64,000 nucleotides of DNA from an uncultured Bacteroidales bacterium. Lineage in GTDB: Bacteria; Bacteroidota; Bacteroidia; Bacteroidales; UBA932. This document shows positions 1 through 64,000 of the stretch, piece by piece. The position numbers and the translations under genes were made by a program. Each line of letters opens with the position of its first letter. Within the stretch, counting starts at the first letter, position 1. The DNA is taken from the NCBI GenBank assembly GCA_949286415.1, contig CASEBV010000023.1:62001-126000 (forward strand). The letters are read 5' to 3'. Under the pieces are notes generated by a model. The model did no database searches, was not told where the DNA came from, and was given only the letters and a program-made list of their open reading frames with translations.

Positions 1-1136
1 ACATTCTTCTCTTTCATAAGCGCCCCAAACTCCCGGTACAGGTCAGCCGTGACTCCCAGCCCATAGAGCTGTCCGTCAAGAATCAATGCCGTACGGTAGA
101 TTCTGAACTTCTCCCCGAACAGCGAGCAGAAATCCTCAAGCGGAGCCTCAAGAAGCGGATAGACTGAAGGCAGAAGCTTCCCGGCCTTTGCTTTCGCGAA
201 CCACTGTTCATGATCAGATGCACGGGCCATGAATGCGGCCGTCGGGGCTTCGATGCAATCGCCCGGTCCGAGCTCTGCATAGCCGTACAAAATCTTCATG
301 AAGCCGTTTTTGAAGTCTTCAGGTCTGACGCCCGCATCTGCAAGAAGCCTGAGGATTTCTTCGGCCGATGATTTCACCGCATCTGCAAACTCACGGATTG
401 TCCTCCTGCAGGATTTCTTTATTTCGGCAAGCCTCTCCCTTGAATAGATTTTTTCTTCATCCACACCGAATTTCTCAACAAGCGCCCTGTGCTCGTCTGA
501 CTTAAGCCTTGAGGCAATGTACACCAGACTTGATTCAAGATTGTATTTCCCGTCTTGCTCTATCTGTTCCATCACACTGTCAGTCAGCCATTTCAGCTTA
601 AGCGTATCATTCTCGTCCAAAGAGTCAAGCACCCTGTCCACACTTTCAGACACGAGAGAATCCTTGTCCAGCTCCACCTGATATGAAGCGAACTGACCTA
701 TTTCCCTTGAAAACGCCCGGAGAGTCTGCTGGAAGAATCTGTCTATGGTACTTACAGAGAATGCGCTGTAGTCATGAAGAATGCTGCACAGCATGTCCGT
801 AGCGCACTCAGACAGGGAATCAAGGGTCACCGGCAGCCCCTTTCTTCCCGGAAGCTCCGTAATGAAGTCATCGGGGTCAATCTCCGCAGTTTCGGAAGCC
901 GGGAACATTGACGGCATAAAATATTTGAGATATCCCGACTGTTCCGGAGCCGTGGAGAGGATGAAGAGCTCTTTCATGATTCTGCTCTTCATCTCGTCCG
1001 TAGCCTTGTTGGTAAAAGTCACTGCAAGAATATGCTTGTAGGCATAGCGGTCCTGCTTCTTGAAAAGCAGGGTGATATATTTTCTGGCAAGGTTGAATGT
1101 CTTGCCGGAGCCGGCTGAAGCTTTCATCAATTCCAT
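1..1136 (-). CDS. AddA-like UvrD-family helicase/nuclease subunit (partial, runs off left edge)
   Basis: Only the first 378 codons are inside the window. The protein begins MELMKASAGSGKTFNLARKY, a Walker A motif (ASAGSGKT) placed at the extreme N-terminus as in AddA/RecB-type and Bacteroidetes UvrD-like exonuclease helicases. It continues with the helicase motif ILAVTFTNKATDEMKSR (motif Ia) and a region matching the AddA pattern FSVSTIDRFFQQTLRAFSRE. By family it should be the ATP-driven helicase partner of the AddB-like protein encoded just upstream (1452-4433) in double-strand-break processing. The start could be ATG at 1136 or ATG at 1127; both precede Walker A. Unlike most addB-addA pairs the two genes are separated by about 315 bases, filled by a tandem repeat, and the 1136 start lies inside a perfect inverted repeat. 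Confidence 0.85.
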   Translation of the reverse strand, partial: MELMKASAGSGKTFNLARKYITLLFKKQDRYAYKHILAVTFTNKATDEMKSRIMKELFILSTAPEQSGYLKYFMPSMFPASETAEIDPDDFITELPGRKGLPVTLDSLSECATDMLCSILHDYSAFSVSTIDRFFQQTLRAFSREIGQFASYQVELDKDSLVSESVDRVLDSLDENDTLKLKWLTDSVMEQIEQDGKYNLESSLVYIASRLKSDEHRALVEKFGVDEEKIYSRERLAEIKKSCRRTIREFADAVKSSAEEILRLLADAGVRPEDFKNGFMKILYGYAELGPGDCIEAPTAAFMARASDHEQWFAKAKAGKLLPSVYPLLEAPLEDFCSLFGEKFRIYRTALILDGQLYGLGVTADLYREFGALMKEKN

Positions 1137-1191
1137 ATCTGATACTCTCCTGTTTTATATTTTTTCAGAGGTGAGTATCAGATATGGAATT
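1129..1191 (-). promoter_or_regulatory. 19-bp perfect inverted repeat covering the helicase start codon
   Basis: Arms 1129-1147 and 1173-1191 are perfect reverse complements separated by 25 bases. The left arm contains the ATG at 1134-1136 of the AddA-like gene. In the minus-strand transcript the arm from the repeat element would pair with the translation start. The same right arm recurs at 1317-1335 in the second repeat copy. Whether the stem forms in RNA, or is just the scar of an inverted duplication, cannot be told from sequence. Confidence 0.75.
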
Positions 1192-1430
1192 CTGAATACC
1201 CCCTCCGCTGCGCGGTTTCCCCGGTGGGGAACGGCCCCTCCACCGCCTCCCGCCGGAGGCCCGTCGCGATTCCGCTCCTGTTCTTGTACTCTCCTATTTT
1301 ATATTTTCTCAGAGGTGAGTATCAGATATGGAATTCTGAATACCCCCTCCGCTGCGCGGTTTCCCCGGTGGGGAACGGCCCCTCCACCGCCTCCCGCCGG
1401 AGGCCCGTCGCGATTCCGCTCCTGTTCTTG
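1143..1430. repeat. 144-bp tandem repeat, two copies, hairpin-rich
   Basis: Copies occupy 1143-1286 and 1287-1430 and differ at only two positions, both in the AT-rich head. A further partial repeat of the junction sequence starts at 1431. Each unit has an AT-rich head, the arm GAGTATCAGATATGGAATT, then a GC-rich tail with two perfect hairpins, TTCCCC-ggt-GGGGAA and GCCTCC-cgcc-GGAGGC. Base composition is unlike the flanking genes. Open frames through it on the plus strand (1060-1581, 1224-2369) merely reflect the repeat and opposite-strand coding; no protein call is made. Confidence 0.9.
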
Positions 1431-1451
1431 TACTCTCCGATTCCGCTTCTG

Positions 1452-4433
1452 TTATCGGCCGCAGATGGCTTTGAAATCACAATATTGGCAAACGGACAAG
1501 TCTTCAGTGCGGCTGAACGGCTTGCTTATGTCAGAAATCTCATCAAGCAGGCCGGCCAGATGTCCCGACATGGCATCATAGAAAGACTTCCCGACTTCTG
1601 CCTGGGCCGGAGGTCCGCTGAACAGCTGGGCAGTAGAATAGACCGAGTCTATCACCCTGCGTCCATGGGACAGGCCGTTTTTTTCAAGCAGAAGGTCATA
1701 TATGAACAGTTGAAGCGCTATCTTAGGCTTGTCGGCAAACGGGCCGTCCCCGAAAAGCTTGTCCACAGCCTTTGTCCCGTCGGCTTCCGTTATCTGCATG
1801 TCCTCCTGATGGACTTTTCCGGTCTTGTAGTCCACGACGCGGATTTCGTCCGGGGCAAAACTGTCCATACGGTCGATATAGCCCTTGAAACGGAACCCTC
1901 CGAACTCACACTCAAGTCTTTTTTCAAGGCCGAGGATTTCAAATTCACCCGAACCTCTTGCCTCCAGCTGTTCCTTGTCCCGCTCTATGGTCTTGAGCAC
2001 ATATTTCACTATCACATCGCCGATGACAAGATTTCTTCCGGATACTTCCGGACTGTGGAGTTCTTCAAGCATCAGGTCCCAGACCATGGATTTGATTTCA
2101 GACATACTTCCTGCAAGAGACTCCAGATAATCCAGTCCGACAGTTGTCCTGCCGGAATACAGGCGCTGCATAACTCCGTGATAGACCTTTCCTATCATGG
2201 CGGCATCCATGGATTCGGACACTTCCGTTTCCGCAGAAAGCCCGAGCACGGACTGATAGTAGAATTTGGCAGGACACATGAGATAGTTCTGCAGGGCAGT
2301 CGCAGAAAGTACCCCGTCCTTTATGTGCCTGACATCATCAGCTGTCTTTTCTATCTCCATGGCCACTGAGCCTGCCTTAACCGGAGAAGAGGCAATATAT
2401 CTTTCCACAGGCAGACGGAAGTGATATTCCAGCTGACGGATATACCGGCTCTCTTCGCCTGACTTCATACCCTCGGTCCGGGAATCATACAGCATCCACA
2501 CATTCTCCGCCCGTGAAATCATCCTGTAGAAATAATATGCCCACACTGCATCCTGGAACTCATATGAAGGAAGTCCGAAGCCCCGTCTGAGTTCCGGAGG
2601 TATGAATGACGAACTGACATTCCTTCTCGGGAAAATGCCTTCGTTGGCGGAAAGTATGACAAGATTCCTGAAATCCAGAGCCCTGGTCTCAAGCGGCCCC
2701 ATTATCTGAAGCCCCTTCAGAGGCTCTCCATTGAAAGGAACGGACACACCGGCAAGCAGCTGCTCCAGAATCCGCATGTAGGTCATCGGCTTGACATGAA
2801 GCGAGATTGCCCTGAGTCTGGACACATTCATCCAGTATTCCTTGGCAAATGTCACCTCAACCGACATGTCAACATCTTCCGCAAGTGCAGATGCCACGAA
2901 AGCAGCCACTTTGAGCTGATGTCCGGCAAGCGCATCAACCTGCGCTCCGTCCGGCACATTGAGATCATGCAGCACAGGAGTAAACAGCAGATCAAGAAGC
3001 GGAGTCCCCGACAAATCTTTACGCGAAATATACGTGCGCACCTCAGATTTGATTTTCCTGACTGCCTCCCGGTCATCTGCCGTCATTATTTTTCTGAAAA
3101 TGGCATCGGAGAAAAGTGTCCATACCGGCTTATAATAGAACAATTCATCGCTCTGCCCAGAGGATGAGCGGGATGGACGGATATACATCTGGACGGCAGT
3201 CACCGCATTCATGAATGTATGGAACGCGCTGCCGGCCATAGGATATCCCATGGTGACATTAATGTCAGTGATGTCAGGCGGTATGGTATTCAGCAGCGGC
3301 ATGAGAAGTGTCTCGTCGGGAAGAACCACGGCGCAGTCATCAGGAGTCACACCCTCTTCAGCCATTGCAGAGGAAAGTATCTGCGGAATCTGCTTTACCT
3401 GTCCTACGGAAGAGGGCACACTCATTATCCTGATATGCGGAATGCCGAGACCGCCTTCATCCCATTCGTATTTCTGCGGAAATTCCCGCACATTCTCTTC
3501 CATGAAAAGGGACGACCTGTTACGCCTGTCCCGGATCATTTTTCCTGAATAATCCCAGCAGAATTCAGCCATCCCGCGGTCCCGCATTCTGCGCAAGACA
3601 GTCTTTTCGCATTCATTGAGGGCATTCAGCCCCACAAAGACATATTTCTCACTCCTCGGGAATACAGCCTGCAGCCTTTCGGCAAAATCTTCTGCGCCGT
3701 TTCCGGAAATCAGTTCTGCAATATCCCTGTATACCATCCCCTCATATGCCTCGCCTTTTTCCTTCAGGCGACTGCGGAAAGATGTATACAAAGGATACAG
3801 TATGTTCCATATCATCAGGAAACGCTCCTTTACATTCGGATTGTCCGAGTCCAGATGCACCGTAAGCCTGCCGCTCCTGTCATTGAAATGGCTCACGAAT
3901 CCCTCAATTGCCTGCCTCTGCCTCTCGCTGAGATACGAGAATGTATCCTGCATCTCCTTGTAGTCCGATACATTGGTGAAAATCTGCTTCGGGTCCACGA
4001 GATATTTGTCCACATCATTGAAATCCCCGAGAATCACATCCCCCCAGAATATGAATTCGTCCAATGGTTCAGCCTTTCTGTTCAATGCCTTGTAGCATTC
4101 GTACAGTTCAAGAAGCAGTGTCACCCTGTCAGTAACGGCGACATCATATACCTTATAGAAGAAATCGTTGACGGTCAGCATCTCCGGAGCTATGATCGGC
4201 ACTGGAGCACCCTGCCCCGGAACAGGACCGGAACACGGGCCTGAAGCGGGGCCTGAAACGGAATCGCCGGACATTCTGTCTTCAGCCGCCGAAGAAAATG
4301 CCTCGGACAAGGCCGCAGCCAGATGTTTGCGGAAAAACACAAGCGACCTGCGGTTCGGAAAGATAAAACACTTTCCGGACACATCCCCTTCAGCAAGGAA
4401 TTTTTCTGCCGCCTGTCTTAAAAAAGGTTTCAT
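1452..4433 (-). CDS. AddB-like PD-(D/E)XK nuclease/inactivated helicase
   Basis: A 993-residue protein of AddB type. Near the N-terminus it has the typical CFIFPNRRSLVFFRKHL stretch. The C-terminal third holds a RecB-type nuclease: a cysteine in LMCPAKFYYQ (about residue 724), the nuclease core RVVDYKTGK (about residue 869), and the terminal CQYCDFKAIC (Cys982, Cys985, Cys991). These four cysteines match the iron-sulfur staple of AddB-family nucleases. It should act with the AddA-like helicase downstream on the same strand to resect DNA ends ahead of RecA loading. The start at 4433 gives MKPFLRQAAEKFL; no better start is evident. Length fits Bacteroidetes members. The stop sits 21 bases before the tandem repeat element. 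Confidence 0.88.
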   Translation of the reverse strand: MKPFLRQAAEKFLAEGDVSGKCFIFPNRRSLVFFRKHLAAALSEAFSSAAEDRMSGDSVSGPASGPCSGPVPGQGAPVPIIAPEMLTVNDFFYKVYDVAVTDRVTLLLELYECYKALNRKAEPLDEFIFWGDVILGDFNDVDKYLVDPKQIFTNVSDYKEMQDTFSYLSERQRQAIEGFVSHFNDRSGRLTVHLDSDNPNVKERFLMIWNILYPLYTSFRSRLKEKGEAYEGMVYRDIAELISGNGAEDFAERLQAVFPRSEKYVFVGLNALNECEKTVLRRMRDRGMAEFCWDYSGKMIRDRRNRSSLFMEENVREFPQKYEWDEGGLGIPHIRIMSVPSSVGQVKQIPQILSSAMAEEGVTPDDCAVVLPDETLLMPLLNTIPPDITDINVTMGYPMAGSAFHTFMNAVTAVQMYIRPSRSSSGQSDELFYYKPVWTLFSDAIFRKIMTADDREAVRKIKSEVRTYISRKDLSGTPLLDLLFTPVLHDLNVPDGAQVDALAGHQLKVAAFVASALAEDVDMSVEVTFAKEYWMNVSRLRAISLHVKPMTYMRILEQLLAGVSVPFNGEPLKGLQIMGPLETRALDFRNLVILSANEGIFPRRNVSSSFIPPELRRGFGLPSYEFQDAVWAYYFYRMISRAENVWMLYDSRTEGMKSGEESRYIRQLEYHFRLPVERYIASSPVKAGSVAMEIEKTADDVRHIKDGVLSATALQNYLMCPAKFYYQSVLGLSAETEVSESMDAAMIGKVYHGVMQRLYSGRTTVGLDYLESLAGSMSEIKSMVWDLMLEELHSPEVSGRNLVIGDVIVKYVLKTIERDKEQLEARGSGEFEILGLEKRLECEFGGFRFKGYIDRMDSFAPDEIRVVDYKTGKVHQEDMQITEADGTKAVDKLFGDGPFADKPKIALQLFIYDLLLEKNGLSHGRRVIDSVYSTAQLFSGPPAQAEVGKSFYDAMSGHLAGLLDEISDISKPFSRTEDLSVCQYCDFKAICGR

Positions 4434-4548
4434 AAATCTGTCCTGTCAAATAGTCAAATAAACTGTCAAAGACATAATCTTTATTTCAGGCAAAATTAAG
4501 TCAGGATTGTGCCAAACCGCTGCACAATTCATTTTTTCAGAAAAAATT

Positions 4549-6408
4549 TCAGAAAGGGAAAAGAAGCGGCAGGACTATGACCATGACAATCCCCATAATT
4601 ATCTGCAAGGGCAGGCCGACTTTAATATAATCCATGAAAGAATATTGTCCGGCCGGCATCACAAGGGCATTGGGCGGTGTCGAAAACGGGGATGCAAAGC
4701 ACATGCTCGCTCCAACCGTGACGGCAAACAGGAACGGCACAGGACTTACTCCGAGCTGCATGGCACTCTGCAGGGCTATCGGAGCCATCAGGACTGCCGT
4801 CACCGTGTTGCTTATGAACATCGTCATCAGAGAAGCCGTGAAATAAATTCCGGCAAGCAGCGCCACAGGCCCGAAATCGCCGAGACCGCTGACGAGGGCT
4901 CCCGACAAATACGCAGACACCCCAGTCTTCTCAAGAGCAAGAGACATCGGAAGCATTGCGGCAAAGAGCACGATTGTCTCCCACTTGATGGTCTTGTAGG
5001 CAGCCTCCACATTCCTGAAGCATCCGGTAAGTACCATCAGCATCGCGGCAATCATCACCGCTGTCACCGGCGCAACAGGTATAAAATCAAAAACCATCAT
5101 CGACACCATGAGAATCAGAATCACAGCAGCCACAGGAGCCTTATAATCAAGGGTAACCTTCGCAGCTTCTTCAAGAGGCTGGCCGAGCACCACCCACTCG
5201 GTATCTTCATGGCTCAGCCTGGCTATGTCCGCCCAGGCCCCCTGCACAAGCAGCACATCGGCATTGTGCATCTTCACATCGCCAAGATCATGCAGTATAT
5301 ACTCATTCTTGCGCCGGATGCCAAGCACATTCACATTGAACTTGTCCCTGAAGCCTGCCTCCTTCACGGTGCTGTTTATCATATTGGACGATGGCATAAG
5401 TACTATTTCCGCTATGCCGATGTCATAGAAAGCCAAAGTCCGCCCCGAACCTGAAGCCTGCTCTGTCGTATGTCCGTCAATCATCTCCATCCCGTATTCC
5501 CTGGCAAATCTGTCAACATCGTCGACATTCCCTGACACATACAGCACATCACCTTCCTTTATCATAGTATCAGCCGAAGCAAGTGTCTGAGTCACAGTCT
5601 TGAGGAATCTGTGCTGTGAAGTCTCCCCCCGTCTGACCTCAAGGATATTCAGTCCGTATTGTCTTCTCAGGTCAAGTTCCATGACGGTCTTCCCGTCCGC
5701 CCGACCGCCGTCCTTTGCCCGCAGGCGGAACAGATTGTCCGACAGCCCGTACTCATTCACCAGCTGGTTCAGAGTCTTTCCTGCCTGCACACGGTCCTTC
5801 TTCTTGCCTTTCTTGGACAGAAAAATCCTGGACAGCGGCATCAGCACCAATATTCCAACTGCCAGACACACCAGACCGACCGGAAGAAAAGAAAAGAACG
5901 AAAGAGGCTCATAACCGGCCCCTGTCAGAGTATCCTGAATGATAAGGTTCGGCGGAGTACCGATCAGCGTCATCATTCCGCCCATGCTGCTTGCAAAGGC
6001 CAGAGGCATCAGCAGCCGTCCCGGGCTTGTCCCCGCATTATACGCAAGGCTCACCACAATCGGCAGCATAAGAGCCACAGTCCCCGTATTGCTCACAAAA
6101 GCCCCGATGAACCCAGTAACCAGCATCACCAGCAGGAAAAGTCTGGTCTCGCTGCTGCCAGCCAGCTTCAGAATCTTCGAACTTATCATCTTGGCAAGCC
6201 CCGTCTGGAAAATCGCGCCTCCCACCACGAACAAGCCTATCATCATTATGACCACCTGATTGGAAAATCCGGACAAAGCCTCCTCCGGTGTCAATATCTG
6301 AAAAATGAGAAGGGCAAGCAACGAACACAGAGCCACAATGTCCGACCTGAACTTCCCGGACACGAAGAAAGCCGCCGCCAACACAAGGATAACAATGGTA
6401 ATCCACAT
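4549..6408 (-). CDS. SLC13-family anion/dicarboxylate transporter with TrkA-C (RCK_C) domains
   Basis: A 619-residue integral membrane protein. About six hydrophobic segments in residues 1-200 and another set in residues 400-619 flank a soluble middle of two RCK_C-like domains (around 205-290 and 300-385). Family signatures are visible: FVSNTGTVALMLPI and SNTVTAVLMAPIAL (the paired SNT motifs of the DASS/ArsB superfamily) and LIGTPPNLIIQ and FSTPPNALVM after the hairpin loops. Members import sulfate, dicarboxylates or related anions with sodium or protons; the substrate here cannot be assigned. It stands alone, divergent from the tRNA-Met region, with repeated CCGGACA motifs upstream. Confidence 0.85.
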   Translation of the reverse strand: MWITIVILVLAAAFFVSGKFRSDIVALCSLLALLIFQILTPEEALSGFSNQVVIMMIGLFVVGGAIFQTGLAKMISSKILKLAGSSETRLFLLVMLVTGFIGAFVSNTGTVALMLPIVVSLAYNAGTSPGRLLMPLAFASSMGGMMTLIGTPPNLIIQDTLTGAGYEPLSFFSFLPVGLVCLAVGILVLMPLSRIFLSKKGKKKDRVQAGKTLNQLVNEYGLSDNLFRLRAKDGGRADGKTVMELDLRRQYGLNILEVRRGETSQHRFLKTVTQTLASADTMIKEGDVLYVSGNVDDVDRFAREYGMEMIDGHTTEQASGSGRTLAFYDIGIAEIVLMPSSNMINSTVKEAGFRDKFNVNVLGIRRKNEYILHDLGDVKMHNADVLLVQGAWADIARLSHEDTEWVVLGQPLEEAAKVTLDYKAPVAAVILILMVSMMVFDFIPVAPVTAVMIAAMLMVLTGCFRNVEAAYKTIKWETIVLFAAMLPMSLALEKTGVSAYLSGALVSGLGDFGPVALLAGIYFTASLMTMFISNTVTAVLMAPIALQSAMQLGVSPVPFLFAVTVGASMCFASPFSTPPNALVMPAGQYSFMDYIKVGLPLQIIMGIVMVIVLPLLFPF

Positions 6409-6481
6409 ATTCCGTAAAATATTATATATGATTATATATCTGTCTGTTCCGGTTTTGACTGTCTGAATACATGATCATAAT

Positions 6482-6554
6482 TATCCGGACAAACAATAAA
6501 TGCACACTATCCGGACAATCGATGCGACCGGACAGAAAACAGACAACCGGAACA
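6482..6554. promoter_or_regulatory. Cluster of CCGGACA motifs upstream of the SLC13 gene
   Basis: TATCCGGACAA occurs at 6482-6492 and 6508-6518, 26 bases apart; CCGGACA recurs at 6528-6534 and a one-base variant CCGGAACA at 6547-6554. They lie 75-150 bases upstream of the transporter start, in the 328-base stretch between it and tRNA-Met. This spacing suits a regulator binding on similar helix faces, but no regulator is encoded nearby. Nothing else was recognised in 6409-6690. Confidence 0.35.
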
Positions 6555-6694
6555 TACAAATTTAGCAAAATAATCCTATATCAATACAATTTGGCTCCGC
6601 ATTTTCTATGATTTGCTCTGACATGCTCTGACTGTTGCACTTCGGTGTTGAATCCATAAATACACAGCAAAAAAAGCAAAAACACAGAAAAAAT

Positions 6695-6725
6695 TTTGCA
6701 GATATAAAAATTATCCATACATTTG
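6695..6725 (+). promoter_or_regulatory. Bacteroidetes -33/-7 promoter for initiator tRNA
   Basis: TTTG at 6695-6698, exactly 19 bases, then TACATTTG at 6718-6725. This matches the Bacteroides consensus TTTG-N19-TAnnTTTG completely and ends 11 bases before the tRNA. Confidence 0.75.
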
Positions 6726-6736
6726 CAGTCCAATAC

Positions 6737-6809
6737 CGCGGGGTAGAGCAGTTGGTAGCTCGTCGGGCTCATAACCCGGAGGCCGGAGGTTCGAGTCCTT
6801 CCCCCGCTA
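6737..6809 (+). tRNA. tRNA-fMet (CAT), initiator
   Basis: A 73-base cloverleaf: acceptor CGCGGGG/CCCCGCT, D-arm GAGC/GCTC, anticodon arm TCGGG-CTCATAA-CCCGG with anticodon CAT, T-arm GGAGG-TTCGAGT-CCTTC, discriminator A at 6809. The unpaired C1-T72 end and the three consecutive G:C pairs in the anticodon stem are initiator hallmarks. CCA is not encoded. It is immediately followed by a hairpin and an integrase gene, as is common for tRNA genes used as attachment sites. Confidence 0.95.
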
Positions 6810-6813
6810 CAAA

Positions 6814-6852
6814 AATGCCGCAACTTCTTTCAAATCAAAGAGTTGCGGCATT
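6814..6852 (+). terminator. Strong hairpin after tRNA-fMet
   Basis: Arms AATGCCGCAACT (6814-6825) and AGTTGCGGCATT (6841-6852) pair perfectly, with CTTT/AAAG extending the stem inward. There is no clear T-run after it, so it may serve for tRNA 3' processing or as a weak terminator. Confidence 0.5.
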
Positions 6853-6942
6853 AATTGCAAAAAGAGTGCGCCAGATTTGCGCCAAAAATTTTTTCAAACC
6901 TTGGAGGTCACCACGGCTGCTGCCGGATGCCCTTCAAAAAAA

Positions 6943-8118
6943 ATGTCTGTTCAAAAAAAGGTATCTCTCCGGACGATTACAGGGTACACCCCCGCAAGGC
7001 TCATCACCGGCAAGCGCTGGTATGTCGAGTTCTATGCCTATGACCCGGAACTCCAGTCCCTGCACCGCAAGCGCGTCGCGATTCCCCCGATGAAACCATC
7101 AATGGCAAGACGGAAGTATGCCGCAGATGTCGCAGCAGAAATCAATGCCAAATTGTCCAAGGGATGGAATCCGTTCCTTGCCCTGACCAATCCCAACAGT
7201 TATGTACTGTTCAGAGATGTATGCGAAAAGTATTTCAGATATCTGTACAAACTCACCGAGGACGGCATCATGAGGATAAAGACCTACAATGGCTATACCT
7301 CCTTCCTGAATGTGTTCTCCGCCTGGAATGACAGGCAGGAGCGCCCCGTGAACTACATCTACCAGTTGAAAAGCGAGGTCGTGTCCGACTTCCTTGACCA
7401 TATATGGATGGATGAGGGCAAGTCCGCCAGGACAAGGGACAACTATCTCGGGTGGTTCCGTTCGTTCGCGGCATGGCTTCTTGAAAAGAAGTATGTCAAT
7501 GAAGACTTCACGGCCGGCATGACGACAGTCCAAGGCAAGAGGAAGTGCGAGAAGAACAGGACGGTCATCCCCAAGGATGTCATGCTCAAAATCCGTGAAT
7601 ACTGCGAACTGCACAACAGGCATTTCCTCCTTGCCTGCTATATCGAGTACTACTGTTTCATAAGGCCGAAGGAGATGAGTCATATCCGCATCCGTGACAT
7701 CTCCGTGAAGAACGGGACCATTGCCATAAGTGCCGAGGTCTCCAAGAACCGGAGGGCTGCAGTGGTCACGCTGCCGGACTGCGTGGTGAGGCTGATGCTG
7801 GATCTCGGAGTGCTGAATGCCCCCGGCGACTGGTATCTGTTCAGCGACGGCTTTGTCCCCGGCCGGAAATACCATCCGGCGAAGCATTTCGGGGACTTCT
7901 GGACCCTCAAGATGAAAAAGGCGCTGGGGCTGCCTGCCCAGTACAAGTTCTATTCACTCAAGGATACCGGCATCACTGACCTGATCAGAGCCAACACTGA
8001 CCTGCTTTCTGTCCGGGACCAGGCCAGACACCATTCCCTACAGATGACAGACCTGTATACCCCTCTTGAATCCCGTGAGGCCAACGAGACCATCCGCCAT
8101 CACGAGTCGTATTTTTAA
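6943..8118 (+). CDS. Tyrosine recombinase/integrase (divergent, Bacteroidetes mobile-element type)
   Basis: Site-specific integrase of 391 residues from the ATG at 6943 (MSVQKKVSL); the frame stays open back to a TTG at 6877, a less likely start. The C-terminal catalytic domain shows Arg241 in CFIRPKEM, Lys268 in EVSKNRR, the box-III histidine region RHHSLQMTD and the nucleophile Tyr372 in LYTPLE. The canonical HxxR box is replaced by YSLK (337-340, in FYSLKDTGITDL), so the second arginine is a lysine and the histidine is missing. The N-terminal half carries an Arm-type domain (about 15-75) and a SAM-like core-binding domain (about 88-185). It lies right after tRNA-fMet and probably inserted, or once inserted, the small block up to about 9.75 kb. 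Confidence 0.85.
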   Translation: MSVQKKVSLRTITGYTPARLITGKRWYVEFYAYDPELQSLHRKRVAIPPMKPSMARRKYAADVAAEINAKLSKGWNPFLALTNPNSYVLFRDVCEKYFRYLYKLTEDGIMRIKTYNGYTSFLNVFSAWNDRQERPVNYIYQLKSEVVSDFLDHIWMDEGKSARTRDNYLGWFRSFAAWLLEKKYVNEDFTAGMTTVQGKRKCEKNRTVIPKDVMLKIREYCELHNRHFLLACYIEYYCFIRPKEMSHIRIRDISVKNGTIAISAEVSKNRRAAVVTLPDCVVRLMLDLGVLNAPGDWYLFSDGFVPGRKYHPAKHFGDFWTLKMKKALGLPAQYKFYSLKDTGITDLIRANTDLLSVRDQARHHSLQMTDLYTPLESREANETIRHHESYF

Positions 8119-8181
8119 GAAAAAAGGGCGACCAGGAGGCCGCCCCACGCAAGACATATTGCAAGTGTCATTAAAAAACAA

Positions 8182-8574
8182 TTATGAAATGCGTATTGAT
8201 GACAATTTCCCGCCTATGTCCTTCAGGGCATAGTTGAGAGTCTCTATTTCCTCGGGCGTGAACCGTGCCGGCTTGCCGTTCACATTCAGCCCGTTTATCC
8301 TCTGGTACAGCCAGGCCCGGGTCTTGTTGAAATAGGTCTTGGCTATGTATGCAAGGGATATCGAAGGAAGCACATCCTGAAGTTGCTCCCGTATCGCCAT
8401 TTCGGCAAGTTCGGCCCTGTCCTCCTTTACCTGCTCAAGAGCCAGACGGGCTACGGCCTCGGCATCTTTTTCACAGAGACGGGCAATTTCCTCACTTACG
8501 GCATCGCGTTCCTTCTGGGTCCTCGCATTGGTGTGCCTTTCCCGCAAGGCATCCAACTGTTCTTTCGTTATCAT
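8182..8574 (-). CDS. DUF5053-type protein
   Basis: A 130-residue protein opening MITKEQLDALRERH, followed by a charged helical segment and the more conserved half with ISLAYIAKTYFNKTRAWLYQ and NGLNVNGKPARFTPEE. I recognise this pattern from DUF5053 proteins, which are common in Bacteroides-group mobile elements; their function is unknown. The YFNKTRAWLYQRINGL segment resembles a small DNA-binding helix-turn-helix but this is inference. It follows the 53-residue ORF on the same strand, 41 bases apart, with a hairpin in the gap, and both seem to be driven from the promoter at 8802-8832. Confidence 0.7.
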   Translation of the reverse strand: MITKEQLDALRERHTNARTQKERDAVSEEIARLCEKDAEAVARLALEQVKEDRAELAEMAIREQLQDVLPSISLAYIAKTYFNKTRAWLYQRINGLNVNGKPARFTPEEIETLNYALKDIGGKLSSIRIS

Positions 8575-8591
8575 GTCTCAATATTTTTTAT

Positions 8592-8609
8592 CCCCGCCAG
8601 ATGGCGGGG
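8592..8609. other. CCCCGCC-GGCGGGG hairpin between small ORFs
   Basis: Perfect 7-bp stem (8592-8598 with 8603-8609) and an AGAT loop, lying between the 53-residue ORF and the DUF5053 gene. The minus-strand transcript is not followed by a T-run, so it is more likely an mRNA processing or stability element than a terminator. Confidence 0.5.
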
Positions 8610-8615
8610 CTTGTT

Positions 8616-8777
8616 TTACTTCCATGCTTTCAGGTCTTCCACCAGTCTGTTAACCTCCTCCTCAAAATAGGCAAGTGCCTGTCTGGCGTTTTCCCTTGTC
8701 TGCAATTCCCTGCAGAGTTCGAGATAATAGAGAAGTCTTTTTTCTTTCTCCTTGATCTCCTTGGTTTTCTTTCTCAT
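8616..8777 (-). CDS. 53-residue basic/acidic helical protein, unknown function
   Basis: ATG at 8775-8777, TAA at 8616-8618. The product starts MRKKTKEIKEKEKRLLYYLE and ends EEEVNRLVEDLKAWK; it is almost entirely charged helix and probably a short coiled coil. I do not recognise a family. It has an exact-consensus promoter 25 bases upstream and precedes the DUF5053 gene, so the two likely form one unit of the integrated element. The support is the promoter, the position and normal codon use; it is below the size usually called. Confidence 0.6.
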   Translation of the reverse strand: MRKKTKEIKEKEKRLLYYLELCRELQTRENARQALAYFEEEVNRLVEDLKAWK

Positions 8778-8801
8778 TCCTGTTGTTTTTTAATGACAGC
8801 A

Positions 8802-8832
8802 CAAAGATAATAATCTTTTGGATATTATCAAA
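8802..8832 (-). promoter_or_regulatory. -33/-7 promoter for the 53-residue ORF and DUF5053 gene
   Basis: Read on the minus strand: TTTG (8829-8832), exactly 19 bases, TATCTTTG (8802-8809). Full match to the Bacteroides consensus, 25 bases upstream of the ATG at 8777. Confidence 0.7.
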
Positions 8833-8844
8833 GTTTTCCGCAGA

Positions 8845-9114
8845 TTATTTGTGCGAATTGTCGGATTCTGGCAGTTGCCGGCACTCCATCTCCAGGTCAA
8901 AGAGCATCTTGTCGGCGATGAGGCGGGCGAGGTCGGACTCCAGGAGACCGAACCCCTCGCTGACCTTGTCTACTGTCTCTATGTTCTCGTCGTAGAACTG
9001 GCTCTCAGACGAGGACTCCTCCCACCTGTTGAACAGTGCTTAGGCCCTGTGCAGGCTGGAGAGCACTTCCGTCAGGCGGGAGTCCGCCCGGGCCGGTATC
9101 ATCTTCTCTTCCAT
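8845..9114 (-). pseudogene. Small element gene interrupted by an in-frame TAA
   Basis: From ATG at 9114 the frame reads MEEKMIPARADSRLTEVLSS, then stops at TAA 9040-9042 after 24 residues. Past that codon the same frame continues for 64 well-behaved residues (ALFNRWEESS through RQLPESDNSHK) to a TAA at 8845-8847. Codon use and composition do not change at the stop, which argues that an 89-codon gene acquired one nonsense change rather than two genes abutting. It lies 14 bases downstream of the 107-residue ORF on the same strand. Function unknown; the sequence is helical and acidic. Confidence 0.55.
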
Positions 9115-9128
9115 GGTGCACCTCCCGT

Positions 9129-9452
9129 CTATCCGTTGGCCACCTTGCGGAACCTTGACGGGCGGATGGCATTCATCTCCTGTTCCGCCTCCCGTGAGGC
9201 TATCTGCACCATCTGCCGGCGCTTCAGGTCGGAGAGTTGGCGGCACATCAGGCAGTTCATGATAACGAGCATCTGGCGGCATTCCTCCAGCGTCTGGGAG
9301 TCGACGGGGACTCCCGTCTCGTCGGCGGCGGTGCGGAAGACATCGAATGCGACGGAGAGGCTGAGGGTCTCGTCGATAAGCGCCTTGACGGCGGTCTTGC
9401 ATCTCACCAGCCCCTTCAGGCTGGTGGTGGCGGTGTTGTGTTGGTTTAGCAT
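9129..9452 (-). CDS. 107-residue helical protein of the integrated element, unknown function
   Basis: Starts at ATG 9452 (MLNQHNTATTSLKGLVRCKT) and ends IRPSRFRKVANG. The frame is open further upstream to 9779 but that part is low-complexity hairpin DNA, so the internal ATG is preferred. Residues 15-90 are predicted by eye to be alpha-helical with a methionine/cysteine-rich patch (MLVIMNCLMCRQL). I do not recognise the family. It lies 14 bases upstream of the broken 8845-9114 gene and shares its orientation, suggesting a two-gene cassette. Confidence 0.55.
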   Translation of the reverse strand: MLNQHNTATTSLKGLVRCKTAVKALIDETLSLSVAFDVFRTAADETGVPVDSQTLEECRQMLVIMNCLMCRQLSDLKRRQMVQIASREAEQEMNAIRPSRFRKVANG

Positions 9453-9564
9453 ATAACAACATATTATGACGAAAGCCCTGCACTTAGGTGGGCTATCACA
9501 ACACAACATCTCTGCCGTATTTGCTCCGCCGGTTTCCCGGGCGGATTCTATTGATTTCGTAAAC

Positions 9565-9711
9565 CGCGCCCGGTGGATATGTGAAATGGCCTCCACCGGG
9601 CGCGATTTTCCCGCAAAAGTGTGGTCAATGGCATTTTCAAAATGCCGACGGGCGCGAAAATCCCGCAAAACCGCGCCCGGTGGACAGCATTTTAAGGCTC
9701 CACCGGGCGCG
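9565..9711. repeat. Two near-identical GC palindromes
   Basis: The gene-free stretch 9453-9779 holds two copies of CGCGCCCGGTGGA-N14-TCCACCGGGCGCG: arms 9565-9577/9592-9604 and 9672-9684/9699-9711, centres 107 bases apart. Both are preceded by AAAC and each is near a CCCGCAAAA string (9609-9615, 9662-9670). A relative with C/G changes occurs at 13704-13743. They may be REP-like intergenic hairpins or bidirectional terminators at the edge of the element. Confidence 0.8.
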
Positions 9712-9779
9712 CTGCTGATTGACCTTGTCAATATACTCTTCAGATGTTTGCAGAAAAAGTGAAATGCCCGGATTTCCAC

Positions 9780-10259
9780 TCAGGCTTCGTCAAGAAAATC
9801 ATCCGAGTCATCATCATAGTCATCCGAACCATCAAATCCGAACTCTGCCGCTATGCTGTCGGCGACATCATCCGGCACATCGAAGCTCAGGTTATCCCAG
9901 AGAGAGTCCATCTGGCGACGCTCCTTTTTGGTCGGGCGGCCAGTGCCGCGGTCTCTTCTGAGAAAAAATGTCTCCACCGGTGCCTTAAGCTTGTCCAGTT
10001 CGGACTGAGGAGTAATATTGTCAGCATATTGCGGGACCAGTTTCGCACCCTGTCTTTTCTCCACGGGCACGATGACCCGATATGTATAGGTTACGGCACC
10101 TTTCCTGGCAGAAATGACATCTCCTGCCTTAATCATGCGGGAAGGCTTGACATCGGCGCCGTTTACCCTGACTTTTCCTCCCTTGCAGGCTTCCGTTGCC
10201 TCTGTCCTTGTCTTGAACACCCGTATTGACCAAAGGTATTTGTCTATTCTTGTTTCCAT
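9780..10259 (-). CDS. S4-domain RNA-binding protein (Hsp15/HslR-like)
   Basis: A 159-residue protein with an S4 RNA-binding domain at residues 1-60 (RIDKYLWSIRVFKTRTEATE, then KVRVNGADVKPSRMIKAGD), the hallmark of Hsp15, which in E. coli rescues stalled 50S subunits carrying peptidyl-tRNA. The middle has FFLRRDRGTGRPTKKERRQMD, also seen in Hsp15 relatives, and the C-terminus is an unusually acidic tail (DGSDDYDDDSDDFLDEA) that may regulate RNA binding. It is in a minus-strand row with the isomerase-like gene (37 bases apart). Function is inferred from the domain only. Confidence 0.8.
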   Translation of the reverse strand: METRIDKYLWSIRVFKTRTEATEACKGGKVRVNGADVKPSRMIKAGDVISARKGAVTYTYRVIVPVEKRQGAKLVPQYADNITPQSELDKLKAPVETFFLRRDRGTGRPTKKERRQMDSLWDNLSFDVPDDVADSIAAEFGFDGSDDYDDDSDDFLDEA

Positions 10260-10295
10260 AGGACCTCTGTTTATATCGGAACAGAATTTTCTGCA

Positions 10296-11393
10296 TCATC
10301 TGACATCATCAGCCCCTTCATCCCCCATATCCTCGACTCCCTCATAGTCTTCTCCTTCAAGATACGGGTCAGTATCAGGATTGATGTAGCTGTCGACATC
10401 CTCATGCCTCTCCATGAATACGGACAGGACTTCGGCCCCGCGCTCGACGGGCACAAGGAAAAATTCAGCGACATCCGCAGGGACCAGCAGAGATTCGCCT
10501 TTATGAAGAGAATAACTGTCCATTGATGCAGTCCCGTCTTCTTTTCTTCCCTTGACTTGGACAGAAATGCCGCCTCCGGTGCAGACAAGCACGGTAAACG
10601 AATCTCCTGAAGTCAACTTGAGAGGTTCAGTGACTCTCATCCCGTTGACGGAAAATTCGCGACTTGAAAGAAGCTCCTTACAACTGTCAGGCGAAATGCC
10701 ATCTCCATCCGCAGAACCGGCAGCCTGGCAACCGGCCGGGCACATGGACTGCGCAAAGTCTGTCCTGCCGAGATTCATCAGGTCCAGGACTTCGGCGGCA
10801 TTCTTCCCTGCCTGCCGGGGCTCCGCCTGATCTTCCAGGGTAAAGGCAATCAGAGACGACTCTGATATTTCCAATATCTTCATTCTGCCTTCGGCTGCAT
10901 AGACAGTCCCCGGGGCAATACAGAAAGACTCGCCTGCAGCAGGGACCCGGACATTGAGAGTCTCTCGCAGAGTCCCGGCCAAGACACTGTCATAGAAGTC
11001 AGAAGCAGACATGTCCCGGGCAAAGCCTATGTACAGGCGCGCATCCGGAGCAGCTTCAAGCACTCTCCAGAAAACCCTTTTCCCGAGGGCGTCATACCGC
11101 TGTCCGGCCGCTTCGTCATCAGGGTGACATCTTGCAGGGAAGACTCCGCTGATATCAAGGAATGAGACAGACACGGGGAATTGCCGTCCGTAATATTTGT
11201 AGACATCCTCGCCTCCGACACGCTCAAGATATGTCTCCATTATGTCACTGAAAGCATTTCCTGCGAGCCAGCCGTTTCCGGCTACAGAATCCACTACGCC
11301 GAGGTCTGCAAGGGAAAATGTTTCCCTGCCCCATGGATATTCCAGAGTTTCTTCTTTGAATCTTATGGGATAGAGCTTTTTCTGTTCTTTCAT
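10296..11393 (-). CDS. Phosphomannose-isomerase-like cupin, metal ligands mostly lost
   Basis: A 365-residue protein that follows the class I mannose-6-phosphate isomerase plan: FKEETLEYPWGRETF at the N-terminus, FPARCHPDDEAAG (85-97), GKRVFWRVLEAAPDARLYIGF (104 on), PGTVYAAEGRMKILEISESS (161-180), and a second cupin at the C-terminus. In active enzymes zinc is held by Q and H of QVHP, E of GKTEMW and H of the AGRVHSIG segment. Here these positions read Arg88, His90, Val107 and Tyr165, so only one ligand remains. It may be a non-catalytic paralogue, a sugar-phosphate binding protein, or use another mechanism. The C-terminus (about 340-365) is an acidic tail. Confidence 0.7.
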   Translation of the reverse strand: MKEQKKLYPIRFKEETLEYPWGRETFSLADLGVVDSVAGNGWLAGNAFSDIMETYLERVGGEDVYKYYGRQFPVSVSFLDISGVFPARCHPDDEAAGQRYDALGKRVFWRVLEAAPDARLYIGFARDMSASDFYDSVLAGTLRETLNVRVPAAGESFCIAPGTVYAAEGRMKILEISESSLIAFTLEDQAEPRQAGKNAAEVLDLMNLGRTDFAQSMCPAGCQAAGSADGDGISPDSCKELLSSREFSVNGMRVTEPLKLTSGDSFTVLVCTGGGISVQVKGRKEDGTASMDSYSLHKGESLLVPADVAEFFLVPVERGAEVLSVFMERHEDVDSYINPDTDPYLEGEDYEGVEDMGDEGADDVR

Positions 11394-11476
11394 TTCATCC
11401 GATTATTATATGACATCCACGGCTCCAGGGAGCCGGACCGGTTCCGGCGCGGAAAACCGTTCTGCAAAAATAACAA

Positions 11477-11502
11477 AAAAGGGAGACCGGAGCCTCCCTT
11501 TT
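11477..11502 (-). terminator. Terminator after the BACON lipoprotein gene
   Basis: AAAAGGGAG (11477-11485) pairs with CTCCCTTTT (11494-11502); read on the minus strand the stem is followed by a T-run (from the A-run 11475-11480). It lies 55 bases past the 11557 stop. Confidence 0.7.
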
Positions 11503-11556
11503 CACAGTATTTGATTCCAATGTGCCATACAAGGCCATCAGGACTCATGCAGAGTG

Positions 11557-13536
11557 TCATCTCGCTGTCTTGCGGAGCGGCATCTTATGGCGCGCCGGAA
11601 TATCCGGCCTTACCTTCAGCCCGTTCTCCTGCAGAGATTCAATTTTCTGTTGAACTGTTTCTGCGCCTCTGCGGGCAGAGATGCCAGGAAGAGGCTTCGC
11701 CTTGACAGAAGAAGTTGAATAGCCTTCTGCCGTGCCGTCTGATGTGAAGATTGTACCGGACCAGCTTCCGGACCATGTATATCCGAGGTCATCGACATGG
11801 CTGAACGAGAGTTCATAGGTCCCGTCGCCGTTGTTGGTGATGTTGAGGTCTCCGGAAATTGCAGGGGCATAGCCGGCCAGTTCCCCTGCGACATAATTCA
11901 GATACCATGTTCCATACAGATAACCGCCATTTTCATATCCGACAAGATATTCTCCCGGCTCAGGATATTGGGTTGCGGCTGCTGTATATGTTCCGGTAGG
12001 GATTCCGGCTGAATAGTCAAGGCCTTCAACAGCAAAGTCCACCGCAAGTGCGTCTCCGGTATCGCCTGAAGGCTCGATATTAATCATCCAGTTGCCGCCT
12101 CCGGTACCATAGTAGTCCCCGTAATATGCCGCTTCGGCCATTGCGCCGGTCAGGTCAAGGGTATAGTCTCCCGTGAGAGTAGAGAGAGGTCCGGGCATTC
12201 CCTGGACGACCATATTGCCGCTGTATGTACATTTTACGGAAACGCCTTCGGCTGTGGTGAAGTCGCAGGTTATAGTGTACAGGTCAAAATCCCGGCTTCC
12301 TGTTATCTCCATTGTTCCGGAAGAAATGAGTCCTGTCTCATAAGTATTTTCATCAGGATAATGAACGACATAAGTTCCCAAAGTATAGCCGTAGAAATCT
12401 ATTCCCGTTGCCACCGTATACTCCTCGTATGTGTCGGCGACTTCGTATGTGCCGAGTGCAAGCTTCCCGTCTTCATTGAAAGGCATGTATACCTCTGCCG
12501 TAAGCATTGCTCCCGGAGGGATGACATAGCCCTCAGAGTCAACTTCCATATCCGTAAACTGCATCGTAACCGCCATGACACCGTTTTCATCGCTCGCATA
12601 TCCGGCAGCTGCAAGTGATGCCACAAAGTCGACAGGCCCGCTGAGGCCTCCGTCGCCAGGTTCAGGGTCCGGATCAGGATCCGGGTCTTCCCCTTCAAGT
12701 CCTGCAGGTCCGGTATAAGTCACATGATGAGTCTTTCCTTCGGTGTCAGTGAGCACTGCATCAAATGTATATGTGCCGCCGTCTGCAGTCACCACAAGAG
12801 TTCCTTCAGTGAAATACAATTCTACAGTCGAAGTCTCGTCAGCCCCCTGATAAAAATACATTGAAAAGTCTGAAGAAAAGGTCATTGCAGCGGTCATGTC
12901 CTCCTCCCCTAATGTATAGGTGCCGGATGGAATCGCAGGGCCTGTGCCAGGAGCCGCATACATGTCGAACTGATAATATGTTCCGCCGACCTCGGCATAA
13001 CCGTCCTCACTGAAAGGCCTGTCGCTGACCCAGACATAATAATTGTCTTCTCCGCCATTGCCGTATGCTTCATAAAAATAACCCAGGAATTCAGTCATTT
13101 CAAATTCATAGTCATACTCGCCAGACGGGGCCCCGGCCGCCGGCTGTACAAGAGAGGCATCATCGGCAGATTCTCCGCCATCCCATGAGTATGTAACAAT
13201 GAGTGTTGCCGTCCTGGATTCCCCGGAATCGTTCTTTTCCGCAGAGACAATGACTTTTCCGGCCGTTGACCAGTCAAGGTCAACAATCCAGCCGGCCTCA
13301 CAAGACGCGGACACTGATCCGCCTTCAACAGGATTTGTCAGTTCGTAAACAATTTCAACATCACCGCCTTCTGCCGGAATTTCAATGTTCTCTCCTGTTA
13401 CATTGATTACAAGTTCAGGTGATGTTCCGTCCCCGGGTCCGTCAGGAACAAGGGGCTCCTCTTTGCAGCCAGTCAATACAAAAGCTCCGAGAGCCAATGC
13501 CACAACTGCCGCCGAAAAGCAAGATGTTCTTTTCAT
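11557..13536 (-). CDS. BACON-domain surface lipoprotein with three homologous repeats
   Basis: A 659-residue lipoprotein. Signal peptide MKRTSCFSAAVVALALGAF ends in the lipobox LTGC. Residues about 40-135 are a BACON domain (ending GWIVDLDWSTAG and SRTATLIVTYSWDG), a carbohydrate- or mucin-associated fold of Bacteroidetes. Then come three roughly 140-residue repeats, each containing a PxGxYTL-type strand (IPSGTYTLGEEDM, ALGTYEVADTYEE, IPTGTYTAAATQY) and a closing strand such as GTYTFDAVLTDTEGKTHHVTY, DFDLYTITCDFTTAEG or GDGTYELSFSHVDDLG. I do not know a named family for the repeat. The C-terminal 40 residues are basic and unlike the rest. Substrate unknown. It has its own promoter and terminator, so it appears monocistronic. 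Confidence 0.75.
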   Translation of the reverse strand: MKRTSCFSAAVVALALGAFVLTGCKEEPLVPDGPGDGTSPELVINVTGENIEIPAEGGDVEIVYELTNPVEGGSVSASCEAGWIVDLDWSTAGKVIVSAEKNDSGESRTATLIVTYSWDGGESADDASLVQPAAGAPSGEYDYEFEMTEFLGYFYEAYGNGGEDNYYVWVSDRPFSEDGYAEVGGTYYQFDMYAAPGTGPAIPSGTYTLGEEDMTAAMTFSSDFSMYFYQGADETSTVELYFTEGTLVVTADGGTYTFDAVLTDTEGKTHHVTYTGPAGLEGEDPDPDPDPEPGDGGLSGPVDFVASLAAAGYASDENGVMAVTMQFTDMEVDSEGYVIPPGAMLTAEVYMPFNEDGKLALGTYEVADTYEEYTVATGIDFYGYTLGTYVVHYPDENTYETGLISSGTMEITGSRDFDLYTITCDFTTAEGVSVKCTYSGNMVVQGMPGPLSTLTGDYTLDLTGAMAEAAYYGDYYGTGGGNWMINIEPSGDTGDALAVDFAVEGLDYSAGIPTGTYTAAATQYPEPGEYLVGYENGGYLYGTWYLNYVAGELAGYAPAISGDLNITNNGDGTYELSFSHVDDLGYTWSGSWSGTIFTSDGTAEGYSTSSVKAKPLPGISARRGAETVQQKIESLQENGLKVRPDIPARHKMPLRKTAR

Positions 13537-13623
13537 AGTAGGGTAGTTTAATTGTTAATAATAGGTATATGTGATATACTGCTGACAGTTAGTCAATTTG
13601 GGGAGCAGCAGCATTTACGGGCA

Positions 13624-13655
13624 TAAATTTAGTTTCATTTTTGCGTTTTTACAAA
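13624..13655 (-). promoter_or_regulatory. Promoter for the BACON lipoprotein gene
   Basis: Minus strand: TTTG (13652-13655), 20 bases, TAAATTTA (13624-13631), about 90 bases upstream of the ATG. Spacing is good; the last base of the -7 box departs from consensus. Confidence 0.45.
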
Positions 13656-13703
13656 CTTTTTATTGACAAAATGAAATCCACCGTCCTCGAAAATAAATGA
13701 AAA

Positions 13704-13743
13704 CCGCGGCCGGCGGAAAGTATTCTGACTCCACCGGCCGCGG
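13704..13743. terminator. GC-rich hairpin between rubrerythrin and BACON genes
   Basis: CCGCGGCCGGCGGA (13704-13717) pairs with TCCACCGGCCGCGG (13730-13743), one G-T wobble, 12-base loop. It has the same layout as the paired palindromes at 9565-9711. It sits 72 bases past the reverse rubrerythrin stop and probably ends that transcript. Confidence 0.5.
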
Positions 13744-13814
13744 CTCTGATCCGCTGTACGCTACTTGAATATTGTTTCAGAACCTGTCAGAGACCGGTCA
13801 TGAAACAATGGTCA

Positions 13815-14369
13815 CTATTTCTTGAAATAACGGTTGTAAAGTCCCTGGAAACCAGCTCCGTGACGAGCTTCATCCTTCGCCATCTCATGAACAGTGTCAT
13901 GTATGGCATCAAGATTCTGCGCCTTGGCGAGCTTGGCGATGCGGAACTTGTCCTCGCATGCTCCGGCCTCTGCTTCCATTCTCTTTCTCACATTTGTCTC
14001 CGTGTCCCATACGACCTCGCCGAGAAGCTCCGCGAATCTTGCGGCATGGTCAGCCTCTTCGTATGCATATCTCTTGAAAGCCTCTGCAATCTCAGGATAG
14101 CCTTCCCTGTCTGCCTGACGGCTCATTGCCATGTACATGCCCACTTCCGTACATTCTCCTGCGAAATGGTCCTTGAGTCCCTGGAGAATCTCCGGGTCAA
14201 CTCCCTGTGCTACTCCGAGTCTGTGCTCGTCAGCCCAGCTGAGAGCGCCTTCCGTCTCAGTGACTTCAACGAATTTGTCCGCTTTTGCATGACATACAGG
14301 ACACTCTGCAGGAGGATTCTCTCCTTCATAGACATAGCCGCATACGAGGCATCTGAATTTCTTTTTCAT
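13815..14369 (-). CDS. Reverse rubrerythrin (rubredoxin-ferritin-like peroxidase)
   Basis: A 184-residue protein with the rubredoxin iron site at the N-terminus (Cys7, Cys10 in [11 protein letters not shown]; Cys23, Cys26 in ECPVCHAK), followed by a ferritin-like di-iron domain with helices bearing [30 protein letters not shown], and [11 protein letters not shown]...DEARHGAGF. This order is the reverse of classical rubrerythrin and defines reverse rubrerythrin, which in anaerobes acts as the terminal component of an NAD(P)H peroxidase that removes H2O2. The cytosol is the expected location. It is transcribed alone from an exact-consensus promoter, with a perfect inverted repeat just downstream of the expected transcript start, so redox control is likely. 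Confidence 0.9.
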
Positions 14370-14414
14370 GATTCTTTTCCTTTTAACTGTTAATTGTCAA
14401 TTGCAACAATATTT

Positions 14415-14443
14415 ATCTAAATTGGAATTATTCAAATTTAGAT
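14415..14443 (-). promoter_or_regulatory. Candidate operator (9-bp inverted repeat) for reverse rubrerythrin
   Basis: ATCTAAATT (14415-14423) and AATTTAGAT (14435-14443) are perfect inverted arms 11 bases apart, beginning about 9 bases downstream of the -7 box and therefore near the transcript start. Its size and position fit a dimeric repressor site; PerR/Fur-like control of a peroxidase gene is a guess. Confidence 0.5.
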
Positions 14444-14451
14444 TACGGCTA

Positions 14452-14482
14452 CAAAAGTACGCAATTTCCCGGAAAAAGCAAA
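14452..14482 (-). promoter_or_regulatory. -33/-7 promoter for reverse rubrerythrin
   Basis: Minus strand: TTTG (14479-14482), exactly 19 bases, TACTTTTG (14452-14459). Full match to the Bacteroides consensus, giving an untranslated leader of about 75 bases. Confidence 0.75.
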
Positions 14483-14596
14483 TTTTTCACACAAAAAGAG
14501 AGACAAAAAGGACAACAGACGGAAATAAATGCTAATTTTGCATTTGTATCCGGAGGCCATATGCCGCAGCATAGCAATATGCCTCCTCATATTTAA

Positions 14597-14683
14597 GGAA
14601 AGATGCCGGAGTGGTCGATCGGGCCGCACTCGAAATGCGGTGAACGCGCAAGTGTTCCCAGAGTTCGAATCTCTGTCTTTCCG
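14597..14683 (+). tRNA. tRNA-Ser (CGA)
   Basis: An 87-base class II tRNA: acceptor GGAAAGA/TCTTTCC, anticodon arm CCGCA-CTCGAAA-TGCGG (anticodon CGA), long variable arm, T-loop TTCGAAT, discriminator G at 14683. CCA is not encoded. TAATTTTG at 14533-14540 could be its -7 box though no TTTG lies at the right distance. It ends 13 bases from the convergent kinase stop. Confidence 0.93.
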
Positions 14684-14696
14684 CAAAACCGACCTT

Positions 14697-15584
14697 TTAT
14701 CTGAGCCTGGACACTAATCTTTCAGGCAGTATCGGCATGGCGCCGGCCTGCGTGCAGACATATGCCGAAACTTCCGCTGCGAAGCGATGCGCTTCAGCCA
14801 CAGGAAGACCTCTCAGTATGGCAGAAACAAATGCCGCCGTGAACGAATCCCCGGCACCGACCGTATCAGCCACATCCACCTTCAGAGTCTCTGCAAAAGA
14901 GACATTCCCCGGGACGAACACATAGCTTCCGTTGACTCCGCAGGTCAGAATCAACATCCTGAGACCATATTCGGCAAGCAGAATGCGGCATCTGTCCTTG
15001 AAGCCGGTGTCCGGAAAGCCGAACAGACAGCTCACAGTCTCAAGCTCCTCATCGTTAATTTTCAATATATTGCATTTGTCCAGCGAATCGCGCAGGATTT
15101 CCCTGGTATAGAAATTCTGCCTGAGGTTGATGTCGAATATCTTCAGCACGCCGTCGTCTTCAGGCATGGCATCCAGAAAACGGCCGATGGTATCGCGGGA
15201 AACCATGCTGCGCCTGGCAAGCGATCCGAAGCACACAGCGCGCGTCCGGGATGCAAGTTCCTCAAGCCGGGGAGTATACGGGATATTGTCCCAGGCCACC
15301 CCCTCCTTTATGTCATAGCGCGGCACTCCGTTGGCATCAAGCCCGACCTGCACCGTACCGGTAGGATATGGCACGGTCTCGACCATGGCCTTAAGCCCTT
15401 TGGCTTTGAAGTTGTCAAGAATCTCTTTTCCGGGAGAGTCATCTCCGACAGCGCTCACAACCATGCTGTCGAGCCCGAACTGCGAAACATGATATGCAAA
15501 ATTTGCCGGCGCCCCGCCGAGTTTTTTCCCTTCGGGAAGCATATCCCAGAGGACTTCGCCGATTCCAACTACTATATTTTTCAT
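14697..15584 (-). CDS. PfkB-family sugar kinase (fructokinase-like)
   Basis: A 295-residue ribokinase/PfkB fold kinase. The N-terminal signature is VVGIGEVLWDMLPEGKKLGG followed by APANFAYH, typical of fructokinases; the C-terminal signature is VDVADTVGAGDSFTAAFV, with the catalytic aspartate of GAGDSF and the anion hole. It should phosphorylate a free hexose, most likely fructose, with ATP in the cytoplasm. The ATG at 15584 (MKNIVVGIGE) is preferred over a TTG 21 bases upstream. It is transcribed away from the 15660 gene. The exact sugar cannot be decided from sequence. Confidence 0.82.
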   Translation of the reverse strand: MKNIVVGIGEVLWDMLPEGKKLGGAPANFAYHVSQFGLDSMVVSAVGDDSPGKEILDNFKAKGLKAMVETVPYPTGTVQVGLDANGVPRYDIKEGVAWDNIPYTPRLEELASRTRAVCFGSLARRSMVSRDTIGRFLDAMPEDDGVLKIFDINLRQNFYTREILRDSLDKCNILKINDEELETVSCLFGFPDTGFKDRCRILLAEYGLRMLILTCGVNGSYVFVPGNVSFAETLKVDVADTVGAGDSFTAAFVSAILRGLPVAEAHRFAAEVSAYVCTQAGAMPILPERLVSRLR

Positions 15585-15659
15585 TTCCGGTGAATTTTGG
15601 TCCAAAAATAATGAATTTCACATAGCATTCCCGATACTGACGCCAATTTATGGCGGCAA

Positions 15660-16607
15660 ATGAATATATTTGCAGCACAAATGGGACAATCAGCAGCAAA
15701 AGAAGACTTTCAGTCCGTCTGCAGACAGATGGCAGGCAGTATAGCCGGATTTCTCGATGACGCGGAAATAAGATTCAGCGTCCGAGGGGAAAGCACCTTG
15801 CCTGTAATCCATACGGAGACAGGACTCTGCATCATGCCTCTGGCCGTCACTGCCCGCTCCCCGGAAGAAGCGCATGAATGCCGCATCCTGGCTGAAAATG
15901 CCATCGCAGAAGCGGACGGAAATGACAAAGGCAGGCCGATAATCATCGCCGAAGACAGATGGCAGAGCGAGGGAGGCTGCATCCGCAGGCGGCTTCTGGC
16001 GCATCTGGGCATATTCACCCATGTCTTTGCCAGAAACTGTGAAGTAAGAAAGCTGCACAAGGGGGAAGCCGCCGACTTCATGAACAGGTGGCACAGCTAC
16101 GGGGACGCGACATGCAGATACAGGCTGGGGCTGTTCCTGAAGAAAGCGGCACGGGAAGTCAACGGAGAACTGCAGCCGGGAGAGATGGTAGCCGCGGCCA
16201 CATTCTCAAACGGAAGGCTCATGGAGCGCGGCGGTAAATATTACCATTCTTACCAATGGATAAGGTATGCATCCCTTCCGGATGTACGCGTCACCGGAGG
16301 AATGGGGAAAATAATGAAGCACTTTCTGGACGAAGTCATTGCCGGAGACCAAGACGCCAGGTCAACCGACAGGTTCGGAGGATGGGACATAATGAGCTAT
16401 GCCGACCTCGAATGGTCTGACGGCAATGTCTACCGCAGCCTCGGATTCGCCGACGAAGGGCTCAAATCACCTGTCATGTACAGGGTAGACCCCATTACAT
16501 GGACCAGGAAGCCGGTATCAAGACTCACCGATGATGAGACAAGACATTGTGACGGCTGTCTGTTTTATGAGAACTTCGGAAGCAGAAAATACCGGTTTGT
16601 CCATTAA
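15660..16607 (+). CDS. Conserved unknown protein with GNAT/Mom-like C-terminal half
   Basis: A 315-residue soluble protein (308 if it begins at ATG 15681; a TATATTTG box at 15665-15672 would then give an almost leaderless mRNA). Residues about 130-270 have the order GEAADFMNRWHSYGDA, RLGLFLKKA, EMVAAATFSNGR, YQWIRYASLPDVRVTGGMGK, then FGGWDIMSYADLEWSDG. That resembles acetyltransferase-like proteins of phage and bacteria related to Mom. The N-terminal part has PIIIAEDRWQSEGGCIRRRL and might be a nuclease-like fold. A CxxC pair (HCDGCLFYENFG) is near the end. No function is assigned; it is followed 77 bases later by a flavoprotein gene. Confidence 0.6.
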   Translation: MNIFAAQMGQSAAKEDFQSVCRQMAGSIAGFLDDAEIRFSVRGESTLPVIHTETGLCIMPLAVTARSPEEAHECRILAENAIAEADGNDKGRPIIIAEDRWQSEGGCIRRRLLAHLGIFTHVFARNCEVRKLHKGEAADFMNRWHSYGDATCRYRLGLFLKKAAREVNGELQPGEMVAAATFSNGRLMERGGKYYHSYQWIRYASLPDVRVTGGMGKIMKHFLDEVIAGDQDARSTDRFGGWDIMSYADLEWSDGNVYRSLGFADEGLKSPVMYRVDPITWTRKPVSRLTDDETRHCDGCLFYENFGSRKYRFVH

Positions 16608-16684
16608 CTGCAAATATTCCTTCCGGACTTCATTGAAGATATGCAGACATAAAAATAAAGCAATATTGACAAAGACAAAATTAC

Positions 16685-17257
16685 ATGAAGCTGTTTTACA
16701 TTGATGCCACGATGAGGGAGGAATCAAGGACAAGAAGGATTGCCTCACCGCTCATTGAAGAACTCGGAAAAAGATATGGAATCGAGACCGTGAAACTGGA
16801 CAGGGCTGACTTCCCGGCAGTCGGAAGCAGCATCCTGCATGACAGGGACAACGGCATCGTGCCACAGGAATACGCCGACATGGCCAGGAGGCTTGCTGCC
16901 GCGGACAGGATTGTCATAGCTGCCCCGTTCTGGGACATGAGTTTTCCGTCGGCTCTGAAGGTGTTCTTCGAGAACATGTCCCTGTACAACATCACCTTCG
17001 GGAGCAACGACAGGGAATGCTTCGGCCTGTGCCGGTGTGAAAAACTGCTTTACATCACCACGAGGGGCATGAATATTCATACCGGAGACCCTCTTGAGCA
17101 GGCCACTCCCTATATCCGCGCACTTGGATTTCTCTGGGGACTCGGGGACATCCATGTCGTTTCCGCAGAGAACATGGACTACAGTTCAGAGGAAGAGATT
17201 GAAGAGAAGATTAGGGAAGCAGTCAGGAAAGGCATGGAAATCTGCCGGGATTTCTGA
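16685..17257 (+). CDS. Flavodoxin-fold NAD(P)H oxidoreductase (azoreductase-like)
   Basis: A 190-residue protein with the flavodoxin-like fold of FMN-dependent NADH-azoreductase/quinone reductases: start MKLFYIDATMREESRTRRI (phosphate-binding loop) and the signature IAAPFWDMSFPSALKVFFE (about 79-97), equivalent to the APMYNF...P..LK.YFD motif of AzoR, plus the later LYITTRGMNIHTGDP segment. It should bind FMN and carry out two-electron reduction of quinones, azo compounds or similar acceptors in the cytoplasm. The natural substrate is unknown. A terminator follows immediately, so this gene ends its transcript. Confidence 0.78.
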   Translation: MKLFYIDATMREESRTRRIASPLIEELGKRYGIETVKLDRADFPAVGSSILHDRDNGIVPQEYADMARRLAAADRIVIAAPFWDMSFPSALKVFFENMSLYNITFGSNDRECFGLCRCEKLLYITTRGMNIHTGDPLEQATPYIRALGFLWGLGDIHVVSAENMDYSSEEEIEEKIREAVRKGMEICRDF

Positions 17258-17265
17258 ATTATTTT

Positions 17266-17297
17266 TGCTCCGCAGGGTTATAAACGGAGCATTTTTT
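17266..17297 (+). terminator. Rho-independent terminator after the azoreductase-like gene
   Basis: TGCTCCG (17266-17272) pairs with CGGAGCA (17285-17291), followed by six T residues at 17292-17297; 9 bases past the stop codon. Confidence 0.8.
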
Positions 17298-17403
17298 ATA
17301 TTTTTGCCCCGTCTTTCTGAATAAAGGGGATTACTGAATCAGGGGGGATTTCGGCACGACGGGAAAGTTCATGGAAAAGTCATTTAAAATTCAATAGAAC
17401 AAA

Positions 17404-18366
17404 ATGGAAGCAATTGTCAAGACCGATTTTCATTTTCCGGGCCAGGTAAGCAAATATACCGGAAAAGTTCGCGATGTATACGACATAGACGGGAAATATC
17501 TCGTGATGGTGGTATCCGACAGGATTTCCGCGTTTGATGTCATCCTGCCCGAGGGCATTCCTTACAAAGGACAGATTCTGAACCAGATAGCATCAAAATT
17601 CCTGGATGCAGTATCTGACATTCTTCCAAACTGGAAAATAGCCGCCCCGGACCCTATGGTGACAATAGGACACAAATGCGAGCCGTTCAAAGTGGAAATG
17701 GTCATCCGCGGCTACCTCTCCGGCCATGCATGGAGAGAATACAAGGCCGGGAAACGCACCATCTGCGGCGTGGAGATGCCCGAGGGGATGGTCGAGAACC
17801 AGAAATTCCCCGAGCCGATAATCACTCCTACCTCCAAGGCCGCCGCAGGTCATGACGAGGACATTTCAAAAGAACAGATCATTGCCTCAGGCCTCGCAAG
17901 CAGGGAAGATTATGAGAAAATCGAAGAATATACCAGGGCAATCTACCGCAGGGGTTCGGAGATTGCAGCCCGGAGAGGACTGATACTTGTCGACACCAAA
18001 TACGAGTTCGGGAAAAAGGACGGGCAGATTTTCCTCATGGACGAAATCCACACGCCGGACTCCTCAAGATATTTCTATGCCGAAGGCTATGAAGAGAGGC
18101 TGGCAAAGGGTGAGAAACAGAAGCAGCTGTCAAAGGAATTCGTCCGTGAATGGCTGATGGCCAACGGATTCCAGGGACACACCGGACAGAGGGTACCGGA
18201 AATGACACCGGAAATTGTAGAGGGCATCACAGACAGATACATCGAGCTCTACGAGAACATCACAGGTGAAAAATTCGTGAGACTTGCGGATACGGAAGCC
18301 TCGGACAAAGACTCAATATTGAAAAGAATCGGAGAAAATGTCACAGCCTGCCTCAAGACTCTCTGA
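17404..18366 (+). CDS. purC: SAICAR synthase (phosphoribosylaminoimidazole-succinocarboxamide synthase)
   Basis: A 320-residue PurC. It begins with [20 protein letters not shown] and [19 protein letters not shown], then [17 protein letters not shown] and [17 protein letters not shown], and later [13 protein letters not shown] and [14 protein letters not shown]: all hallmark SAICAR synthase motifs. It joins aspartate to CAIR with ATP in step 7/8 of de novo IMP synthesis. It is the longer type typical of Bacteroidetes and yeast rather than the short E. coli form. It appears alone; a TATTTTTG box at 17299-17306 may be its -7 element. Another purine-pathway gene, the PurF paralogue, lies about 7 kb downstream. 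Confidence 0.95.
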
Positions 18367-18399
18367 ATGCAGTCTGCTCCGCATAATGAATCCCAGAGT

Positions 18400-18963
18400 C
18401 TAAAGTTCTGACATAAGCCGCTCTATCACAGGAGCGGCTTCTTCGTATCCGTACCCGCGGGAGGCGGCGAAGCGGAGCATCTTCATTCTGATTGCAAATC
18501 CGGCGGACCTGCTTTCAGACTCCGGCTTCTGCCGGGAAGAAATCAGACTGCGCAATTTTGTCTCAAGCACTTTCTCCATTCTTCCGGAAGCGGCTTCCGT
18601 ATCTGCTGCCGCCAACGCCTCTTCTATTGTCTCCCGGCTGAGACCTTTCAGAGCCAGGGCCCTGCGGATTTTCATCTGCCCCCACCCCGCAATCGCAGAC
18701 TTGTCCCTGACATATGCGGCCGCATACCTTCTGTCATCAATGTATCTGTCTGCCGTCATGCAGGCAATTGCTTCCGCGGCCATTCTCGCAACAGAATCCT
18801 CCGGGACATCAGGACATGACTTTTCCATAGCCGATGAAATCTTCCTGTACATGTCAGAGGAGCAGTATTCTCTCCTGGAGCACAATATCCGCATCCTGTC
18901 CAGCACTCTGAGATATGCTGTCCTTTCTTCATTTTTCTGCAACATACTTTTCCGGTTCTCCAT
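18400..18963 (-). CDS. recX: RecX-family regulatory protein
   Basis: A 187-residue protein with RecX three-helix repeats: YLRVLDRMRILCSRREYCSS at the N-terminus, YIDDRRYAAAYVRDKSAIAG (the most conserved RecX segment), GQMKIRRALALKGLSRETIE, and a C-terminal FAASRGYGYEEAAPVIERL. RecX binds and limits RecA filaments. recA itself lies 4 kb away on the other strand, so the two are unlinked by operon though in one neighbourhood. It follows the patatin gene on the same strand with a 12-base gap and may be cotranscribed with it. Confidence 0.85.
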   Translation of the reverse strand: MENRKSMLQKNEERTAYLRVLDRMRILCSRREYCSSDMYRKISSAMEKSCPDVPEDSVARMAAEAIACMTADRYIDDRRYAAAYVRDKSAIAGWGQMKIRRALALKGLSRETIEEALAAADTEAASGRMEKVLETKLRSLISSRQKPESESRSAGFAIRMKMLRFAASRGYGYEEAAPVIERLMSEL

Positions 18964-18975
18964 ACTGAATGAAAC

Positions 18976-21468
18976 TCAGAAGTTATAGCCGAGCCCGATA
19001 TAGAAACCCACTTTTCGGGTAAGGCTTGACCAGTGCAGATTGGCCGTCATGGGTCCGAATATGGAGTCATATGAATACTCCACACCGGCACCGAACGAGC
19101 CGAGACCGACAGCATATGTCCCGAAAGAGTCGCAGTCGCGCGCATAATTCACGATTCCAGACAAATAATGGTTTCTGGCAACATTGAAACGGAAGTCCGT
19201 CCTGAATACGGTCAGTATATTCCGCATCGCGGAGACATTGTTAAGTCCGATGAAAGCCATCTGCTGGTCCATATACCTTCCAGACATGCTGCCTCCGATA
19301 AGATTCATATAAGGAACAGGGATATCCTGGCCGAAAAGAAATCTGGCCGAAAACGACGGGATGAAAGCAAACACATCTCCGCCCGGCACAACAAACTTTG
19401 CGTCTGCGCTCACTGCATGGAAATTATTGATGTTTTCAGGAAATCCGGCAAATGCCCAGGCATATTCCACTCCTGCCGTAAAGCCTTTCTTCGGGAAATA
19501 TCCGTCATCAAAAGTATCAGCCCTTGCTTCAAGGAACAGGGACATGTAGTCATTGCCCAGCAGCCTCAGGTCATAATCCCCGGCTATCGGCTCGGAAGAA
19601 AGCAACGAGCGGACATTGAAATACTCATTCCTTATGCCGGCCCTGATATCAAACAGAGACCATTTCAGATTGGACAGATAGAATTCCTGGCTTGCGTTGA
19701 GGTAACTCATATTGAACCGTCCGGAATTCATATTCAGGAAATTCATGTCTGTCCATTTTACGGAAGCTGCCGCATTGAGTGTAGGAGACTTCGGTGCGTC
19801 ATAAGAATAATGTATTCTGAAATACGGATTGGCGCTGATTTTCCCCGTGAAATCAAACCTCGAGCCCTGAAGCCTGTGCGCGTTGAGTCCGACATTGAGA
19901 AGCACCGAGACTATCTCCTCCGTATCAAGCCGCACCCCGAATCCGAACTGGTGCACAGGTCCGGGTCGGCAGATGATGACAAGGTCGAACGGGCTCTCCT
20001 TCCCTCTCATCTCGTATGTGACATAATCGTATGCCTGGGTACCGAATATGTCCGCCACAATATTTTCAATGTCCCTGCGACAGACCTTGTCTCCCGGCAT
20101 GATGTCAATCTTCTTCATGAGGATGGCCTTCTCCCTGCCATTGACACCCTGAATGTCAATGCTCCTGACTTTGACAGAATCAGCATTGATGTCAATAGCC
20201 TTGGATGCTTGGAGGCTGAGCGTATCCGGCCCCAGGCGGGACTTGAGATTCATAAGGGCAGCCTCTTTCCTATATGCCGCCTCATAGCCGCGCTGGATTA
20301 TTATGGAAATGCTCTTCTTGTCGAAACTCATCATATTGTACTCCTTGAGCTCCGGCTTGATGCTGATGTCGGCCTGCAGCACATTCTTCTCGTACATCGA
20401 ACGGCCGAGCATGTCTATTCCGGAAGTGATGATATCCCCCAGATTGTTTATTTCCTCATATTTTTTGTTGCCTCCGGACAGATCCACCCCGATGACTATG
20501 TCCGCCCCCATATCTCTGGCAAGGCCGGTAGGATAATTGTCCCTCATGCCGCCGTCCACGAGAACCATGCCGTCTATTTTCACCGGAGCAAACACTCCCG
20601 GAATCGACATCGTGGACCTGAGCGCCGTGTTGATCTTGCCGTTATGCCATATCTTGGCAGTACCGGAGACCAGATCAGTTGCCACGCACGCAAACGGTAT
20701 CGGCAGATCATTGAAACACAATGAATCCTGATAACCGACCGAGAGACTGCTGAAGATATTGCTGACATTCTGCCCGAAAATATAGCCGGAAGGAAGACTG
20801 CCTATGAGGTTGTTCTTTATCAGTTCGGAAGCGCTTTTGTCAGAATCCGCCCCGATTTTGAAGTCCCCATGCCGCTTTGCCACATCATTTTCGTCGGTAT
20901 TCTTATAATAGAAGGGTATCGACAGAAGATACTTTTCCCGGTATTTCGTCTCTGAATATGAAATATATTCCCGGGGGACGCGGTCGCTCAGTGCGTATGA
21001 CCAGTCCATGTTCCTCACAAGGGAATCCAGTTCCCCGACATTGTAGCCCAGGGCATAGAGCCCCCCGACAAGCCCTCCCATGCTCGTGCCGAGAATCATA
21101 TCCACCGGAATACCGACAGTCTCAAGATATCTTATGACCCCAATATGCGCAGCTCCCTTTGCTCCTCCGCCGCTCAGGACCAGAGCCACTGTCGGCCGCC
21201 GCTTCCTGATTTCATCCATCCGGGCGCGGATCTCCTGCATTGCAGCCGAATCCGCAGAAGTAAGCAGTGCGCTTTCCGGAGCAAGGCGCACTTTCTTTGT
21301 TTCCGAGGCCGCAGAAATGACTTCCGCCTCATGAAAGGACTCCGCCCGAATGGGCTGGAAGCCGCAAAGAAGGAGCAGCAGGACGCAGACAGCCCCGAAC
21401 AATTTCCCCGATCTGGAAAATTGCCCATAGATTCCACTGACTCTGATATTTCCTGAAGTGTCTGCCAT
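18976..21468 (-). CDS. Patatin-like phospholipase fused to POTRA and outer-membrane barrel
   Basis: An 830-residue protein from ATG 21468 (MADTSGN); a TTG at 21483 overlapping the rlmN stop is the alternative. A hydrophobic signal segment (FGAVCVLLLLLCGF) precedes the patatin domain with ALVLSGGGAKGAAHIGV (oxyanion hole, about 98), GTSMGG (nucleophile serine about 126) and MVLVDGGMRDNYP (catalytic Asp about 304). Next comes a POTRA-like segment and a BamA-like 16-strand barrel domain ending in KVGFYIGLGYNF with a C-terminal aromatic. This layout matches PlpD-type autotransported patatins (type Vd) and their Bacteroidetes relatives. It should be an outer-membrane lipid hydrolase; whether the passenger is exposed or periplasmic is unclear. 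In a row with rlmN and recX. Confidence 0.85.
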   Translation of the reverse strand: MADTSGNIRVSGIYGQFSRSGKLFGAVCVLLLLLCGFQPIRAESFHEAEVISAASETKKVRLAPESALLTSADSAAMQEIRARMDEIRKRRPTVALVLSGGGAKGAAHIGVIRYLETVGIPVDMILGTSMGGLVGGLYALGYNVGELDSLVRNMDWSYALSDRVPREYISYSETKYREKYLLSIPFYYKNTDENDVAKRHGDFKIGADSDKSASELIKNNLIGSLPSGYIFGQNVSNIFSSLSVGYQDSLCFNDLPIPFACVATDLVSGTAKIWHNGKINTALRSTMSIPGVFAPVKIDGMVLVDGGMRDNYPTGLARDMGADIVIGVDLSGGNKKYEEINNLGDIITSGIDMLGRSMYEKNVLQADISIKPELKEYNMMSFDKKSISIIIQRGYEAAYRKEAALMNLKSRLGPDTLSLQASKAIDINADSVKVRSIDIQGVNGREKAILMKKIDIMPGDKVCRRDIENIVADIFGTQAYDYVTYEMRGKESPFDLVIICRPGPVHQFGFGVRLDTEEIVSVLLNVGLNAHRLQGSRFDFTGKISANPYFRIHYSYDAPKSPTLNAAASVKWTDMNFLNMNSGRFNMSYLNASQEFYLSNLKWSLFDIRAGIRNEYFNVRSLLSSEPIAGDYDLRLLGNDYMSLFLEARADTFDDGYFPKKGFTAGVEYAWAFAGFPENINNFHAVSADAKFVVPGGDVFAFIPSFSARFLFGQDIPVPYMNLIGGSMSGRYMDQQMAFIGLNNVSAMRNILTVFRTDFRFNVARNHYLSGIVNYARDCDSFGTYAVGLGSFGAGVEYSYDSIFGPMTANLHWSSLTRKVGFYIGLGYNF

Positions 21469-21479
21469 CGGCCGTATAA

Positions 21480-22565
21480 TCAAATTTCATTGTCCGTCTC
21501 TCTGTCCTGAAGTGTCCTGTGCTTCCCGGCAAGCATTCCGCAGGCAGCAAGTATGTCCTCGCCTCTTGAAGTCCTGATGGTTGCTGTGATTCCCGCCCTG
21601 CCGAGCCTGTCCCTGAAGTTCTCCATGATGACATCGGGAGATGTCCCGTACGGGAAATCAGGAATCTTGTGGAACCTTATGAGGTTGACCCTGCATTCAA
21701 GTCCCGACAACAGCCTGATGAGCGCATCCGCATGTCGCTTTGTGTCATTGAAGCCGGAGAACATCGTATACTCGAAACTCACCCGCCTCTGCCCGGAGAA
21801 GTCATATTGCCTTATCAGTTCCACGACATCCCTTATCGGCCATGTCTTTTCCACAGGCATCACGGAAAGCCTTTCGTCGCTGAACGGGTTATGCAGACTC
21901 ACGGCAAGATGGCAGCGGCTCTCATCCAGATATCTGCGCAGGGCCGGAAGCACGCCTATTGTCGAGAGAGTGATTCTTTTGGGGCTCCACGCAAATCCCC
22001 ATGGTGCAGTAAGTATCTCAATGGCCCTCATGACATTGTCATAATTGTCCAGAGGCTCGCCCATCCCCATGAAGACGGCATTGGTCAGCATGTCGGACTC
22101 GTCTGCGGCGATGAACTGGGACATGATGTCCGCAGCCGAAAGATGCCCGTGGAAGCCCTGTCTGCCGGTCATGCAGAAATGACAGCCCATCCGACACCCG
22201 GACTGTGAGGATACGCAGAGGGTGGCGCGGTCCTTGTCCGGAATCATCACTGCCTCTACGGCAGCCTTTTCCGTCCTCCCCGCAGCCGATGAGCCCCTGC
22301 CGAAGATGCCCTCCACGGGGAAGAGATATTTCTTGGTCCCGTCAGAAGATATCCGGCAGTCAGTCCAGGCCGAAACCCCGACCTCATATTTTTCTGAAAG
22401 CCTCGCCCGTCCTTCTTTGGATATGTCCGTCATCTGGTTTATATCCCGCACTTTCTTCACATACAGCCACCTTGCCATCTGCCCGGCCGCGAACTTCGGC
22501 AGAGCGGCCTCTGCGGCAACTTTTCTCAATTCTTCGGGATTCATCCCCAGCAGTCTTGTCTTCAT
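21480..22565 (-). CDS. rlmN: Dual-specificity RNA methyltransferase RlmN
   Basis: A 361-residue radical-SAM enzyme. From ATG 22565 (MKTRLLGMNPEELRKVA); the reading frame is open for 78 codons more upstream but into promoter DNA. The cluster-binding CRMGCHFC is at about residue 123, preceded by CVSSQSGC and followed by NAVFMGMGEPLDNYDN and ITLSTIGVLPALRR, all RlmN motifs; the C-terminal SRGEDILAACGML holds the catalytic cysteine. It methylates C2 of A2503 in 23S rRNA and A37 of some tRNAs. The stop is 12 bases from the preferred start of the patatin gene. Confidence 0.95.
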   Translation of the reverse strand: MKTRLLGMNPEELRKVAAEAALPKFAAGQMARWLYVKKVRDINQMTDISKEGRARLSEKYEVGVSAWTDCRISSDGTKKYLFPVEGIFGRGSSAAGRTEKAAVEAVMIPDKDRATLCVSSQSGCRMGCHFCMTGRQGFHGHLSAADIMSQFIAADESDMLTNAVFMGMGEPLDNYDNVMRAIEILTAPWGFAWSPKRITLSTIGVLPALRRYLDESRCHLAVSLHNPFSDERLSVMPVEKTWPIRDVVELIRQYDFSGQRRVSFEYTMFSGFNDTKRHADALIRLLSGLECRVNLIRFHKIPDFPYGTSPDVIMENFRDRLGRAGITATIRTSRGEDILAACGMLAGKHRTLQDRETDNEI

Positions 22566-22621
22566 GTTTTCTCTATTATCGCATGCCAGACGCCCATCTG
22601 CGCAAGCCTGTCGTGCATCCG

Positions 22622-22652
22622 CAAAATTAAATAAAAATAATGGTTGGAGAAA
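22622..22652 (-). promoter_or_regulatory. Candidate promoter for rlmN
   Basis: Minus strand: TTTC (22649-22652), 19 bases, TAATTTTG (22622-22629). The -7 box is a full match and the -33 differs at one base. It supports starting RlmN at 22565 rather than further upstream. Confidence 0.45.
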
Positions 22653-22664
22653 CCTGCTTTTCCC

Positions 22665-22694
22665 ATTGAAAATTAAATTTTGTAAGTAACTTTG
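22665..22694 (+). promoter_or_regulatory. Candidate promoter for recA
   Basis: ATTG (22665-22668), 18 bases, TAACTTTG (22687-22694), 28 bases before the start codon. The -7 box is a full match. No LexA-type operator was recognised, consistent with most Bacteroidetes. Confidence 0.5.
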
Positions 22695-22722
22695 TTGCGC
22701 TAACAACCAAACACTGATTTTT

Positions 22723-23751
22723 ATGGCTAAAGAGACAGAAAAAGAAGGGACTGAAGTCAATGCCGCGAAACTCAAGGCATTGCAGGCCACAATCGACAAG
22801 ATTGAGAAAGACTACGGGAAGGGAACGATCATGAAGCTCGGCGACCAGCCCAAATGGGATGTATCCGTGATTCCGAGCGGCTCTATTGCACTCGACCATG
22901 CTCTCGGCATAGGAGGATACCCAAGAGGAAGGGTCATCGAAATCTATGGACCGGAATCCAGCGGAAAGACTACTCTCGCCATACATGCCATTGCCGAAGC
23001 CCAGAAACTGGGCGGGATAGGCGCCATCATAGATGCCGAGCACGCATTTGACAGGACTTACGCCAAAAATCTCGGAGTCGATCTGGACTCGCTCCTCATA
23101 TCCCAGCCGGACAACGGGGAGCAGGCTCTTGAAATAGCGGAAAATCTCATCAGGTCAGGAGCCATTGACATCATAGTCATCGACTCCGTCGCCGCCCTTA
23201 CACCGAAAGCCGAAATCGAGGGGGAAATGGGAGATGCAAAGATGGGACTCCAGGCAAGGCTCATGAGCCAGGCGCTGAGGAAACTCACCGCCAGCATCAG
23301 CAAGACCAATACCTGCTGCATCTTCATCAACCAGCTCCGCGACAAAATCGGCGTGATGTTCGGCAACCCTGAGACCACCACAGGAGGAAATGCTCTGAAA
23401 TTCTATGCATCAGTCCGCGTCGATGTCCGCCGCACCACCCAGATCAAGGACGGCGAAGAGGCACTCGGCAACAGGACCAGGGTCAAAATCGTCAAGAACA
23501 AGCTCGCCCCTCCTTTCAAGAAGGCGGAATTTGACATAGTTTTCGGCGAGGGCATCTCACATGTCGGGGAAGTCATTGACCTCGGAGTCGAATTCGACAT
23601 AATCAAAAAGAGCGGCTCATGGTTCAGTTACAATGACACCAAGCTCGCACAGGGCCGGGAAGCGGTGAAACAGCTTCTTACGGACAATGTCGAGCTCTGC
23701 GATGAAATCGAAGGGAAAATCCGCGAGGCGCTCAAGGAAGTCAAGGACTGA
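22723..23751 (+). CDS. recA: Recombinase A
   Basis: A 342-residue RecA with Walker [15 protein letters not shown] (about 73-86), Walker [18 protein letters not shown], the L1/L2 loop regions [15 protein letters not shown] and [20 protein letters not shown], and the C-terminal acidic part. It forms filaments on single-stranded DNA for homologous recombination, acting after AddAB-type resection. The N-terminus has a 20-residue charged extension as in other Bacteroidetes. It is followed 18 bases later by an aldehyde dehydrogenase gene, probably by readthrough rather than function. Confidence 0.98.
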
Positions 23752-23769
23752 AGCATTTGATTTCTTCGG

Positions 23770-25155
23770 ATGATACAGGAAATTGTTCAAAGGCAGAGGG
23801 AATTTTTCTGCAGCGGAAAGACGCTTGCCACAGGATACAGACTTGCATACCTCAAGGCAATGAGGAAGGGCATAGAAGAAATGGAAGACGAGATAGTGCA
23901 TGCCCTTCACGATGACCTCGGGAAAAGCAGGACGGAATCCTATATGACTGAAATCGGGATGACCCTCTCCGAATTGTCCTGTGCATGCAGGAATCTCAAA
24001 AGATGGAGCCGGCCGGAAAGGGTCGGCTCTCCTCTTTCCCAGTTTCCGTCTCGGAGCCGCATAATCTCCGAACCATACGGCAATGTCCTGATAATGAGTC
24101 CATGGAACTATCCGTTCCTGCTCTGCATATCTCCGCTTGTCAGTGCTGTTGCAGCCGGCAACACCGCAATTGTCAAGCCGAGCGCATACTCGCCTGCGAC
24201 TTCTGCCGTAATCAGGAAACTTGTAGAGAAAGTGTTTCCGGAAGAATATGTCACCGTCATAGAGGGCGGAAGAGAAGTCAATGCAGATCTTCTGGAGCAG
24301 AAATTCGACTATATTTTCTTCACCGGGAGCAAGACAGTCGGGAAGCTGGTGATGACAAAGGCAGCAGAGCATCTCACGCCCGTGACCCTTGAACTTGGAG
24401 GCAAAAGTCCGGTGATTGTAGACAGGACCGCCGACATAGAAGTATCAGCGGCACGGATTGTCTTCGGCAAATATCTCAACTGCGGACAGACCTGCGTAGC
24501 CCCGGACTATATCCTGGTGCATGAAAGCATCTCGGAACAATTCACCGCGGCATGCTGGAAGGCCATCCGCAGGATGTTCGGAGAGACCCCGCTTGAAAAC
24601 CCCGACTACGGGAAAATCGTGAACCGCAAGCATTTCGACAGGCTTGTTGCCGCGATGGAAGAATGTCCGCCAGGCTCTGTGACCGGAGGCGAAACCGATT
24701 CCGAAGGACTCAGAATCGCTCCTGCAATAATCCGAGCCGGGAATATCCTCGCATCAGGCGATGCCGCAATATTTCAGGAAGAAATCTTCGGACCATTGAT
24801 GCCGATATTGACCTATAATGACATGGAGGATGTCATCCGCTACATTGCCAGGCGACCGAAACCTCTTGCCGCATATATTTTCACGCGAGACAGGAAGATT
24901 AAGAAGATGCTGCTGCAGAGACTCCATTTCGGCGGAGGTTGCGTCAATGACACAATCATTCATCTGGCGACAGAACAGCTGCCGTTCGGAGGCGTCGGGG
25001 AAAGCGGCATGGGCCGTTACCACGGGAAATACGGATTCGACACATTCACCCACAAGAAAAGCATTCTGGAAAAGTCTCTCTGGATTGATCTTCCGATGAG
25101 ATACCAGCCGTACAATTCAATAAAAGAAAAATTAATCAGGATATTTTTGAAGTGA
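23770..25155 (+). CDS. NAD(P)-dependent aldehyde dehydrogenase (class 3 type)
   Basis: A 461-residue aldehyde dehydrogenase of the short class 3/ALDH3 type. Motifs: SPWNYPFLLCISPLVSAVAA with GNTAIVKPSAYSP (cofactor site), FFTGSKTVGKLVM, the general base glutamate in TLELGGKSPVIV (about 207), and the nucleophile cysteine in LNCGQTCVAPDY (about 241). It should oxidise fatty or aromatic aldehydes to acids in the cytoplasm; the length lacks the C-terminal membrane anchor of eukaryotic relatives. Substrate unknown. It begins 18 bases after recA. Confidence 0.9.
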   Translation: MIQEIVQRQREFFCSGKTLATGYRLAYLKAMRKGIEEMEDEIVHALHDDLGKSRTESYMTEIGMTLSELSCACRNLKRWSRPERVGSPLSQFPSRSRIISEPYGNVLIMSPWNYPFLLCISPLVSAVAAGNTAIVKPSAYSPATSAVIRKLVEKVFPEEYVTVIEGGREVNADLLEQKFDYIFFTGSKTVGKLVMTKAAEHLTPVTLELGGKSPVIVDRTADIEVSAARIVFGKYLNCGQTCVAPDYILVHESISEQFTAACWKAIRRMFGETPLENPDYGKIVNRKHFDRLVAAMEECPPGSVTGGETDSEGLRIAPAIIRAGNILASGDAAIFQEEIFGPLMPILTYNDMEDVIRYIARRPKPLAAYIFTRDRKIKKMLLQRLHFGGGCVNDTIIHLATEQLPFGGVGESGMGRYHGKYGFDTFTHKKSILEKSLWIDLPMRYQPYNSIKEKLIRIFLK

Positions 25156-25178
25156 TTTTTTCTTTTTTTGTACTTTTG
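25146..25178 (+). promoter_or_regulatory. Promoter for the PurF paralogue
   Basis: TTTG (25146-25149), 21 bases, TACTTTTG (25171-25178). It overlaps the 3' end of the aldehyde dehydrogenase gene and lies 38 bases before the ATG at 25217. Confidence 0.6.
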
Positions 25179-25216
25179 CCGCGCAAACGGATAACTCAAC
25201 AAAACGGACTGACAAT

Positions 25217-26626
25217 ATGGGAGGTTTCTTCGGGACAATATCAAAGCAGAAATGCGTCAATGACCTTTTCTACGGCACGGACTACAATTCCCACATGGGG
25301 ACAAAGAGAGGAGGCCTCGCCACCTACAGCAAGGAAGACGGCTTCCAGAGGTCCATCCACAATCTGCAGAGTGACTATTTCAGAAGCAAATTCGAAGATG
25401 AACTTGACAAATTCAGCAAAGGCACATCGGGTATCGGAGTGATAAGCGACACAGATCCTCAACCTATAGTCATAAATTCCCACCTGGGTAAATTCGCGAT
25501 AGTGACTGTGGCAAAAGTCGCCAATATGAAAGAGATTGAGGATGACTTGCTTTCACAGAACAAGCACTTTGCGGAACTGAGTTCCGGAGGGACTAACCAG
25601 ACCGAGCTCATCGCCCTTCTAATCATACAGGGGAAGAATTTCGTAGAAGGCATTGAAAATGTCTTCAATACGATCAAAGGCTCATGCTCGATGCTTCTCC
25701 TTACCGAAGACGGCATCATCGCGGCAAGGGACAAGTGGGGCAGGACACCGATAGTGCTCGGCAAGAAAGAAGGGGCATATGCGGCCACAAGCGAATCATG
25801 CAGCTTCCCGAATCTGGACTTTGAAATCGACAGGTATCTCGGCCCGGGAGAAATAGTCAGGATTTACCCTGACCATGCAGAGCAGCTGAGGAAACCTGAA
25901 AAGAGGATGCAAATATGCTCGTTCCTGTGGGTATATTACGGATTCCCGACATCAAGCTACGAAAACCGCAATGTAGAGGAAGTGAGATTCACAAGCGGAT
26001 ACAAGATGGGGCAGCAGGACGATTCACAGGTCGACTGCATCTGCGGCATCCCGGACTCCGGTGTCGGCCAGGCCCTCGGATATGCGGAGGGCAAGGGTGT
26101 CCCTTACCATCGTGCCGTCACCAAGTACACTCCCACATGGCCGAGAAGCTTCACCCCGAGCAATCAGGAAAGGCGTTCGCTTGTGGCCAAGATGAAGCTG
26201 ATTCCGAACAGGGCGATGCTCCAGGACAAGAGGATAATCTTCTGCGACGACTCCATCGTGAGAGGCACACAGCTCAGGGACAATGTCAGGATTCTCTTTG
26301 ACTACGGGGCCAAGGAAGTCCACATGAGGATAGGCTGCCCGCCCCTCATCTACGGATGCCCGTTCATAGGATTCTCGGCATCAAAGACAGACCTTGAGCT
26401 CATATCCAGGAGAATCATCAAGGATCTTGAAGGTGATGCGGACAAGAACCTTGAGAAATATGCCACGACAGGCTCCCCTGAATACAAGCGGCTTGTGGAT
26501 GAAATAGCGAGACGATTCGGCCTCACATCCCTGAAGTTCAACACTATCGAGACTCTCATTGAAGCCATCGGCCTGCCTAAATGCAGCGTCTGCACACACT
26601 GTTTCGACGGTTCAAGCTGTTTCTGA
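25217..26626 (+). CDS. Amidophosphoribosyltransferase paralogue lacking the catalytic cysteine
   Basis: A 469-residue protein with PurF architecture: N-terminal Ntn-hydrolase (glutaminase) domain (about 1-220) and a type I phosphoribosyltransferase domain with the PRPP motif RIIFCDDSIVRGTQLRDN (about 343-360). In active PurF the chain begins MCG and the exposed Cys is the glutaminase nucleophile. Here it begins MGGFFGTISKQKC, so residue 2 is Gly and no Cys can become N-terminal. The rest of the glutaminase fold (GTKRGGLATYSK, ELSSGGTNQTELIA) and cysteines for an Fe-S-like site (CSVCTHCFDGSSCF at the C-terminus) are kept. It may use free ammonia, pair with another glutaminase, or do a different PRPP reaction. 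I recall the same MGGFFG start in other Bacteroidales, suggesting a conserved subfamily. Confidence 0.85.
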   Translation: MGGFFGTISKQKCVNDLFYGTDYNSHMGTKRGGLATYSKEDGFQRSIHNLQSDYFRSKFEDELDKFSKGTSGIGVISDTDPQPIVINSHLGKFAIVTVAKVANMKEIEDDLLSQNKHFAELSSGGTNQTELIALLIIQGKNFVEGIENVFNTIKGSCSMLLLTEDGIIAARDKWGRTPIVLGKKEGAYAATSESCSFPNLDFEIDRYLGPGEIVRIYPDHAEQLRKPEKRMQICSFLWVYYGFPTSSYENRNVEEVRFTSGYKMGQQDDSQVDCICGIPDSGVGQALGYAEGKGVPYHRAVTKYTPTWPRSFTPSNQERRSLVAKMKLIPNRAMLQDKRIIFCDDSIVRGTQLRDNVRILFDYGAKEVHMRIGCPPLIYGCPFIGFSASKTDLELISRRIIKDLEGDADKNLEKYATTGSPEYKRLVDEIARRFGLTSLKFNTIETLIEAIGLPKCSVCTHCFDGSSCF

Positions 26627-26656
26627 TCCGGTTGCCGGCCGTCCGGAAGAAGACAG

Positions 26657-27592
26657 TCATTCCAAGACGCTGCCGCATGGCCGGGCTATACTGCAGCGTG
26701 AAAGTTTCTCCGCCATTTCAGGGCTGATGACTCCGGCCTTTTCAAGTGCGTCCACAGTCCATGTGGACTGTGGATTGTTTTCCCGGAAAAGCACGATGCC
26801 ATGTGCAGCCGAACGGTATTTTATATACGGGTGCATCCTGAGTGAATCCTCAGGCAAAGTCCACAATGGATAAGGCCGGACATATGCGGAATCTATGGTG
26901 ATGAGATCAGACAGCCCGTCATACTTTTCCCTGTCAAAATTCCATATATCCATCAGCTGCTCCCTGTAGGAATAAGAGCCTCCGAGAGCCCTCCGGTATT
27001 CTGTCATCTTCGCCGCAAAATAGCCGCCTATGCCCGGCAGGGCATCAAATGCAGCCGAATCCGCGAGATTAAGGTCCACGAGAGGAATTTCTATATATGG
27101 TTCCAGCCGCCGGTAGACGGAGTCCGCCACAACATAGGACTCCGCGAAGTCGCTTTTGCGGCGGAACCGGCCTCCTTTCTTTCTGTAATTGTCTATGGCT
27201 TCAGCCTGTCTGCGCGAAAACCCGAGTCTGACAAGGTCATCGACAGAAACGGTATTCGGATTGAAAGCGAAATTCTCGACCGCCGGCCTGTAAGAATCAC
27301 GGACTTGCTGTACGGCAGGATGATGCCCGGCATTCTTCCTGAGCATTACGACACTGTCCTCTGTCCTGCCGGTCATTCCGGCAGACAGGACAGATTCAGC
27401 CTGGCTGCGGTCAATTACATAAACTGTGTCCGGGCAGTCTCTGTCCGCAAGAATCTTTGCGACAGCCGCCCTATGCACAAGAACTGCAGTCTGATAACCG
27501 ATTACGAGAAATACAAGAGCAATGCTCCCCGTCACAAAAGATGCGGACAATTTTTTCCGGTGTCCGCCTTCCGGAATCCCATTCTTTTCCAT
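26657..27592 (-). CDS. Helix-hairpin-helix protein, ComEA-like, membrane anchored
   Basis: A 311-residue protein with one N-terminal membrane segment (FVTGSIALVFLVIGYQTAVLV, residues about 20-40) and two ComEA-type helix-hairpin-helix regions: NPNTVSVDDLVRLGFSRRQA followed by IDNYRKKGGRF (about 112-145) and VDLNLADSAAFDALPGIGGY followed by FAAKMTEYRRALGG (about 180-215). ComEA binds double-stranded DNA in natural transformation; in Bacteroidetes such proteins are widespread and not proven to have that role. Convergent to the PurF paralogue with a 30-base gap. No terminator was recognised between them. Confidence 0.75.
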   Translation of the reverse strand: MEKNGIPEGGHRKKLSASFVTGSIALVFLVIGYQTAVLVHRAAVAKILADRDCPDTVYVIDRSQAESVLSAGMTGRTEDSVVMLRKNAGHHPAVQQVRDSYRPAVENFAFNPNTVSVDDLVRLGFSRRQAEAIDNYRKKGGRFRRKSDFAESYVVADSVYRRLEPYIEIPLVDLNLADSAAFDALPGIGGYFAAKMTEYRRALGGSYSYREQLMDIWNFDREKYDGLSDLITIDSAYVRPYPLWTLPEDSLRMHPYIKYRSAAHGIVLFRENNPQSTWTVDALEKAGVISPEMAEKLSRCSIARPCGSVLE

Positions 27593-27642
27593 ATCGCCTC
27601 ATATCTGTCCCTCCCCGTTTTGCCATATGTCAAGATGCCATA

Positions 27643-28383
27643 TTACTCATCATCATTGCCGGCAGGCTTCTTTCCCGGCAGGTCAGCGCCGGCAACAATA
27701 AGGACAATCTCGCCCTTGGGTTCATGTTCCCTGAACCAGGCAGATACCTCAGCCAATGTGCCGCGCCTGTGCTCCTCATGCACCTTTGATATTTCCCTTG
27801 CCACAGAACACATCCTTTCGGGGCCGAAATATTCGGCCAGCTGCTCCAGTGTCTTGACAAGCCTGTATGGTGACTCATAGAAAATCATCGTTCTCTCTTC
27901 TGAAGCCAGTGTCTTCATTTTGGTCTGCCGGCCTTTCTTCACGGGCAGAAAGCCTTCAAAACAGAATCTGTCGCACGGGAAGCCAGAACTGACCAATGCC
28001 GGGACAAATGCAGTTGCCCCGGGAAGAGTCTGGACTTCAATACCTTCCTCCACACATGTCCTGACGAGTAGAAAACCCGGATCAGAAATGCCCGGAGTCC
28101 CTGCATCACTTATAAGAGCCACATCAAGTCCCGCAAGAATCCTGTCCTTTATGACAGCCGCCGTCTTGTGTTCATTGAACTTATGATGGGATTCCAGCCT
28201 TGCATGGATGTCATAGTGCCTGAGCAGCACGGAGCTTGTCCTTGTGTCTTCAGCGAGGATGAGATCCACCGACTTCAGCACATTGACTGCCCTGAAAGTC
28301 ATGTCTTCAAGATTTCCCACCGGTGTCGGCACTATATACAGATGCCCTGCCTTCCCTGCTTCCATATTTTTCCCCTTGTCCAT
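27643..28383 (-). CDS. rsmI: 16S rRNA (cytidine1402-2'-O)-methyltransferase
   Basis: A 246-residue tetrapyrrole-methylase-fold enzyme. Motifs: LYIVPTPVGNLEDMTFRAV at the N-terminus, LAEDTRTSSVLLRHYDI, ALISDAGTPGISDPGFLLV and GATAFVPALVSSGFP, ending EIVLIVAGAD. These are diagnostic of RsmI, which makes the 2'-O-methyl of m4Cm1402 in the ribosomal P site. ATG 28383 is preferred (MDKGKNMEAGK); the frame continues to a TTG at 28395 that would overlap the upstream gene. It begins 4 bases after the stop of the 28388-28936 gene, so the two are likely cotranscribed. Confidence 0.95.
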   Translation of the reverse strand: MDKGKNMEAGKAGHLYIVPTPVGNLEDMTFRAVNVLKSVDLILAEDTRTSSVLLRHYDIHARLESHHKFNEHKTAAVIKDRILAGLDVALISDAGTPGISDPGFLLVRTCVEEGIEVQTLPGATAFVPALVSSGFPCDRFCFEGFLPVKKGRQTKMKTLASEERTMIFYESPYRLVKTLEQLAEYFGPERMCSVAREISKVHEEHRRGTLAEVSAWFREHEPKGEIVLIVAGADLPGKKPAGNDDE

Positions 28384-28387
28384 AACT

Positions 28388-28936
28388 CTATCCAACCTTT
28401 CTTCTTATGCACATCATGAACCTGTAGACTGCATCCGATTCCATATCCCATTCTGGAAATCTACCGGCAAGGAAACTGACAGCCGACTGAAGGGAATCCG
28501 CAGTATTGAGTTCTTCCATAGTAGAACTGAAGAGCAAAGGATCTTCTCTGAAAAGAGTCCTGATAAAAAGAGCCCTGTCATTGAGGGATATGGCACTTCT
28601 GACATCCTTTACAGGCTGCCCGGGACGATCTTTCCGCCATGCCTCCCTGTCAGCAAGGACATCCATCACGGACAGATGCCCGGCATCCCGCATCAAGTCG
28701 TTGACATCAAGCACAACAGGACCGGCCGGATATTCCTGGTCCATCTCCTCCTCGGAGAAAAGATTTTCTTCATTCCCCGCGACAGGCTCCGGCAGAGATC
28801 CAGCAACGGATTCCACGGATGAATCCGACGAGTCTGACAGTTCAGCCAATTTATCTTCAAGCAGTGCTATCTGCCCCTTTATCGAAGATATCAGAGGCAA
28901 TATTTCATCCAGTATCCGGCGGGAAGAATTTTCCAT
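28388..28936 (-). CDS. Conserved Bacteroidetes protein of unknown function
   Basis: A 182-residue soluble protein. The start at ATG 28936 gives [20 protein letters not shown]; the longer open frame would run through the tdk start and promoter. The N-terminal third is a coiled-coil-like helix followed by an acidic linker ([16 protein letters not shown]). The C-terminal third, [20 protein letters not shown] with [20 protein letters not shown], is a pattern I recognise from uncharacterised Bacteroidetes proteins. No catalytic motif is visible. It is divergent from tdk, sharing an intergenic space of only 40 bases, and precedes rsmI. Confidence 0.7.
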
Positions 28937-28955
28937 AAAAAGCATTATATTTGTA

Positions 28956-28974
28956 CCGGTCCTGTCAGGACCGG
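28956..28974. promoter_or_regulatory. 19-bp perfect palindrome before tdk
   Basis: CCGGTCCTG-T-CAGGACCGG: 9-base arms around one T. It lies directly after a TATATTTG box (28946-28953) and three bases before the tdk ATG, within the divergent tdk/28936 space. It could be an operator for both genes or an mRNA hairpin at the ribosome site. Confidence 0.55.
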
Positions 28975-28976
28975 CA

Positions 28977-29576
28977 ATGTTCAGCAAAATTAAAGAAATG
29001 TTTTTAGAATACGCAAAAAAATCAGGCCGGATAGAAGTAATCTGCGGGTCAATGTTTTCAGGCAAGACAGAAGAATTGATAAGGAGGCTGAAAAGGGCAC
29101 AGTTCGCCAATCTGAAGGTTGAAATATACAAACCGGCCGTAGATGTCAGGTATTCTGAAGATCAGGTTGTATCCCATGATGCGCACAGCATTCCCTCAAC
29201 GCCTGTGGACTCCCCTGCCAGCATGCTGCTTCTCACAAGCGATGCCGATGTTGTAGGCATTGACGAGGCCCAGTTCTTTGATGACACGATCGTAGAGGTT
29301 GCCCAGACTCTCGCGGACAGAGGAATCCGGGTAATAATCGCAGGACTTGACACTGATTTTTCCGGCAAGCCGTTCGGTCCTATGCCGGCTCTGATGGCAG
29401 TCGCAGAAGATGTGCAGAAAGTGCATGCAATCTGTGTAAAGTGCGGAGACCTCGCCAACCGGTCACACAGGCTGACATCAGGAGACCAGCTCGTGATGCT
29501 CGGAGAAAAAGATGTCTACGAACCGCTCTGCCGACACTGCTACAACAAGGCCGTCACTTCCTCGGATGGTGACTGA
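28977..29576 (+). CDS. tdk: Thymidine kinase (type II)
   Basis: A 199-residue thymidine kinase. Walker A is [19 protein letters not shown] (about 18-36), the lid/Walker B region [15 protein letters not shown], substrate loop [19 protein letters not shown], and the zinc site CVKCGD...CRHC (four cysteines). It phosphorylates thymidine to dTMP in salvage. ATG 28977 gives a length close to known Bacteroides enzymes; ATG 28998 is the alternative. The 3' end overlaps the convergent xerD gene by 23 bases. Confidence 0.95.
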
Positions 29577-30432
29577 GAATGGACTCCTGCCATGAGGCGG
29601 TGTCCACATGCGTATAGATTTCCGTAGTCAGGATGCTCTCATGTCCGAGCATTTCCTGCACCGCCCTGAGGTCCGCCCCATTTTCTATCAGATGCGTGGC
29701 AAAGGAATGCCTGAAAGTATGCGGAGAGATTTCTTTGGTGATGCCGCAGACAAGAGCCTGCCTCTTGATCATGTTGAATACGGATATCCGGCTGAGCGAC
29801 TTTCCGAACCGGTTCAGAAAAAGTATGTCCCCGTATGCCCGCCCTGCCGGTTCCGGCCTCACTGAAAGATATTTTCTGACTGCATCTTCAGCCATCTCCC
29901 CCAACGGCACAATCCGCTCCTTGTCCCCCTTTCCCCTGACTCTGACGAATGACTCTTCAAAGAAGACATCGGATATTCTGATTCCCACGGCTTCGGACAC
30001 CCTCAGACCGCAGCCGTAAAGCATCTCAAGGATGGCCCGGTCCCTGATCCCTCCCCAGGTGTCTTCAGGTACTGATGAGATTATGTCGGCAACTTCCCCG
30101 ACGGAAAGCACATCGGGAAGATGACGCCCGATTTTCGGAGACTCGACCTTATCGCAGGGATTTTCAGTAATCATTCCTTCCATTATCATATAATTGAAGA
30201 AAGATCTCAAGGCGCTGACAAGTCTGGCCAGGGAGCGGTCCTGCAAATCCCGGCGTGCAGCGAGATAGTCCACAATGGCATCAGGCCCACAGGATTCGGC
30301 CGGTTGCCCGGAGGCCTCAAGGAAAGCCGAGACATCAGAACAATACGATGCCACCGTATTGGGTGACATCGCACGTTCTATCTTGAGATAGTCCGAATAA
30401 TCCTTCAGTAGCCTTTCATCGGACGGCAGCAT
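29554..30432 (-). CDS. xerD: Site-specific tyrosine recombinase XerD-like
   Basis: A 292-residue tyrosine recombinase starting at ATG 30432 ([20 protein letters not shown]); a TTG 39 bases upstream would overlap the M49 gene stop. The SAM-like core-binding domain covers about 1-90. Catalytic residues: Arg in [12 protein letters not shown], Lys in [14 protein letters not shown], HxxR in [13 protein letters not shown], His in LGHESILTT and Tyr in EIYTHV. All are canonical, in contrast to the 6943-8118 integrase. It probably acts with XerC at dif to resolve chromosome dimers. It follows the M49 peptidase gene by 7 bases. Confidence 0.9.
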
Positions 30433-30439
30433 AATCCAT

Positions 30440-32455
30440 TCAGAGAGTTGCGTACTTCTTTCCGTATTCAAGCATCTGGCCGAGATAGTCGTCGGTATAC
30501 TCTATCCTGTAGTCGACCGTCTTGCCCCAGCGTTTCACCGGTACGATTTCCGGATTGACAAAGCCCCCGTAAGGCTTGAGGCCCAGCTGCTCATATCTTG
30601 CCTTCACTTCCTTGTGAAGATCAGGGTCTATGTCGACGGCATATTTTTCCACAAGAGCCTTGCCTGCCTCATAGTCCCCTTCCGACTTGATTCTCTGGAC
30701 TTCAGCCAGAAGCCGGGCAAACAGGCCTCTCAATGCCTCAAAGTCATTCACGACAAAATATGTCTTGCCGTCGCGTACCTTCTTCTCTATGACATTGCCG
30801 TCCCGGCCATGCTCATAGCACCATTCGGCAATGAGCTTGCGGTTCTGCATGTGGGCTTCGGTGTTCTTCTTCCCGAGCTCGACACGGTTGAACTGCACCA
30901 TGATGCCGTTCCTGATATAATTGGCATACTGGGCCTTGTAGGCCTCCATGTCAGGAAGGATGCCGAGTTCCACAAGTTTCGGGTCAGCTATATAGTACAG
31001 CCCGAACAGGTCAGCCCTGGTCTCCTCGAGGGTAGAGCTGTATTCCCCGAGGGCATTCGGAGAGACCCCGGCAAGAGTCCGTCCGGAGCCATGTCCCAGA
31101 CATTCGTGAAGATCAGTATGAATTTCATCCGTGATTGCAGAATATTTCTTTTCCCGGGCAATCTCTTCTTCAGACCAGGCAAATTCGGACAGAAGATTGC
31201 GCGGAGACTCCTGTGCGGCCAGGTCATACGCATGGGTGATGTTGGCGATTGTCACCGACTTCGAGCCGTAGTCGCGCCTGATCCAGTCTGCATTCGGGAG
31301 GTTGATGCCTATCGGAGTGGACGGATAACAGTCTCCGGCAAGTGCGACGGCATTTATGACCTTGGCAGAAATTCCTTTCACCTGAGGCTTGCGGAAACGC
31401 GGGTCAACCGGAGAATTGTCCTCGAACCACTGGGCATTGGCGCTGAGAATCTCAGTACGCTGCGACGCGTCATGGTCCTTTATGTTGACCAGCCCTTCCC
31501 ATGTTGCCTTGCGGCCGAGAGGGTCATTGTAGTCTTCCACAAAGCCGTTGACAAAATCCACAGTGCCGAGAGTATCCTGCACCCACTCTATATTATATTT
31601 GTCCCAGAGTTTCAGGTCCCCCGTCCTGTAATATTCGACAAGGGTGGCAATATACTGCTTCTGGGCATCGTTTTCCGCATATTCTGCCGCTTTTTCAAGT
31701 TCCGAGCATATTCTGGTCAGGGCAGGGCCGTACAGCCCGCCGGTCCTGTACACTTCTTCCCTTATCACCCCGTCGGAGCCCTTGACCACCTTGCTGTTCA
31801 GCCCGTATGACACCGGAGTGTCATCCTGCGGGTCAAGCATGGCATGATAGAAATCCTCTACCTCCTTTCTTGTGACATTCTCATAGAAATTGACAGCGGA
31901 CGCCTGCACGATGTCCTTGCCGGGGTCATTGGACTTCCTCTGCGGAAATATCTCCGGGTCATATATGACAGGAAGCAGCTCCTCACATCTGTCCCCGTCG
32001 CCGACAGCCTCCATCAGAGAACGGAAATAATCCTGCGGACAGTCAGGAAAAATCTTGTCCTCCGCATAATGATGGTGTATCCCGTTGCTGAAGAACACCC
32101 GCTTGGCATAGACCGTGAAATCCTGGAAATCCCGGCACTCCCTGTCACCTTCATAATTTTCAAGAATGTTCTCAAGGACTTTCCTTATCGGAAGGTTATA
32201 CCTGCAGTTCTGGACCCAGATGATGTCCCTGCCGTACTTTGCCGCCTCGGACAGGTGATATACATACTCTTTCTGCTGAAGGGACAGGTCATCCCAGCCG
32301 GGGACCTGATACTTCATTATCTTCAGGTCCGCGAACTCATCTATCAGATATCTGAAATTGTCTGTCCCGTCCTGCGACTTGCTTCCGCCTCCTGCACAAG
32401 ACACTGCCGAGGCTGCGATTCCTGCCATGCAGATCATCTTCATTATTCCTTTCAT
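30440..32455 (-). CDS. Dipeptidyl-peptidase III-like metallopeptidase (M49), lipoprotein
   Basis: A 671-residue lipoprotein: MKGIMKMICMAGIAASAVSC is a short signal ending in a lipobox. The M49 zinc site is TDLHECLGHGSGR (HEXXGH, about residue 450) with the downstream glutamate in EETRADLFGLYYI (about 477). M49 enzymes release dipeptides from the N-terminus of short peptides. Being lipidated, it should sit at the periplasmic face or cell surface and process peptides made by other secreted proteases. xerD begins 7 bases after its stop. A second, shorter M49-like gene is at 41515-43131. Confidence 0.9.
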   Translation of the reverse strand: MKGIMKMICMAGIAASAVSCAGGGSKSQDGTDNFRYLIDEFADLKIMKYQVPGWDDLSLQQKEYVYHLSEAAKYGRDIIWVQNCRYNLPIRKVLENILENYEGDRECRDFQDFTVYAKRVFFSNGIHHHYAEDKIFPDCPQDYFRSLMEAVGDGDRCEELLPVIYDPEIFPQRKSNDPGKDIVQASAVNFYENVTRKEVEDFYHAMLDPQDDTPVSYGLNSKVVKGSDGVIREEVYRTGGLYGPALTRICSELEKAAEYAENDAQKQYIATLVEYYRTGDLKLWDKYNIEWVQDTLGTVDFVNGFVEDYNDPLGRKATWEGLVNIKDHDASQRTEILSANAQWFEDNSPVDPRFRKPQVKGISAKVINAVALAGDCYPSTPIGINLPNADWIRRDYGSKSVTIANITHAYDLAAQESPRNLLSEFAWSEEEIAREKKYSAITDEIHTDLHECLGHGSGRTLAGVSPNALGEYSSTLEETRADLFGLYYIADPKLVELGILPDMEAYKAQYANYIRNGIMVQFNRVELGKKNTEAHMQNRKLIAEWCYEHGRDGNVIEKKVRDGKTYFVVNDFEALRGLFARLLAEVQRIKSEGDYEAGKALVEKYAVDIDPDLHKEVKARYEQLGLKPYGGFVNPEIVPVKRWGKTVDYRIEYTDDYLGQMLEYGKKYATL

Positions 32456-32645
32456 TTCCTCATTTTCTTATTTCCCGATTAAATTGCCCGGTCCGGATGC
32501 CACGCCCCCGCAGACATGGACAAAGCATCGGCAAAAATACAAAAAAAGAAAAACAACTGATGAAAAAGAAAGACAACATCATTCTGCTATTGCTGATTCA
32601 GGATAATTTTCAGACTTTTGCAGTCTGACACAAAATATATCCGTC

Positions 32646-34037
32646 ATGACACAATCTTTTTTCAAAAGATTTTCCCCGTGCATTACGGCGCTTCTGAAAG
32701 CGGCGACCGTCATTTCCGCCATATCCATGGCTGCAATATCCTGCAGAAAGGACAGCATCGAGCCCCCGAGATTTCCAGAGCGCATCGACAATGTGTTCAT
32801 CATGTATTCCGCCGGCCACAACAACCTCTCGCCATATCTCAGGGAAGACATAGACGAGTTCTGCAGAGGATACATTCCGAAAGGGAATGACCCCACAATA
32901 TTCCTTTCATATCAGAAGCTCAGCCAGAGCACCGCACCGACAATGTCATATCTTATCAGATATTATTCCCATAACGGCCGGACAGCAGCGGATACAATCG
33001 CAAAATATCCGGCAGATATGCCAGCCTCCCATGCGGAGACACTGAACAAGGTCCTTTCGGACATAAATGACAGGTTCCCGTCTCCGCACTATGCCATGCT
33101 GTTTTCATCGCACGCCAGCGGATGGCTGCCGAAAGGCTATTATGCGGCACCTGAGCAATACGACAACATCGGCAGGGAAAGTTCCGGGGCGCTTTCCGGA
33201 GGCATGACATGGGGGACACCGGGACATGACAACGCAGGCACAGAGACAGGACTCCCGTCCGGATGGATTCCATACTCCGAGCCGGAAAGAGACCCGAGTC
33301 TGCCTCCGGTAAAAAGCATCGGACAGGATGTAACTTCCATAAGCGGCACCACCGTATCGTACGAACTGGATCTGAAGGAATTCAGCGACGCCATTCCGAT
33401 ACATCTCGACTATATTTTCTTTGACTGCTGCCTGATGGGCGGGATAGAAGTGGCGTATGAACTCAAGGACAAATGCGACATGATCATTTTCTCCCCTGCA
33501 GAGGTACTTGCCTCCGGATTCAATTACAGGACAATGGGGAGCAGACTTTTTGCGTCAGGAGGCGCCGACCTGAAAGGTGTATGCGAAGATTACTATAATT
33601 ACTACAACGGACTTTCAGGAGCGTACCATTCTGCCACAGTCACACTTGTGGACTGCAGAAAAATTGAGCCGGTAGCCGGCATCTGCCGACAAATCTTCTC
33701 CCGGCATAAAGAAGGGCTGTCCGCCATTGACCCGGATTCCGTACAAAGATATTATACCGGGAATCATCACTGGTTCTACGACCTGTATGACATGGCCGAG
33801 AAAGCCGGAGCCGTCCGGGGGGAGCTGGAAGAACTTGACGCCGCCATTAACGGATGCATCTTGTACAGGGCAGCGACAGACACATTTCTGATCGGCGCCG
33901 GCATTACGGCAGGATACGGCTTTGAAATCAATACCTACTCCGGCTTCAGCACATATCTTCCATGCAACGGGTCGGACTATCTTGATGAAGCATACCGCAG
34001 TCTTGACTGGAATACCGCCACAGGGATGGTCAGCTGA
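32646..34037 (+). CDS. Clostripain-family (C11) cysteine peptidase, lipoprotein
   Basis: A 463-residue lipoprotein; the N-terminal signal ends in the lipobox AAISC (about residue 33). The C11 dyad is visible: His in MLFSSHASGWLPKGY (about 155) and Cys in YIFFDCCLMGGIEVAYEL (about 261), the counterpart of the FDACLM motif of clostripain. The propeptide or activation site of clostripain is not evident. Family members cleave after Arg or Lys and occur as secreted enzymes of gut Bacteroidales. Orientation is opposite to the M49 gene; the 190-base gap between them carries a TATTTTTG box on the minus strand (32533-32540 region) but no complete promoter. Confidence 0.85.
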   Translation: MTQSFFKRFSPCITALLKAATVISAISMAAISCRKDSIEPPRFPERIDNVFIMYSAGHNNLSPYLREDIDEFCRGYIPKGNDPTIFLSYQKLSQSTAPTMSYLIRYYSHNGRTAADTIAKYPADMPASHAETLNKVLSDINDRFPSPHYAMLFSSHASGWLPKGYYAAPEQYDNIGRESSGALSGGMTWGTPGHDNAGTETGLPSGWIPYSEPERDPSLPPVKSIGQDVTSISGTTVSYELDLKEFSDAIPIHLDYIFFDCCLMGGIEVAYELKDKCDMIIFSPAEVLASGFNYRTMGSRLFASGGADLKGVCEDYYNYYNGLSGAYHSATVTLVDCRKIEPVAGICRQIFSRHKEGLSAIDPDSVQRYYTGNHHWFYDLYDMAEKAGAVRGELEELDAAINGCILYRAATDTFLIGAGITAGYGFEINTYSGFSTYLPCNGSDYLDEAYRSLDWNTATGMVS

Positions 34038-34089
34038 TGCTGCGGCAACCGCCATGCAGGCTCCGGCGGAACTTTTTGAAAACTAAATT

Positions 34090-34119
34090 TTTGCGAATAT
34101 GATTTTTTGTCTATATTTG
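34090..34119 (+). promoter_or_regulatory. Promoter for rplY
   Basis: TTTG (34090-34093), 18 bases, TATATTTG (34112-34119). The -7 box is a full match; spacing is one short of 19. Confidence 0.6.
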
Positions 34120-34203
34120 CAGCCCGATAAAAAGCCTCCGGGCTTTTGGTGCAATGGGGTCCGCAACAGCGGACTGAGTAACACATTTTAAACAATCGAA
34201 ACA
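34120..34203 (+). ncRNA. Structured 5' leader of rplY (candidate r-protein leader)
   Basis: The 84 bases between promoter and start hold two hairpins: AAAAGCC-tccg-GGCTTTT (34130-34147 region) and GTCCGC-aaca-GCGGAC (34160-34175 region), followed by an A-rich ribosome site. Leaders of ribosomal protein genes often mediate autogenous control. I cannot match it to a named family. Confidence 0.4.
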
Positions 34204-34782
34204 ATGAAACACATTGAATTGAAAGGCACGATCCGCGAGGTCGGCAACAAGGCGGCCGTAAAGGCCATCCGCAGGGCAGGACTTGTTCCTTGCAACATTT
34301 ATGGACTTGGAATGGAGAATATCCTTTTCACAATCGATGCTAAGGATCTCAAGAACATCACACACACTCCGAATTCATATATCATTGACCTTGAACTCAA
34401 CGACGGCAAAAAATTCTATGCTGTCCTCCATGAGGTGCAGTGGCATCCGGTAACTGACGAGGCACTTCATGTCGATCTTCTCGCAGTATCGGAGGACAAG
34501 CCGGTCACAATTGATGTTCCGGTCAAGATTACAGGACATTCAGAGGGCGTGAAAATGGGTGGCAAGCTCCTTGTATCAAGCCGCAAGCTCCGCATCAGCG
34601 CACATCTCCATGATCTTCCTGATCTTCTTGAGGTTGACACCACCGAACTTAGGATCGGAAAGCAGATTGTCGCCGGAGACCTCCACTATGACGGTGTGAC
34701 TATCGTTTCTCCGAAGGCTACAATCATCTGCTCCGTAAGACCTACCCGTGCAAGCAACACCCAGGCTCAGAATAATGCCTGA
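34204..34782 (+). CDS. rplY: 50S ribosomal protein L25/general stress protein Ctc
   Basis: A 192-residue L25 of the two-domain CTC type: an N-terminal 5S-rRNA binding domain (KHIELKGTIREVGNKAAVKA, IRRAGLVPCNIYG, AVLHEVQWHPVTDEALHVDL) and a TL5-like C-terminal beta domain (ITGHSEGVKMGGKLLVSSRK to VSPKATIICSV). The tail is low complexity (TRASNTQAQNNA). It binds 5S rRNA in the large subunit. pth follows 21 bases later, an association seen in many bacteria. Confidence 0.95.
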   Translation: MKHIELKGTIREVGNKAAVKAIRRAGLVPCNIYGLGMENILFTIDAKDLKNITHTPNSYIIDLELNDGKKFYAVLHEVQWHPVTDEALHVDLLAVSEDKPVTIDVPVKITGHSEGVKMGGKLLVSSRKLRISAHLHDLPDLLEVDTTELRIGKQIVAGDLHYDGVTIVSPKATIICSVRPTRASNTQAQNNA

Positions 34783-34803
34783 GTTTGACAAAGACAGCAG
34801 AGA

Positions 34804-35388
34804 ATGAACTATCTGGTAGTCGGACTCGGGAACATCGGCTCCGAATATGCCGGGACCAGACACAATATGGGATTTATGGCATTGGATACCTGGGCACAGG
34901 AAGCCAATGCCATTTTTCAATCCGGCAGATACGGGAGCACGGCAGAAATCAGTTTCAAGGGGAGAAAATTCATTCTGCTCAAACCTTCGACCTACATGAA
35001 TCTCAGCGGGAAGGCCGTACGGTACTGGGTCAATGAACTCAAACTTCCTCTTGAAAACCTGATAGTAATATCTGATGACCTCAATCTTCCGTTCGGAACG
35101 ATAAGGATGCGCAAAAACGGCAGTGACGGCGGACATAACGGACTGGCCAATATCAATGAGATGCTGGGAACTCAGAATTATGCCAGGATAAGAATGGGAA
35201 TCGGCAATGATTTCAACCGGGGAGGTCAGATTGACTTCGTGCTCGGAAGACTCAGTGAAGACGAAATGAAAGAAATGCCACAGATATGCCATAGGGTCAT
35301 AGAAGGCATAAAAACATTTGCCACTGCAGGTGCGGACAGAGCCATGAATAGCGTAAATACGCGACCCAAAAACATTGAGCAGGACTGA
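34804..35388 (+). CDS. pth: Peptidyl-tRNA hydrolase
   Basis: A 194-residue Pth. MNYLVVGLGNIGSEYAGTRH gives the catalytic-site residues Asn10 and His20; KPSTYMNLSGKAV and IVISDDLNLPFGTIRMR (catalytic Asp) and GSDGGHNGLANI follow. It hydrolyses peptidyl-tRNA that drops off the ribosome, recycling tRNA. It is downstream of rplY in the same transcript. Confidence 0.95.
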   Translation: MNYLVVGLGNIGSEYAGTRHNMGFMALDTWAQEANAIFQSGRYGSTAEISFKGRKFILLKPSTYMNLSGKAVRYWVNELKLPLENLIVISDDLNLPFGTIRMRKNGSDGGHNGLANINEMLGTQNYARIRMGIGNDFNRGGQIDFVLGRLSEDEMKEMPQICHRVIEGIKTFATAGADRAMNSVNTRPKNIEQD

Positions 35389-35499
35389 TTTACGAAAATA
35401 AAATAATCTGATATATATTGCTTTTTATATTTTTTATTCATATCTTGCGCAATATTTTGATACTTAAAGTTTAACGAACTATTAAAAAATTAACGTAAA

Positions 35500-35673
35500 A
35501 TGAAAGAGCTTGTTGATCAGATCAAAGCAGAGTACGAGGTTTTCGAGAAGAATGCTGAGGCTCAGGTTGAAAAAGGAAACAAAGCAGCTGGAGCCCGTGC
35601 ACGCAAAGCAGCTTTGAACATCATGAAAATGATGAAAGAGTTCAGAAAGGTCTCTGTTGAGAGCGCAAAATAA
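35500..35673 (+). CDS. Histone H1-like protein Hc1-type
   Basis: A 57-residue basic protein, too short for most ORF cut-offs: ATG at 35500, TAA at 35671. MKELVDQIKAEYEVFEKNAE is followed by VEKGNKAAGARARKAALNIM and KEFRKVSVESAK. This matches the small histone H1/Hc1-like proteins of Bacteroides, thought to bind DNA and help condense the nucleoid. The AT-rich, A-heavy leader (35461-35499) is typical of strong translation in Bacteroidetes. A strong terminator follows, so it is an independent short transcript. Confidence 0.85.
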   Translation: MKELVDQIKAEYEVFEKNAEAQVEKGNKAAGARARKAALNIMKMMKEFRKVSVESAK

Positions 35674-35719
35674 TTTTTCCTTTTCACCAGAAACATAGGG
35701 CTTTGAAAGCCCGAAGATT

Positions 35720-35752
35720 AAGAAGACGGTTCAAGCCGTCTTCTTCTTTTTT
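35720..35752 (+). terminator. Terminator after hc1
   Basis: AAGAAGACGG (35720-35729) pairs with CCGTCTTCTT (35736-35745), followed by CTTTTTT. A smaller palindrome GGGCTTT-g-AAAGCCC lies just before it (35698-35712). Confidence 0.9.
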
Positions 35753-35953
35753 GCTTATATGCAAAGAAAAAGGGACCGGAAACTTTTGTGTTGCCCGACC
35801 CCTGAACGTGTACTAAAACCTAAACCTGCCTTATAGATGCAGACGATTGCTGAAATGTTGCAGCGCGCGAAAAATTTTTATGCCCGGCGCGCAAAAATCA
35901 TCCTACAGCCGGAAATCCTTAGGCCCCGGGGCACCACAGTACCGGGCCACCGC
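35753..35953. other. Gene-free stretch with GC-rich inverted repeats
   Basis: No ORF with coding character. Contains a GCGCGC...GCGCGC pair (35863-35868 and 35887-35892) enclosing an AT-rich loop and a GGCCCCGGGGC string (35920s), either of which may end the convergent PCMD gene transcript. Nothing else recognised. Confidence 0.4.
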
Positions 35954-36949
35954 CTACATTTCAAGATATATATTGTCTATCCACAGCGTATTCCCCACTC
36001 CGCCATAGAATGCCTGGCCGGAACTTGAAAGGAACTTTATTATCATCACATCAGGAGTCTCATCCGGACCCGCCCAGCCTTCTTCTATCACCATGACATT
36101 GTCTCCGCGACTGTTTATCGCATGGAAAGTCCGTTCAGACCCTTGCTGGAGTTCCATGCCTTTCTCATAAAATTCCTCGCCGGAGATATCGCCGTAGTGG
36201 ATTTCAAGACGGTGTCCGTTCTTCCATTCGGGAATATTGTTTTTCACCTGCTCATATGCTGTACCCACCCGCAGGGCATGAATGTTCCCGTCTTCGTCTT
36301 CCCATCTTTTCTGAAGGATGACGGCAATCTCCGGATAATCAGGATAGCCCATGTGCCTGAGTCTGGAAAAACCGGTGCCGCGTACTGTTTCATGACCTAC
36401 ATCTGCCTTATAGTCAAAGACAATGGCTTCCGGTCTGCCCGAAAACGGCACTCCATAAAGAACTTTTGCCATGGGATCACTCGTGTCGCGTATCGGTTCG
36501 GGGAGGGACCCGAGAATGAACGCTCCCTGGCAAGTAACATCCATATTGATGATTCCCAATGCCTTGACAGTCTCAATATGAGTCTCAATCCTCGCACAAT
36601 ACCCGTCCCCCCGCTTTTCAGGAAAGACAGTCGTGCTTGTCTTCGTGATGCCTGCCACAACCGCAAGGACATTGTTGGTACGCCATAGATAATCGTCGGG
36701 AGCGGCATACGGTTCACGAGTATTCACATTGCCGTAGTTCCCGTAGAATTCATACAGGACTTTCGTATTTCCGCCGATGACAGATGACTCCTTCACTGTC
36801 CTGCTGCACCAGGAATCCAATGTACCATAGCGGTTAAGCAAAGCCACAGTCTCCTCTGCCGACAGGCCCGATGCAGTCTGGGCATATAATGTCTGTCCGG
36901 CACAGAACCAGGACAGGAAGCATGCGGTCAAAAAAATTGTTCGTCTCAT
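35954..36949 (-). CDS. PCMD-domain (putative carbohydrate metabolism) secreted protein
   Basis: A 331-residue protein from ATG 36949 with a Sec signal peptide (MRRTIFLTACFLSWFCAGQT then LYAQ, cleavage after AQ likely). The rest matches the PCMD domain seen in Bacteroidetes: KVLYGVPFSGRPEAIVFDYK, ALRVGTAYEQV, RLEIHYGDI and a final GVGNTLWIDNIYLEM. The fold is a beta-sandwich linked with carbohydrate metabolism; no catalytic role is known. Unlike many PCMD proteins it has no lipobox. Its divergent neighbour is an M6 peptidase. The longer frame to 37234 runs over the promoter and the protease start and is rejected. Confidence 0.75.
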   Translation of the reverse strand: MRRTIFLTACFLSWFCAGQTLYAQTASGLSAEETVALLNRYGTLDSWCSRTVKESSVIGGNTKVLYEFYGNYGNVNTREPYAAPDDYLWRTNNVLAVVAGITKTSTTVFPEKRGDGYCARIETHIETVKALGIINMDVTCQGAFILGSLPEPIRDTSDPMAKVLYGVPFSGRPEAIVFDYKADVGHETVRGTGFSRLRHMGYPDYPEIAVILQKRWEDEDGNIHALRVGTAYEQVKNNIPEWKNGHRLEIHYGDISGEEFYEKGMELQQGSERTFHAINSRGDNVMVIEEGWAGPDETPDVMIIKFLSSSGQAFYGGVGNTLWIDNIYLEM

Positions 36950-37002
36950 AAAAAAATTGTAACTATGCAAAGATATAATGTCCACGACAGACAAGAAATC
37001 TG

Positions 37003-37033
37003 CAAAGATACGGATATAAAAGCTACTGACAAT
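37003..37033 (-). promoter_or_regulatory. Candidate promoter for the PCMD gene
   Basis: Minus strand: ATTG (37030-37033), 19 bases, TATCTTTG (37003-37010), about 54 bases before ATG 36949. A second CAAAGATA copy lies at 36968-36975 without a partner. Confidence 0.4.
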
Positions 37034-37043
37034 ACATAATGTC

Positions 37044-39212
37044 ATGAAATCCCTTTGCCTGACGATAATGATAATAGTTGTCGCCGCCATCCTGCAAGAT
37101 GGTGCGGCAGAGGCAAGTCCGGCCAGAAAGAGGGAAATATTGCTGGAACAGCCTGACGGAAGCACTTTCAAGGCAAGATTGTCCGGAGATGAATTCTTCA
37201 AGATGCTCACCACCGAAGACGGCGCTTCCATCATTCAGAATCCGGACGGATGGTATTGTTATGCAGCCTATTCTGCCGACTGCAAAAAGATTTCAAGCGG
37301 CTGCAGAGTCGGAGAGGATGCACCGTCGGCTGTCATTGCCGGCAGCAAGGCAATCCCCATGCAGAATATCGGGAGGGCAGCTTCATCCGCAAGGGCATCA
37401 GCCGCCGGCATCCGGGAAGTGGCGCTGAAAGAGCGTCTTGCCTCCGGAAGCGAGAAGCACGGCATTGTGATCCTCGTCCAGTTTCAGAATTTGAAATTTA
37501 CTTTCGGCAGGAATGACTTTCTGGCATTGCTCAATTCCGGCAGAGACGGAAGGCCCGGAGCCATTGACTACTTCAACGAACAGTTCCGGGGGCTGTATAA
37601 TTTTTCTTTTGATGTAAGCGAGATAATCACATTGGACAGGAATTATCAGTACTATGGAGAAAATGACCAGACTATCGGAGGCAAAGACATGAGAGCCGCA
37701 GAAATGGTCAGGGAAGCCTGCAGGAAAGCCGACGGCAAGATTGATTTCTCTCTATATGATGACGACGGGGACGGAGCCGCAGACAATATTTTCATAATCT
37801 ATGCCGGCCCGGACGAGGCGGAAGGAGCCGGAGACAATCACATATGGTCACATGCCTGGTTTTTGGACCAGGCTTCAGGCTCGGGACTTGTCCTGGACGG
37901 AGTCAGGATCAACCGCTACGCCTGTACTTCGGAACTTTTTGACGGGGAAATCACCGGAATCGGAACATTCTGCCATGAATACAGCCACACATTCGGCCTT
38001 CCTGACATGTACGACACCGACTATATGAACAGCGGAGGTCTTGCAGAAGGCCTTTGGGGCAGCACTTCCCTGATGGACAAGGGCAACAGAAATGACAACG
38101 GGCACACGCCGCCCAACTTCAATGCCATTGAACGGGAAATTCTCGGCATATCAGACAGCAGGGCTATCACCGAAAGCGGAAGATATGAGATCCGGCCAGT
38201 AAATCAGGGAGGAGTATGCTACAGGATTGATTCCGGCATCCCGGGCGAATATTTTCTCATCGAGTGCAGGGACGATTCGGGCTGGGACAGATACATCGGC
38301 GGAGCAGGTCTCCTCGTATATCATCTGGACAAGTCCGAGAATGATTCCGGATACGGGATGACAGCATTCGGGAGGTGGCAGAACAATGCCAATTCCGTAA
38401 ACTGCAATCCTGAGCACCAATGTGCGGATCTTATTGAAGCCGTCATGCCCGCATCATTTCCGGGGAACGGAGAATATCAGGACATAAGCCCGGTCTTCTT
38501 CCCGAGCGGCGAGATAAATTCACTGTCCCCGGAAAGCGGCAATCCTATAACTTTCTGGAATGGAGAACAGTCGATATTCCGGATAACAGACATTGCCAGG
38601 ACAGAATCCGGGGCAAGTTTCACAGTATCCCTCACAGAATCGGCTCAGATTCCGAGCCCTGTAATAACAGGCAAGGACATTTTCCAGGATGCTGCAATAA
38701 TAAGCTGGAGCGTCAGTGCCGGATTTGCAGGAACAATGCACATCTCATGGAGGGAAAATTCCTCCGGTGCATATATCAGACAAGAAGTCAGTCCATATTC
38801 AGCCACCAACAACGACATTAAGTATGCCGTTGTACTTGAAGGACTTGAACCTCAGACGAGATATGATGTCAGGATTTCATGTTCAGAAAACGGCAGCGAA
38901 GGAAATGCCGTTGACGCTGGGTTCGTGACAAAAACCGCAGCTGCAAACGGGCGGCCATACATCTACCTCAGATACGCGGAGAGAAATGAAGACGGCTCAT
39001 TTCCTGTCGGGACAAGACTTCCGCTGAGACTGTTCAATGCCATTGGGGCAGCGAAAATCGAATGGACATACAACGGAAAAATGATTTCACCCGGAGACAA
39101 CGGTTATTTCATTCCTTCCGCATCAGGCATCCTGAAGGCAAAGGCATATCATGAAGACGGTTCTGTGGATATTATCACCAAGAGAATCATCATAAGGTCT
39201 GACAAAATATGA
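37044..39212 (+). CDS. M6-family (immune inhibitor A-like) secreted metallopeptidase
   Basis: A 722-residue secreted protein with signal peptide MKSLCLTIMIIVVAAILQ. Residues 25-130 look like a propeptide (LEQPDGSTFKARLSGDEFF). The catalytic domain has FCHEYSHTFGLPDMYDTDYM (HEXXH at about 310 with a downstream Asp, the M6 pattern) and WGSTSLMDKGNRND, where SLMD is the Met-turn. A fibronectin III-like domain (about 540-630; DAAIISWSVSAGFAGTMHIS) and a C-terminal Ig-like domain (RPYIYLRYAERNEDG) complete it. M6 enzymes degrade host or matrix proteins. The next gene overlaps by four bases (ATGA), so they are translationally coupled. Confidence 0.88.
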   Translation: MKSLCLTIMIIVVAAILQDGAAEASPARKREILLEQPDGSTFKARLSGDEFFKMLTTEDGASIIQNPDGWYCYAAYSADCKKISSGCRVGEDAPSAVIAGSKAIPMQNIGRAASSARASAAGIREVALKERLASGSEKHGIVILVQFQNLKFTFGRNDFLALLNSGRDGRPGAIDYFNEQFRGLYNFSFDVSEIITLDRNYQYYGENDQTIGGKDMRAAEMVREACRKADGKIDFSLYDDDGDGAADNIFIIYAGPDEAEGAGDNHIWSHAWFLDQASGSGLVLDGVRINRYACTSELFDGEITGIGTFCHEYSHTFGLPDMYDTDYMNSGGLAEGLWGSTSLMDKGNRNDNGHTPPNFNAIEREILGISDSRAITESGRYEIRPVNQGGVCYRIDSGIPGEYFLIECRDDSGWDRYIGGAGLLVYHLDKSENDSGYGMTAFGRWQNNANSVNCNPEHQCADLIEAVMPASFPGNGEYQDISPVFFPSGEINSLSPESGNPITFWNGEQSIFRITDIARTESGASFTVSLTESAQIPSPVITGKDIFQDAAIISWSVSAGFAGTMHISWRENSSGAYIRQEVSPYSATNNDIKYAVVLEGLEPQTRYDVRISCSENGSEGNAVDAGFVTKTAAANGRPYIYLRYAERNEDGSFPVGTRLPLRLFNAIGAAKIEWTYNGKMISPGDNGYFIPSASGILKAKAYHEDGSVDIITKRIIIRSDKI

Positions 39213-39637
39213 TGAAAGGCAAAGGAATATTAATCGCATCTGTCCTGTCCGTCATGCCGGCGGGATGTGTCCAGTCGCCATTTTCCGAAAAAGAATTTTC
39301 CGGAAAAGAAGAAATATCCCTGTATATAAACGGCGTCCTGCTGCATGAATATGTGCCGGAAACTCATCAGCTCGGATACAATCCCTCAAAAAATGAAATC
39401 AGAGTGTGCGATGACAATATGGCGGACTATTTTATACTTGATTTTGACGAGATGCCCTCGGAGGAAGGCCAGACAGTGACAGCCACAATCGAATACACGA
39501 CTGCAGATGACATAAAGATCAAGAAAGGACTGGCATTCAATGTCACAAAAAAAGACATTGCCGAAGGGAAAATCTGGCTATGGAACGGCAAAGGAAAAAT
39601 CGGAGTCGTAATTCCGGTGCCTGAACGACTTGAATAA
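39209..39637 (+). CDS. Small lipoprotein coupled to the M6 peptidase
   Basis: A 142-residue lipoprotein: MMKGKGILIASVLSVMPAGC has a signal ending in the lipobox PAGC. The mature part is probably a single beta-sandwich (ISLYINGVLLHEYVPETHQ, TVTATIEYTTADDIKIKKG). No family recognised. Its start overlaps the M6 stop (39209-39212), which argues for cofunction, perhaps as an inhibitor, chaperone or surface partner of the peptidase; this is inference. Confidence 0.65.
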   Translation: MMKGKGILIASVLSVMPAGCVQSPFSEKEFSGKEEISLYINGVLLHEYVPETHQLGYNPSKNEIRVCDDNMADYFILDFDEMPSEEGQTVTATIEYTTADDIKIKKGLAFNVTKKDIAEGKIWLWNGKGKIGVVIPVPERLE

Positions 39638-39649
39638 CACATACATACA

Positions 39650-40294
39650 ATGAAAATTCTAAATGTTCCATTTATCAGGGGGCTGGAGTCAATGGCTCCG
39701 GAAGAAATAGAAATCGCAATGGAATTGGCCGGGGCCAAGGCTGCCGTAGATTCCGTCAATTGGCCGGAGGAATGGCCATATTGTCCTTCTGTTCATGCAA
39801 TTGCAGCCAGAAGTGCATCTCATCTCTTTGTATTCTACCATGTCAGAGGACTGGACCTGAGGGCACAGGCACTTGAATACAATGGTCCGGTATGGGAAGA
39901 CAGCTGCTGCGAATTTTTCATTTCGGATCCGCAAGACGGCACATACTACAATTTTGAGATGAACTGCATCGGGACTCTGCTGGCGGCCAAAAGGAAAAGC
40001 CGCACCGACTGCCGGCATTTTGATGCCTCCGTTCTTGATAAAGTCATCAGATACAGTTCTCTGCAGCGGGAAAGATATGACATCGGGGACAAGATGTTCA
40101 GTTGGGAAGTCGCTATGGGCATCCCGTTCGGCATGATAGGACTTGACGGAGGGAATCTGCCGGAAAAAGTCCGCGCAAACTTTTTCAAATGTGCAGACAA
40201 GGCTGCACATCCGCATTTCCTGAGCTGGAATCCCATTGATGTTCCATCGCCGGATTTCCATCGTCCGGATTTCTTCGGAGAACTCCGATTCTGA
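39650..40294 (+). CDS. CBM9-like carbohydrate-binding protein
   Basis: A 214-residue soluble protein without signal peptide. The pattern LFVFYHVRGLDLRA, PVWEDSCCEFFISDPQDGTY then YNFEMNCIGTLLAAKR, FSWEVAMGIPFGMIGL and a final HFLSWNPIDVPSPDFHRPDF matches the CBM9-like family common in Bacteroidetes, where VWEDSCVEFF and PDFHRPE(Y/F)FG are conserved. In characterised CBM9 modules the fold binds sugars; for these free-standing cytoplasmic-looking proteins the ligand is unknown. It is 12 bases after the small lipoprotein gene and precedes the kinase gene. Confidence 0.78.
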   Translation: MKILNVPFIRGLESMAPEEIEIAMELAGAKAAVDSVNWPEEWPYCPSVHAIAARSASHLFVFYHVRGLDLRAQALEYNGPVWEDSCCEFFISDPQDGTYYNFEMNCIGTLLAAKRKSRTDCRHFDASVLDKVIRYSSLQRERYDIGDKMFSWEVAMGIPFGMIGLDGGNLPEKVRANFFKCADKAAHPHFLSWNPIDVPSPDFHRPDFFGELRF

Positions 40295-40338
40295 GACAGG
40301 CACACCATATCACAGATTAAATTTCCATTGACAGCGCA

Positions 40339-41487
40339 ATGATGTACACCGAAGCAGAACTTTTTGAAATAATTGCAGAATTTGACATTGAAGGCCGGGC
40401 TGAGACAATCAAGGCCCTGGGGCCGGGATTCATCAACGACACATTCATCGTGTCGACAAGGCCGGACATGACATCAGGCAAGTCCCCGAGATACATTCTC
40501 CAGCGGAAAAACCACAATGTATTCCCTGACATTCCCGGCATGATGTCCAACATCCGGATGGTAACGGACCACCTCAGGAAAAAAGTCATTGCAGCCGGAG
40601 GAGACCCGGACAGGGAAGTACTGAAAGTCATACGGAGAAAGGCGGCCAGCATGAATGAAGAGGAAAAGTCCATGGCAGCAGGTGACCTGTGCTACAGGGA
40701 CAGCAACGGCAACTGGTGGGCTGTGTGCCTGTTCATCGAAGGGTCCGTGACCTATGAAAAGGCGGACAGTCCGGCTCTCGCATACAAGGGAGGCGAAGGA
40801 ATCGGCAGATTCCAGTCGATGCTGGCTGACTTCACCACTCCGCTGAACGAGACAATCAAAGGCTTTCACGACATACGCCGGAGACTCGTCCAATGGGACG
40901 ATGCGCTCAGGAGGGACTCCGCAGGAAGAGTACGGGAAGTGGCGGAGGAAATCAGCCGGATAGAATCACTCAGGGAAAAGATGCTGGACTTCTGGTCACT
41001 TGCAGAAGACGGTATCCTTCCGAAGAGAGTCACCCACAATGACACCAAGATAAGCAACATTCTCTTTGACAAAAGCGGGAATGTACTGTGCGTCATTGAC
41101 CTTGACACCTGCATGAGCAGCACTTCCCTGAACGACTTCGGTGATGCCATCCGGTCATATGCCAATACCGGGGCAGAAGACGACAGGGACCTGGACAAGG
41201 TCTCGATGTCAATGGAAATGTTCAGGGGCTACACCGCAGGGTATCTGTCTCAGAGAAGAAACACTCTGACAGATGAAGAAGCTGCGCATCTTGCTTTCTC
41301 CGCCCTCTACATCACATACGAACAGGTACTCCGGTTCCTTATGGACTATATCGACGGGGACACCTACTACAAGACGGCATATCCTGAGCATAACCTTGTC
41401 AGGGCAAGGGCACAAAACAAACTGCTCCTCAGCATGGAGGAGCAGTACGATGGGATGAGGGCCGTTGTGGATGAACTGATGAAATAG
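40339..41487 (+). CDS. Aminoglycoside-phosphotransferase-fold kinase, N-acetylhexosamine 1-kinase (NahK)-like
   Basis: A 382-residue kinase with the APH fold. The N-terminal lobe has IKALGPGFINDTFIV and YILQRKNHNVFPDIPGMMSN; the catalytic loop is RVTHNDTKISNILFDKSG and the metal-binding segment VLCVIDLDTCMSS. ILQRKNHNVF and FQSMLADF are what I know from NahK-like enzymes, which phosphorylate N-acetylhexosamines at C1 in salvage of mucin-type lacto-N-biose sugars. The neighbouring CBM9-like and PCMD genes fit glycan handling. A desulfatase or other partner is absent, so the substrate is tentative. Confidence 0.75.
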   Translation: MMYTEAELFEIIAEFDIEGRAETIKALGPGFINDTFIVSTRPDMTSGKSPRYILQRKNHNVFPDIPGMMSNIRMVTDHLRKKVIAAGGDPDREVLKVIRRKAASMNEEEKSMAAGDLCYRDSNGNWWAVCLFIEGSVTYEKADSPALAYKGGEGIGRFQSMLADFTTPLNETIKGFHDIRRRLVQWDDALRRDSAGRVREVAEEISRIESLREKMLDFWSLAEDGILPKRVTHNDTKISNILFDKSGNVLCVIDLDTCMSSTSLNDFGDAIRSYANTGAEDDRDLDKVSMSMEMFRGYTAGYLSQRRNTLTDEEAAHLAFSALYITYEQVLRFLMDYIDGDTYYKTAYPEHNLVRARAQNKLLLSMEEQYDGMRAVVDELMK

Positions 41488-41514
41488 CTTTCAGACCATC
41501 CCGCCGGCCGGGAA

Positions 41515-43131
41515 TTACCAGACAAATTCAAAGCGTATGTCACGCGGTATGCCGTGGGCATTGACATTTGCAATGTCTGCGGCAAGGGCTTCTGGAATGA
41601 CAGCATTCCTGGCGGCATATTCCTTTGCGAACTCATAGTTTCCTTCCGCCTGTACGGTAAGAATCAGGTCTGCCCAGGAATTGATTGCAGCAAGGGCCTT
41701 CTCATAATCAATATGATATAGGCCGTCCTTGTTGCGTGAAAACGCCCCGTTCTCTTTCAGATAGTTGTAGCACATCATATTCGCCCGTCCGTGCGAAGAA
41801 GCCGAGCCGAAACGCACTGAACGCACGAGTCCGGCGATGAATGTGGTAATCGCATCCTCTTTGGTAATGAGAGGGATTTCCTTCATGTCGACCAGCCGGC
41901 ATACCATGAACAGACCGAGGATATCGGCCTTGGCTTCCTCCCAGGTAGTCTTTTCCGTACCGAGGGCCTCGTCGACGGTACCTTTCCCGTTCACAGTCTC
42001 CTTGACTCCAAGTCCATGCGCCACCTCATGGAAAGTCACATTCCAGAAGAAGGCCTCGTCACGGAGATGCCTGCGCTGCTCCGGCTCTATCAGAAGACGG
42101 CCGATAGGAAGAAGAATCTTGCCGAATTTGGCTGTGATGCTGTTGTGCAACTGAAGACGGCGCGTGCCCTTGGCTGCATGGACCCTCTCGTCATTCGGAA
42201 GATTGATGGCTATGGTCTTGCTGCCCGCATTGCAGTCTCCCGAATAATAAATGGCGTCATAGACATTCAGGTCGGAAGATGTGCCCGGCACAAAGGTCTT
42301 GTACTCAGGGCGGCAAGGAAGCATTTTCTGAAGCTCGGGAAGCATGGATACATATTTGGCAAGCTCCGCGCTCCTCTCCTCGTCTTTCAGCAGGATGAAG
42401 CATTCATATGAAGCCTTGGCTTCATTGAGCTTGTCATCATAGTTTTCAATCGGTCCGATGACAATGTCTATCTTGCTGTCCTTCATGTCCATCCACGCCA
42501 GATCGCTTTCAAGGTAATCGTCAGTGCGGAAAGCCTCTACCCTCTTGGTGAGATAGTTTCTGAGACCCTCATTTTCGGTGATTGATGCGGCCTCCTCAAG
42601 ATAACGGCAGATTTCGTCAAGCTGGGCCCGGTACTCGTCCCTGTACCATACGCATTTCAGATTGCCGTCGGCGTCTCTCCTCAGGACAGTATACAGGCTG
42701 TTCTTGTCCGGGTCGTCAAATGCGGCAAATTCCTCTGCCGTGATATCCTGCGGATAATAATTCGCGCCAAGCGGCTTCGCACCGTAGCCTTCGATGAAAG
42801 GCTCGTTGTCGGCAAGACGGTCCCAAGGGCCGTAATTGATAAGCGCATAGTCCTTTGCCGCCGGGTCGGTAAGAGATTCAAGGAGCGAATCCCTGTCCCC
42901 GAATGTCTGCTGCCAGAAAAGTCCGTCAATGACCCTTCCTGCTGAACGGAAAAGATTGAGGACCTGCATGTCCTTGTCGGAAAGAGTCTTGATCATCGGG
43001 GAGGTCACCTCCACGACAGCATACTCATCCACCTTGGCCTGAAGACCGGAGTCATCAGTCTGTGAGCATGAAACAACATGTGCAGCCAACACTGCAGCTG
43101 CACATGCAAAAATATATGCTTTTCCCATCAT
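41515..43131 (-). CDS. M49-type zinc peptidase (short form), lipoprotein
   Basis: A 538-residue lipoprotein with signal MMGKAYIFACAAAVLAAHVV and lipobox VVSC. Zinc site NVTFHEVAHGLGVKETV (HEXXH, about 367) with the second glutamate in EEAKADILGLFMV (about 399), matching the EExxAD motif of M49 enzymes. The classical six-residue HEXXGH of the neighbour at 30440-32455 is replaced by a five-residue HEVAH, as in bacterial short M49 relatives. It should hydrolyse short peptides at the cell envelope. tpiA is convergent-adjacent upstream on the same strand (15 bases), likely cotranscribed. Confidence 0.82.
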   Translation of the reverse strand: MMGKAYIFACAAAVLAAHVVSCSQTDDSGLQAKVDEYAVVEVTSPMIKTLSDKDMQVLNLFRSAGRVIDGLFWQQTFGDRDSLLESLTDPAAKDYALINYGPWDRLADNEPFIEGYGAKPLGANYYPQDITAEEFAAFDDPDKNSLYTVLRRDADGNLKCVWYRDEYRAQLDEICRYLEEAASITENEGLRNYLTKRVEAFRTDDYLESDLAWMDMKDSKIDIVIGPIENYDDKLNEAKASYECFILLKDEERSAELAKYVSMLPELQKMLPCRPEYKTFVPGTSSDLNVYDAIYYSGDCNAGSKTIAINLPNDERVHAAKGTRRLQLHNSITAKFGKILLPIGRLLIEPEQRRHLRDEAFFWNVTFHEVAHGLGVKETVNGKGTVDEALGTEKTTWEEAKADILGLFMVCRLVDMKEIPLITKEDAITTFIAGLVRSVRFGSASSHGRANMMCYNYLKENGAFSRNKDGLYHIDYEKALAAINSWADLILTVQAEGNYEFAKEYAARNAVIPEALAADIANVNAHGIPRDIRFEFVW

Positions 43132-43146
43132 CGGAACGACAGTATC

Positions 43147-43899
43147 TTAGAATGACTGTGCGATGGCGATAAAATCATCTGCCTTCAGTGCAGCACCGCC
43201 TATGAGGCCTCCGTCGATGTCCGGGCATGCGAAGAGTTCCTTGGCATTTGACGGCTTGCAGCTTCCGCCGTAGAGGATAGTGATTTCCTCTGCGAGTGCA
43301 CCGAATTTCTCGGCAAGCACCTTGCGGATGCATGCGTGGATTTCCTGAGCCTGATCAGCGGTTGCAGTCTTGCCGGTTCCGATGGCCCATACAGGCTCGT
43401 ATGCAACGATTACCTTTGCCATCTCCTCGGCAGAGAGGGTGTAGAGCACATTCTTCACCTGCTCTGACACAACATCAAAGTGGCGTCCTGCCTCGCGCTC
43501 GTCAAGGTTCTCCCCTACGCAGAAGATAGGAGAAAGTCCCTCGGCGATTGCAAGCTTCACCTTCTCCACGAGTGTGGCGTCGGTCTCCCCGTAATACTGC
43601 CTTCTCTCAGAATGTCCGAGGATTGTGTATTCGCATCCGGTTGAAGAAAGCATCTTCACTGAGACTTCTCCGGTGTATGCACCCTTCTCCTTGTCGGCGC
43701 AGTTCTGTGCTGAAAGGCCTACGACAGACCCCTTCACCACCTCAGCCACAGGATAGAGATGAGTGAAAGGAGGAGCAATGATGAGCTTTACTGAAGCAGG
43801 CACCTCGGATGCCTTTGCGACTACTGCCTTTGCGAGTTCAATTCCCTCCGGAACTGTAGTGTTCATCTTCCAGTTTCCGGCTACGATATTCTTTCTCAT
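43147..43899 (-). CDS. tpiA: Triosephosphate isomerase
   Basis: A 250-residue TIM barrel from ATG 43899 ([13 protein letters not shown]); an ATG at 43905 would add two residues. Conserved: GNWKMN with catalytic Lys, the His of [15 protein letters not shown], catalytic Glu in [16 protein letters not shown], and the phosphate loop [13 protein letters not shown] and [15 protein letters not shown]. It interconverts dihydroxyacetone phosphate and glyceraldehyde 3-phosphate. Driven by an almost exact promoter at 43943-43974. Confidence 0.98.
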
Positions 43900-43942
43900 A
43901 TTCATTGTTGTTAAAAGTTTTCTACTCCCTTTGCAATCCGCG

Positions 43943-43974
43943 CAAAGTTAAGAAGCCGTTTTGAATTTTTCAAA
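43943..43974 (-). promoter_or_regulatory. Promoter for tpiA
   Basis: Minus strand: TTTG (43971-43974), 20 bases, TAACTTTG (43943-43950), 44 bases before the start codon. Confidence 0.65.
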
Positions 43975-44039
43975 AATTCTTTTACAATGAGAAATGGTGT
44001 CCGACGGCCAACATGCTGCATTTGTGAGAATATTTTGAC

Positions 44040-44047
44040 TATCTTTG
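44040..44047 (+). promoter_or_regulatory. -7 box of the tyrS promoter
   Basis: TATCTTTG, a full match to TAnnTTTG, 20 bases before the tyrS ATG. The nearest TTTG (44021-44024) is only 15 bases upstream, so the -33 is uncertain. Confidence 0.45.
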
Positions 44048-44067
44048 CAGACCAAAAGTTTCATACG

Positions 44068-45357
44068 ATGAAGAATTTTGTAGAAGAACTCAGATGGAGA
44101 GGCATGCTCCAGGACATCATGCCGGGAACAGAGGAAAAACTGATGGAAGGGCCGACTGCAGCTTATGTCGGCATTGACCCCACTGCCGATTCGCTGCACA
44201 TAGGACATCTCGTCAGCATAATGATATTGAAACATTTCCAGAACTGCGGGCACAAGCCGTTCGCTCTTGTCGGAGGCGCGACGGGAATGATCGGCGACCC
44301 TTCGATGAAGTCCCAGGAAAGGAATCTCCTTGACGAGGAGACGCTCGCCCACAATGTGGCATGCATCAAGAAGCAGCTCTCAAGATTCCTTGACTTCGAG
44401 TCGGATGCCCCGAACAAGGCGGAGCTCGTGAACAACTACGACTGGATGAAGGACTACACATTCATCGACTTCACCCGCGACATCGGCAAGCACATCACGG
44501 TCAACTATATGATGGCGAAGGATTCGGTAAAGAAGAGGCTTTCGTCGGAATCCCGCGAGGGTATGTCCTTCACGGAATTCACATACCAGCTGCTCCAGGG
44601 ATATGACTACCTCTGGCTCTATGAGCACAAGGGCTGCACCCTGCAGATGGGAGGAAGCGACCAGTGGGGCAACATCACCACCGGCAGCGAACTCATCAGA
44701 AGAATCCTCGGCAAGGAGGCGTATGCCCTCACCTGCCCTCTCATCACCAAGGCCGACGGAGGCAAATTCGGAAAGACCGAGAAAGGGAACATCTGGCTCG
44801 ACCCGGAGAGGACTTCCCCATACCAGTTCTACCAGTTCTGGCTCAATGTTTCAGACGAGGATGCGGCAAGATACATAAAGATATTCACCATGCTCCCGAA
44901 GGAAGAGATTGAGGCTGCAGTCGCAGAACATGCGGAGGCCCCGCACCTGAGGAAGCTCCAGAAACTGCTTGCCAGGGAAATCACCGTCATGGTACACGGG
45001 GAGGAAGAATACAACAAGGCAGTCGCAGCATCTGAGATGCTTTTCGGGAATGCTACCTCCGAGTCCTTGAAGAAACTGGACGAAAAGACCTTCCTGCAGG
45101 TATTCGACGGAGTGCCGACATTCGAAATCGCCGCCGGGAAGCTTCCGTTGAACATCCTGGAACTCCTTGCAGTGGAGACATCCGTATTCCCCTCCAAGGG
45201 AGAATGCCGCAAGATGGTCCAGGCCTCAGGCGTGAGCATAGACAAGGAAAAGGTAACCGACATAAATGCCGTGATAGGACAGGAATCCGTGCTCAACGGC
45301 AAATACATCCTCGCCCAGAAAGGCAAGAAGAACTATTTCATCATCATACTGAAATAA
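44068..45357 (+). CDS. tyrS: Tyrosine--tRNA ligase
   Basis: A 429-residue class I synthetase. ATG 44068 ([16 protein letters not shown]) is chosen because the frame upstream crosses the promoter. The HIGH motif is [38 protein letters not shown] and [13 protein letters not shown] bind tyrosine; [13 protein letters not shown] is the KFGKT version of the KMSKS loop usual in this TyrRS subclass. A C-terminal S4-like RNA-binding domain ends the protein ([14 protein letters not shown]). It charges tRNA-Tyr. Confidence 0.97.
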
Positions 45358-45409
45358 TCCGTTGGCATACGCCTGCAAAAGCCGGCATACACTTACAAAA
45401 CAGAGAAAC

Positions 45410-45754
45410 ATGGAAGGAGAATCAACAAGACAGCTGAAGGTGGCGAAAGAACTCCAGAGGGACATGGCGGAAATCATCCGCAGCAAAGGGATGGCCATGT
45501 TCGGAGGTGCCCTCGTGTCCGTAAGCGGAGTAAAAGTAAGTCCGGACCTGTCCGTGGCAAAGATATATGTAAGCATCTTCCCTTCGGACAAGGCGGAAAG
45601 CGTCATGAACATCCTTGAAGAAAACTCCAGGGCACTCAGGGGGGAACTCGGCAACAGAGTCGGGAGGCAGCTCAGGATTGTGCCGGAGATTGCATTCTTC
45701 AGAGATGATTCGCTCGATTATGTGGAACATATCGAGGAACTTCTGAAAAAATGA
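45410..45754 (+). CDS. rbfA: Ribosome-binding factor A
   Basis: A 114-residue RbfA from ATG 45410 (MEGESTRQLKVAKELQRDMA); the frame is open further upstream but without a likely start. The KH-like fold shows VSVSGVKVSPDLSVAKIYVS and LRIVPEIAFFRDDSLDYVEH, both diagnostic. It helps 16S rRNA maturation of the 30S subunit, important in the cold. It overlaps the permease gene by four bases (ATGA). Confidence 0.92.
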   Translation: MEGESTRQLKVAKELQRDMAEIIRSKGMAMFGGALVSVSGVKVSPDLSVAKIYVSIFPSDKAESVMNILEENSRALRGELGNRVGRQLRIVPEIAFFRDDSLDYVEHIEELLKK

Positions 45755-46983
45755 ATCTGCCGCTGTTCATAGCCTTCCGCTATCTTTTTGCCAAGAAATC
45801 GCACAATGTCATAAACATAATCTCGGCAATAAGCGCCATCGGCATGGCTATCGGAACGGCAGCCCTGATCATCATACTGTCTGTATACAACGGATTTGAC
45901 TCCATTGTGAAGACCATGCTCGGTAATGTCGAGCCTGAATTGCTGATAACACCGGCGGAAGGCAAGACATTTGTCCCTGAAGGAGAGGTCTATGACTGGC
46001 TTTACGCACAGCAGTCCGTGACAAGCATCTGCACTGTGCTTCAGGAAAATGTATTCATCAATTATGAGGGCAAGCAGAGTATAGCAAAGGCCAAGGGCGT
46101 GGACAGCATCTACGAGGAAGAATCCCCGCTGAAGGATTATCTTCGCCGCGGGGAATTTTCCCTGCATCACGGAGACCTGCCGCTCGCAGTCACAGGTGCA
46201 GGACTGGCACACCGCCTGGGCATAGACCCCAGGTTTGTCGCCCCGATAGAAATGTATTTCCCGTCCAGAACCAGGAATATATCCCTCCTTAACCCTGCTG
46301 CATCGATTGAAAGCGTAAAGGTCTTTCCGTCCGGAATATTCTCCGTCAACAATGATATTGACAATTCATTGGTAATCCTACCGATAGAGACAATGCGCGA
46401 ACTGCTTGGATATGACGGCAATGAAGTTTCCGCTGTTGAAATACGCATGACCGGAGCCTCTGCCAAAGAAATCAGAAAAGTACAGGAAACCGCAGAAAAA
46501 ATGCTTGGATCCGGATTCCGGGTAAGCGACAGATTCGGACAGAATCCGGCACTCTACAAGATGATGAAATATGAGAAGGCATCCATATACCTCATACTCA
46601 TGTTCATCATAATAATCATAGCTTTCAATATATTCGGCTCACTCTCCATGCTCATCATGGAAAAAAAGGATGACATGCTCACATTCATGAGCATGGGTGC
46701 ATCAGACAACCTTATGAAAAGGGTGTTTATCCTGGAGGGATGGATGATTTCTCTTGCCGGTCTTGCCGCAGGGATAGTGACAGGTATCGGGTTTGCTCTT
46801 ATCCAACAGTACTTCGGCATCATCAGGATGCCAGGCAACTTCATAATTGAGGCATACCCCGTCATAATTTCACTGCAGGACATTCTGCTCACTTCTGTCT
46901 GTATAGCTGCGGCCGGCTATCTGATAGCCCGTCTGCCGGTAGCCCTGTACTACAAAAAACATCACGGCCATACAGCCGCCTGA
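45751..46983 (+). CDS. LolC/E-like ABC transporter permease (FtsX family)
   Basis: A 410-residue inner-membrane permease: one N-terminal membrane segment (IISAISAIGMAIGTAALIII), a long periplasmic MacB-like domain (about 45-265) and three C-terminal segments (LILMFIIIIIAFNIFGSLS, ISLAGLAAGIVTGIGFAL, DILLTSVCIAAAGYLIARLP). This is the lipoprotein-release LolC/E layout; the partner ATPase is not adjacent, as often in Bacteroidetes. It should extract lipoproteins from the inner membrane for passage to the outer membrane, and the window contains many lipoproteins. A strong palindrome ends the transcript. Confidence 0.85.
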   Translation: MNLPLFIAFRYLFAKKSHNVINIISAISAIGMAIGTAALIIILSVYNGFDSIVKTMLGNVEPELLITPAEGKTFVPEGEVYDWLYAQQSVTSICTVLQENVFINYEGKQSIAKAKGVDSIYEEESPLKDYLRRGEFSLHHGDLPLAVTGAGLAHRLGIDPRFVAPIEMYFPSRTRNISLLNPAASIESVKVFPSGIFSVNNDIDNSLVILPIETMRELLGYDGNEVSAVEIRMTGASAKEIRKVQETAEKMLGSGFRVSDRFGQNPALYKMMKYEKASIYLILMFIIIIIAFNIFGSLSMLIMEKKDDMLTFMSMGASDNLMKRVFILEGWMISLAGLAAGIVTGIGFALIQQYFGIIRMPGNFIIEAYPVIISLQDILLTSVCIAAAGYLIARLPVALYYKKHHGHTAA

Positions 46984-47035
46984 GTGTGACGCAGAGCATA
47001 CGAAAAGAGTACCCTGATGATTCACAAACAAATAA

Positions 47036-47061
47036 AACGGGATGGCCGCGGCCATCCCGTT
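47036..47061. terminator. Bidirectional terminator between permease and lipoprotein operon
   Basis: AACGGGATGGCC-GC-GGCCATCCCGTT is a perfect 26-base palindrome with an A-run before and T-rich sequence after it, placed between convergent genes. Confidence 0.85.
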
Positions 47062-47093
47062 CATTAAATTATTCCGAAGCTGAGGACTTCTGA

Positions 47094-49784
47094 CTACATC
47101 GCAGACTCTCCGCCCTCGCCGAAGAGCATCCTTTCCGGTTTTTCTGCAATGCCTTCCGGCCTCGGCTGTACTCCGAACCTTGCATTGAAGTCTTCTCTCG
47201 TGGCAGTCTTGTAGCCTTTCAGTTCAAACGGTCTTGGAGAGGAGACATTGTGCGGCGTCAAATCCGGAGAAGCTATCTCGAGAGGTCTGAATTCAAGAGG
47301 CACCGAATATGGAGACATGGCGCCATACGCTGCGACAATCTCGACTATCACCGGTTTTCCGCAGATGCCTTCGGCATCTTCAGGGACGGCCACGGCAACT
47401 CTGCTTGAGTTCCAGGACATCTTCACCAGAGCTTCAGTCTTTTTGTAGCTGCCGTATCGCTTGACTTCTTCAATGAGCTGGTCTGTCGGCATCAGATAAA
47501 TCTCGCTGAAGCTGTTCCTGAATGTCACGAAGTACCATCCGGCAGTACCTTCTCCCGGAGTTATCGTAATCTTGGCTCCGGCATAGTCACTCCACTGTTC
47601 CGGAGGATAAGTATAAGGATCGTCTCTCACAAGATCATTCCCGTCAAGGATTTCATAGCTGATGTCCACAGAAGCGTCACTCACCGGGATATCAGAGCCA
47701 GGCGTGGTGAAGCGTACTTTGGTCAATCCGGTGGTAACAGCCCCCATGTAGCCGAACGCCATGACATAATAGTCGGTATTCGGCTTTATGCTGTTATAGA
47801 ACAGGTCTATCTGGGTCGGAAGGTTCTTCTGGCCCGAATATGTCACATAATACATGCTGCTGTTGCTCCAATACTCGACCACAGCTGCAATCGCGGCTTC
47901 ATCGGAACCATATTCCTCATATCTTTCCACAGGCATACAGCCCAGGACATACAGCTCGTCATCCCTGGATGGCTCGCAGGTAAGTGTCACTTCAGAAGTC
48001 TTGACATCTGTCACTCCAAGCCCGAATGTCATGTCCGACGGGACAAGGACACCCGTGCGGAACTGCTCATAATAGACATCCGTTGTCCTCCGTCCGTCGG
48101 CATCGACTCCGAAAAGGACAAGAGTATAATTGGTAGAAGGATCCAGAGGATTGATGCCCAAGTCCCTGTATGAATTGAGATGCTGCTCTCCGGAGAATGT
48201 GTACTCGCCGTTCATCCAGTCATATTCGTATGAATTGGCCTCATTGATGAGAATAGTCGCCAGATCAGATCTCGAATATGATGAAAAATATTCAGTGGTA
48301 AGACAAGTCACATAATACTTTGTGGACGGGTCGCTCGGCACAATGTCGAAATCCGCCATATATGATGTAGTCACTTCAGAGGAGATTTCAAATGTACAGT
48401 CATCCGTAATCTGATGCGCATTTGTAGTGAACGGAGCCTTCTGGAAATTTGTTGTAATCAGCCCCTGGTCCTCAAGTCCGAATGCATAGGCATAATAATC
48501 CGTATCGGAAAAAAGATTTTCGGCGGAAACAATATACTCGCCCAGCTGTGTGAAATCCGACCATTGCTTCCACACCTGGAACAACTGCGCTATCCAGATT
48601 TCCTCATCAATGTAGTCTACAATCTCATCCATTATGGCCTGGTCGCTTCCTGCAGTCTCGTAATCCGCCTTGGATATTATTCCTGTATAATATCTGACAT
48701 TCTCATTCGACGGAATCACCCGCACGGACAGATCTGAATCCGTGCTGCTCTCAAGCCTGAACTCAAAGTCGCAGTCAAGCTGTTCAGGGGACTTTGTGGA
48801 AAAGCGTACAACAGTCATTCTGGTAAGAATGTCAGCATCCGTATCCAGCCCGTAGGCATACGCACAATATTCGGTGCCGGGGTCAAGGCTGCTCCATTTC
48901 ACGCCCTTATCCCCTTTCTGGAGCACGCCCTCCAGATATACGGACAACTCCACACCAAGCCGGGAAGCCTCGGACTTGAGATAATCGATGTCATCGCGGA
49001 TATACCTGTCATAGTCGCCTTCATATTCATCAAAGACAGACTTAGGGACAAGACCGTTGACATAAGTCATGTTCTTGTCATCAGGGAACCATGAGACCGT
49101 GGCCTCCACTTCCGTCACTCCGGTGACATTTATGACGAACCTGTCATCCACAGACTCCGCAGGCTTCTGAATCAGCTCGATGACAACAGGCTCGGCATTC
49201 GGATAACTCAACGTTATGTTTGCACTTCTGCCGGACTCGTAGAAATTGACTTCCGGGAAAATCTTGATTACGCCGTACTCAGGATATTCGAAATGATTTG
49301 CCCATTCTGCATCAGCCTCCGCAGTTATCTCCTGTCCGGTAACATAATTCTCCACTTCATATTCAATGAGCACCTCTGTGCCGTCAGGTTCCGCCTCAAG
49401 CGGAGTCTCCGATTCCACTATGATGGCTGCAGAACCGCTTTCCGCCACAGACAGCTGCTTGACGGTGACGATGACAGGCTCAACAGGACCGTATGTCACA
49501 GTCACCATGGCATTCCTTATGCCGCTTCCGTCATTGCGGTCAACGGCAAAGCGGATTTCCCCGTCACTGGAATAATCGAAATCATGAATCCAGTCCTGAT
49601 CGGCTCTGGCGTCCACTGATATGCCTCTTTCCGCATTCTGCACTTCATATACTATGACACCTTCGGTACTGTTGAAGGCCAGCGGTGCGGGAGTCTCCAC
49701 CACCAGGACCGGAGAAAGTTCTTCCTGCGCACAGCCGGACAGCACAAGGGCAGGAATCAGAAAAAGATATAGGAATTTTTTCAT
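47094..49784 (-). CDS. Lipoprotein with two BACON domains, four FN3-like repeats and DGND domain (paralogue A)
   Basis: An 896-residue lipoprotein (MKKFLYLFLIPALVLSGC lipobox). Two BACON domains (about 25-110 and 118-206) are followed by four FN3-like repeats. The recurring motif at each repeat end is CAYAYGLDTDADILTRM, YAYAFGLEDQGLITT, LVLFGVDADGRRTTDV and YVMAFGYMGAVTT. After these a C-terminal domain begins VSDASVDISYEILDGNDLVR, and a tail PFELKGYKTATREDF ends the chain. It is colinear with the genes at 49842-52007 and 53435-55903. It should be exposed on the outer membrane; the ligand is unknown. It is last of four lipoprotein genes on this strand, and a 20-base tandem duplication sits just before its start codon. 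Confidence 0.8.
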   Translation of the reverse strand: MKKFLYLFLIPALVLSGCAQEELSPVLVVETPAPLAFNSTEGVIVYEVQNAERGISVDARADQDWIHDFDYSSDGEIRFAVDRNDGSGIRNAMVTVTYGPVEPVIVTVKQLSVAESGSAAIIVESETPLEAEPDGTEVLIEYEVENYVTGQEITAEADAEWANHFEYPEYGVIKIFPEVNFYESGRSANITLSYPNAEPVVIELIQKPAESVDDRFVINVTGVTEVEATVSWFPDDKNMTYVNGLVPKSVFDEYEGDYDRYIRDDIDYLKSEASRLGVELSVYLEGVLQKGDKGVKWSSLDPGTEYCAYAYGLDTDADILTRMTVVRFSTKSPEQLDCDFEFRLESSTDSDLSVRVIPSNENVRYYTGIISKADYETAGSDQAIMDEIVDYIDEEIWIAQLFQVWKQWSDFTQLGEYIVSAENLFSDTDYYAYAFGLEDQGLITTNFQKAPFTTNAHQITDDCTFEISSEVTTSYMADFDIVPSDPSTKYYVTCLTTEYFSSYSRSDLATILINEANSYEYDWMNGEYTFSGEQHLNSYRDLGINPLDPSTNYTLVLFGVDADGRRTTDVYYEQFRTGVLVPSDMTFGLGVTDVKTSEVTLTCEPSRDDELYVLGCMPVERYEEYGSDEAAIAAVVEYWSNSSMYYVTYSGQKNLPTQIDLFYNSIKPNTDYYVMAFGYMGAVTTGLTKVRFTTPGSDIPVSDASVDISYEILDGNDLVRDDPYTYPPEQWSDYAGAKITITPGEGTAGWYFVTFRNSFSEIYLMPTDQLIEEVKRYGSYKKTEALVKMSWNSSRVAVAVPEDAEGICGKPVIVEIVAAYGAMSPYSVPLEFRPLEIASPDLTPHNVSSPRPFELKGYKTATREDFNARFGVQPRPEGIAEKPERMLFGEGGESAM

Positions 49785-49786
49785 CA

Positions 49787-49824
49787 GTTTGCTATAATTA
49801 ATATCTGTTTGCTATAATTAATAT
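49787..49824 (-). repeat. Tandem 18-base duplication in the leader of paralogue A
   Basis: GTTTGCTATAATTAATAT at 49787-49804 and again at 49807-49824, period 20. It begins two bases upstream of the start codon on the minus strand and ends within the short gap before the 49842 gene. It may alter translation initiation or be a site for slipped-strand change. Confidence 0.85.
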
Positions 49825-49841
49825 AAATCAATGTCTGTGTG

Positions 49842-52007
49842 TCAGTCCAGATATGCTGCAGAAGGAGGCACCTGCACCTCAACCAGCACAGGCCTGCCTT
49901 CATTGCCGGAGGTATCAATCCCGTAGCCGGCTCCGCAGAGGACAGAGTTCCACGCAACGGCATACCTCACCGTCGTCTTATTGTAATTTCCGCGGCCATT
50001 CGTATAGATAGAATAGAACAGTTCTTCCGTATCCATTGCCTGAAGATAGCTCAGGCTGTTGCCGAAGCCGGAAAAGAACCACGAATCAGCTCCGTCCGGC
50101 GCTATCGTAAAGACAACGGCAGCCTTGTTCTTGAAATCCTCGTTACGGACAGGATCCTCCTGATAGACATCATTCCCGTCAATTATCTCAGAGGAAATTA
50201 CCAATGAAGCAGATGAGAATTGCCGCTGAGGCGTGGAAAAGCCGGCCTTGAACAAGGCGGTATTTACACCGCCGGAATATCCGAAAGCATAAGCGATATA
50301 ATCAGTGCCGGCACTGAGTGTACTTCCGTCATAATACTCCGTATGCTGTCCGCTGACAGGAACAATGCCATATCCGAGGAGCTGTCCCGCCATTGCATCC
50401 ATGAAGGCGGCATCCGAAGGATAACTTTCATATTCAGATTCGGAGACACAACCGTACAAGTAGTAATCCCCTGTGTCCGGTGTGTATGTGACTGTGGCAT
50501 TCCCCGGCTTCAGGTCACTGACGGAAAGTGTTATCTTCATGTCAGAGACACCCACTTCCGCAGTCCTGCATGAGGCGTATGCCACCTTCGTGGTCCTTTC
50601 ACCTTCATTGCTGACTCCGAATACAAAAACCGTATATTCCGTGTCAGCCTGAAGCTGCACCGTATTCAGGTCTTCCGCTGTATCAAGAGTCCTCTCCCCC
50701 GTCCATATATACAAGGTGCCGTCCCAGTTTATGCCGTTGTTGTCGGCCATATTGATGAGAAGGGCAGCGACATCCTCGGCAGAATTTGCATCAAGGATTT
50801 TGGACTCGGCCGCATAGACATAATATCTTGTGCCGGCGTCCGAAGGCACAACCGTAACATCAAATGACTGCGATGTTATGTCCGAGAATGTCAGCTCAAA
50901 TGTACAGTCATCGGTAATCTCGACTTCATTTGCGGAAAATCTGGTTTTGGTCACCGGTGTCGTCGCGAAACCGGCCTCATCCAGCCCGAAGGCGAAGGCA
51001 TAGTATTCTTCTGCCGGAATAAGCCCAGTGAACTTTTCACTATGCTGCCCTGTCTCCGTAAAGTTCGAGAAAGTCCATGTAATTCCGAATGAAGCATAAT
51101 ATTCTATGAGTGCAGAACATTCCTGCACCACGGATGCGACAAGAAGCTCGTCAGAGCCCATGGAATTCTCGTAGTCAGATACCGGGACCACACCCATATA
51201 GTACTGCAGCTGCGGAAAGTCCGGAGTGACCGTGACTTCGGCGGAATTCTGCCTGACAGACGAAATGGTTATATCAAAGCCGGCATCCGGATAATCATAT
51301 CCTCCGCTGCGGAATTCCTCCACAGTCAGATTGTCTCCGAATGTGCCGTCTATGTCAAGGGAAAAGGCAAAGGCACAATAGTCGCTTTCGGGCTGGAGGC
51401 CGTCGAATCTTTGTGAAGACTCCCCGGTCACCACATATTTCCTTATCACGGCGTTCAGCCTCAGCCCGCTTGACTCGGCCTCCTGCCTCATCTGCTCCAC
51501 CAGAGAATCCATGAAAGCCGCATCGGAACCGTACGAGTCAATGTCTGACTTAAGCGTACACCCCGTGTAATAAGTCTGCTCCGAGTCCAGAGGACTGAAG
51601 CTGGCCACAGCACTCCGGGCACCCTCAAGTTCCACGGATATGTCGATTTTCATGCCTCCCGTCTGGTCATAGGCATCCTGCGTCAGAGTAAGTACCATGT
51701 CCGGACATTCCGGATAAGTGACAGTCAGGTGTGCACTTCTGTGTTCAAGACCTGTATTTCTGTCCATGACAAAGACAATCCTGTCATCAAGGCATTCGAT
51801 GTCATGCACCCACTCCTGGTCTGAACGGCACCTCATTATGGCATATTCAAACGGATTCTTTATTGAGAAGCATATGCTGAATTCTCCGCCGTCGGCAGAA
51901 AAAGCCGCTGTCTCTTCAAAAATCACTTCCGGCACAAAATCCTCCGACTCTCTGCAGCCTGCCAGGAAAAGCACCGGAAGAACAAGCATCCATACAAAAC
52001 GATTCAT
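49842..52007 (-). CDS. Lipoprotein with BACON domain, four FN3-like repeats and DGND domain (paralogue B)
   Basis: A 721-residue lipoprotein, MNRFVWMLVLPVLFLAGC. One BACON domain (about 22-118; SDQEWVHDIECLDDRIVFVM, TLTQDAYDQTGG) is followed by four repeats ending CAFAFSLDIDGTF, YAFAFGLDEAGFATT, VFVFGVSNEGERTTKV and IAYAFGYSGGVNT, and a C-terminal domain with LVISSEIIDGNDVYQEDP. Each repeat also carries the segment Y..Y.SD..(F/A)(M/L)...V between strands, for example SDYENSMGSDELLVASVVQE. It ends soon after the C-terminal domain and lacks the tails of its two paralogues. Expected surface exposed. Confidence 0.8.
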   Translation of the reverse strand: MNRFVWMLVLPVLFLAGCRESEDFVPEVIFEETAAFSADGGEFSICFSIKNPFEYAIMRCRSDQEWVHDIECLDDRIVFVMDRNTGLEHRSAHLTVTYPECPDMVLTLTQDAYDQTGGMKIDISVELEGARSAVASFSPLDSEQTYYTGCTLKSDIDSYGSDAAFMDSLVEQMRQEAESSGLRLNAVIRKYVVTGESSQRFDGLQPESDYCAFAFSLDIDGTFGDNLTVEEFRSGGYDYPDAGFDITISSVRQNSAEVTVTPDFPQLQYYMGVVPVSDYENSMGSDELLVASVVQECSALIEYYASFGITWTFSNFTETGQHSEKFTGLIPAEEYYAFAFGLDEAGFATTPVTKTRFSANEVEITDDCTFELTFSDITSQSFDVTVVPSDAGTRYYVYAAESKILDANSAEDVAALLINMADNNGINWDGTLYIWTGERTLDTAEDLNTVQLQADTEYTVFVFGVSNEGERTTKVAYASCRTAEVGVSDMKITLSVSDLKPGNATVTYTPDTGDYYLYGCVSESEYESYPSDAAFMDAMAGQLLGYGIVPVSGQHTEYYDGSTLSAGTDYIAYAFGYSGGVNTALFKAGFSTPQRQFSSASLVISSEIIDGNDVYQEDPVRNEDFKNKAAVVFTIAPDGADSWFFSGFGNSLSYLQAMDTEELFYSIYTNGRGNYNKTTVRYAVAWNSVLCGAGYGIDTSGNEGRPVLVEVQVPPSAAYLD

Positions 52008-52030
52008 CTCAAGAATTTCGGGAAAAATTA

Positions 52031-53383
52031 TCAGAATTCATATGCAGCCCTGACTTCCCACACTCCCCAACCTTCGTCTCCGCCTTTAGGATATGTGTAG
52101 ACAGAGTAGGTTCCGCTATAAGAAGTATAGTACAGGTACACATATTCTCCGGCGCTTCTTTCTGTCGAAGTATCCATTGAAGCAGGGTAAATCCCATTGC
52201 TGTTGAGCAATGACTTGAAGTTCGGGTCATTGCTCAGATTCTTGAAGAAGTCCGCTACCTCTTCCTGTGCAAGCATATACCAGTCCTGTCCGAAATTGTC
52301 GTCTATCCACTTGAATGCCGGATATGCGTCAGGATAATTAGACATTGACCTGACCTTCTCAGTATTGGCCCGGCCGTCGTCAAGGCTGGACGCTCCAACA
52401 AGTTCATTTTCAGTACTCCATACAACAGTTGTTCTCACGAACTCTGTTGACAGGACCTTTCCATGCCTGCCGTTGTCGGTAATCCAGAATACGAATCCGG
52501 TCTTGCCGTCCTCAGTCGTATATGTGTCACCAAGCTTGTATCTCGTACCTGTCATCTCTGTCACCGTCACATTACATGTGCCTGAAGCCTTTCCGCATGT
52601 TGCCGTCACTACGGCAGTTCCAGGAGATACCGCAGTCACTGTCCCGTCGGAGCTGACAGTCGCGACTTCGTCATCGGAGCTGCTCCAAGTCACAGTCTTG
52701 TCTGTTGTGTTCACCGGCCCTACAGTTGCAGTAAGCCTTTCGCTGTCAGAAACTTCAAGAGTAAGCTCCGACTTGTTCAGTGTGACAGATTCGGCCTCTA
52801 TCGGCAGTACATTGACTGTACATTTCGCCGACACATCCCCGACAGACGCTGTAATGACGGCTTCGCCAACTCCGTTTCCGGTCACATGCCCGGACTGGGT
52901 CACATTGGCCACAGAAGCATTGGAACTGCTCCATACAATTGTCACGTCAGGTACATTTTCCGGCTTATAGGAAGCCGTGATATCAAATGATTCTCCTATG
53001 AGAATATTTTTTTCATTACAGTCCAGCGTAATTTCCGTGACCTCAGGCTTGATTACAGTCACATTGCACTGCGCCATCTGCCCGCCGGCCCGCGCCGTGA
53101 TGACGGCGTCTCCGAGGCCGACAGCCGACACGAGACCGTCATCGTCTACAGTTGCCACAGATTCCGAACTGGAAATCCATTCCACTGAGTCATAGTCGGC
53201 ATTTTCAGGCTCAACAACAACCTCAAGACGAACAGCAGCCCCGAGATCAAGGGTAAGTTCACGTTGGGAAAGCGAGACCTTTTGCACGGCAGTCTTTTCC
53301 TGCAGGTCATCGGTATTACATCCGGAAATTAATCCGGCAAGCACCAGCGCAAGCGCGGATGCAAAAAAAACTTTGGTTTTCAT
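52031..53383 (-). CDS. Lipoprotein with three Ig-like (Big_2) domains and DUF1566-like C-terminus
   Basis: A 450-residue lipoprotein: signal MKTKVFFASALALVLAGLIS, lipobox ISGC. Three Big_2 domains, each of about 80 residues, are marked by SVATVDDDGLVSAVGLGDAV, SVANVTQSGHVTGNGVGEAV and EVATVSSDGTVTAVSPGTAV. The C-terminal 170 residues (GRHGKVLSTEFVRTTVVW, YVYLYYTSYSGTYSVY, VWEVRAAYEF) resemble DUF1566/FISUMP-like modules seen at the end of Bacteroidetes surface proteins. It lies between two BACON-FN3 paralogues with gaps of 23 and 51 bases, so it should share their transcript and location. Confidence 0.8.
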   Translation of the reverse strand: MKTKVFFASALALVLAGLISGCNTDDLQEKTAVQKVSLSQRELTLDLGAAVRLEVVVEPENADYDSVEWISSSESVATVDDDGLVSAVGLGDAVITARAGGQMAQCNVTVIKPEVTEITLDCNEKNILIGESFDITASYKPENVPDVTIVWSSSNASVANVTQSGHVTGNGVGEAVITASVGDVSAKCTVNVLPIEAESVTLNKSELTLEVSDSERLTATVGPVNTTDKTVTWSSSDDEVATVSSDGTVTAVSPGTAVVTATCGKASGTCNVTVTEMTGTRYKLGDTYTTEDGKTGFVFWITDNGRHGKVLSTEFVRTTVVWSTENELVGASSLDDGRANTEKVRSMSNYPDAYPAFKWIDDNFGQDWYMLAQEEVADFFKNLSNDPNFKSLLNSNGIYPASMDTSTERSAGEYVYLYYTSYSGTYSVYTYPKGGDEGWGVWEVRAAYEF

Positions 53384-53434
53384 ACTCGTCAGTTTTATGT
53401 CAATTTTACAATAGGATTATATCGGGAGAGGACA

Positions 53435-55903
53435 TCAGATGCCGGCGGCTTCAGGCAAAGCTTCGCCTCTGGACTCAAGCATAGCCGCGACCGTTTCGCG
53501 CGCAATTTCTTTCAGAGAACGTATCTCACCAGCCGCTGCAGACCGTCCTGAAGTCACAGCTTCAACATCCTCCGGAGCAAGCAGATATCTTTTCGGCACA
53601 TACTCCCTGATGACAGCATTTCCTCTTGCCTCACGGACTCTTTCTGCTGCCGTGAATGATGATGAGAGCGGCACTGAAGAAGCTGATGAAGAGCCGGAGA
53701 ACAGTTCCGGTTCAAATTCCGCAATCTGTGATCTGTCTGCCTCAAGACTGACAATGACAGGGTCTCCGTCCTTGCCGTCAGCGTCCACCCCGAGAGCCAG
53801 TGCCGCACAGTTCGAATAATTCCACGGAACACCGAGGACAGACACTCCTGAAGATGTCCCCGGGAATCTGGAGCCGTTTGCCTTGATGGCGCCGAGCAGC
53901 ACATCAAGATTCAGTCCCTGCATATATTCGGCGCTGCGCTCCTCTATCCATCCATACCAATGGTCTGTGCCGGAGGTCGGTATAAACTCTATGCGCAGAG
54001 CCGCAATGTCAGACCATGTCGAGGCCGGATATTTCTCCGGATCAAACTCTACCAGGTCATTCCCGTCATACACGGTCACATCAATTCTGACAGAGGCATC
54101 GCTGACTTCCCTTTCCGGCGTCTCGCATCTTACGAGCGTGACATCCGTCGTCTGGTTCCAGTAGCTGCATCCGAATACGAAGACATAATATACAGTACCG
54201 GGCCGTACGAAATCATAGTCATAGTCATAATAGATTCTCTGGCTCACTTCTCCCTGATTCTGATACAGGGCATGATCCGTATTGTTTCGGCATGCATCTT
54301 CAGCGACTGCATCCGGATCACTCCCCAGAGACTGGTATTGGGCCTCCGTAATGATTCCCATGACATAAGTCTCGTCCTGAGACGAAGGCGACACGTTCAC
54401 GGTGATCGACGAATAATCGGCAGACTCCACAGACACTCTGAATGTCATGTCCGAACGGGGCACTTCCGCAGTGCTGAACTTGAAGATGCCGACATCAGTT
54501 GTTCTTTCTCCCTTTTCATCAACCCCGAAAGCCACAAATGTATATCCTGAATTCGGGACAAGGCCGTCAAAAGTCTCTTCACGGTATCCGGAAAACAGGG
54601 AGGAAACCCAGCCCGGCTCCGTCTGCATGCCGTTGATACAGGCATCGGCTATGACCTCCGGAGAAAGTCCCGCCACAGAAGCGTCTTCAAACACTGTGAT
54701 GAAATACTTTGTGTCATCGGATGAAGGAGACACCGACAAGGTAGCCTCGTACGGTCCCGCCTCAACAAGCCCCATGTCAAAGGTACAGTCATCAGTCACT
54801 TCAACAGAAAGCGTCTTCTTGCGCGCCAGCGACAACGGAGTAGTCTGATAGCCGTTGTCAACACCGAACGCGTAATACACATATTCGCTGCCGGAATAGA
54901 GATTCGGGGAATCAATCTGTATCGGTCCGCTGTAAGTGAAGTCCGCCCAGGTCTTTTCAATGCCGAGGCCGGCATACATGTTTATCACATACTGGATTTC
55001 CGTAATCATTGTCGGGACAATCTTGCCATCGCCATAGGTATCGTATTCAGCAGCAGTAAGATTGCCGGCCAGGTACCTGAACGATGCGGAGCCCGGAGTA
55101 AAGACTGCCGAAATGTTTCTTGTCCCGACTTCCGGGAATGTGATTGCAATATCTTCATCGAACCATGGAACCGGAGCAGTTCTCAACGGCTCCTTGAAGA
55201 CCGCAGTCACCGGCACTGCGTCCTTTCCCATCCCATACACATAGATATAATAGTCGGTATCCGGGAGGAAAGTATCCATTGTCGTCACAGTCTCCCCGCT
55301 GCGCAACAGCACATCTTCAAGGAGCATTTCAAGAGAATATCCGTAGGTTTCGGCAATTGAGGAGAACAGATCAAGATTGTATTGTATGAGTTCCTCGTCC
55401 GATTCGTATGCGTCAATTTCCTCCTTTGTACCTGTCAGGAGAAGATATGTCATCTCCGGATCTTCAGGAATCACCTTTATTGTTGCCTCAAATGCCGTTA
55501 TATCCGTCACTTCTATGGCAAAGCCCTGAACCGCAGAGGAGCCGGAACGGCCCTCCTGCGACACGGACACGCTCACAGACTCGGCACCGGGTGCAGCAAT
55601 GGACACGGATGCAGTTCTGGGATTCTCCGAGTCATTTTCCCCTATGCTGAATACTACGGACCCGGGCGAGGAAGCATCCACATCATAAATCCAGTCCGCC
55701 GAAGGAACGGCGTCGACAGCCAGACTGACTTCGGCTCCGGTATGCTTGTCAGTAATACTATAGGTGATTGTACCCCTCTGGGCTTCAGATGTAAACTCAT
55801 CAGGAGCCTCAATGATGCTTATGACCGGGACGGTCGGGTCCTGCTCATTGACACAGGCAGCCAGCAGCAACGCTCCGGTCAGAATCGCCAAAATTCTTTT
55901 CAT
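53435..55903 (-). CDS. Lipoprotein with BACON domain, four FN3-like repeats and DGND domain (paralogue C)
   Basis: An 822-residue lipoprotein from ATG 55903 (MKRILAILTGALLLAAC lipobox); an open frame of 23 more codons exists but has no signal peptide. BACON domain at about 25-125 (SADWIYDVDASSPGSVVFSI), then four repeats ending YIYVYGMGKDAVPVT, YYAFGVDNGYQTTPL, FVAFGVDEKGERTTDV and YVFVFGCSYWNQTTDV. The C-terminal domain begins VSDASVRIDVTVYDGNDLVE, followed by a long helical tail (RSLKEIARETVAAMLESRG). First gene of the four-lipoprotein row and adjacent to its promoter. Confidence 0.8.
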   Translation of the reverse strand: MKRILAILTGALLLAACVNEQDPTVPVISIIEAPDEFTSEAQRGTITYSITDKHTGAEVSLAVDAVPSADWIYDVDASSPGSVVFSIGENDSENPRTASVSIAAPGAESVSVSVSQEGRSGSSAVQGFAIEVTDITAFEATIKVIPEDPEMTYLLLTGTKEEIDAYESDEELIQYNLDLFSSIAETYGYSLEMLLEDVLLRSGETVTTMDTFLPDTDYYIYVYGMGKDAVPVTAVFKEPLRTAPVPWFDEDIAITFPEVGTRNISAVFTPGSASFRYLAGNLTAAEYDTYGDGKIVPTMITEIQYVINMYAGLGIEKTWADFTYSGPIQIDSPNLYSGSEYVYYAFGVDNGYQTTPLSLARKKTLSVEVTDDCTFDMGLVEAGPYEATLSVSPSSDDTKYFITVFEDASVAGLSPEVIADACINGMQTEPGWVSSLFSGYREETFDGLVPNSGYTFVAFGVDEKGERTTDVGIFKFSTAEVPRSDMTFRVSVESADYSSITVNVSPSSQDETYVMGIITEAQYQSLGSDPDAVAEDACRNNTDHALYQNQGEVSQRIYYDYDYDFVRPGTVYYVFVFGCSYWNQTTDVTLVRCETPEREVSDASVRIDVTVYDGNDLVEFDPEKYPASTWSDIAALRIEFIPTSGTDHWYGWIEERSAEYMQGLNLDVLLGAIKANGSRFPGTSSGVSVLGVPWNYSNCAALALGVDADGKDGDPVIVSLEADRSQIAEFEPELFSGSSSASSVPLSSSFTAAERVREARGNAVIREYVPKRYLLAPEDVEAVTSGRSAAAGEIRSLKEIARETVAAMLESRGEALPEAAGI

Positions 55904-55951
55904 CTTCTGTTCTAATAAATGAATGGATATGCCCTGAAACATACATCCGGG

Positions 55952-55981
55952 CAAAATTATCGGGGATACCACGGATGCAAC
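55952..55981 (-). promoter_or_regulatory. Candidate promoter of the lipoprotein operon
   Basis: Minus strand: GTTG (55978-55981), 18 bases, TAATTTTG (55952-55959), about 50 bases before paralogue C. The -7 box is a full match; the -33 differs at one base. Confidence 0.45.
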
Positions 55982-56087
55982 CAGTCAAAGCATAAATTAT
56001 GCACAAACAATTTTTGTAAAATTAATCGGAAAAATTCATAATTCCAACTTTTTTCTGCCGGAATATGACAAGGCCGGAATATGACAA

Positions 56088-56345
56088 TCAGAACAATGTG
56101 GGATGGCTGTCCGACAGACATGAGAGCACCTTCTCCATCACTGCTTCCCGGAAAAGAACCGACTTTGAGCTGACGCCGTATTGGCCGCAATAACGGTCAA
56201 TCGCCTCCAGTTCCCTATCATTCAAATATATGACCTGCCGATGCCGCCGCACAAGCGCAGCCCTGTGCTTGTCCATGAATGCCGGATCAATACCTTTCCC
56301 TACAATCTTTTTACGCATTTCTTCTGAAATATTTTTAGGAATCAT
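56088..56345 (-). CDS. Small ribbon-helix-helix-like protein
   Basis: An 85-residue protein, MIPKNISEEMRKKIVGKGID, with a basic centre (RAALVRRHRQVIYLNDRELE) and ending DSHPTLF. The VIYLNDRELEAIDRYCGQYG segment followed by SKSVLFREAVMEKVL looks like a ribbon-helix-helix DNA-binding core, though this is by eye. The start at 56345 overlaps the stop of the EamA gene (TGATG), so it is translationally coupled to it. I do not recognise a named family, but the pattern is familiar from Bacteroides unknowns. Confidence 0.65.
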   Translation of the reverse strand: MIPKNISEEMRKKIVGKGIDPAFMDKHRAALVRRHRQVIYLNDRELEAIDRYCGQYGVSSKSVLFREAVMEKVLSCLSDSHPTLF

Positions 56346-57328
56346 CACATCACGTCGGAATATGGATCTGCACCGGAATCTCCGGATACTTTTCTCATGG
56401 CTTTTTCCGAATCCGCCCTTGACTTGCTCCTGTTTACCATCAGCACTCCGGAAAAAACAAGGATGACTGCCACAACCTTTATTATATTGAACGAGTCCAT
56501 TCCCCAAATGACTGCTATAAAAGCTGCAACTGCAGGCTGTAGATAATTGTACATTGCCACAAGAGTCGGACGCAGGGTCTTCTGCCCCAGCGGCACCAGA
56601 AAGTAACACAGGAATGTGCCGCAGAAAAGAATGAACCCGAGTCCGGCGAACTGTCCGGCAGGCACAGCTCCCCAGGGCTCCGAAAAGAACCTGCCGGATG
56701 ACAGGGGAAGCATGACCGCCGAGGCGAAGGTAAACATCCATTTCATCAGGGTGACAGGAGAATACTTGACAATTATATCCTTGAAAATCACCAGATACGT
56801 GGCGTATGAGCATTGGGCGAAAAAGCAGAGGAGATCCCCCCATACATTAGATGAGGCCGATGAAGAGTCCGAAGCATGGAAACCTGGCATCAGACGGTTT
56901 CCGAAGGCCAGAAGAAGTGCGCCGCAGGCCCCGAGAAGCACACCGATGGCCTTGCGGGAAGTAATGGGCTCCTTGAGAATGACTGCGGCAAGCAGCATTG
57001 TGACAATAGGCAGGGATGTGGTGATGATGGATGCATCTACGGGCGAAGTCATGGACACGCCTGAAATATATACCCCCTGATTGAGCACTATGGCAAACAT
57101 GGCAGCTCCGAAAATCTTGAGAAAATCCTTTCTCTCGACTTTCTCCCTTTTCATGAAAGGGGAAACAAGCCAGAACAGCAGGGCCGCCCCGAAAATCCGC
57201 ACATCCGTCACCGTCACGGCATCCACAAGCCCTCCGTCCATGACAAATTTAGAAATCGGCGCCATCGCACCCCACATCACACTTGCGGAAAACATCGCAA
57301 TATGTCCCGTTCTCTGATCTTTGGTCAT
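56345..57328 (-). CDS. EamA-family (drug/metabolite) exporter
   Basis: A 327-residue membrane protein with ten hydrophobic segments in two EamA repeats: MFSASVMWGAMAPISKFVM at the start and WGDLLCFFAQCSYATYLVIF for the second half. The repeat-end signatures PVDASIITTSLPIVTMLLA and LRPTLVAMYNYLQPAVAAF match DMT transporters (loop before TM4/TM9). The C-terminal 35 residues are charged and cytoplasmic. Substrate unknown; amino acids or metabolites are typical. It is followed by the RHH-like gene with a one-base overlap. Confidence 0.85.
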   Translation of the reverse strand: MTKDQRTGHIAMFSASVMWGAMAPISKFVMDGGLVDAVTVTDVRIFGAALLFWLVSPFMKREKVERKDFLKIFGAAMFAIVLNQGVYISGVSMTSPVDASIITTSLPIVTMLLAAVILKEPITSRKAIGVLLGACGALLLAFGNRLMPGFHASDSSSASSNVWGDLLCFFAQCSYATYLVIFKDIIVKYSPVTLMKWMFTFASAVMLPLSSGRFFSEPWGAVPAGQFAGLGFILFCGTFLCYFLVPLGQKTLRPTLVAMYNYLQPAVAAFIAVIWGMDSFNIIKVVAVILVFSGVLMVNRSKSRADSEKAMRKVSGDSGADPYSDVM

Positions 57329-57370
57329 ACTCTGGAATCCATAAGATTGATTTGAGGTGGCAAAATTATA

Positions 57371-57407
57371 AAAAAAGGGGACTAGCTGTCAAGCCTGTCC
57401 CCTTTTT
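57371..57407. terminator. Terminator after rng
   Basis: AAAAAGGGGAC (57372-57382) pairs with GTCCCCTTTTT (57397-57407). Read on the minus strand it is followed by a T-run, and its 3' arm includes the end of the rng stop codon region. Confidence 0.8.
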
Positions 57408-58941
57408 CAGTGTAGAATTCATTCTGCAGAACCGTAAAATCCGTGATTTCCACAAGCTTGATTTTACATTTGTACTTTGTCTTCCATTTTCCCAGAATAG
57501 AAGAGAACATTCCTTTGCTCAGATAGGCGCCCAGAATAGGACTGACCTTCAGAATAAAAGACCTGATGTTTTTCTCAGCGACATAATAGGCCAGACGGCG
57601 TTCTATGGCTTCGTCAATGACCACGCTGGAGGTTATTTTTCCTGTTCCGTGACATACCGGGCAGACCTCGGTCGTGTTGATTTCAGTGGCAGGCCTCACT
57701 CTCTGGCGGGTAATCTGCATAAGTCCGAACTTAGTGAGAGGAAGCACATTATGCTTGGCACGGTCAGACTGCATCAGTTCCTGCATGTGTTTGAAGAGAG
57801 CATTTCTGTGCTCGTTGCTCTCCATGTCTATGAAATCCACTATCACTATTCCGCCCATGTCCCGCAGCCTCAGCTGACGGGCAATCTCTTCTGCGGCATA
57901 GCAGTTGACATCGTATGTGTTCTGCTCCTGTTCCTTGTTCTTGGACCTCGTCCCGCTGTTCACGTCTATGACATGCAGAGCCTCCGTATGTTCTATGACC
58001 AGATATGCGCCCTGCTTGATAGGGACCACTTTACCGAACGAGCTCTTTATCTGCCGTGTAACTTCAAAATGGTCAAAAATAGGAGTGCTGTCCTTGTAAA
58101 GCCGGACAATCTTCTCCTGTTCAGGCGATATGAGCGATATGTATCTCTTCGTTTCTTCATACACAGACTCGTCATTCACATAAATATTTGAAAACGAATC
58201 ATTGAGAAGATCCCGAAGAATCGTTGTGGTCTTGCTGTATTCGGTGAAAAGCAGCTGAACGGACTTGGATTTAGACAATTTTTTCCAGGCCCCCTCCCAT
58301 TTTTCAATCAGAGCCATCAGCTCCGCATCAAGCACCGCAGCATTCTTGCCTTCTGCGGCAGTGCGGATAATGGCCCCGTAATTTTTCGGAAGGATATTCT
58401 TCACAAGCGACTCAAGTCTCCGTTTCTCTTCCTTGGAAGAGATTTTCTGGGATACGCTCACTTTCTCAGCGAAAGGGAGGAGTACAATGTTCCGTCCTGC
58501 CAATGAAATTTCCGCAGACAGTCGTGATCCTTTGGTTGAAATCGGCTCCTTCACAATCTGCACCACCAGCATCTGGCCAGGGGAAAGGACATTCTCTATA
58601 CGGCCCTCCTTCTCCAGGACCGGGCCAATCTTTATTGATGAGAACAGCTCCTTCGGTGCGACATTGGGATTCAGCTTCCGCACAAACTCGTCAAAGGCCC
58701 GGAAATTGAGCCCGAGATCAAGATAATGTACAAAAGCCTCCTTTTCATCACCGATGTCAACAAAGGCAGCATTCAGGGCGGGAAGAATCTTCTTTACCCT
58801 GCCGAGGTATACATCCCCGACAGAAAAAGAGTGCCCGTGGCTGGACTCCTTGTTCAGTTCGATGAGCCTGTGGTTCTCCATCAGGGCTATCGATACCTCA
58901 GCCGAATTGACATCGACAATAAGATCCTTAACAGATTCCAT
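57382..58941 (-). CDS. rng: Ribonuclease E/G family endoribonuclease
   Basis: A 519-residue RNase G-type enzyme from ATG 58941 (MESVKDLIVDVNSAEVSIAL). S1 domain at about 35-125 (GDVYLGRVKKILPALNAAFV, then DIGDEKEAFVHYLDL); catalytic DNase I-like domain with HVIDVNSGTRSK (metal-binding Asp) and IVIVDFIDMES; zinc-link CPVCHGTG; it ends without the degradosome scaffold of RNase E. It cuts single-stranded RNA for rRNA maturation and mRNA decay. Start by TTG at 58944 is less likely. Confidence 0.93.
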   Translation of the reverse strand: MESVKDLIVDVNSAEVSIALMENHRLIELNKESSHGHSFSVGDVYLGRVKKILPALNAAFVDIGDEKEAFVHYLDLGLNFRAFDEFVRKLNPNVAPKELFSSIKIGPVLEKEGRIENVLSPGQMLVVQIVKEPISTKGSRLSAEISLAGRNIVLLPFAEKVSVSQKISSKEEKRRLESLVKNILPKNYGAIIRTAAEGKNAAVLDAELMALIEKWEGAWKKLSKSKSVQLLFTEYSKTTTILRDLLNDSFSNIYVNDESVYEETKRYISLISPEQEKIVRLYKDSTPIFDHFEVTRQIKSSFGKVVPIKQGAYLVIEHTEALHVIDVNSGTRSKNKEQEQNTYDVNCYAAEEIARQLRLRDMGGIVIVDFIDMESNEHRNALFKHMQELMQSDRAKHNVLPLTKFGLMQITRQRVRPATEINTTEVCPVCHGTGKITSSVVIDEAIERRLAYYVAEKNIRSFILKVSPILGAYLSKGMFSSILGKWKTKYKCKIKLVEITDFTVLQNEFYTEKGDRLDS

Positions 58942-58998
58942 CAAGAAAATTCATTTTCTGGAACAAAATAACAGCAGGGGCAAGCCCCTCTCAATCAC

Positions 58999-59030
58999 AA
59001 AAGGGCGACCATTTTTCCGGTCACCCTTTT
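58999..59030 (-). terminator. Terminator of the HU/COX24-like operon
   Basis: AAAAGGGCGACC (58999-59010) and GGTCACCCTTTT (59019-59030) pair with one mismatch; on the minus strand the stem ends in a T-run. It lies 38 bases past the 59069 stop. Confidence 0.75.
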
Positions 59031-59068
59031 AATTCAGCAGACTGCTAAAATGGCAGACAAACGGAAGA

Positions 59069-59161
59069 TTACTTTCTCTTCTTATGTCTATTCTTGCGCA
59101 AGCGTTTTTTACGCTTGTGCGTTGCCATCTTATGTCTCTTTCTTTTCTTACCGCTTGGCAT
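59069..59161 (-). CDS. 30-residue AURKAIP1/COX24-domain (mS38/bS22-like) ribosomal protein
   Basis: ATG at 59159-59161, TAA at 59069-59071, so only 30 residues: it begins MPSGKKRKRHKMATHKRKKR and ends KNRHKKRK. This matches the annotated AURKAIP1/COX24-domain proteins of Bacteroidetes almost throughout, and by pattern the mycobacterial bS22 and mitochondrial mS38 family that sits on the small subunit. It precedes the shared terminator and is 18 bases after HU, so both are probably made from the HU promoter. Position in the Bacteroidetes ribosome is established only by family resemblance here. Confidence 0.8.
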   Translation of the reverse strand: MPSGKKRKRHKMATHKRKKRLRKNRHKKRK

Positions 59162-59179
59162 AATTTTAAAGTTTTACAA

Positions 59180-59455
59180 TTATTTCTTAACAACGTTCAC
59201 AAATACCTTGGCTGGCTTGAATGCCGGAATATTGTGAGCCGGAATAGTCATGGTCGTGTTTTTTGTAATGTTCCTGGCAGCCTTTTCAGCCCTGTGCTTG
59301 ATGATGAAGCTGCCGAAGCCACGGAGATAAACAGGATTGCCCTTTGCAAGAGAATCCTTAACATTCTCCATAAATGACACTACTACTTTCTGAACTGTAA
59401 GTTTCTCAATACCAGTTGCTTTCGCAATCTCGTTTACAATCTCTGCCTTTGTCAT
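59180..59455 (-). CDS. HU-family DNA-binding protein
   Basis: A 91-residue bacterial histone-like protein: MTKAEIVNEIAKATGIEKLT, LRGFGSFIIKHRAEKAARN (the arm and the conserved GFGSF), and the intercalating proline region TIPAHNIPAFKPAKVFVNVV. It bends and wraps DNA; whether HU- or IHF-like cannot be told. It has an exact-consensus promoter (59504-59534) and continues into the 30-residue ribosomal protein gene. Confidence 0.92.
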   Translation of the reverse strand: MTKAEIVNEIAKATGIEKLTVQKVVVSFMENVKDSLAKGNPVYLRGFGSFIIKHRAEKAARNITKNTTMTIPAHNIPAFKPAKVFVNVVKK

Positions 59456-59503
59456 ACACTATAGAAATTTAGATAATCAAATATTTTTTAAGTCATTAGG
59501 GTG

Positions 59504-59534
59504 CAAAAGTAGATTTTATTTTTTAATAATCAAA
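59504..59534 (-). promoter_or_regulatory. -33/-7 promoter for HU
   Basis: Minus strand: TTTG (59531-59534), exactly 19 bases, TACTTTTG (59504-59511). Full consensus match. Confidence 0.75.
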
Positions 59535-59627
59535 GCCGGACATGTATTTTATTGCGTTTTTTTGCATCTGTACATGCTGTGGCACAAAGATTGACAATAA
59601 TGCGGGCCGTTCCATGAACAGAGGATA

Positions 59628-59646
59628 TCCTGCCAAAATGGCAGGA
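59628..59646 (+). promoter_or_regulatory. Palindrome upstream of lon
   Basis: TCCTGCCA-aaa-TGGCAGGA, perfect 8-base arms, 85 bases before the lon ATG. TGGCAC-N5-TTGAC (59580-59595) nearby resembles a sigma-54 site but lacks its key GC. Either element may control stress induction. No full -33/-7 promoter was found for lon. Confidence 0.4.
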
Positions 59647-59730
59647 CCATATCGGTGTCTTCTGACACAAGGCACATGTCAAAAGTAAACGAACATTATT
59701 ATATTATATTAAGTGAAAAGGAACCAGACT

Positions 59731-62133
59731 ATGAAGGATGTCATCAAGGACATTCTGTCTCCTTCCGGGACAGAAGTCAACATAATACCTGTCATGCAGG
59801 GTGAAGGATTCATGAAGATAGACGAGTCCGAGCTTCCTGATTCCCTTCCGATTCTTGCGCTCAGGAACGCCGTGATGTTCCCGGGCACGGTCTACCCCAT
59901 AACCATCGGAAGAGAGAAATCCATCCGTCTGATTGAAGATGCAGAGAAGAACAATCAATATATCGGGGCTGTCCCGCAGGTGGACATTTCCGTGGAAGAC
60001 CCGAAGAAAGAGGACCTGTATAGATTCGGCGTCGTGTCCAAAATCATCAAGACACTTGAGATGCCGGACGGGACCATCACGGCCATTCTTCAGGGGTTCA
60101 AGAGATTTGAGATAGAGGCAATCACCGAATACGAGCCATACATGCTCGGGATGGTGCACTACCTCAATGACATTGTGCCTGACCAGAACGGAAAGGATGT
60201 GAAGATGATAGGGGAAGCCATCAAGGACAAGGCCGTGACAATGATAAAAATGTCAGCCTATATGCCACGGGAGGCTGCCTCCGCATTGAAATCCATAGAC
60301 AACTTCGAGTTTCTCGTCAATTTTGTCGCCTCAACAATGGAGGCCGAGAACTTCACGGACAAGGTGGAACTTCTCCAGTACGGCGATGTCAAGGAAAGGG
60401 CGATGAAACTGCTCACTGTGCTCGACACGCAGATAGAACTTCTGAAAATCAAGCAGGACATAAACCAGAAGGTAAAGACGGAAATCGACCAGCAGCAGAG
60501 GGAATATTACCTCAACAGCCAGCTCCGCACCATACAGGAAGAGCTCGGAATGGACGAAATGGAAGATTTCGACAAGCTCCGCGCCCGTGCGGAGGAGAAA
60601 CAGTGGCCGGATACGGTCAAGGAAATCTTCGAAAAGGAGATGGCCAAGCTTGAGAGATACAACCCGTCATCTCCGGAGTACAGCATCCAGTTCAACTACA
60701 TCCAGTTCATGCTGGATCTGCCGTGGGGAGAGATGTCGAAGGACAACCTTGACCTCAAGCATGCGCAGAAGGTCCTTGACGAAGACCATTTCGGGCTTGA
60801 GACTGTCAAGGAGAGAATCATAGAATATCTTGCCGTACTGAAACTGAAAGGCAACATGAAGTCCCCCATACTGTGCCTGTACGGTCCTCCCGGGGTAGGA
60901 AAGACGAGTCTCGGCAAGTCCATTGCCAGGGCGCTCGGACGGAAATACATAAGGATAGCGCTCGGCGGCGTGCATGACGAGTCAGAGATAAGGGGCCACA
61001 GGAAGACATATGTCGGGGCCCTTCCCGGCCGGATTCTCAATGGGATCAACCGCGCAGGGACATCCAACCCGGTGATTGTGCTGGATGAAATCGACAAGAT
61101 CAACAGCGACATCAAGGGAGACCCGTCTTCTGCCCTTCTTGAGGCACTTGACCCGGAACAGAACACCAGTTTCCACGACAACTACCTCGACATCGACTAT
61201 GACCTGTCGCATGTGCTGTTCATCACGACAGCCAACAATACCGCAACAATTCAGCCGGCATTGAGGGACAGGATGGAAATGATACCGGTGAGCGGCTACC
61301 TCGCAGAGGAGAAAATGAGCATAGCCAAGGACTACCTGATACCTCGCCAGCTGGAGGAGCACGGGCTGGACAAGAAGCAGCTGAGAATAGACAAGGCCGC
61401 ACTTGCCGCCATCATCGACCAGTACACAAGGGAGTCAGGAGTACGCGGGCTTGAAAAGCAGATAGCCAAGATAGCAAGGGTGACAGCCAAGAAGATAGCC
61501 CTCGAAGAGGACTATCCGAAGGTGATAAAGAAGGAGCACCTGAAGGAATACCTAGGCCTGCCGACCAATTTCCACGATGTGCAGAAAGGCAATGAAGCCC
61601 CTGGAGTGGTGACCGGCCTTGCATGGACAGAAATGGGAGGGGAAATCCTTTTCATCGAAAGCTCCATCAGCAACGGCAAGGGAGTCCAGACCATGACCGG
61701 AAACCTCGGCGACGTGATGAAGGAATCCGCCACCATTGCATACCAATATATAAAGGCACACCCGGAAATGGCCGGCATGACCTCAGAGGAGTTCGCCCAA
61801 AAGGACATCCATGTCCATGTGCCTGAAGGTGCCGTGCCGAAGGACGGCCCGTCCGCAGGAATCACGATGGTAAGCTCCATGGTGTCAGCCCTCCGCGGCC
61901 AGCAGGTCAGGAGAGGAATAGCCATGACCGGCGAAATGACCCTCAGGGGCCGAGTGCTGCCGGTGGGAGGCATAAAGGAGAAGATTCTTGCGGCCAAACG
62001 CTCCGGCATCCACACCATCATCATTTCCGAGGACAACCGCAAGGATGTCGAGGACATCAAGGAAATCTATGTCAAAGGCCTGTCATTCATCTATGTGAAG
62101 ACCATCGACGATGTGATGAAGGCCATTTTCTGA
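59731..62133 (+). CDS. lon: ATP-dependent Lon protease
   Basis: An 800-residue Lon from ATG 59731 (MKDVIKDILSPSGTE); a GTG 18 bases upstream is the alternative. N-terminal substrate-binding domain with ILALRNAVMFPGTVYPITIG (about 40-60), AAA+ domain with Walker A CLYGPPGVGKTSLGKSIARA (about 385) and Walker B NPVIVLDEIDKI, and the protease domain with the catalytic Ser in PKDGPSAGITM (about 707) and Lys in GGIKEKILAAKRS (about 750). It degrades misfolded and regulatory proteins. ung follows after 24 bases. Confidence 0.97.
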   Translation: MKDVIKDILSPSGTEVNIIPVMQGEGFMKIDESELPDSLPILALRNAVMFPGTVYPITIGREKSIRLIEDAEKNNQYIGAVPQVDISVEDPKKEDLYRFGVVSKIIKTLEMPDGTITAILQGFKRFEIEAITEYEPYMLGMVHYLNDIVPDQNGKDVKMIGEAIKDKAVTMIKMSAYMPREAASALKSIDNFEFLVNFVASTMEAENFTDKVELLQYGDVKERAMKLLTVLDTQIELLKIKQDINQKVKTEIDQQQREYYLNSQLRTIQEELGMDEMEDFDKLRARAEEKQWPDTVKEIFEKEMAKLERYNPSSPEYSIQFNYIQFMLDLPWGEMSKDNLDLKHAQKVLDEDHFGLETVKERIIEYLAVLKLKGNMKSPILCLYGPPGVGKTSLGKSIARALGRKYIRIALGGVHDESEIRGHRKTYVGALPGRILNGINRAGTSNPVIVLDEIDKINSDIKGDPSSALLEALDPEQNTSFHDNYLDIDYDLSHVLFITTANNTATIQPALRDRMEMIPVSGYLAEEKMSIAKDYLIPRQLEEHGLDKKQLRIDKAALAAIIDQYTRESGVRGLEKQIAKIARVTAKKIALEEDYPKVIKKEHLKEYLGLPTNFHDVQKGNEAPGVVTGLAWTEMGGEILFIESSISNGKGVQTMTGNLGDVMKESATIAYQYIKAHPEMAGMTSEEFAQKDIHVHVPEGAVPKDGPSAGITMVSSMVSALRGQQVRRGIAMTGEMTLRGRVLPVGGIKEKILAAKRSGIHTIIISEDNRKDVEDIKEIYVKGLSFIYVKTIDDVMKAIF

Positions 62134-62157
62134 CAAGGTGAATCATACTGCAGCAAC

Positions 62158-62826
62158 ATGGATGTAAAGATTGAGGATAGCTGGAAAGAGGCCCTCAGGG
62201 ACGAATTTGGAAAGCCGTATTTTGAAAAGCTGGTACGGTATCTCCATGAGGAAAAAGCCGCCGGGAAAACAATCTATCCTCCGGGAAAACAGATTTTCAA
62301 GGCATTCGAGCTCACACCGGTACCGCAGGTCAAGGCAGTAATCCTCGGACAGGACCCGTATCACGGCTACGGACAAGCCATGGGACTTTCATTCTCGGTG
62401 CCGGACAATATGCCGGCACCCCCGTCCCTGAAAAACATCTTCAGGGAAATCCATGACGACCTCGGCATCACAATGAGCGGATGCCCGAACCTTGAGAACT
62501 GGGCCAGGCAGGGAGTACTCCTGCTGAATGCAATCCTGACAGTCCGTGCCGGAGAGGCAGCCTCACACAGCCGGATAGGCTGGACGGAATTCACCGATGC
62601 CGTCATAAAGTATATCTCGGACAATCTTGACGGGATAGTGTTCATGCTCTGGGGCAATTTCGCCAGAAGCAAGAAAAGCCTCATAGACACCTCCCGACAC
62701 CATGTGCTGGAGGCGGCCCACCCTTCTCCACTCGCCGGCGGGGCATTCTTCGGCTGCCGGCATTTTTCCAGAACAAATGAGATACTTGCCGCTGAAGGCA
62801 AGACCCCGATTGACTGGCAACTATAA
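62158..62826 (+). CDS. ung: Uracil-DNA glycosylase
   Basis: A 222-residue family 1 UDG. The catalytic loop is VKAVILGQDPYHGYGQAMGL (Asp of GQDPYHG at about 66), MLWGNFARSKKSL, and the DNA-intercalating HPSPLAGGAFFGC. It removes uracil from DNA as the first step of base excision repair. In line after lon, with coaD 13 bases downstream; these three may share one transcript. Confidence 0.96.
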   Translation: MDVKIEDSWKEALRDEFGKPYFEKLVRYLHEEKAAGKTIYPPGKQIFKAFELTPVPQVKAVILGQDPYHGYGQAMGLSFSVPDNMPAPPSLKNIFREIHDDLGITMSGCPNLENWARQGVLLLNAILTVRAGEAASHSRIGWTEFTDAVIKYISDNLDGIVFMLWGNFARSKKSLIDTSRHHVLEAAHPSPLAGGAFFGCRHFSRTNEILAAEGKTPIDWQL

Positions 62827-62839
62827 AATGACATACATG

Positions 62840-63316
62840 ATGAAGACCAAAGCATTGTTCCCCGGCTCATTCGACCCGTTCACGGCGGGCCATCTGAACA
62901 TATTGAAACGGGCGCTGACCATGTTCGATGAAGTGACCGTGGCCATCGGCATCAACATCGACAAGCGCGGATTCTTCCCGACAGAAACAAAAATGGAAAT
63001 CATCAGGCAGGCCACAAAAGGGCTTGCGGGGGTCAATGTGATATTCTATGACAATCTCACCGTGGACATCTGCCGCGAACTCGGCATAAGGCACATTGTC
63101 AGAGGAGTCAGGAACATGATTGACTTTGAGACAGAGCGCTCCATTGCCGATGCCAACAGAAAGCTTGCCCCTGAAATCGAGACAATAATCATCCCGACCG
63201 CACAGGAATATGCCCACATATCCTCCACTGCAGTCAGGGATCTGCTCAAGCACCACGGGGACATCTCGCTTTTCATACCGGAAGGCGTTGACATCAAAAG
63301 CCTTATGAACGGATGA
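62840..63316 (+). CDS. coaD: Phosphopantetheine adenylyltransferase
   Basis: A 158-residue CoaD. ATG 62840 (MKTKALFPGSFDPFTAGHLN) gives the family's usual length; ATGs at 62837 and 62828 are possible. The nucleotidyltransferase (T/H)xGH motif is TAGH in PGSFDPFTAGH, and RHIVRGVRNMIDFETERSI and the ISSTAVRDL signature follow. It makes dephospho-CoA from 4'-phosphopantetheine and ATP. Its stop overlaps the next gene start by four bases. Confidence 0.95.
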   Translation: MKTKALFPGSFDPFTAGHLNILKRALTMFDEVTVAIGINIDKRGFFPTETKMEIIRQATKGLAGVNVIFYDNLTVDICRELGIRHIVRGVRNMIDFETERSIADANRKLAPEIETIIIPTAQEYAHISSTAVRDLLKHHGDISLFIPEGVDIKSLMNG

Positions 63317-64000
63317 AATCTTTCGGGATGCACATATTGGCGGCCGGCATAATCACCGCACTGGCAATACTGTCAGGGACCGAAGCCGACTGCAGGCCGA
63401 CACTTGACGAAAAACTGGGTGAATATCTTCATGCCATCCGGAGAGAACCTGTCGAAGTCCAATGCTCCGAAGCAGATTTTCTGATAAGCGTATGTACGGA
63501 CTCTGTCGTAAGACAGAATGTCGCAGAAAGGATTTTCCGACATTATATCAACTCCGGAATCATGGGGCTTGAAGCTGTCGCTGTCCATGTCTTTGACAAG
63601 TGGTTCAGCGACGGTCCCGTCAAAATGAGAAACAGGGAAGAATTTCTTGCAGCCAAAATATTCGCCGACTTCAACAGGCAGTCGCTCATAGGCCGGAAAG
63701 CCCCGGAACTGTCTCTGAGGGATACTTCCGGGAATGCCGTCACACTATTCCGGCAGAAAACCGGGGAGAGTGCGCAAAAGGGCGATGCCTCCTCCAACGG
63801 ACGGTGGAGTATTCTTTATTTCTATGACACCGGATGTCCGAAATGCATCGCAGAGTCCATAATGCTGGAAAACATCCTTGAAAATGACAATTTTGACGCT
63901 GATTTCTATGCAATATACACTCAGGACAGCAGGGACAGATGGACCGAATGGATATCCGGGCATTTCAATCTCCCGGAAGGAAGCAATACACGCGTTTTCC
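63313..64000 (+). CDS. Secreted thioredoxin-fold protein (partial, runs off right edge)
   Basis: Starts at ATG 63313, overlapping the coaD stop (ATGA). The first 229 codons are inside the window. Signal peptide MKSFGMHILAAGIITALAIL precedes a helical region of about 100 residues and then a TlpA/DsbE-like thioredoxin domain, RKAPELSLRDTSGNAVT, ending with the redox motif TGCPKCIAES (Cys at about 175 and 178). Such DUF5106-thioredoxin proteins are periplasmic or membrane bound in Bacteroidetes and work in disulfide reduction or in cytochrome maturation. The C-terminus is missing. Confidence 0.75.
   Translation, partial: MKSFGMHILAAGIITALAILSGTEADCRPTLDEKLGEYLHAIRREPVEVQCSEADFLISVCTDSVVRQNVAERIFRHYINSGIMGLEAVAVHVFDKWFSDGPVKMRNREEFLAAKIFADFNRQSLIGRKAPELSLRDTSGNAVTLFRQKTGESAQKGDASSNGRWSILYFYDTGCPKCIAESIMLENILENDNFDADFYAIYTQDSRDRWTEWISGHFNLPEGSNTRVF

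Follow-up and report, generated by a model that had tools for sequence, protein, structure and literature searches.

BACON domains are usually N-terminal and serve as lipid-anchored spacers (PMC11216935), and acidic residues after the lipoprotein cysteine are a known surface export signal of Bacteroidetes (PMC5080379). Sulphated glycosaminoglycans (GAGs) are bound by the C-terminal domain of the Legionella collagen-like protein (Lcl-CTD), which is similar to the lectin-like domains of invasin and intimin (PMC11162425). Our literature searches returned no paper on surface adhesins of Cryptobacteroides and none on FN3 lipoproteins with subtilisin in Bacteroidales. The genus lives in animal guts and, judging by the records found, is mostly represented by metagenome assemblies.

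Here we describe a locus in a 64,000-nucleotide stretch (hereafter the window; contig CASEBV010000023.1, positions 62,001 to 126,000) of a Cryptobacteroides genome from the chicken gut, 2.18 Mb in size and 98% complete. The FN3, BACON and Big_2 domains that it encodes are of known kinds; new are FN3 lipoproteins of an unnamed, helix-inserted type that are paired with an Lcl_C-type protein.

Results

Four lipoprotein genes form one operon

The four genes lie on the minus strand in the order A-D-B-C, separated by 51, 23 and 57 bases (Table 1), which confirms the coordinates, strand and order given in a preliminary description of this DNA. A lipobox is present at the N-terminus of all four products. 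Judged from this layout, A, D, B and C constitute one lipoprotein operon, presumably co-expressed, and the hairpin and T-rich run after C are likely its intrinsic terminator. From the +1 cysteine onwards the four proteins read CVNEQD, CNTDDL, CRESED and CAQEEL, polar and then acidic, with the acidic residues near positions +3 to +6. They resemble the Bacteroidetes export signal in this respect, a signal that may not be the one used by this genus.

Table 1 Features of the A-D-B-C operon (window coordinates).
Feature	Coordinates	Strand	Description and basis
Gene A	53435..55903	-	822-aa lipoprotein: BACON, R1-R4, C-terminal DGND domain, 98-aa tail; ORF, BACON above Pfam cutoff, orthologues in same order
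A BACON	55541..55843	-	PF13004, 26.0 bits vs cutoff 25; profile span
A R1-R4	54107..55531	-	R1 55172-55531, R2 54809-55171, R3 54458-54808, R4 54107-54457; positional profiles
A C-terminal DGND domain	53732..54106	-	Z 11-16 vs same domain of B and C
Gene D	52031..53383	-	450-aa lipoprotein: three Big_2, C-terminal Lcl_C-like domain; Pfam, model, domain relatives
D three Big_2 domains (stalk)	52550..53293	-	Pfam, model, 7r3t match
D C-terminal domain, remote Lcl_C (DUF1566) relative	52034..52549	-	phmmer link to L073_7
Gene B	49842..52007	-	721-aa lipoprotein: BACON, R1-R4, DGND domain, tail absent; AlphaFold model, pLDDT 83.8
B BACON	51663..51947	-	Structure match to 3zmr; profile span
B R1-R4	50220..51656	-	R1 51303-51656, R2 50928-51299, R3 50550-50927, R4 50220-50549; profiles and model
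B DGND domain	49863..50219	-	Predicted divergent FN3-like, helices between strands; model secondary structure; FN3 tandem pairs align over residues 488..713-716
Gene C	47094..49784	-	896-aa lipoprotein: two BACON, R1-R4, DGND domain, about 70-aa tail
C two BACON	49152..49727	-	49440-49727 and 49152-49439; Pfam, pairwise alignment, profiles
C R1-R4	47691..49148	-	R1 48786-49148, R2 48420-48785, R3 48042-48419, R4 47691-48041; profiles
C DGND domain	47325..47684	-	Alignment and profiles
Likely intrinsic terminator	47036..47061	-	Perfect GC-rich hairpin AACGGGATGGCCGCGGCCATCCCGTT, then TTATTTG on minus strand; read from sequence

On one side the operon is flanked by what we take to be an EamA-type transporter gene, a ribonuclease G-type gene (rng) and lon, and on the other presumably by a LolE-like permease gene, rbfA, tyrS and tpiA, all named by reading the sequences. 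Inspection of the neighbours on both sides revealed no susC/susD pair adjoining the operon and no glycoside hydrolase near it; no peptidase is encoded within or directly adjoining A-D-B-C, and PADLOC reported no defence system. An M49 (dipeptidyl-peptidase III-like) peptidase lipoprotein is encoded 4 kb away on the side of the LolE-like gene, past four unrelated genes (window 41515-43131), and an M49 lipoprotein near the operon is also kept in the related loci L025 and L027. In L027, from C. intestinigallinarum, an alpha/beta-hydrolase lipoprotein gene (S15/AXE1-like, 10758-11837) separates C from the LolE-like gene; it is absent from the window.

The repeats are predicted FN3 sandwiches with a helical insert

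BACON domains are found in all three rods. PF13004 exceeded its curated cutoff of 25 bits in A (26.0 bits) and C (30.1 bits), and B gave no PF13004 match by sequence in Pfam. In B the fold appears in the structural model, residues 26-115 of which match 3zmr_B (BoGH5A) with a Z score of 8.9 and an rmsd of 2.7 Å over 85 aligned residues. The second BACON of C became clear when compared with the first (Z 12-14). BACON number (1, 1 and 2 in A, B and C) and tail length (98 aa, none and about 70 aa) thus differ among the three, as the preliminary description had stated.

An AlphaFold model of B, built with 13 aligned proteins, reached a mean pLDDT of 83.8 and a pTM of 0.47, and shows six well-folded domains in a row, the hinges between them being uncertain. 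In R1-R4 of this model, three strands are followed by one to three helices and then by the remaining strands; each repeat is thus predicted to be an FN3 sandwich with a helical insert after the third strand, an insert that ordinary FN3 domains do not have. FN3 tandems dominated the Foldseek and VIA lists for the B model (Z 8-9.7), and the tandem FN3 chains 3t1w, 6mfa and 1fnf align to it with Z 8-9, these multi-domain matches having the large rmsd expected from free hinges. When viral structures were searched with Foldseek, the matches were generic FN3 and BACON proteins.

Sequence searches pointed to the same folds. A profile search for solved relatives returned only FN3 and BACON proteins, the repeat profile matched fibronectin at E 4e-8 over a short stretch only, and no solved relative of A was found by sequence. 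None of the repeats reached the cutoff of Pfam fn3 (PF00041), the best score being 15.7 against 25 bits, in B, and NCBIfam gave nothing over cutoff for the operon proteins. The helix-inserted FN3 repeat is a domain family without a Pfam or NCBIfam model. The earlier label "BACON-FN3" therefore stands for BACON in all three proteins and for FN3 as a fold in the model; it does not stand at the fn3 cutoff, and the helical insert comes in addition.

The C-terminal DGND domain, which had been set apart as a distinct final domain, is indeed common to A, B and C. In the B model it follows a strand-helix-strand plan like that of R1-R4 and aligns with the FN3 domains that end tandem pairs, from which we infer a divergent fifth copy of the repeat fold. 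The structure prediction that had been proposed for the repeats and this domain, run here on B, thus yields an FN3-type sandwich with a helical insert, and the sole named family to which the repeats relate is the FN3 fold. FN3 is a fold and implies no function, and the BACON and FN3 folds alike are silent on binding.

R3 opens with the motif TDDC(T/K)F at the R2-R3 junction (residues 365-370 in B, for example). Its cysteine does not vary among A, B, C and a relative assigned to Alistipes; no invariant partner cysteine was found among the compared proteins, and the residue is apparently unpaired. The motif is also kept in the relatives at L028, L055, L057, L058, L059 and L062, some of which lie beside subtilase cassettes.

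Strings of lipid-anchored beta domains share the outline of SusE/SusF and might, like these, bind glycans as lipoproteins of a dispersed system for polysaccharide utilisation, and BACON has been named a putative carbohydrate-binding domain common in such systems (PMC3267712). However, only 38% of BACON occurrences lie inside polysaccharide-utilisation loci (PULs), and the domain is now thought to be a spacer (PMC11216935). The repeats match FN3 rather than carbohydrate-binding modules, and susC/susD and glycoside hydrolase genes are absent nearby. We consider this reading improbable.

A, B and C are products of whole-gene duplication

All domain pairs of A, B and C were aligned, and each alignment was scored against 60 shuffles to give a Z value. 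Same-position pairs across genes reached 8.9-14.5 for R1, 10.4-18.3 for R2, 13.7-24.6 for R3 and 9.2-15.7 for R4, and the DGND domain reached 11.1-16.5. Different-position pairs mostly gave 2-12, with R1-R4 inside one gene at about 2-11. The signal was clearest for R3 and R2 and weakest for R1, which has some off-diagonal rivals (R1 of B with R2 of C, 12.3; R1 of C with R2 of B, 12.8). Maximum-likelihood analysis of 36 repeats from A, B and C of the window, L026 and L027 (three species) gave a tree in which every repeat position was monophyletic, with support of 66, 81, 99 and 57 for R1 to R4, and inside each position clade the orthologues of A, of B and of C grouped together. The 12 repeats of the window, previously treated as one family, do align as one, with four invariant columns.

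The position-wise Z values and the position clades indicate that the ancestor had four distinct repeats and that genes were copied whole; whole-gene duplication as the origin of A, B and C is thus supported by the sequence comparisons. The order A-D-B-C is kept whole in L023, L024 and L025 (95-99% protein identity) and in L026 and L027 (about 50-75%), which dates the duplications to before the separation of these species. The preliminary description had called the three genes colinear position by position and had favoured duplication of whole genes over multiplication of repeats within them. Both proposals are borne out by the Z matrix, the tree and the orthologous operons at about 50-75% identity, with R1 as the weakest position.

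Between species, dN/dS was 0.10-0.22 with dS near saturation, and the operon proteins were 53-75% identical to those of L027, compared with 93% for the flanking tyrS. On these values the operon is under purifying selection yet evolves faster than tyrS. Rapid divergence, and the apparent swapping of the block between species described below, would also suit a variable surface coat, that is, structural rods selected for antigenic or phage-receptor variation and lacking a dedicated ligand. The low dN/dS and the retention of TDDC(T/K)F in R3 of several distant relatives instead suggest specific constraint, and we regard a mere coat as very improbable.

D combines an Ig-like stalk with a putative lectin-like tip

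Big_2 (PF02368) matched D above its curated cutoff, at 144.2 bits in three stretches, and a fold search with D returned Big_2, S-layer and cadherin-like Ig tandems. The stalk superposed on the Big_2 of 7r3t with Z 15.5 and an rmsd of 1.0 Å over 82 residues, and on intimin fragments with Z 8.8-9.2. In the model of D the Big_2 domains have a pLDDT of about 90, and the part after residue 312 is mostly under 50.

No Pfam family was reported for the C-terminal 174 aa of D, Lcl_C/DUF1566 (PF07603) included. A phmmer search with this domain found seven proteins outside A-D-B-C operons, all of them from loci fetched for holding an FN3 rod. One, L073_7 (E 1.5e-12), itself matches Lcl_C at 38.9 bits against a cutoff of 34.9; another falls below the Lcl_C cutoff and weakly matches an InvE adhesion domain. 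By analogy, D resembles a lipid-anchored intimin in layout, with an Ig stalk and a putative lectin-like tip whose domain family includes an Lcl_C member, D itself falling short of the Lcl_C cutoff.

The operon block has probably been exchanged recently between species

Apart from the L026 allele, we encountered the A-D-B-C arrangement solely in the window genome, G198, G214, G244 and G271. Near-identical operons are present in one uncultured Bacteroidales record and in metagenome-assembled genomes (MAGs) assigned to Candidatus Cryptobacteroides merdavium and Candidatus Cryptobacteroides gallistercoris. Across 44500-59200, most of the sequence agrees at 97-99.8% with G271, G198 and G244, the operon block as a whole standing at about 99%. 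In G271 the high identity (mostly 97-99.8%) spans about 44.5-59 kb, whereas 35-44 kb is mostly at 90-96% and 15-36 kb averages about 94.7%. The comparison with G198 gives mostly 97.6-99.8% for 45.5-59 kb, followed by a drop to 71-87% inside the same contig. G214 shows the opposite pattern, with lower identity in the operon (64-76%) than in the adjoining 40.5-45.5 kb (76-88%). Most simply, the block was probably exchanged recently between species by homologous recombination; a chimeric contig is a possible alternative for the jump in identity. Apparent whole-block exchange suggests present-day selection on the operon.

L023 and L026, both from C. merdavium D5-748, are two alleles of one locus in one MAG, at about 50-70% protein identity. 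L026 was considered as a second operon copy arising by duplication and rejected: the genes that follow the operon in the window are present there at 78%, and L026 seems to be the allele of the L023 locus from another species, so that this MAG is probably mixed.

Related rods are widespread in the genus and have recurrent partners

With a three-gene profile at E 1e-3, 189 of 300 Cryptobacteroides genomes matched, many of the weak matches covering BACON only. The repeat profile, applied at E 1e-6, identified FN3 rods in 13 of 35 high-quality Cryptobacteroides genomes. Across the order, 7 of 295 genomes passed E 1e-10. Distant relatives retain the order BACON-R1-(R2/R3)-R3-R4. As far as profiles can tell, BACON-R1-...-R4 is a widespread architecture in Cryptobacteroides, and the idea of an array special to this operon fails.

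Family loci were fetched by score, with neighbours disregarded, and fall into several types. The order FN3 rod, DUF4988/LRR, S8 subtilase, lipocalin is found in L057-L060, L062 and L065. Elsewhere an Lcl_C-like gene lies between two FN3 genes, in some cases followed by S8 and lipocalin genes (L073), and L102 reads S8, lipocalin, DUF4988, FN3, Lcl_C-like, FN3, S8, lipocalin, its Lcl_C-like gene encoding a lipoprotein with a D-type domain. Other loci read FN3, Omp28, FN3 or FN3, Lcl_C-like, fn3. The window's own genome has two further FN3 loci, one on C6 (FN3, Lcl_C-like, fn3 protein) and one on C17 (Lcl_C-like, FN3, Lcl_C-like). On this comparison, FN3, D-type, FN3 is the core common to the window operon and the peptidase-bearing L073 and L102; the window operon adds a third rod and has no peptidase.

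In proximity counts whose related loci are not independent and whose genome sizes are rounded, 11 of the 13 Lcl_C-like copies in FN3-bearing genomes lay within 10 kb of an FN3 rod (0.36 expected; 35 genomes), a partly circular figure since neighbours of FN3 rods had been used to build the domain-D profile, and 8 of the 35 S8 genes in the 13 FN3 genomes did so (0.97 expected); neither count was reached in 200,000 simulated draws. Outside the D-domain profile, copies stand at G251:C65, G000:C17, G271:C4 and G214:C55, the last three being related loci.

Cassettes of an FN3 rod, a DUF4988/LRR lipoprotein, an S8 subtilase and a lipocalin-like lipoprotein recur in L057-L060, L062, L065, L073, L101 and L102, and possibly represent a surface protein-digestion system of Cryptobacteroides. 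At L056 the gene for an M64 (IgA-peptidase-type) protein with two BACON domains (12817-14694) lies upstream of genes for a DUF4988-BACON-Lcl_C-like protein and for an FN3 rod. In L092, from another genus of the same family, five tandem BACON-FN3 lipoprotein genes (3402-13657) are followed by DsbD-like, Omp28/thioredoxin, AhpC/TSA-type and DUF6029 genes; as read from its gene content, this is a longer array with a redox set.

The preliminary description had also reported that no susC/susD or protease is adjacent. This holds for the window operon and not for the family, whose members often lie beside S8 subtilases and an M64 peptidase; the absence of a protease is therefore a trait of the window copy. 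Placement in protease cassettes points to protein digestion as much as to adhesion, and the rods could form a protein-capture array that binds polypeptides or passes them to subtilase-type peptidases, in this species in trans. Related rods in S8-bearing cassettes (L057-L060, L062, L065, L073, L102) and beside M64 (L056), together with the excess of nearby S8 genes, favour such a role. However, the window operon neither contains nor adjoins a peptidase gene, the two S8 genes of its genome lie on other contigs away from FN3 rods, and other FN3 loci are partnered with Omp28 or only with Lcl_C. We consider protein capture rather unlikely here.

Discussion

With moderate confidence, we interpret the operon as a co-expressed array of outer-surface lipoprotein adhesins or receptors. 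A, B and C would be lipid-anchored rods, presumably on the outer surface, in which BACON domains next to the membrane would act as spacers and five FN3-type domains with helical inserts per rod would display binding surfaces outward. D would contribute a three-Ig (Big_2) stalk bearing a C-type-lectin-like (Lcl_C-related) tip, the layout of intimin and invasin on a lipid anchor. At the cell surface, A-D together might bind and retain mucus glycoproteins of the host, glycosaminoglycans or protein from the diet. The surface-binding or adhesion array suggested earlier thus stays plausible, with binding itself putative, and is better founded than before through the stalk-and-tip layout of D and the genus-wide occurrence of the D-tip domain beside such lipoproteins. 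A broader proposal, which we put forward tentatively, is that helix-inserted FN3 rods and an Lcl_C-type lectin-like lipoprotein may together make up a surface recognition module of Bacteroidales that is genus-wide and so far undescribed; peptidases, lipocalins or Omp28 would join it at particular loci, and gut species would pass it to one another as a unit.

If the adhesin or receptor reading is true, the operon offers a testable route to how Cryptobacteroides attach or feed, and an FN3 rod with an Lcl_C-type protein would be a two-part signature for annotating many "hypothetical lipoproteins".

Comparison with known systems

Similar to SusE/SusF, the rods are lipid-anchored strings of beta domains in Bacteroidales; unlike them, they belong to an operon without susC/susD, and no carbohydrate-binding modules were found in it. 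With BACON lipoproteins (PF13004; BoGH5A, 3ZMR), A-C share the lipid anchor followed by a membrane-proximal BACON, whereas they continue with four or five predicted helix-inserted FN3 domains and have no catalytic or known binding domain. FN3 tandems (PF00041) are matched by the repeat fold of the B model and by the repeat profile's hit to fibronectin; the repeats of A-C differ in scoring below the fn3 cutoff and in their predicted helical insert after the third strand. The tip of D is remotely related, via L073_7, to Lcl_C/DUF1566 of the Legionella collagen-like protein and may likewise be a surface lectin-like tip, but D is too diverged for a match, has no collagen region, and carries a lipid anchor and a Big_2 stalk. 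Finally, D shares with intimin and invasin an Ig-like stalk, which intimin domains match, and a putative C-type-lectin-like tip; it is a lipoprotein without their outer-membrane barrel, and the relation in sequence is at the Ig level only.
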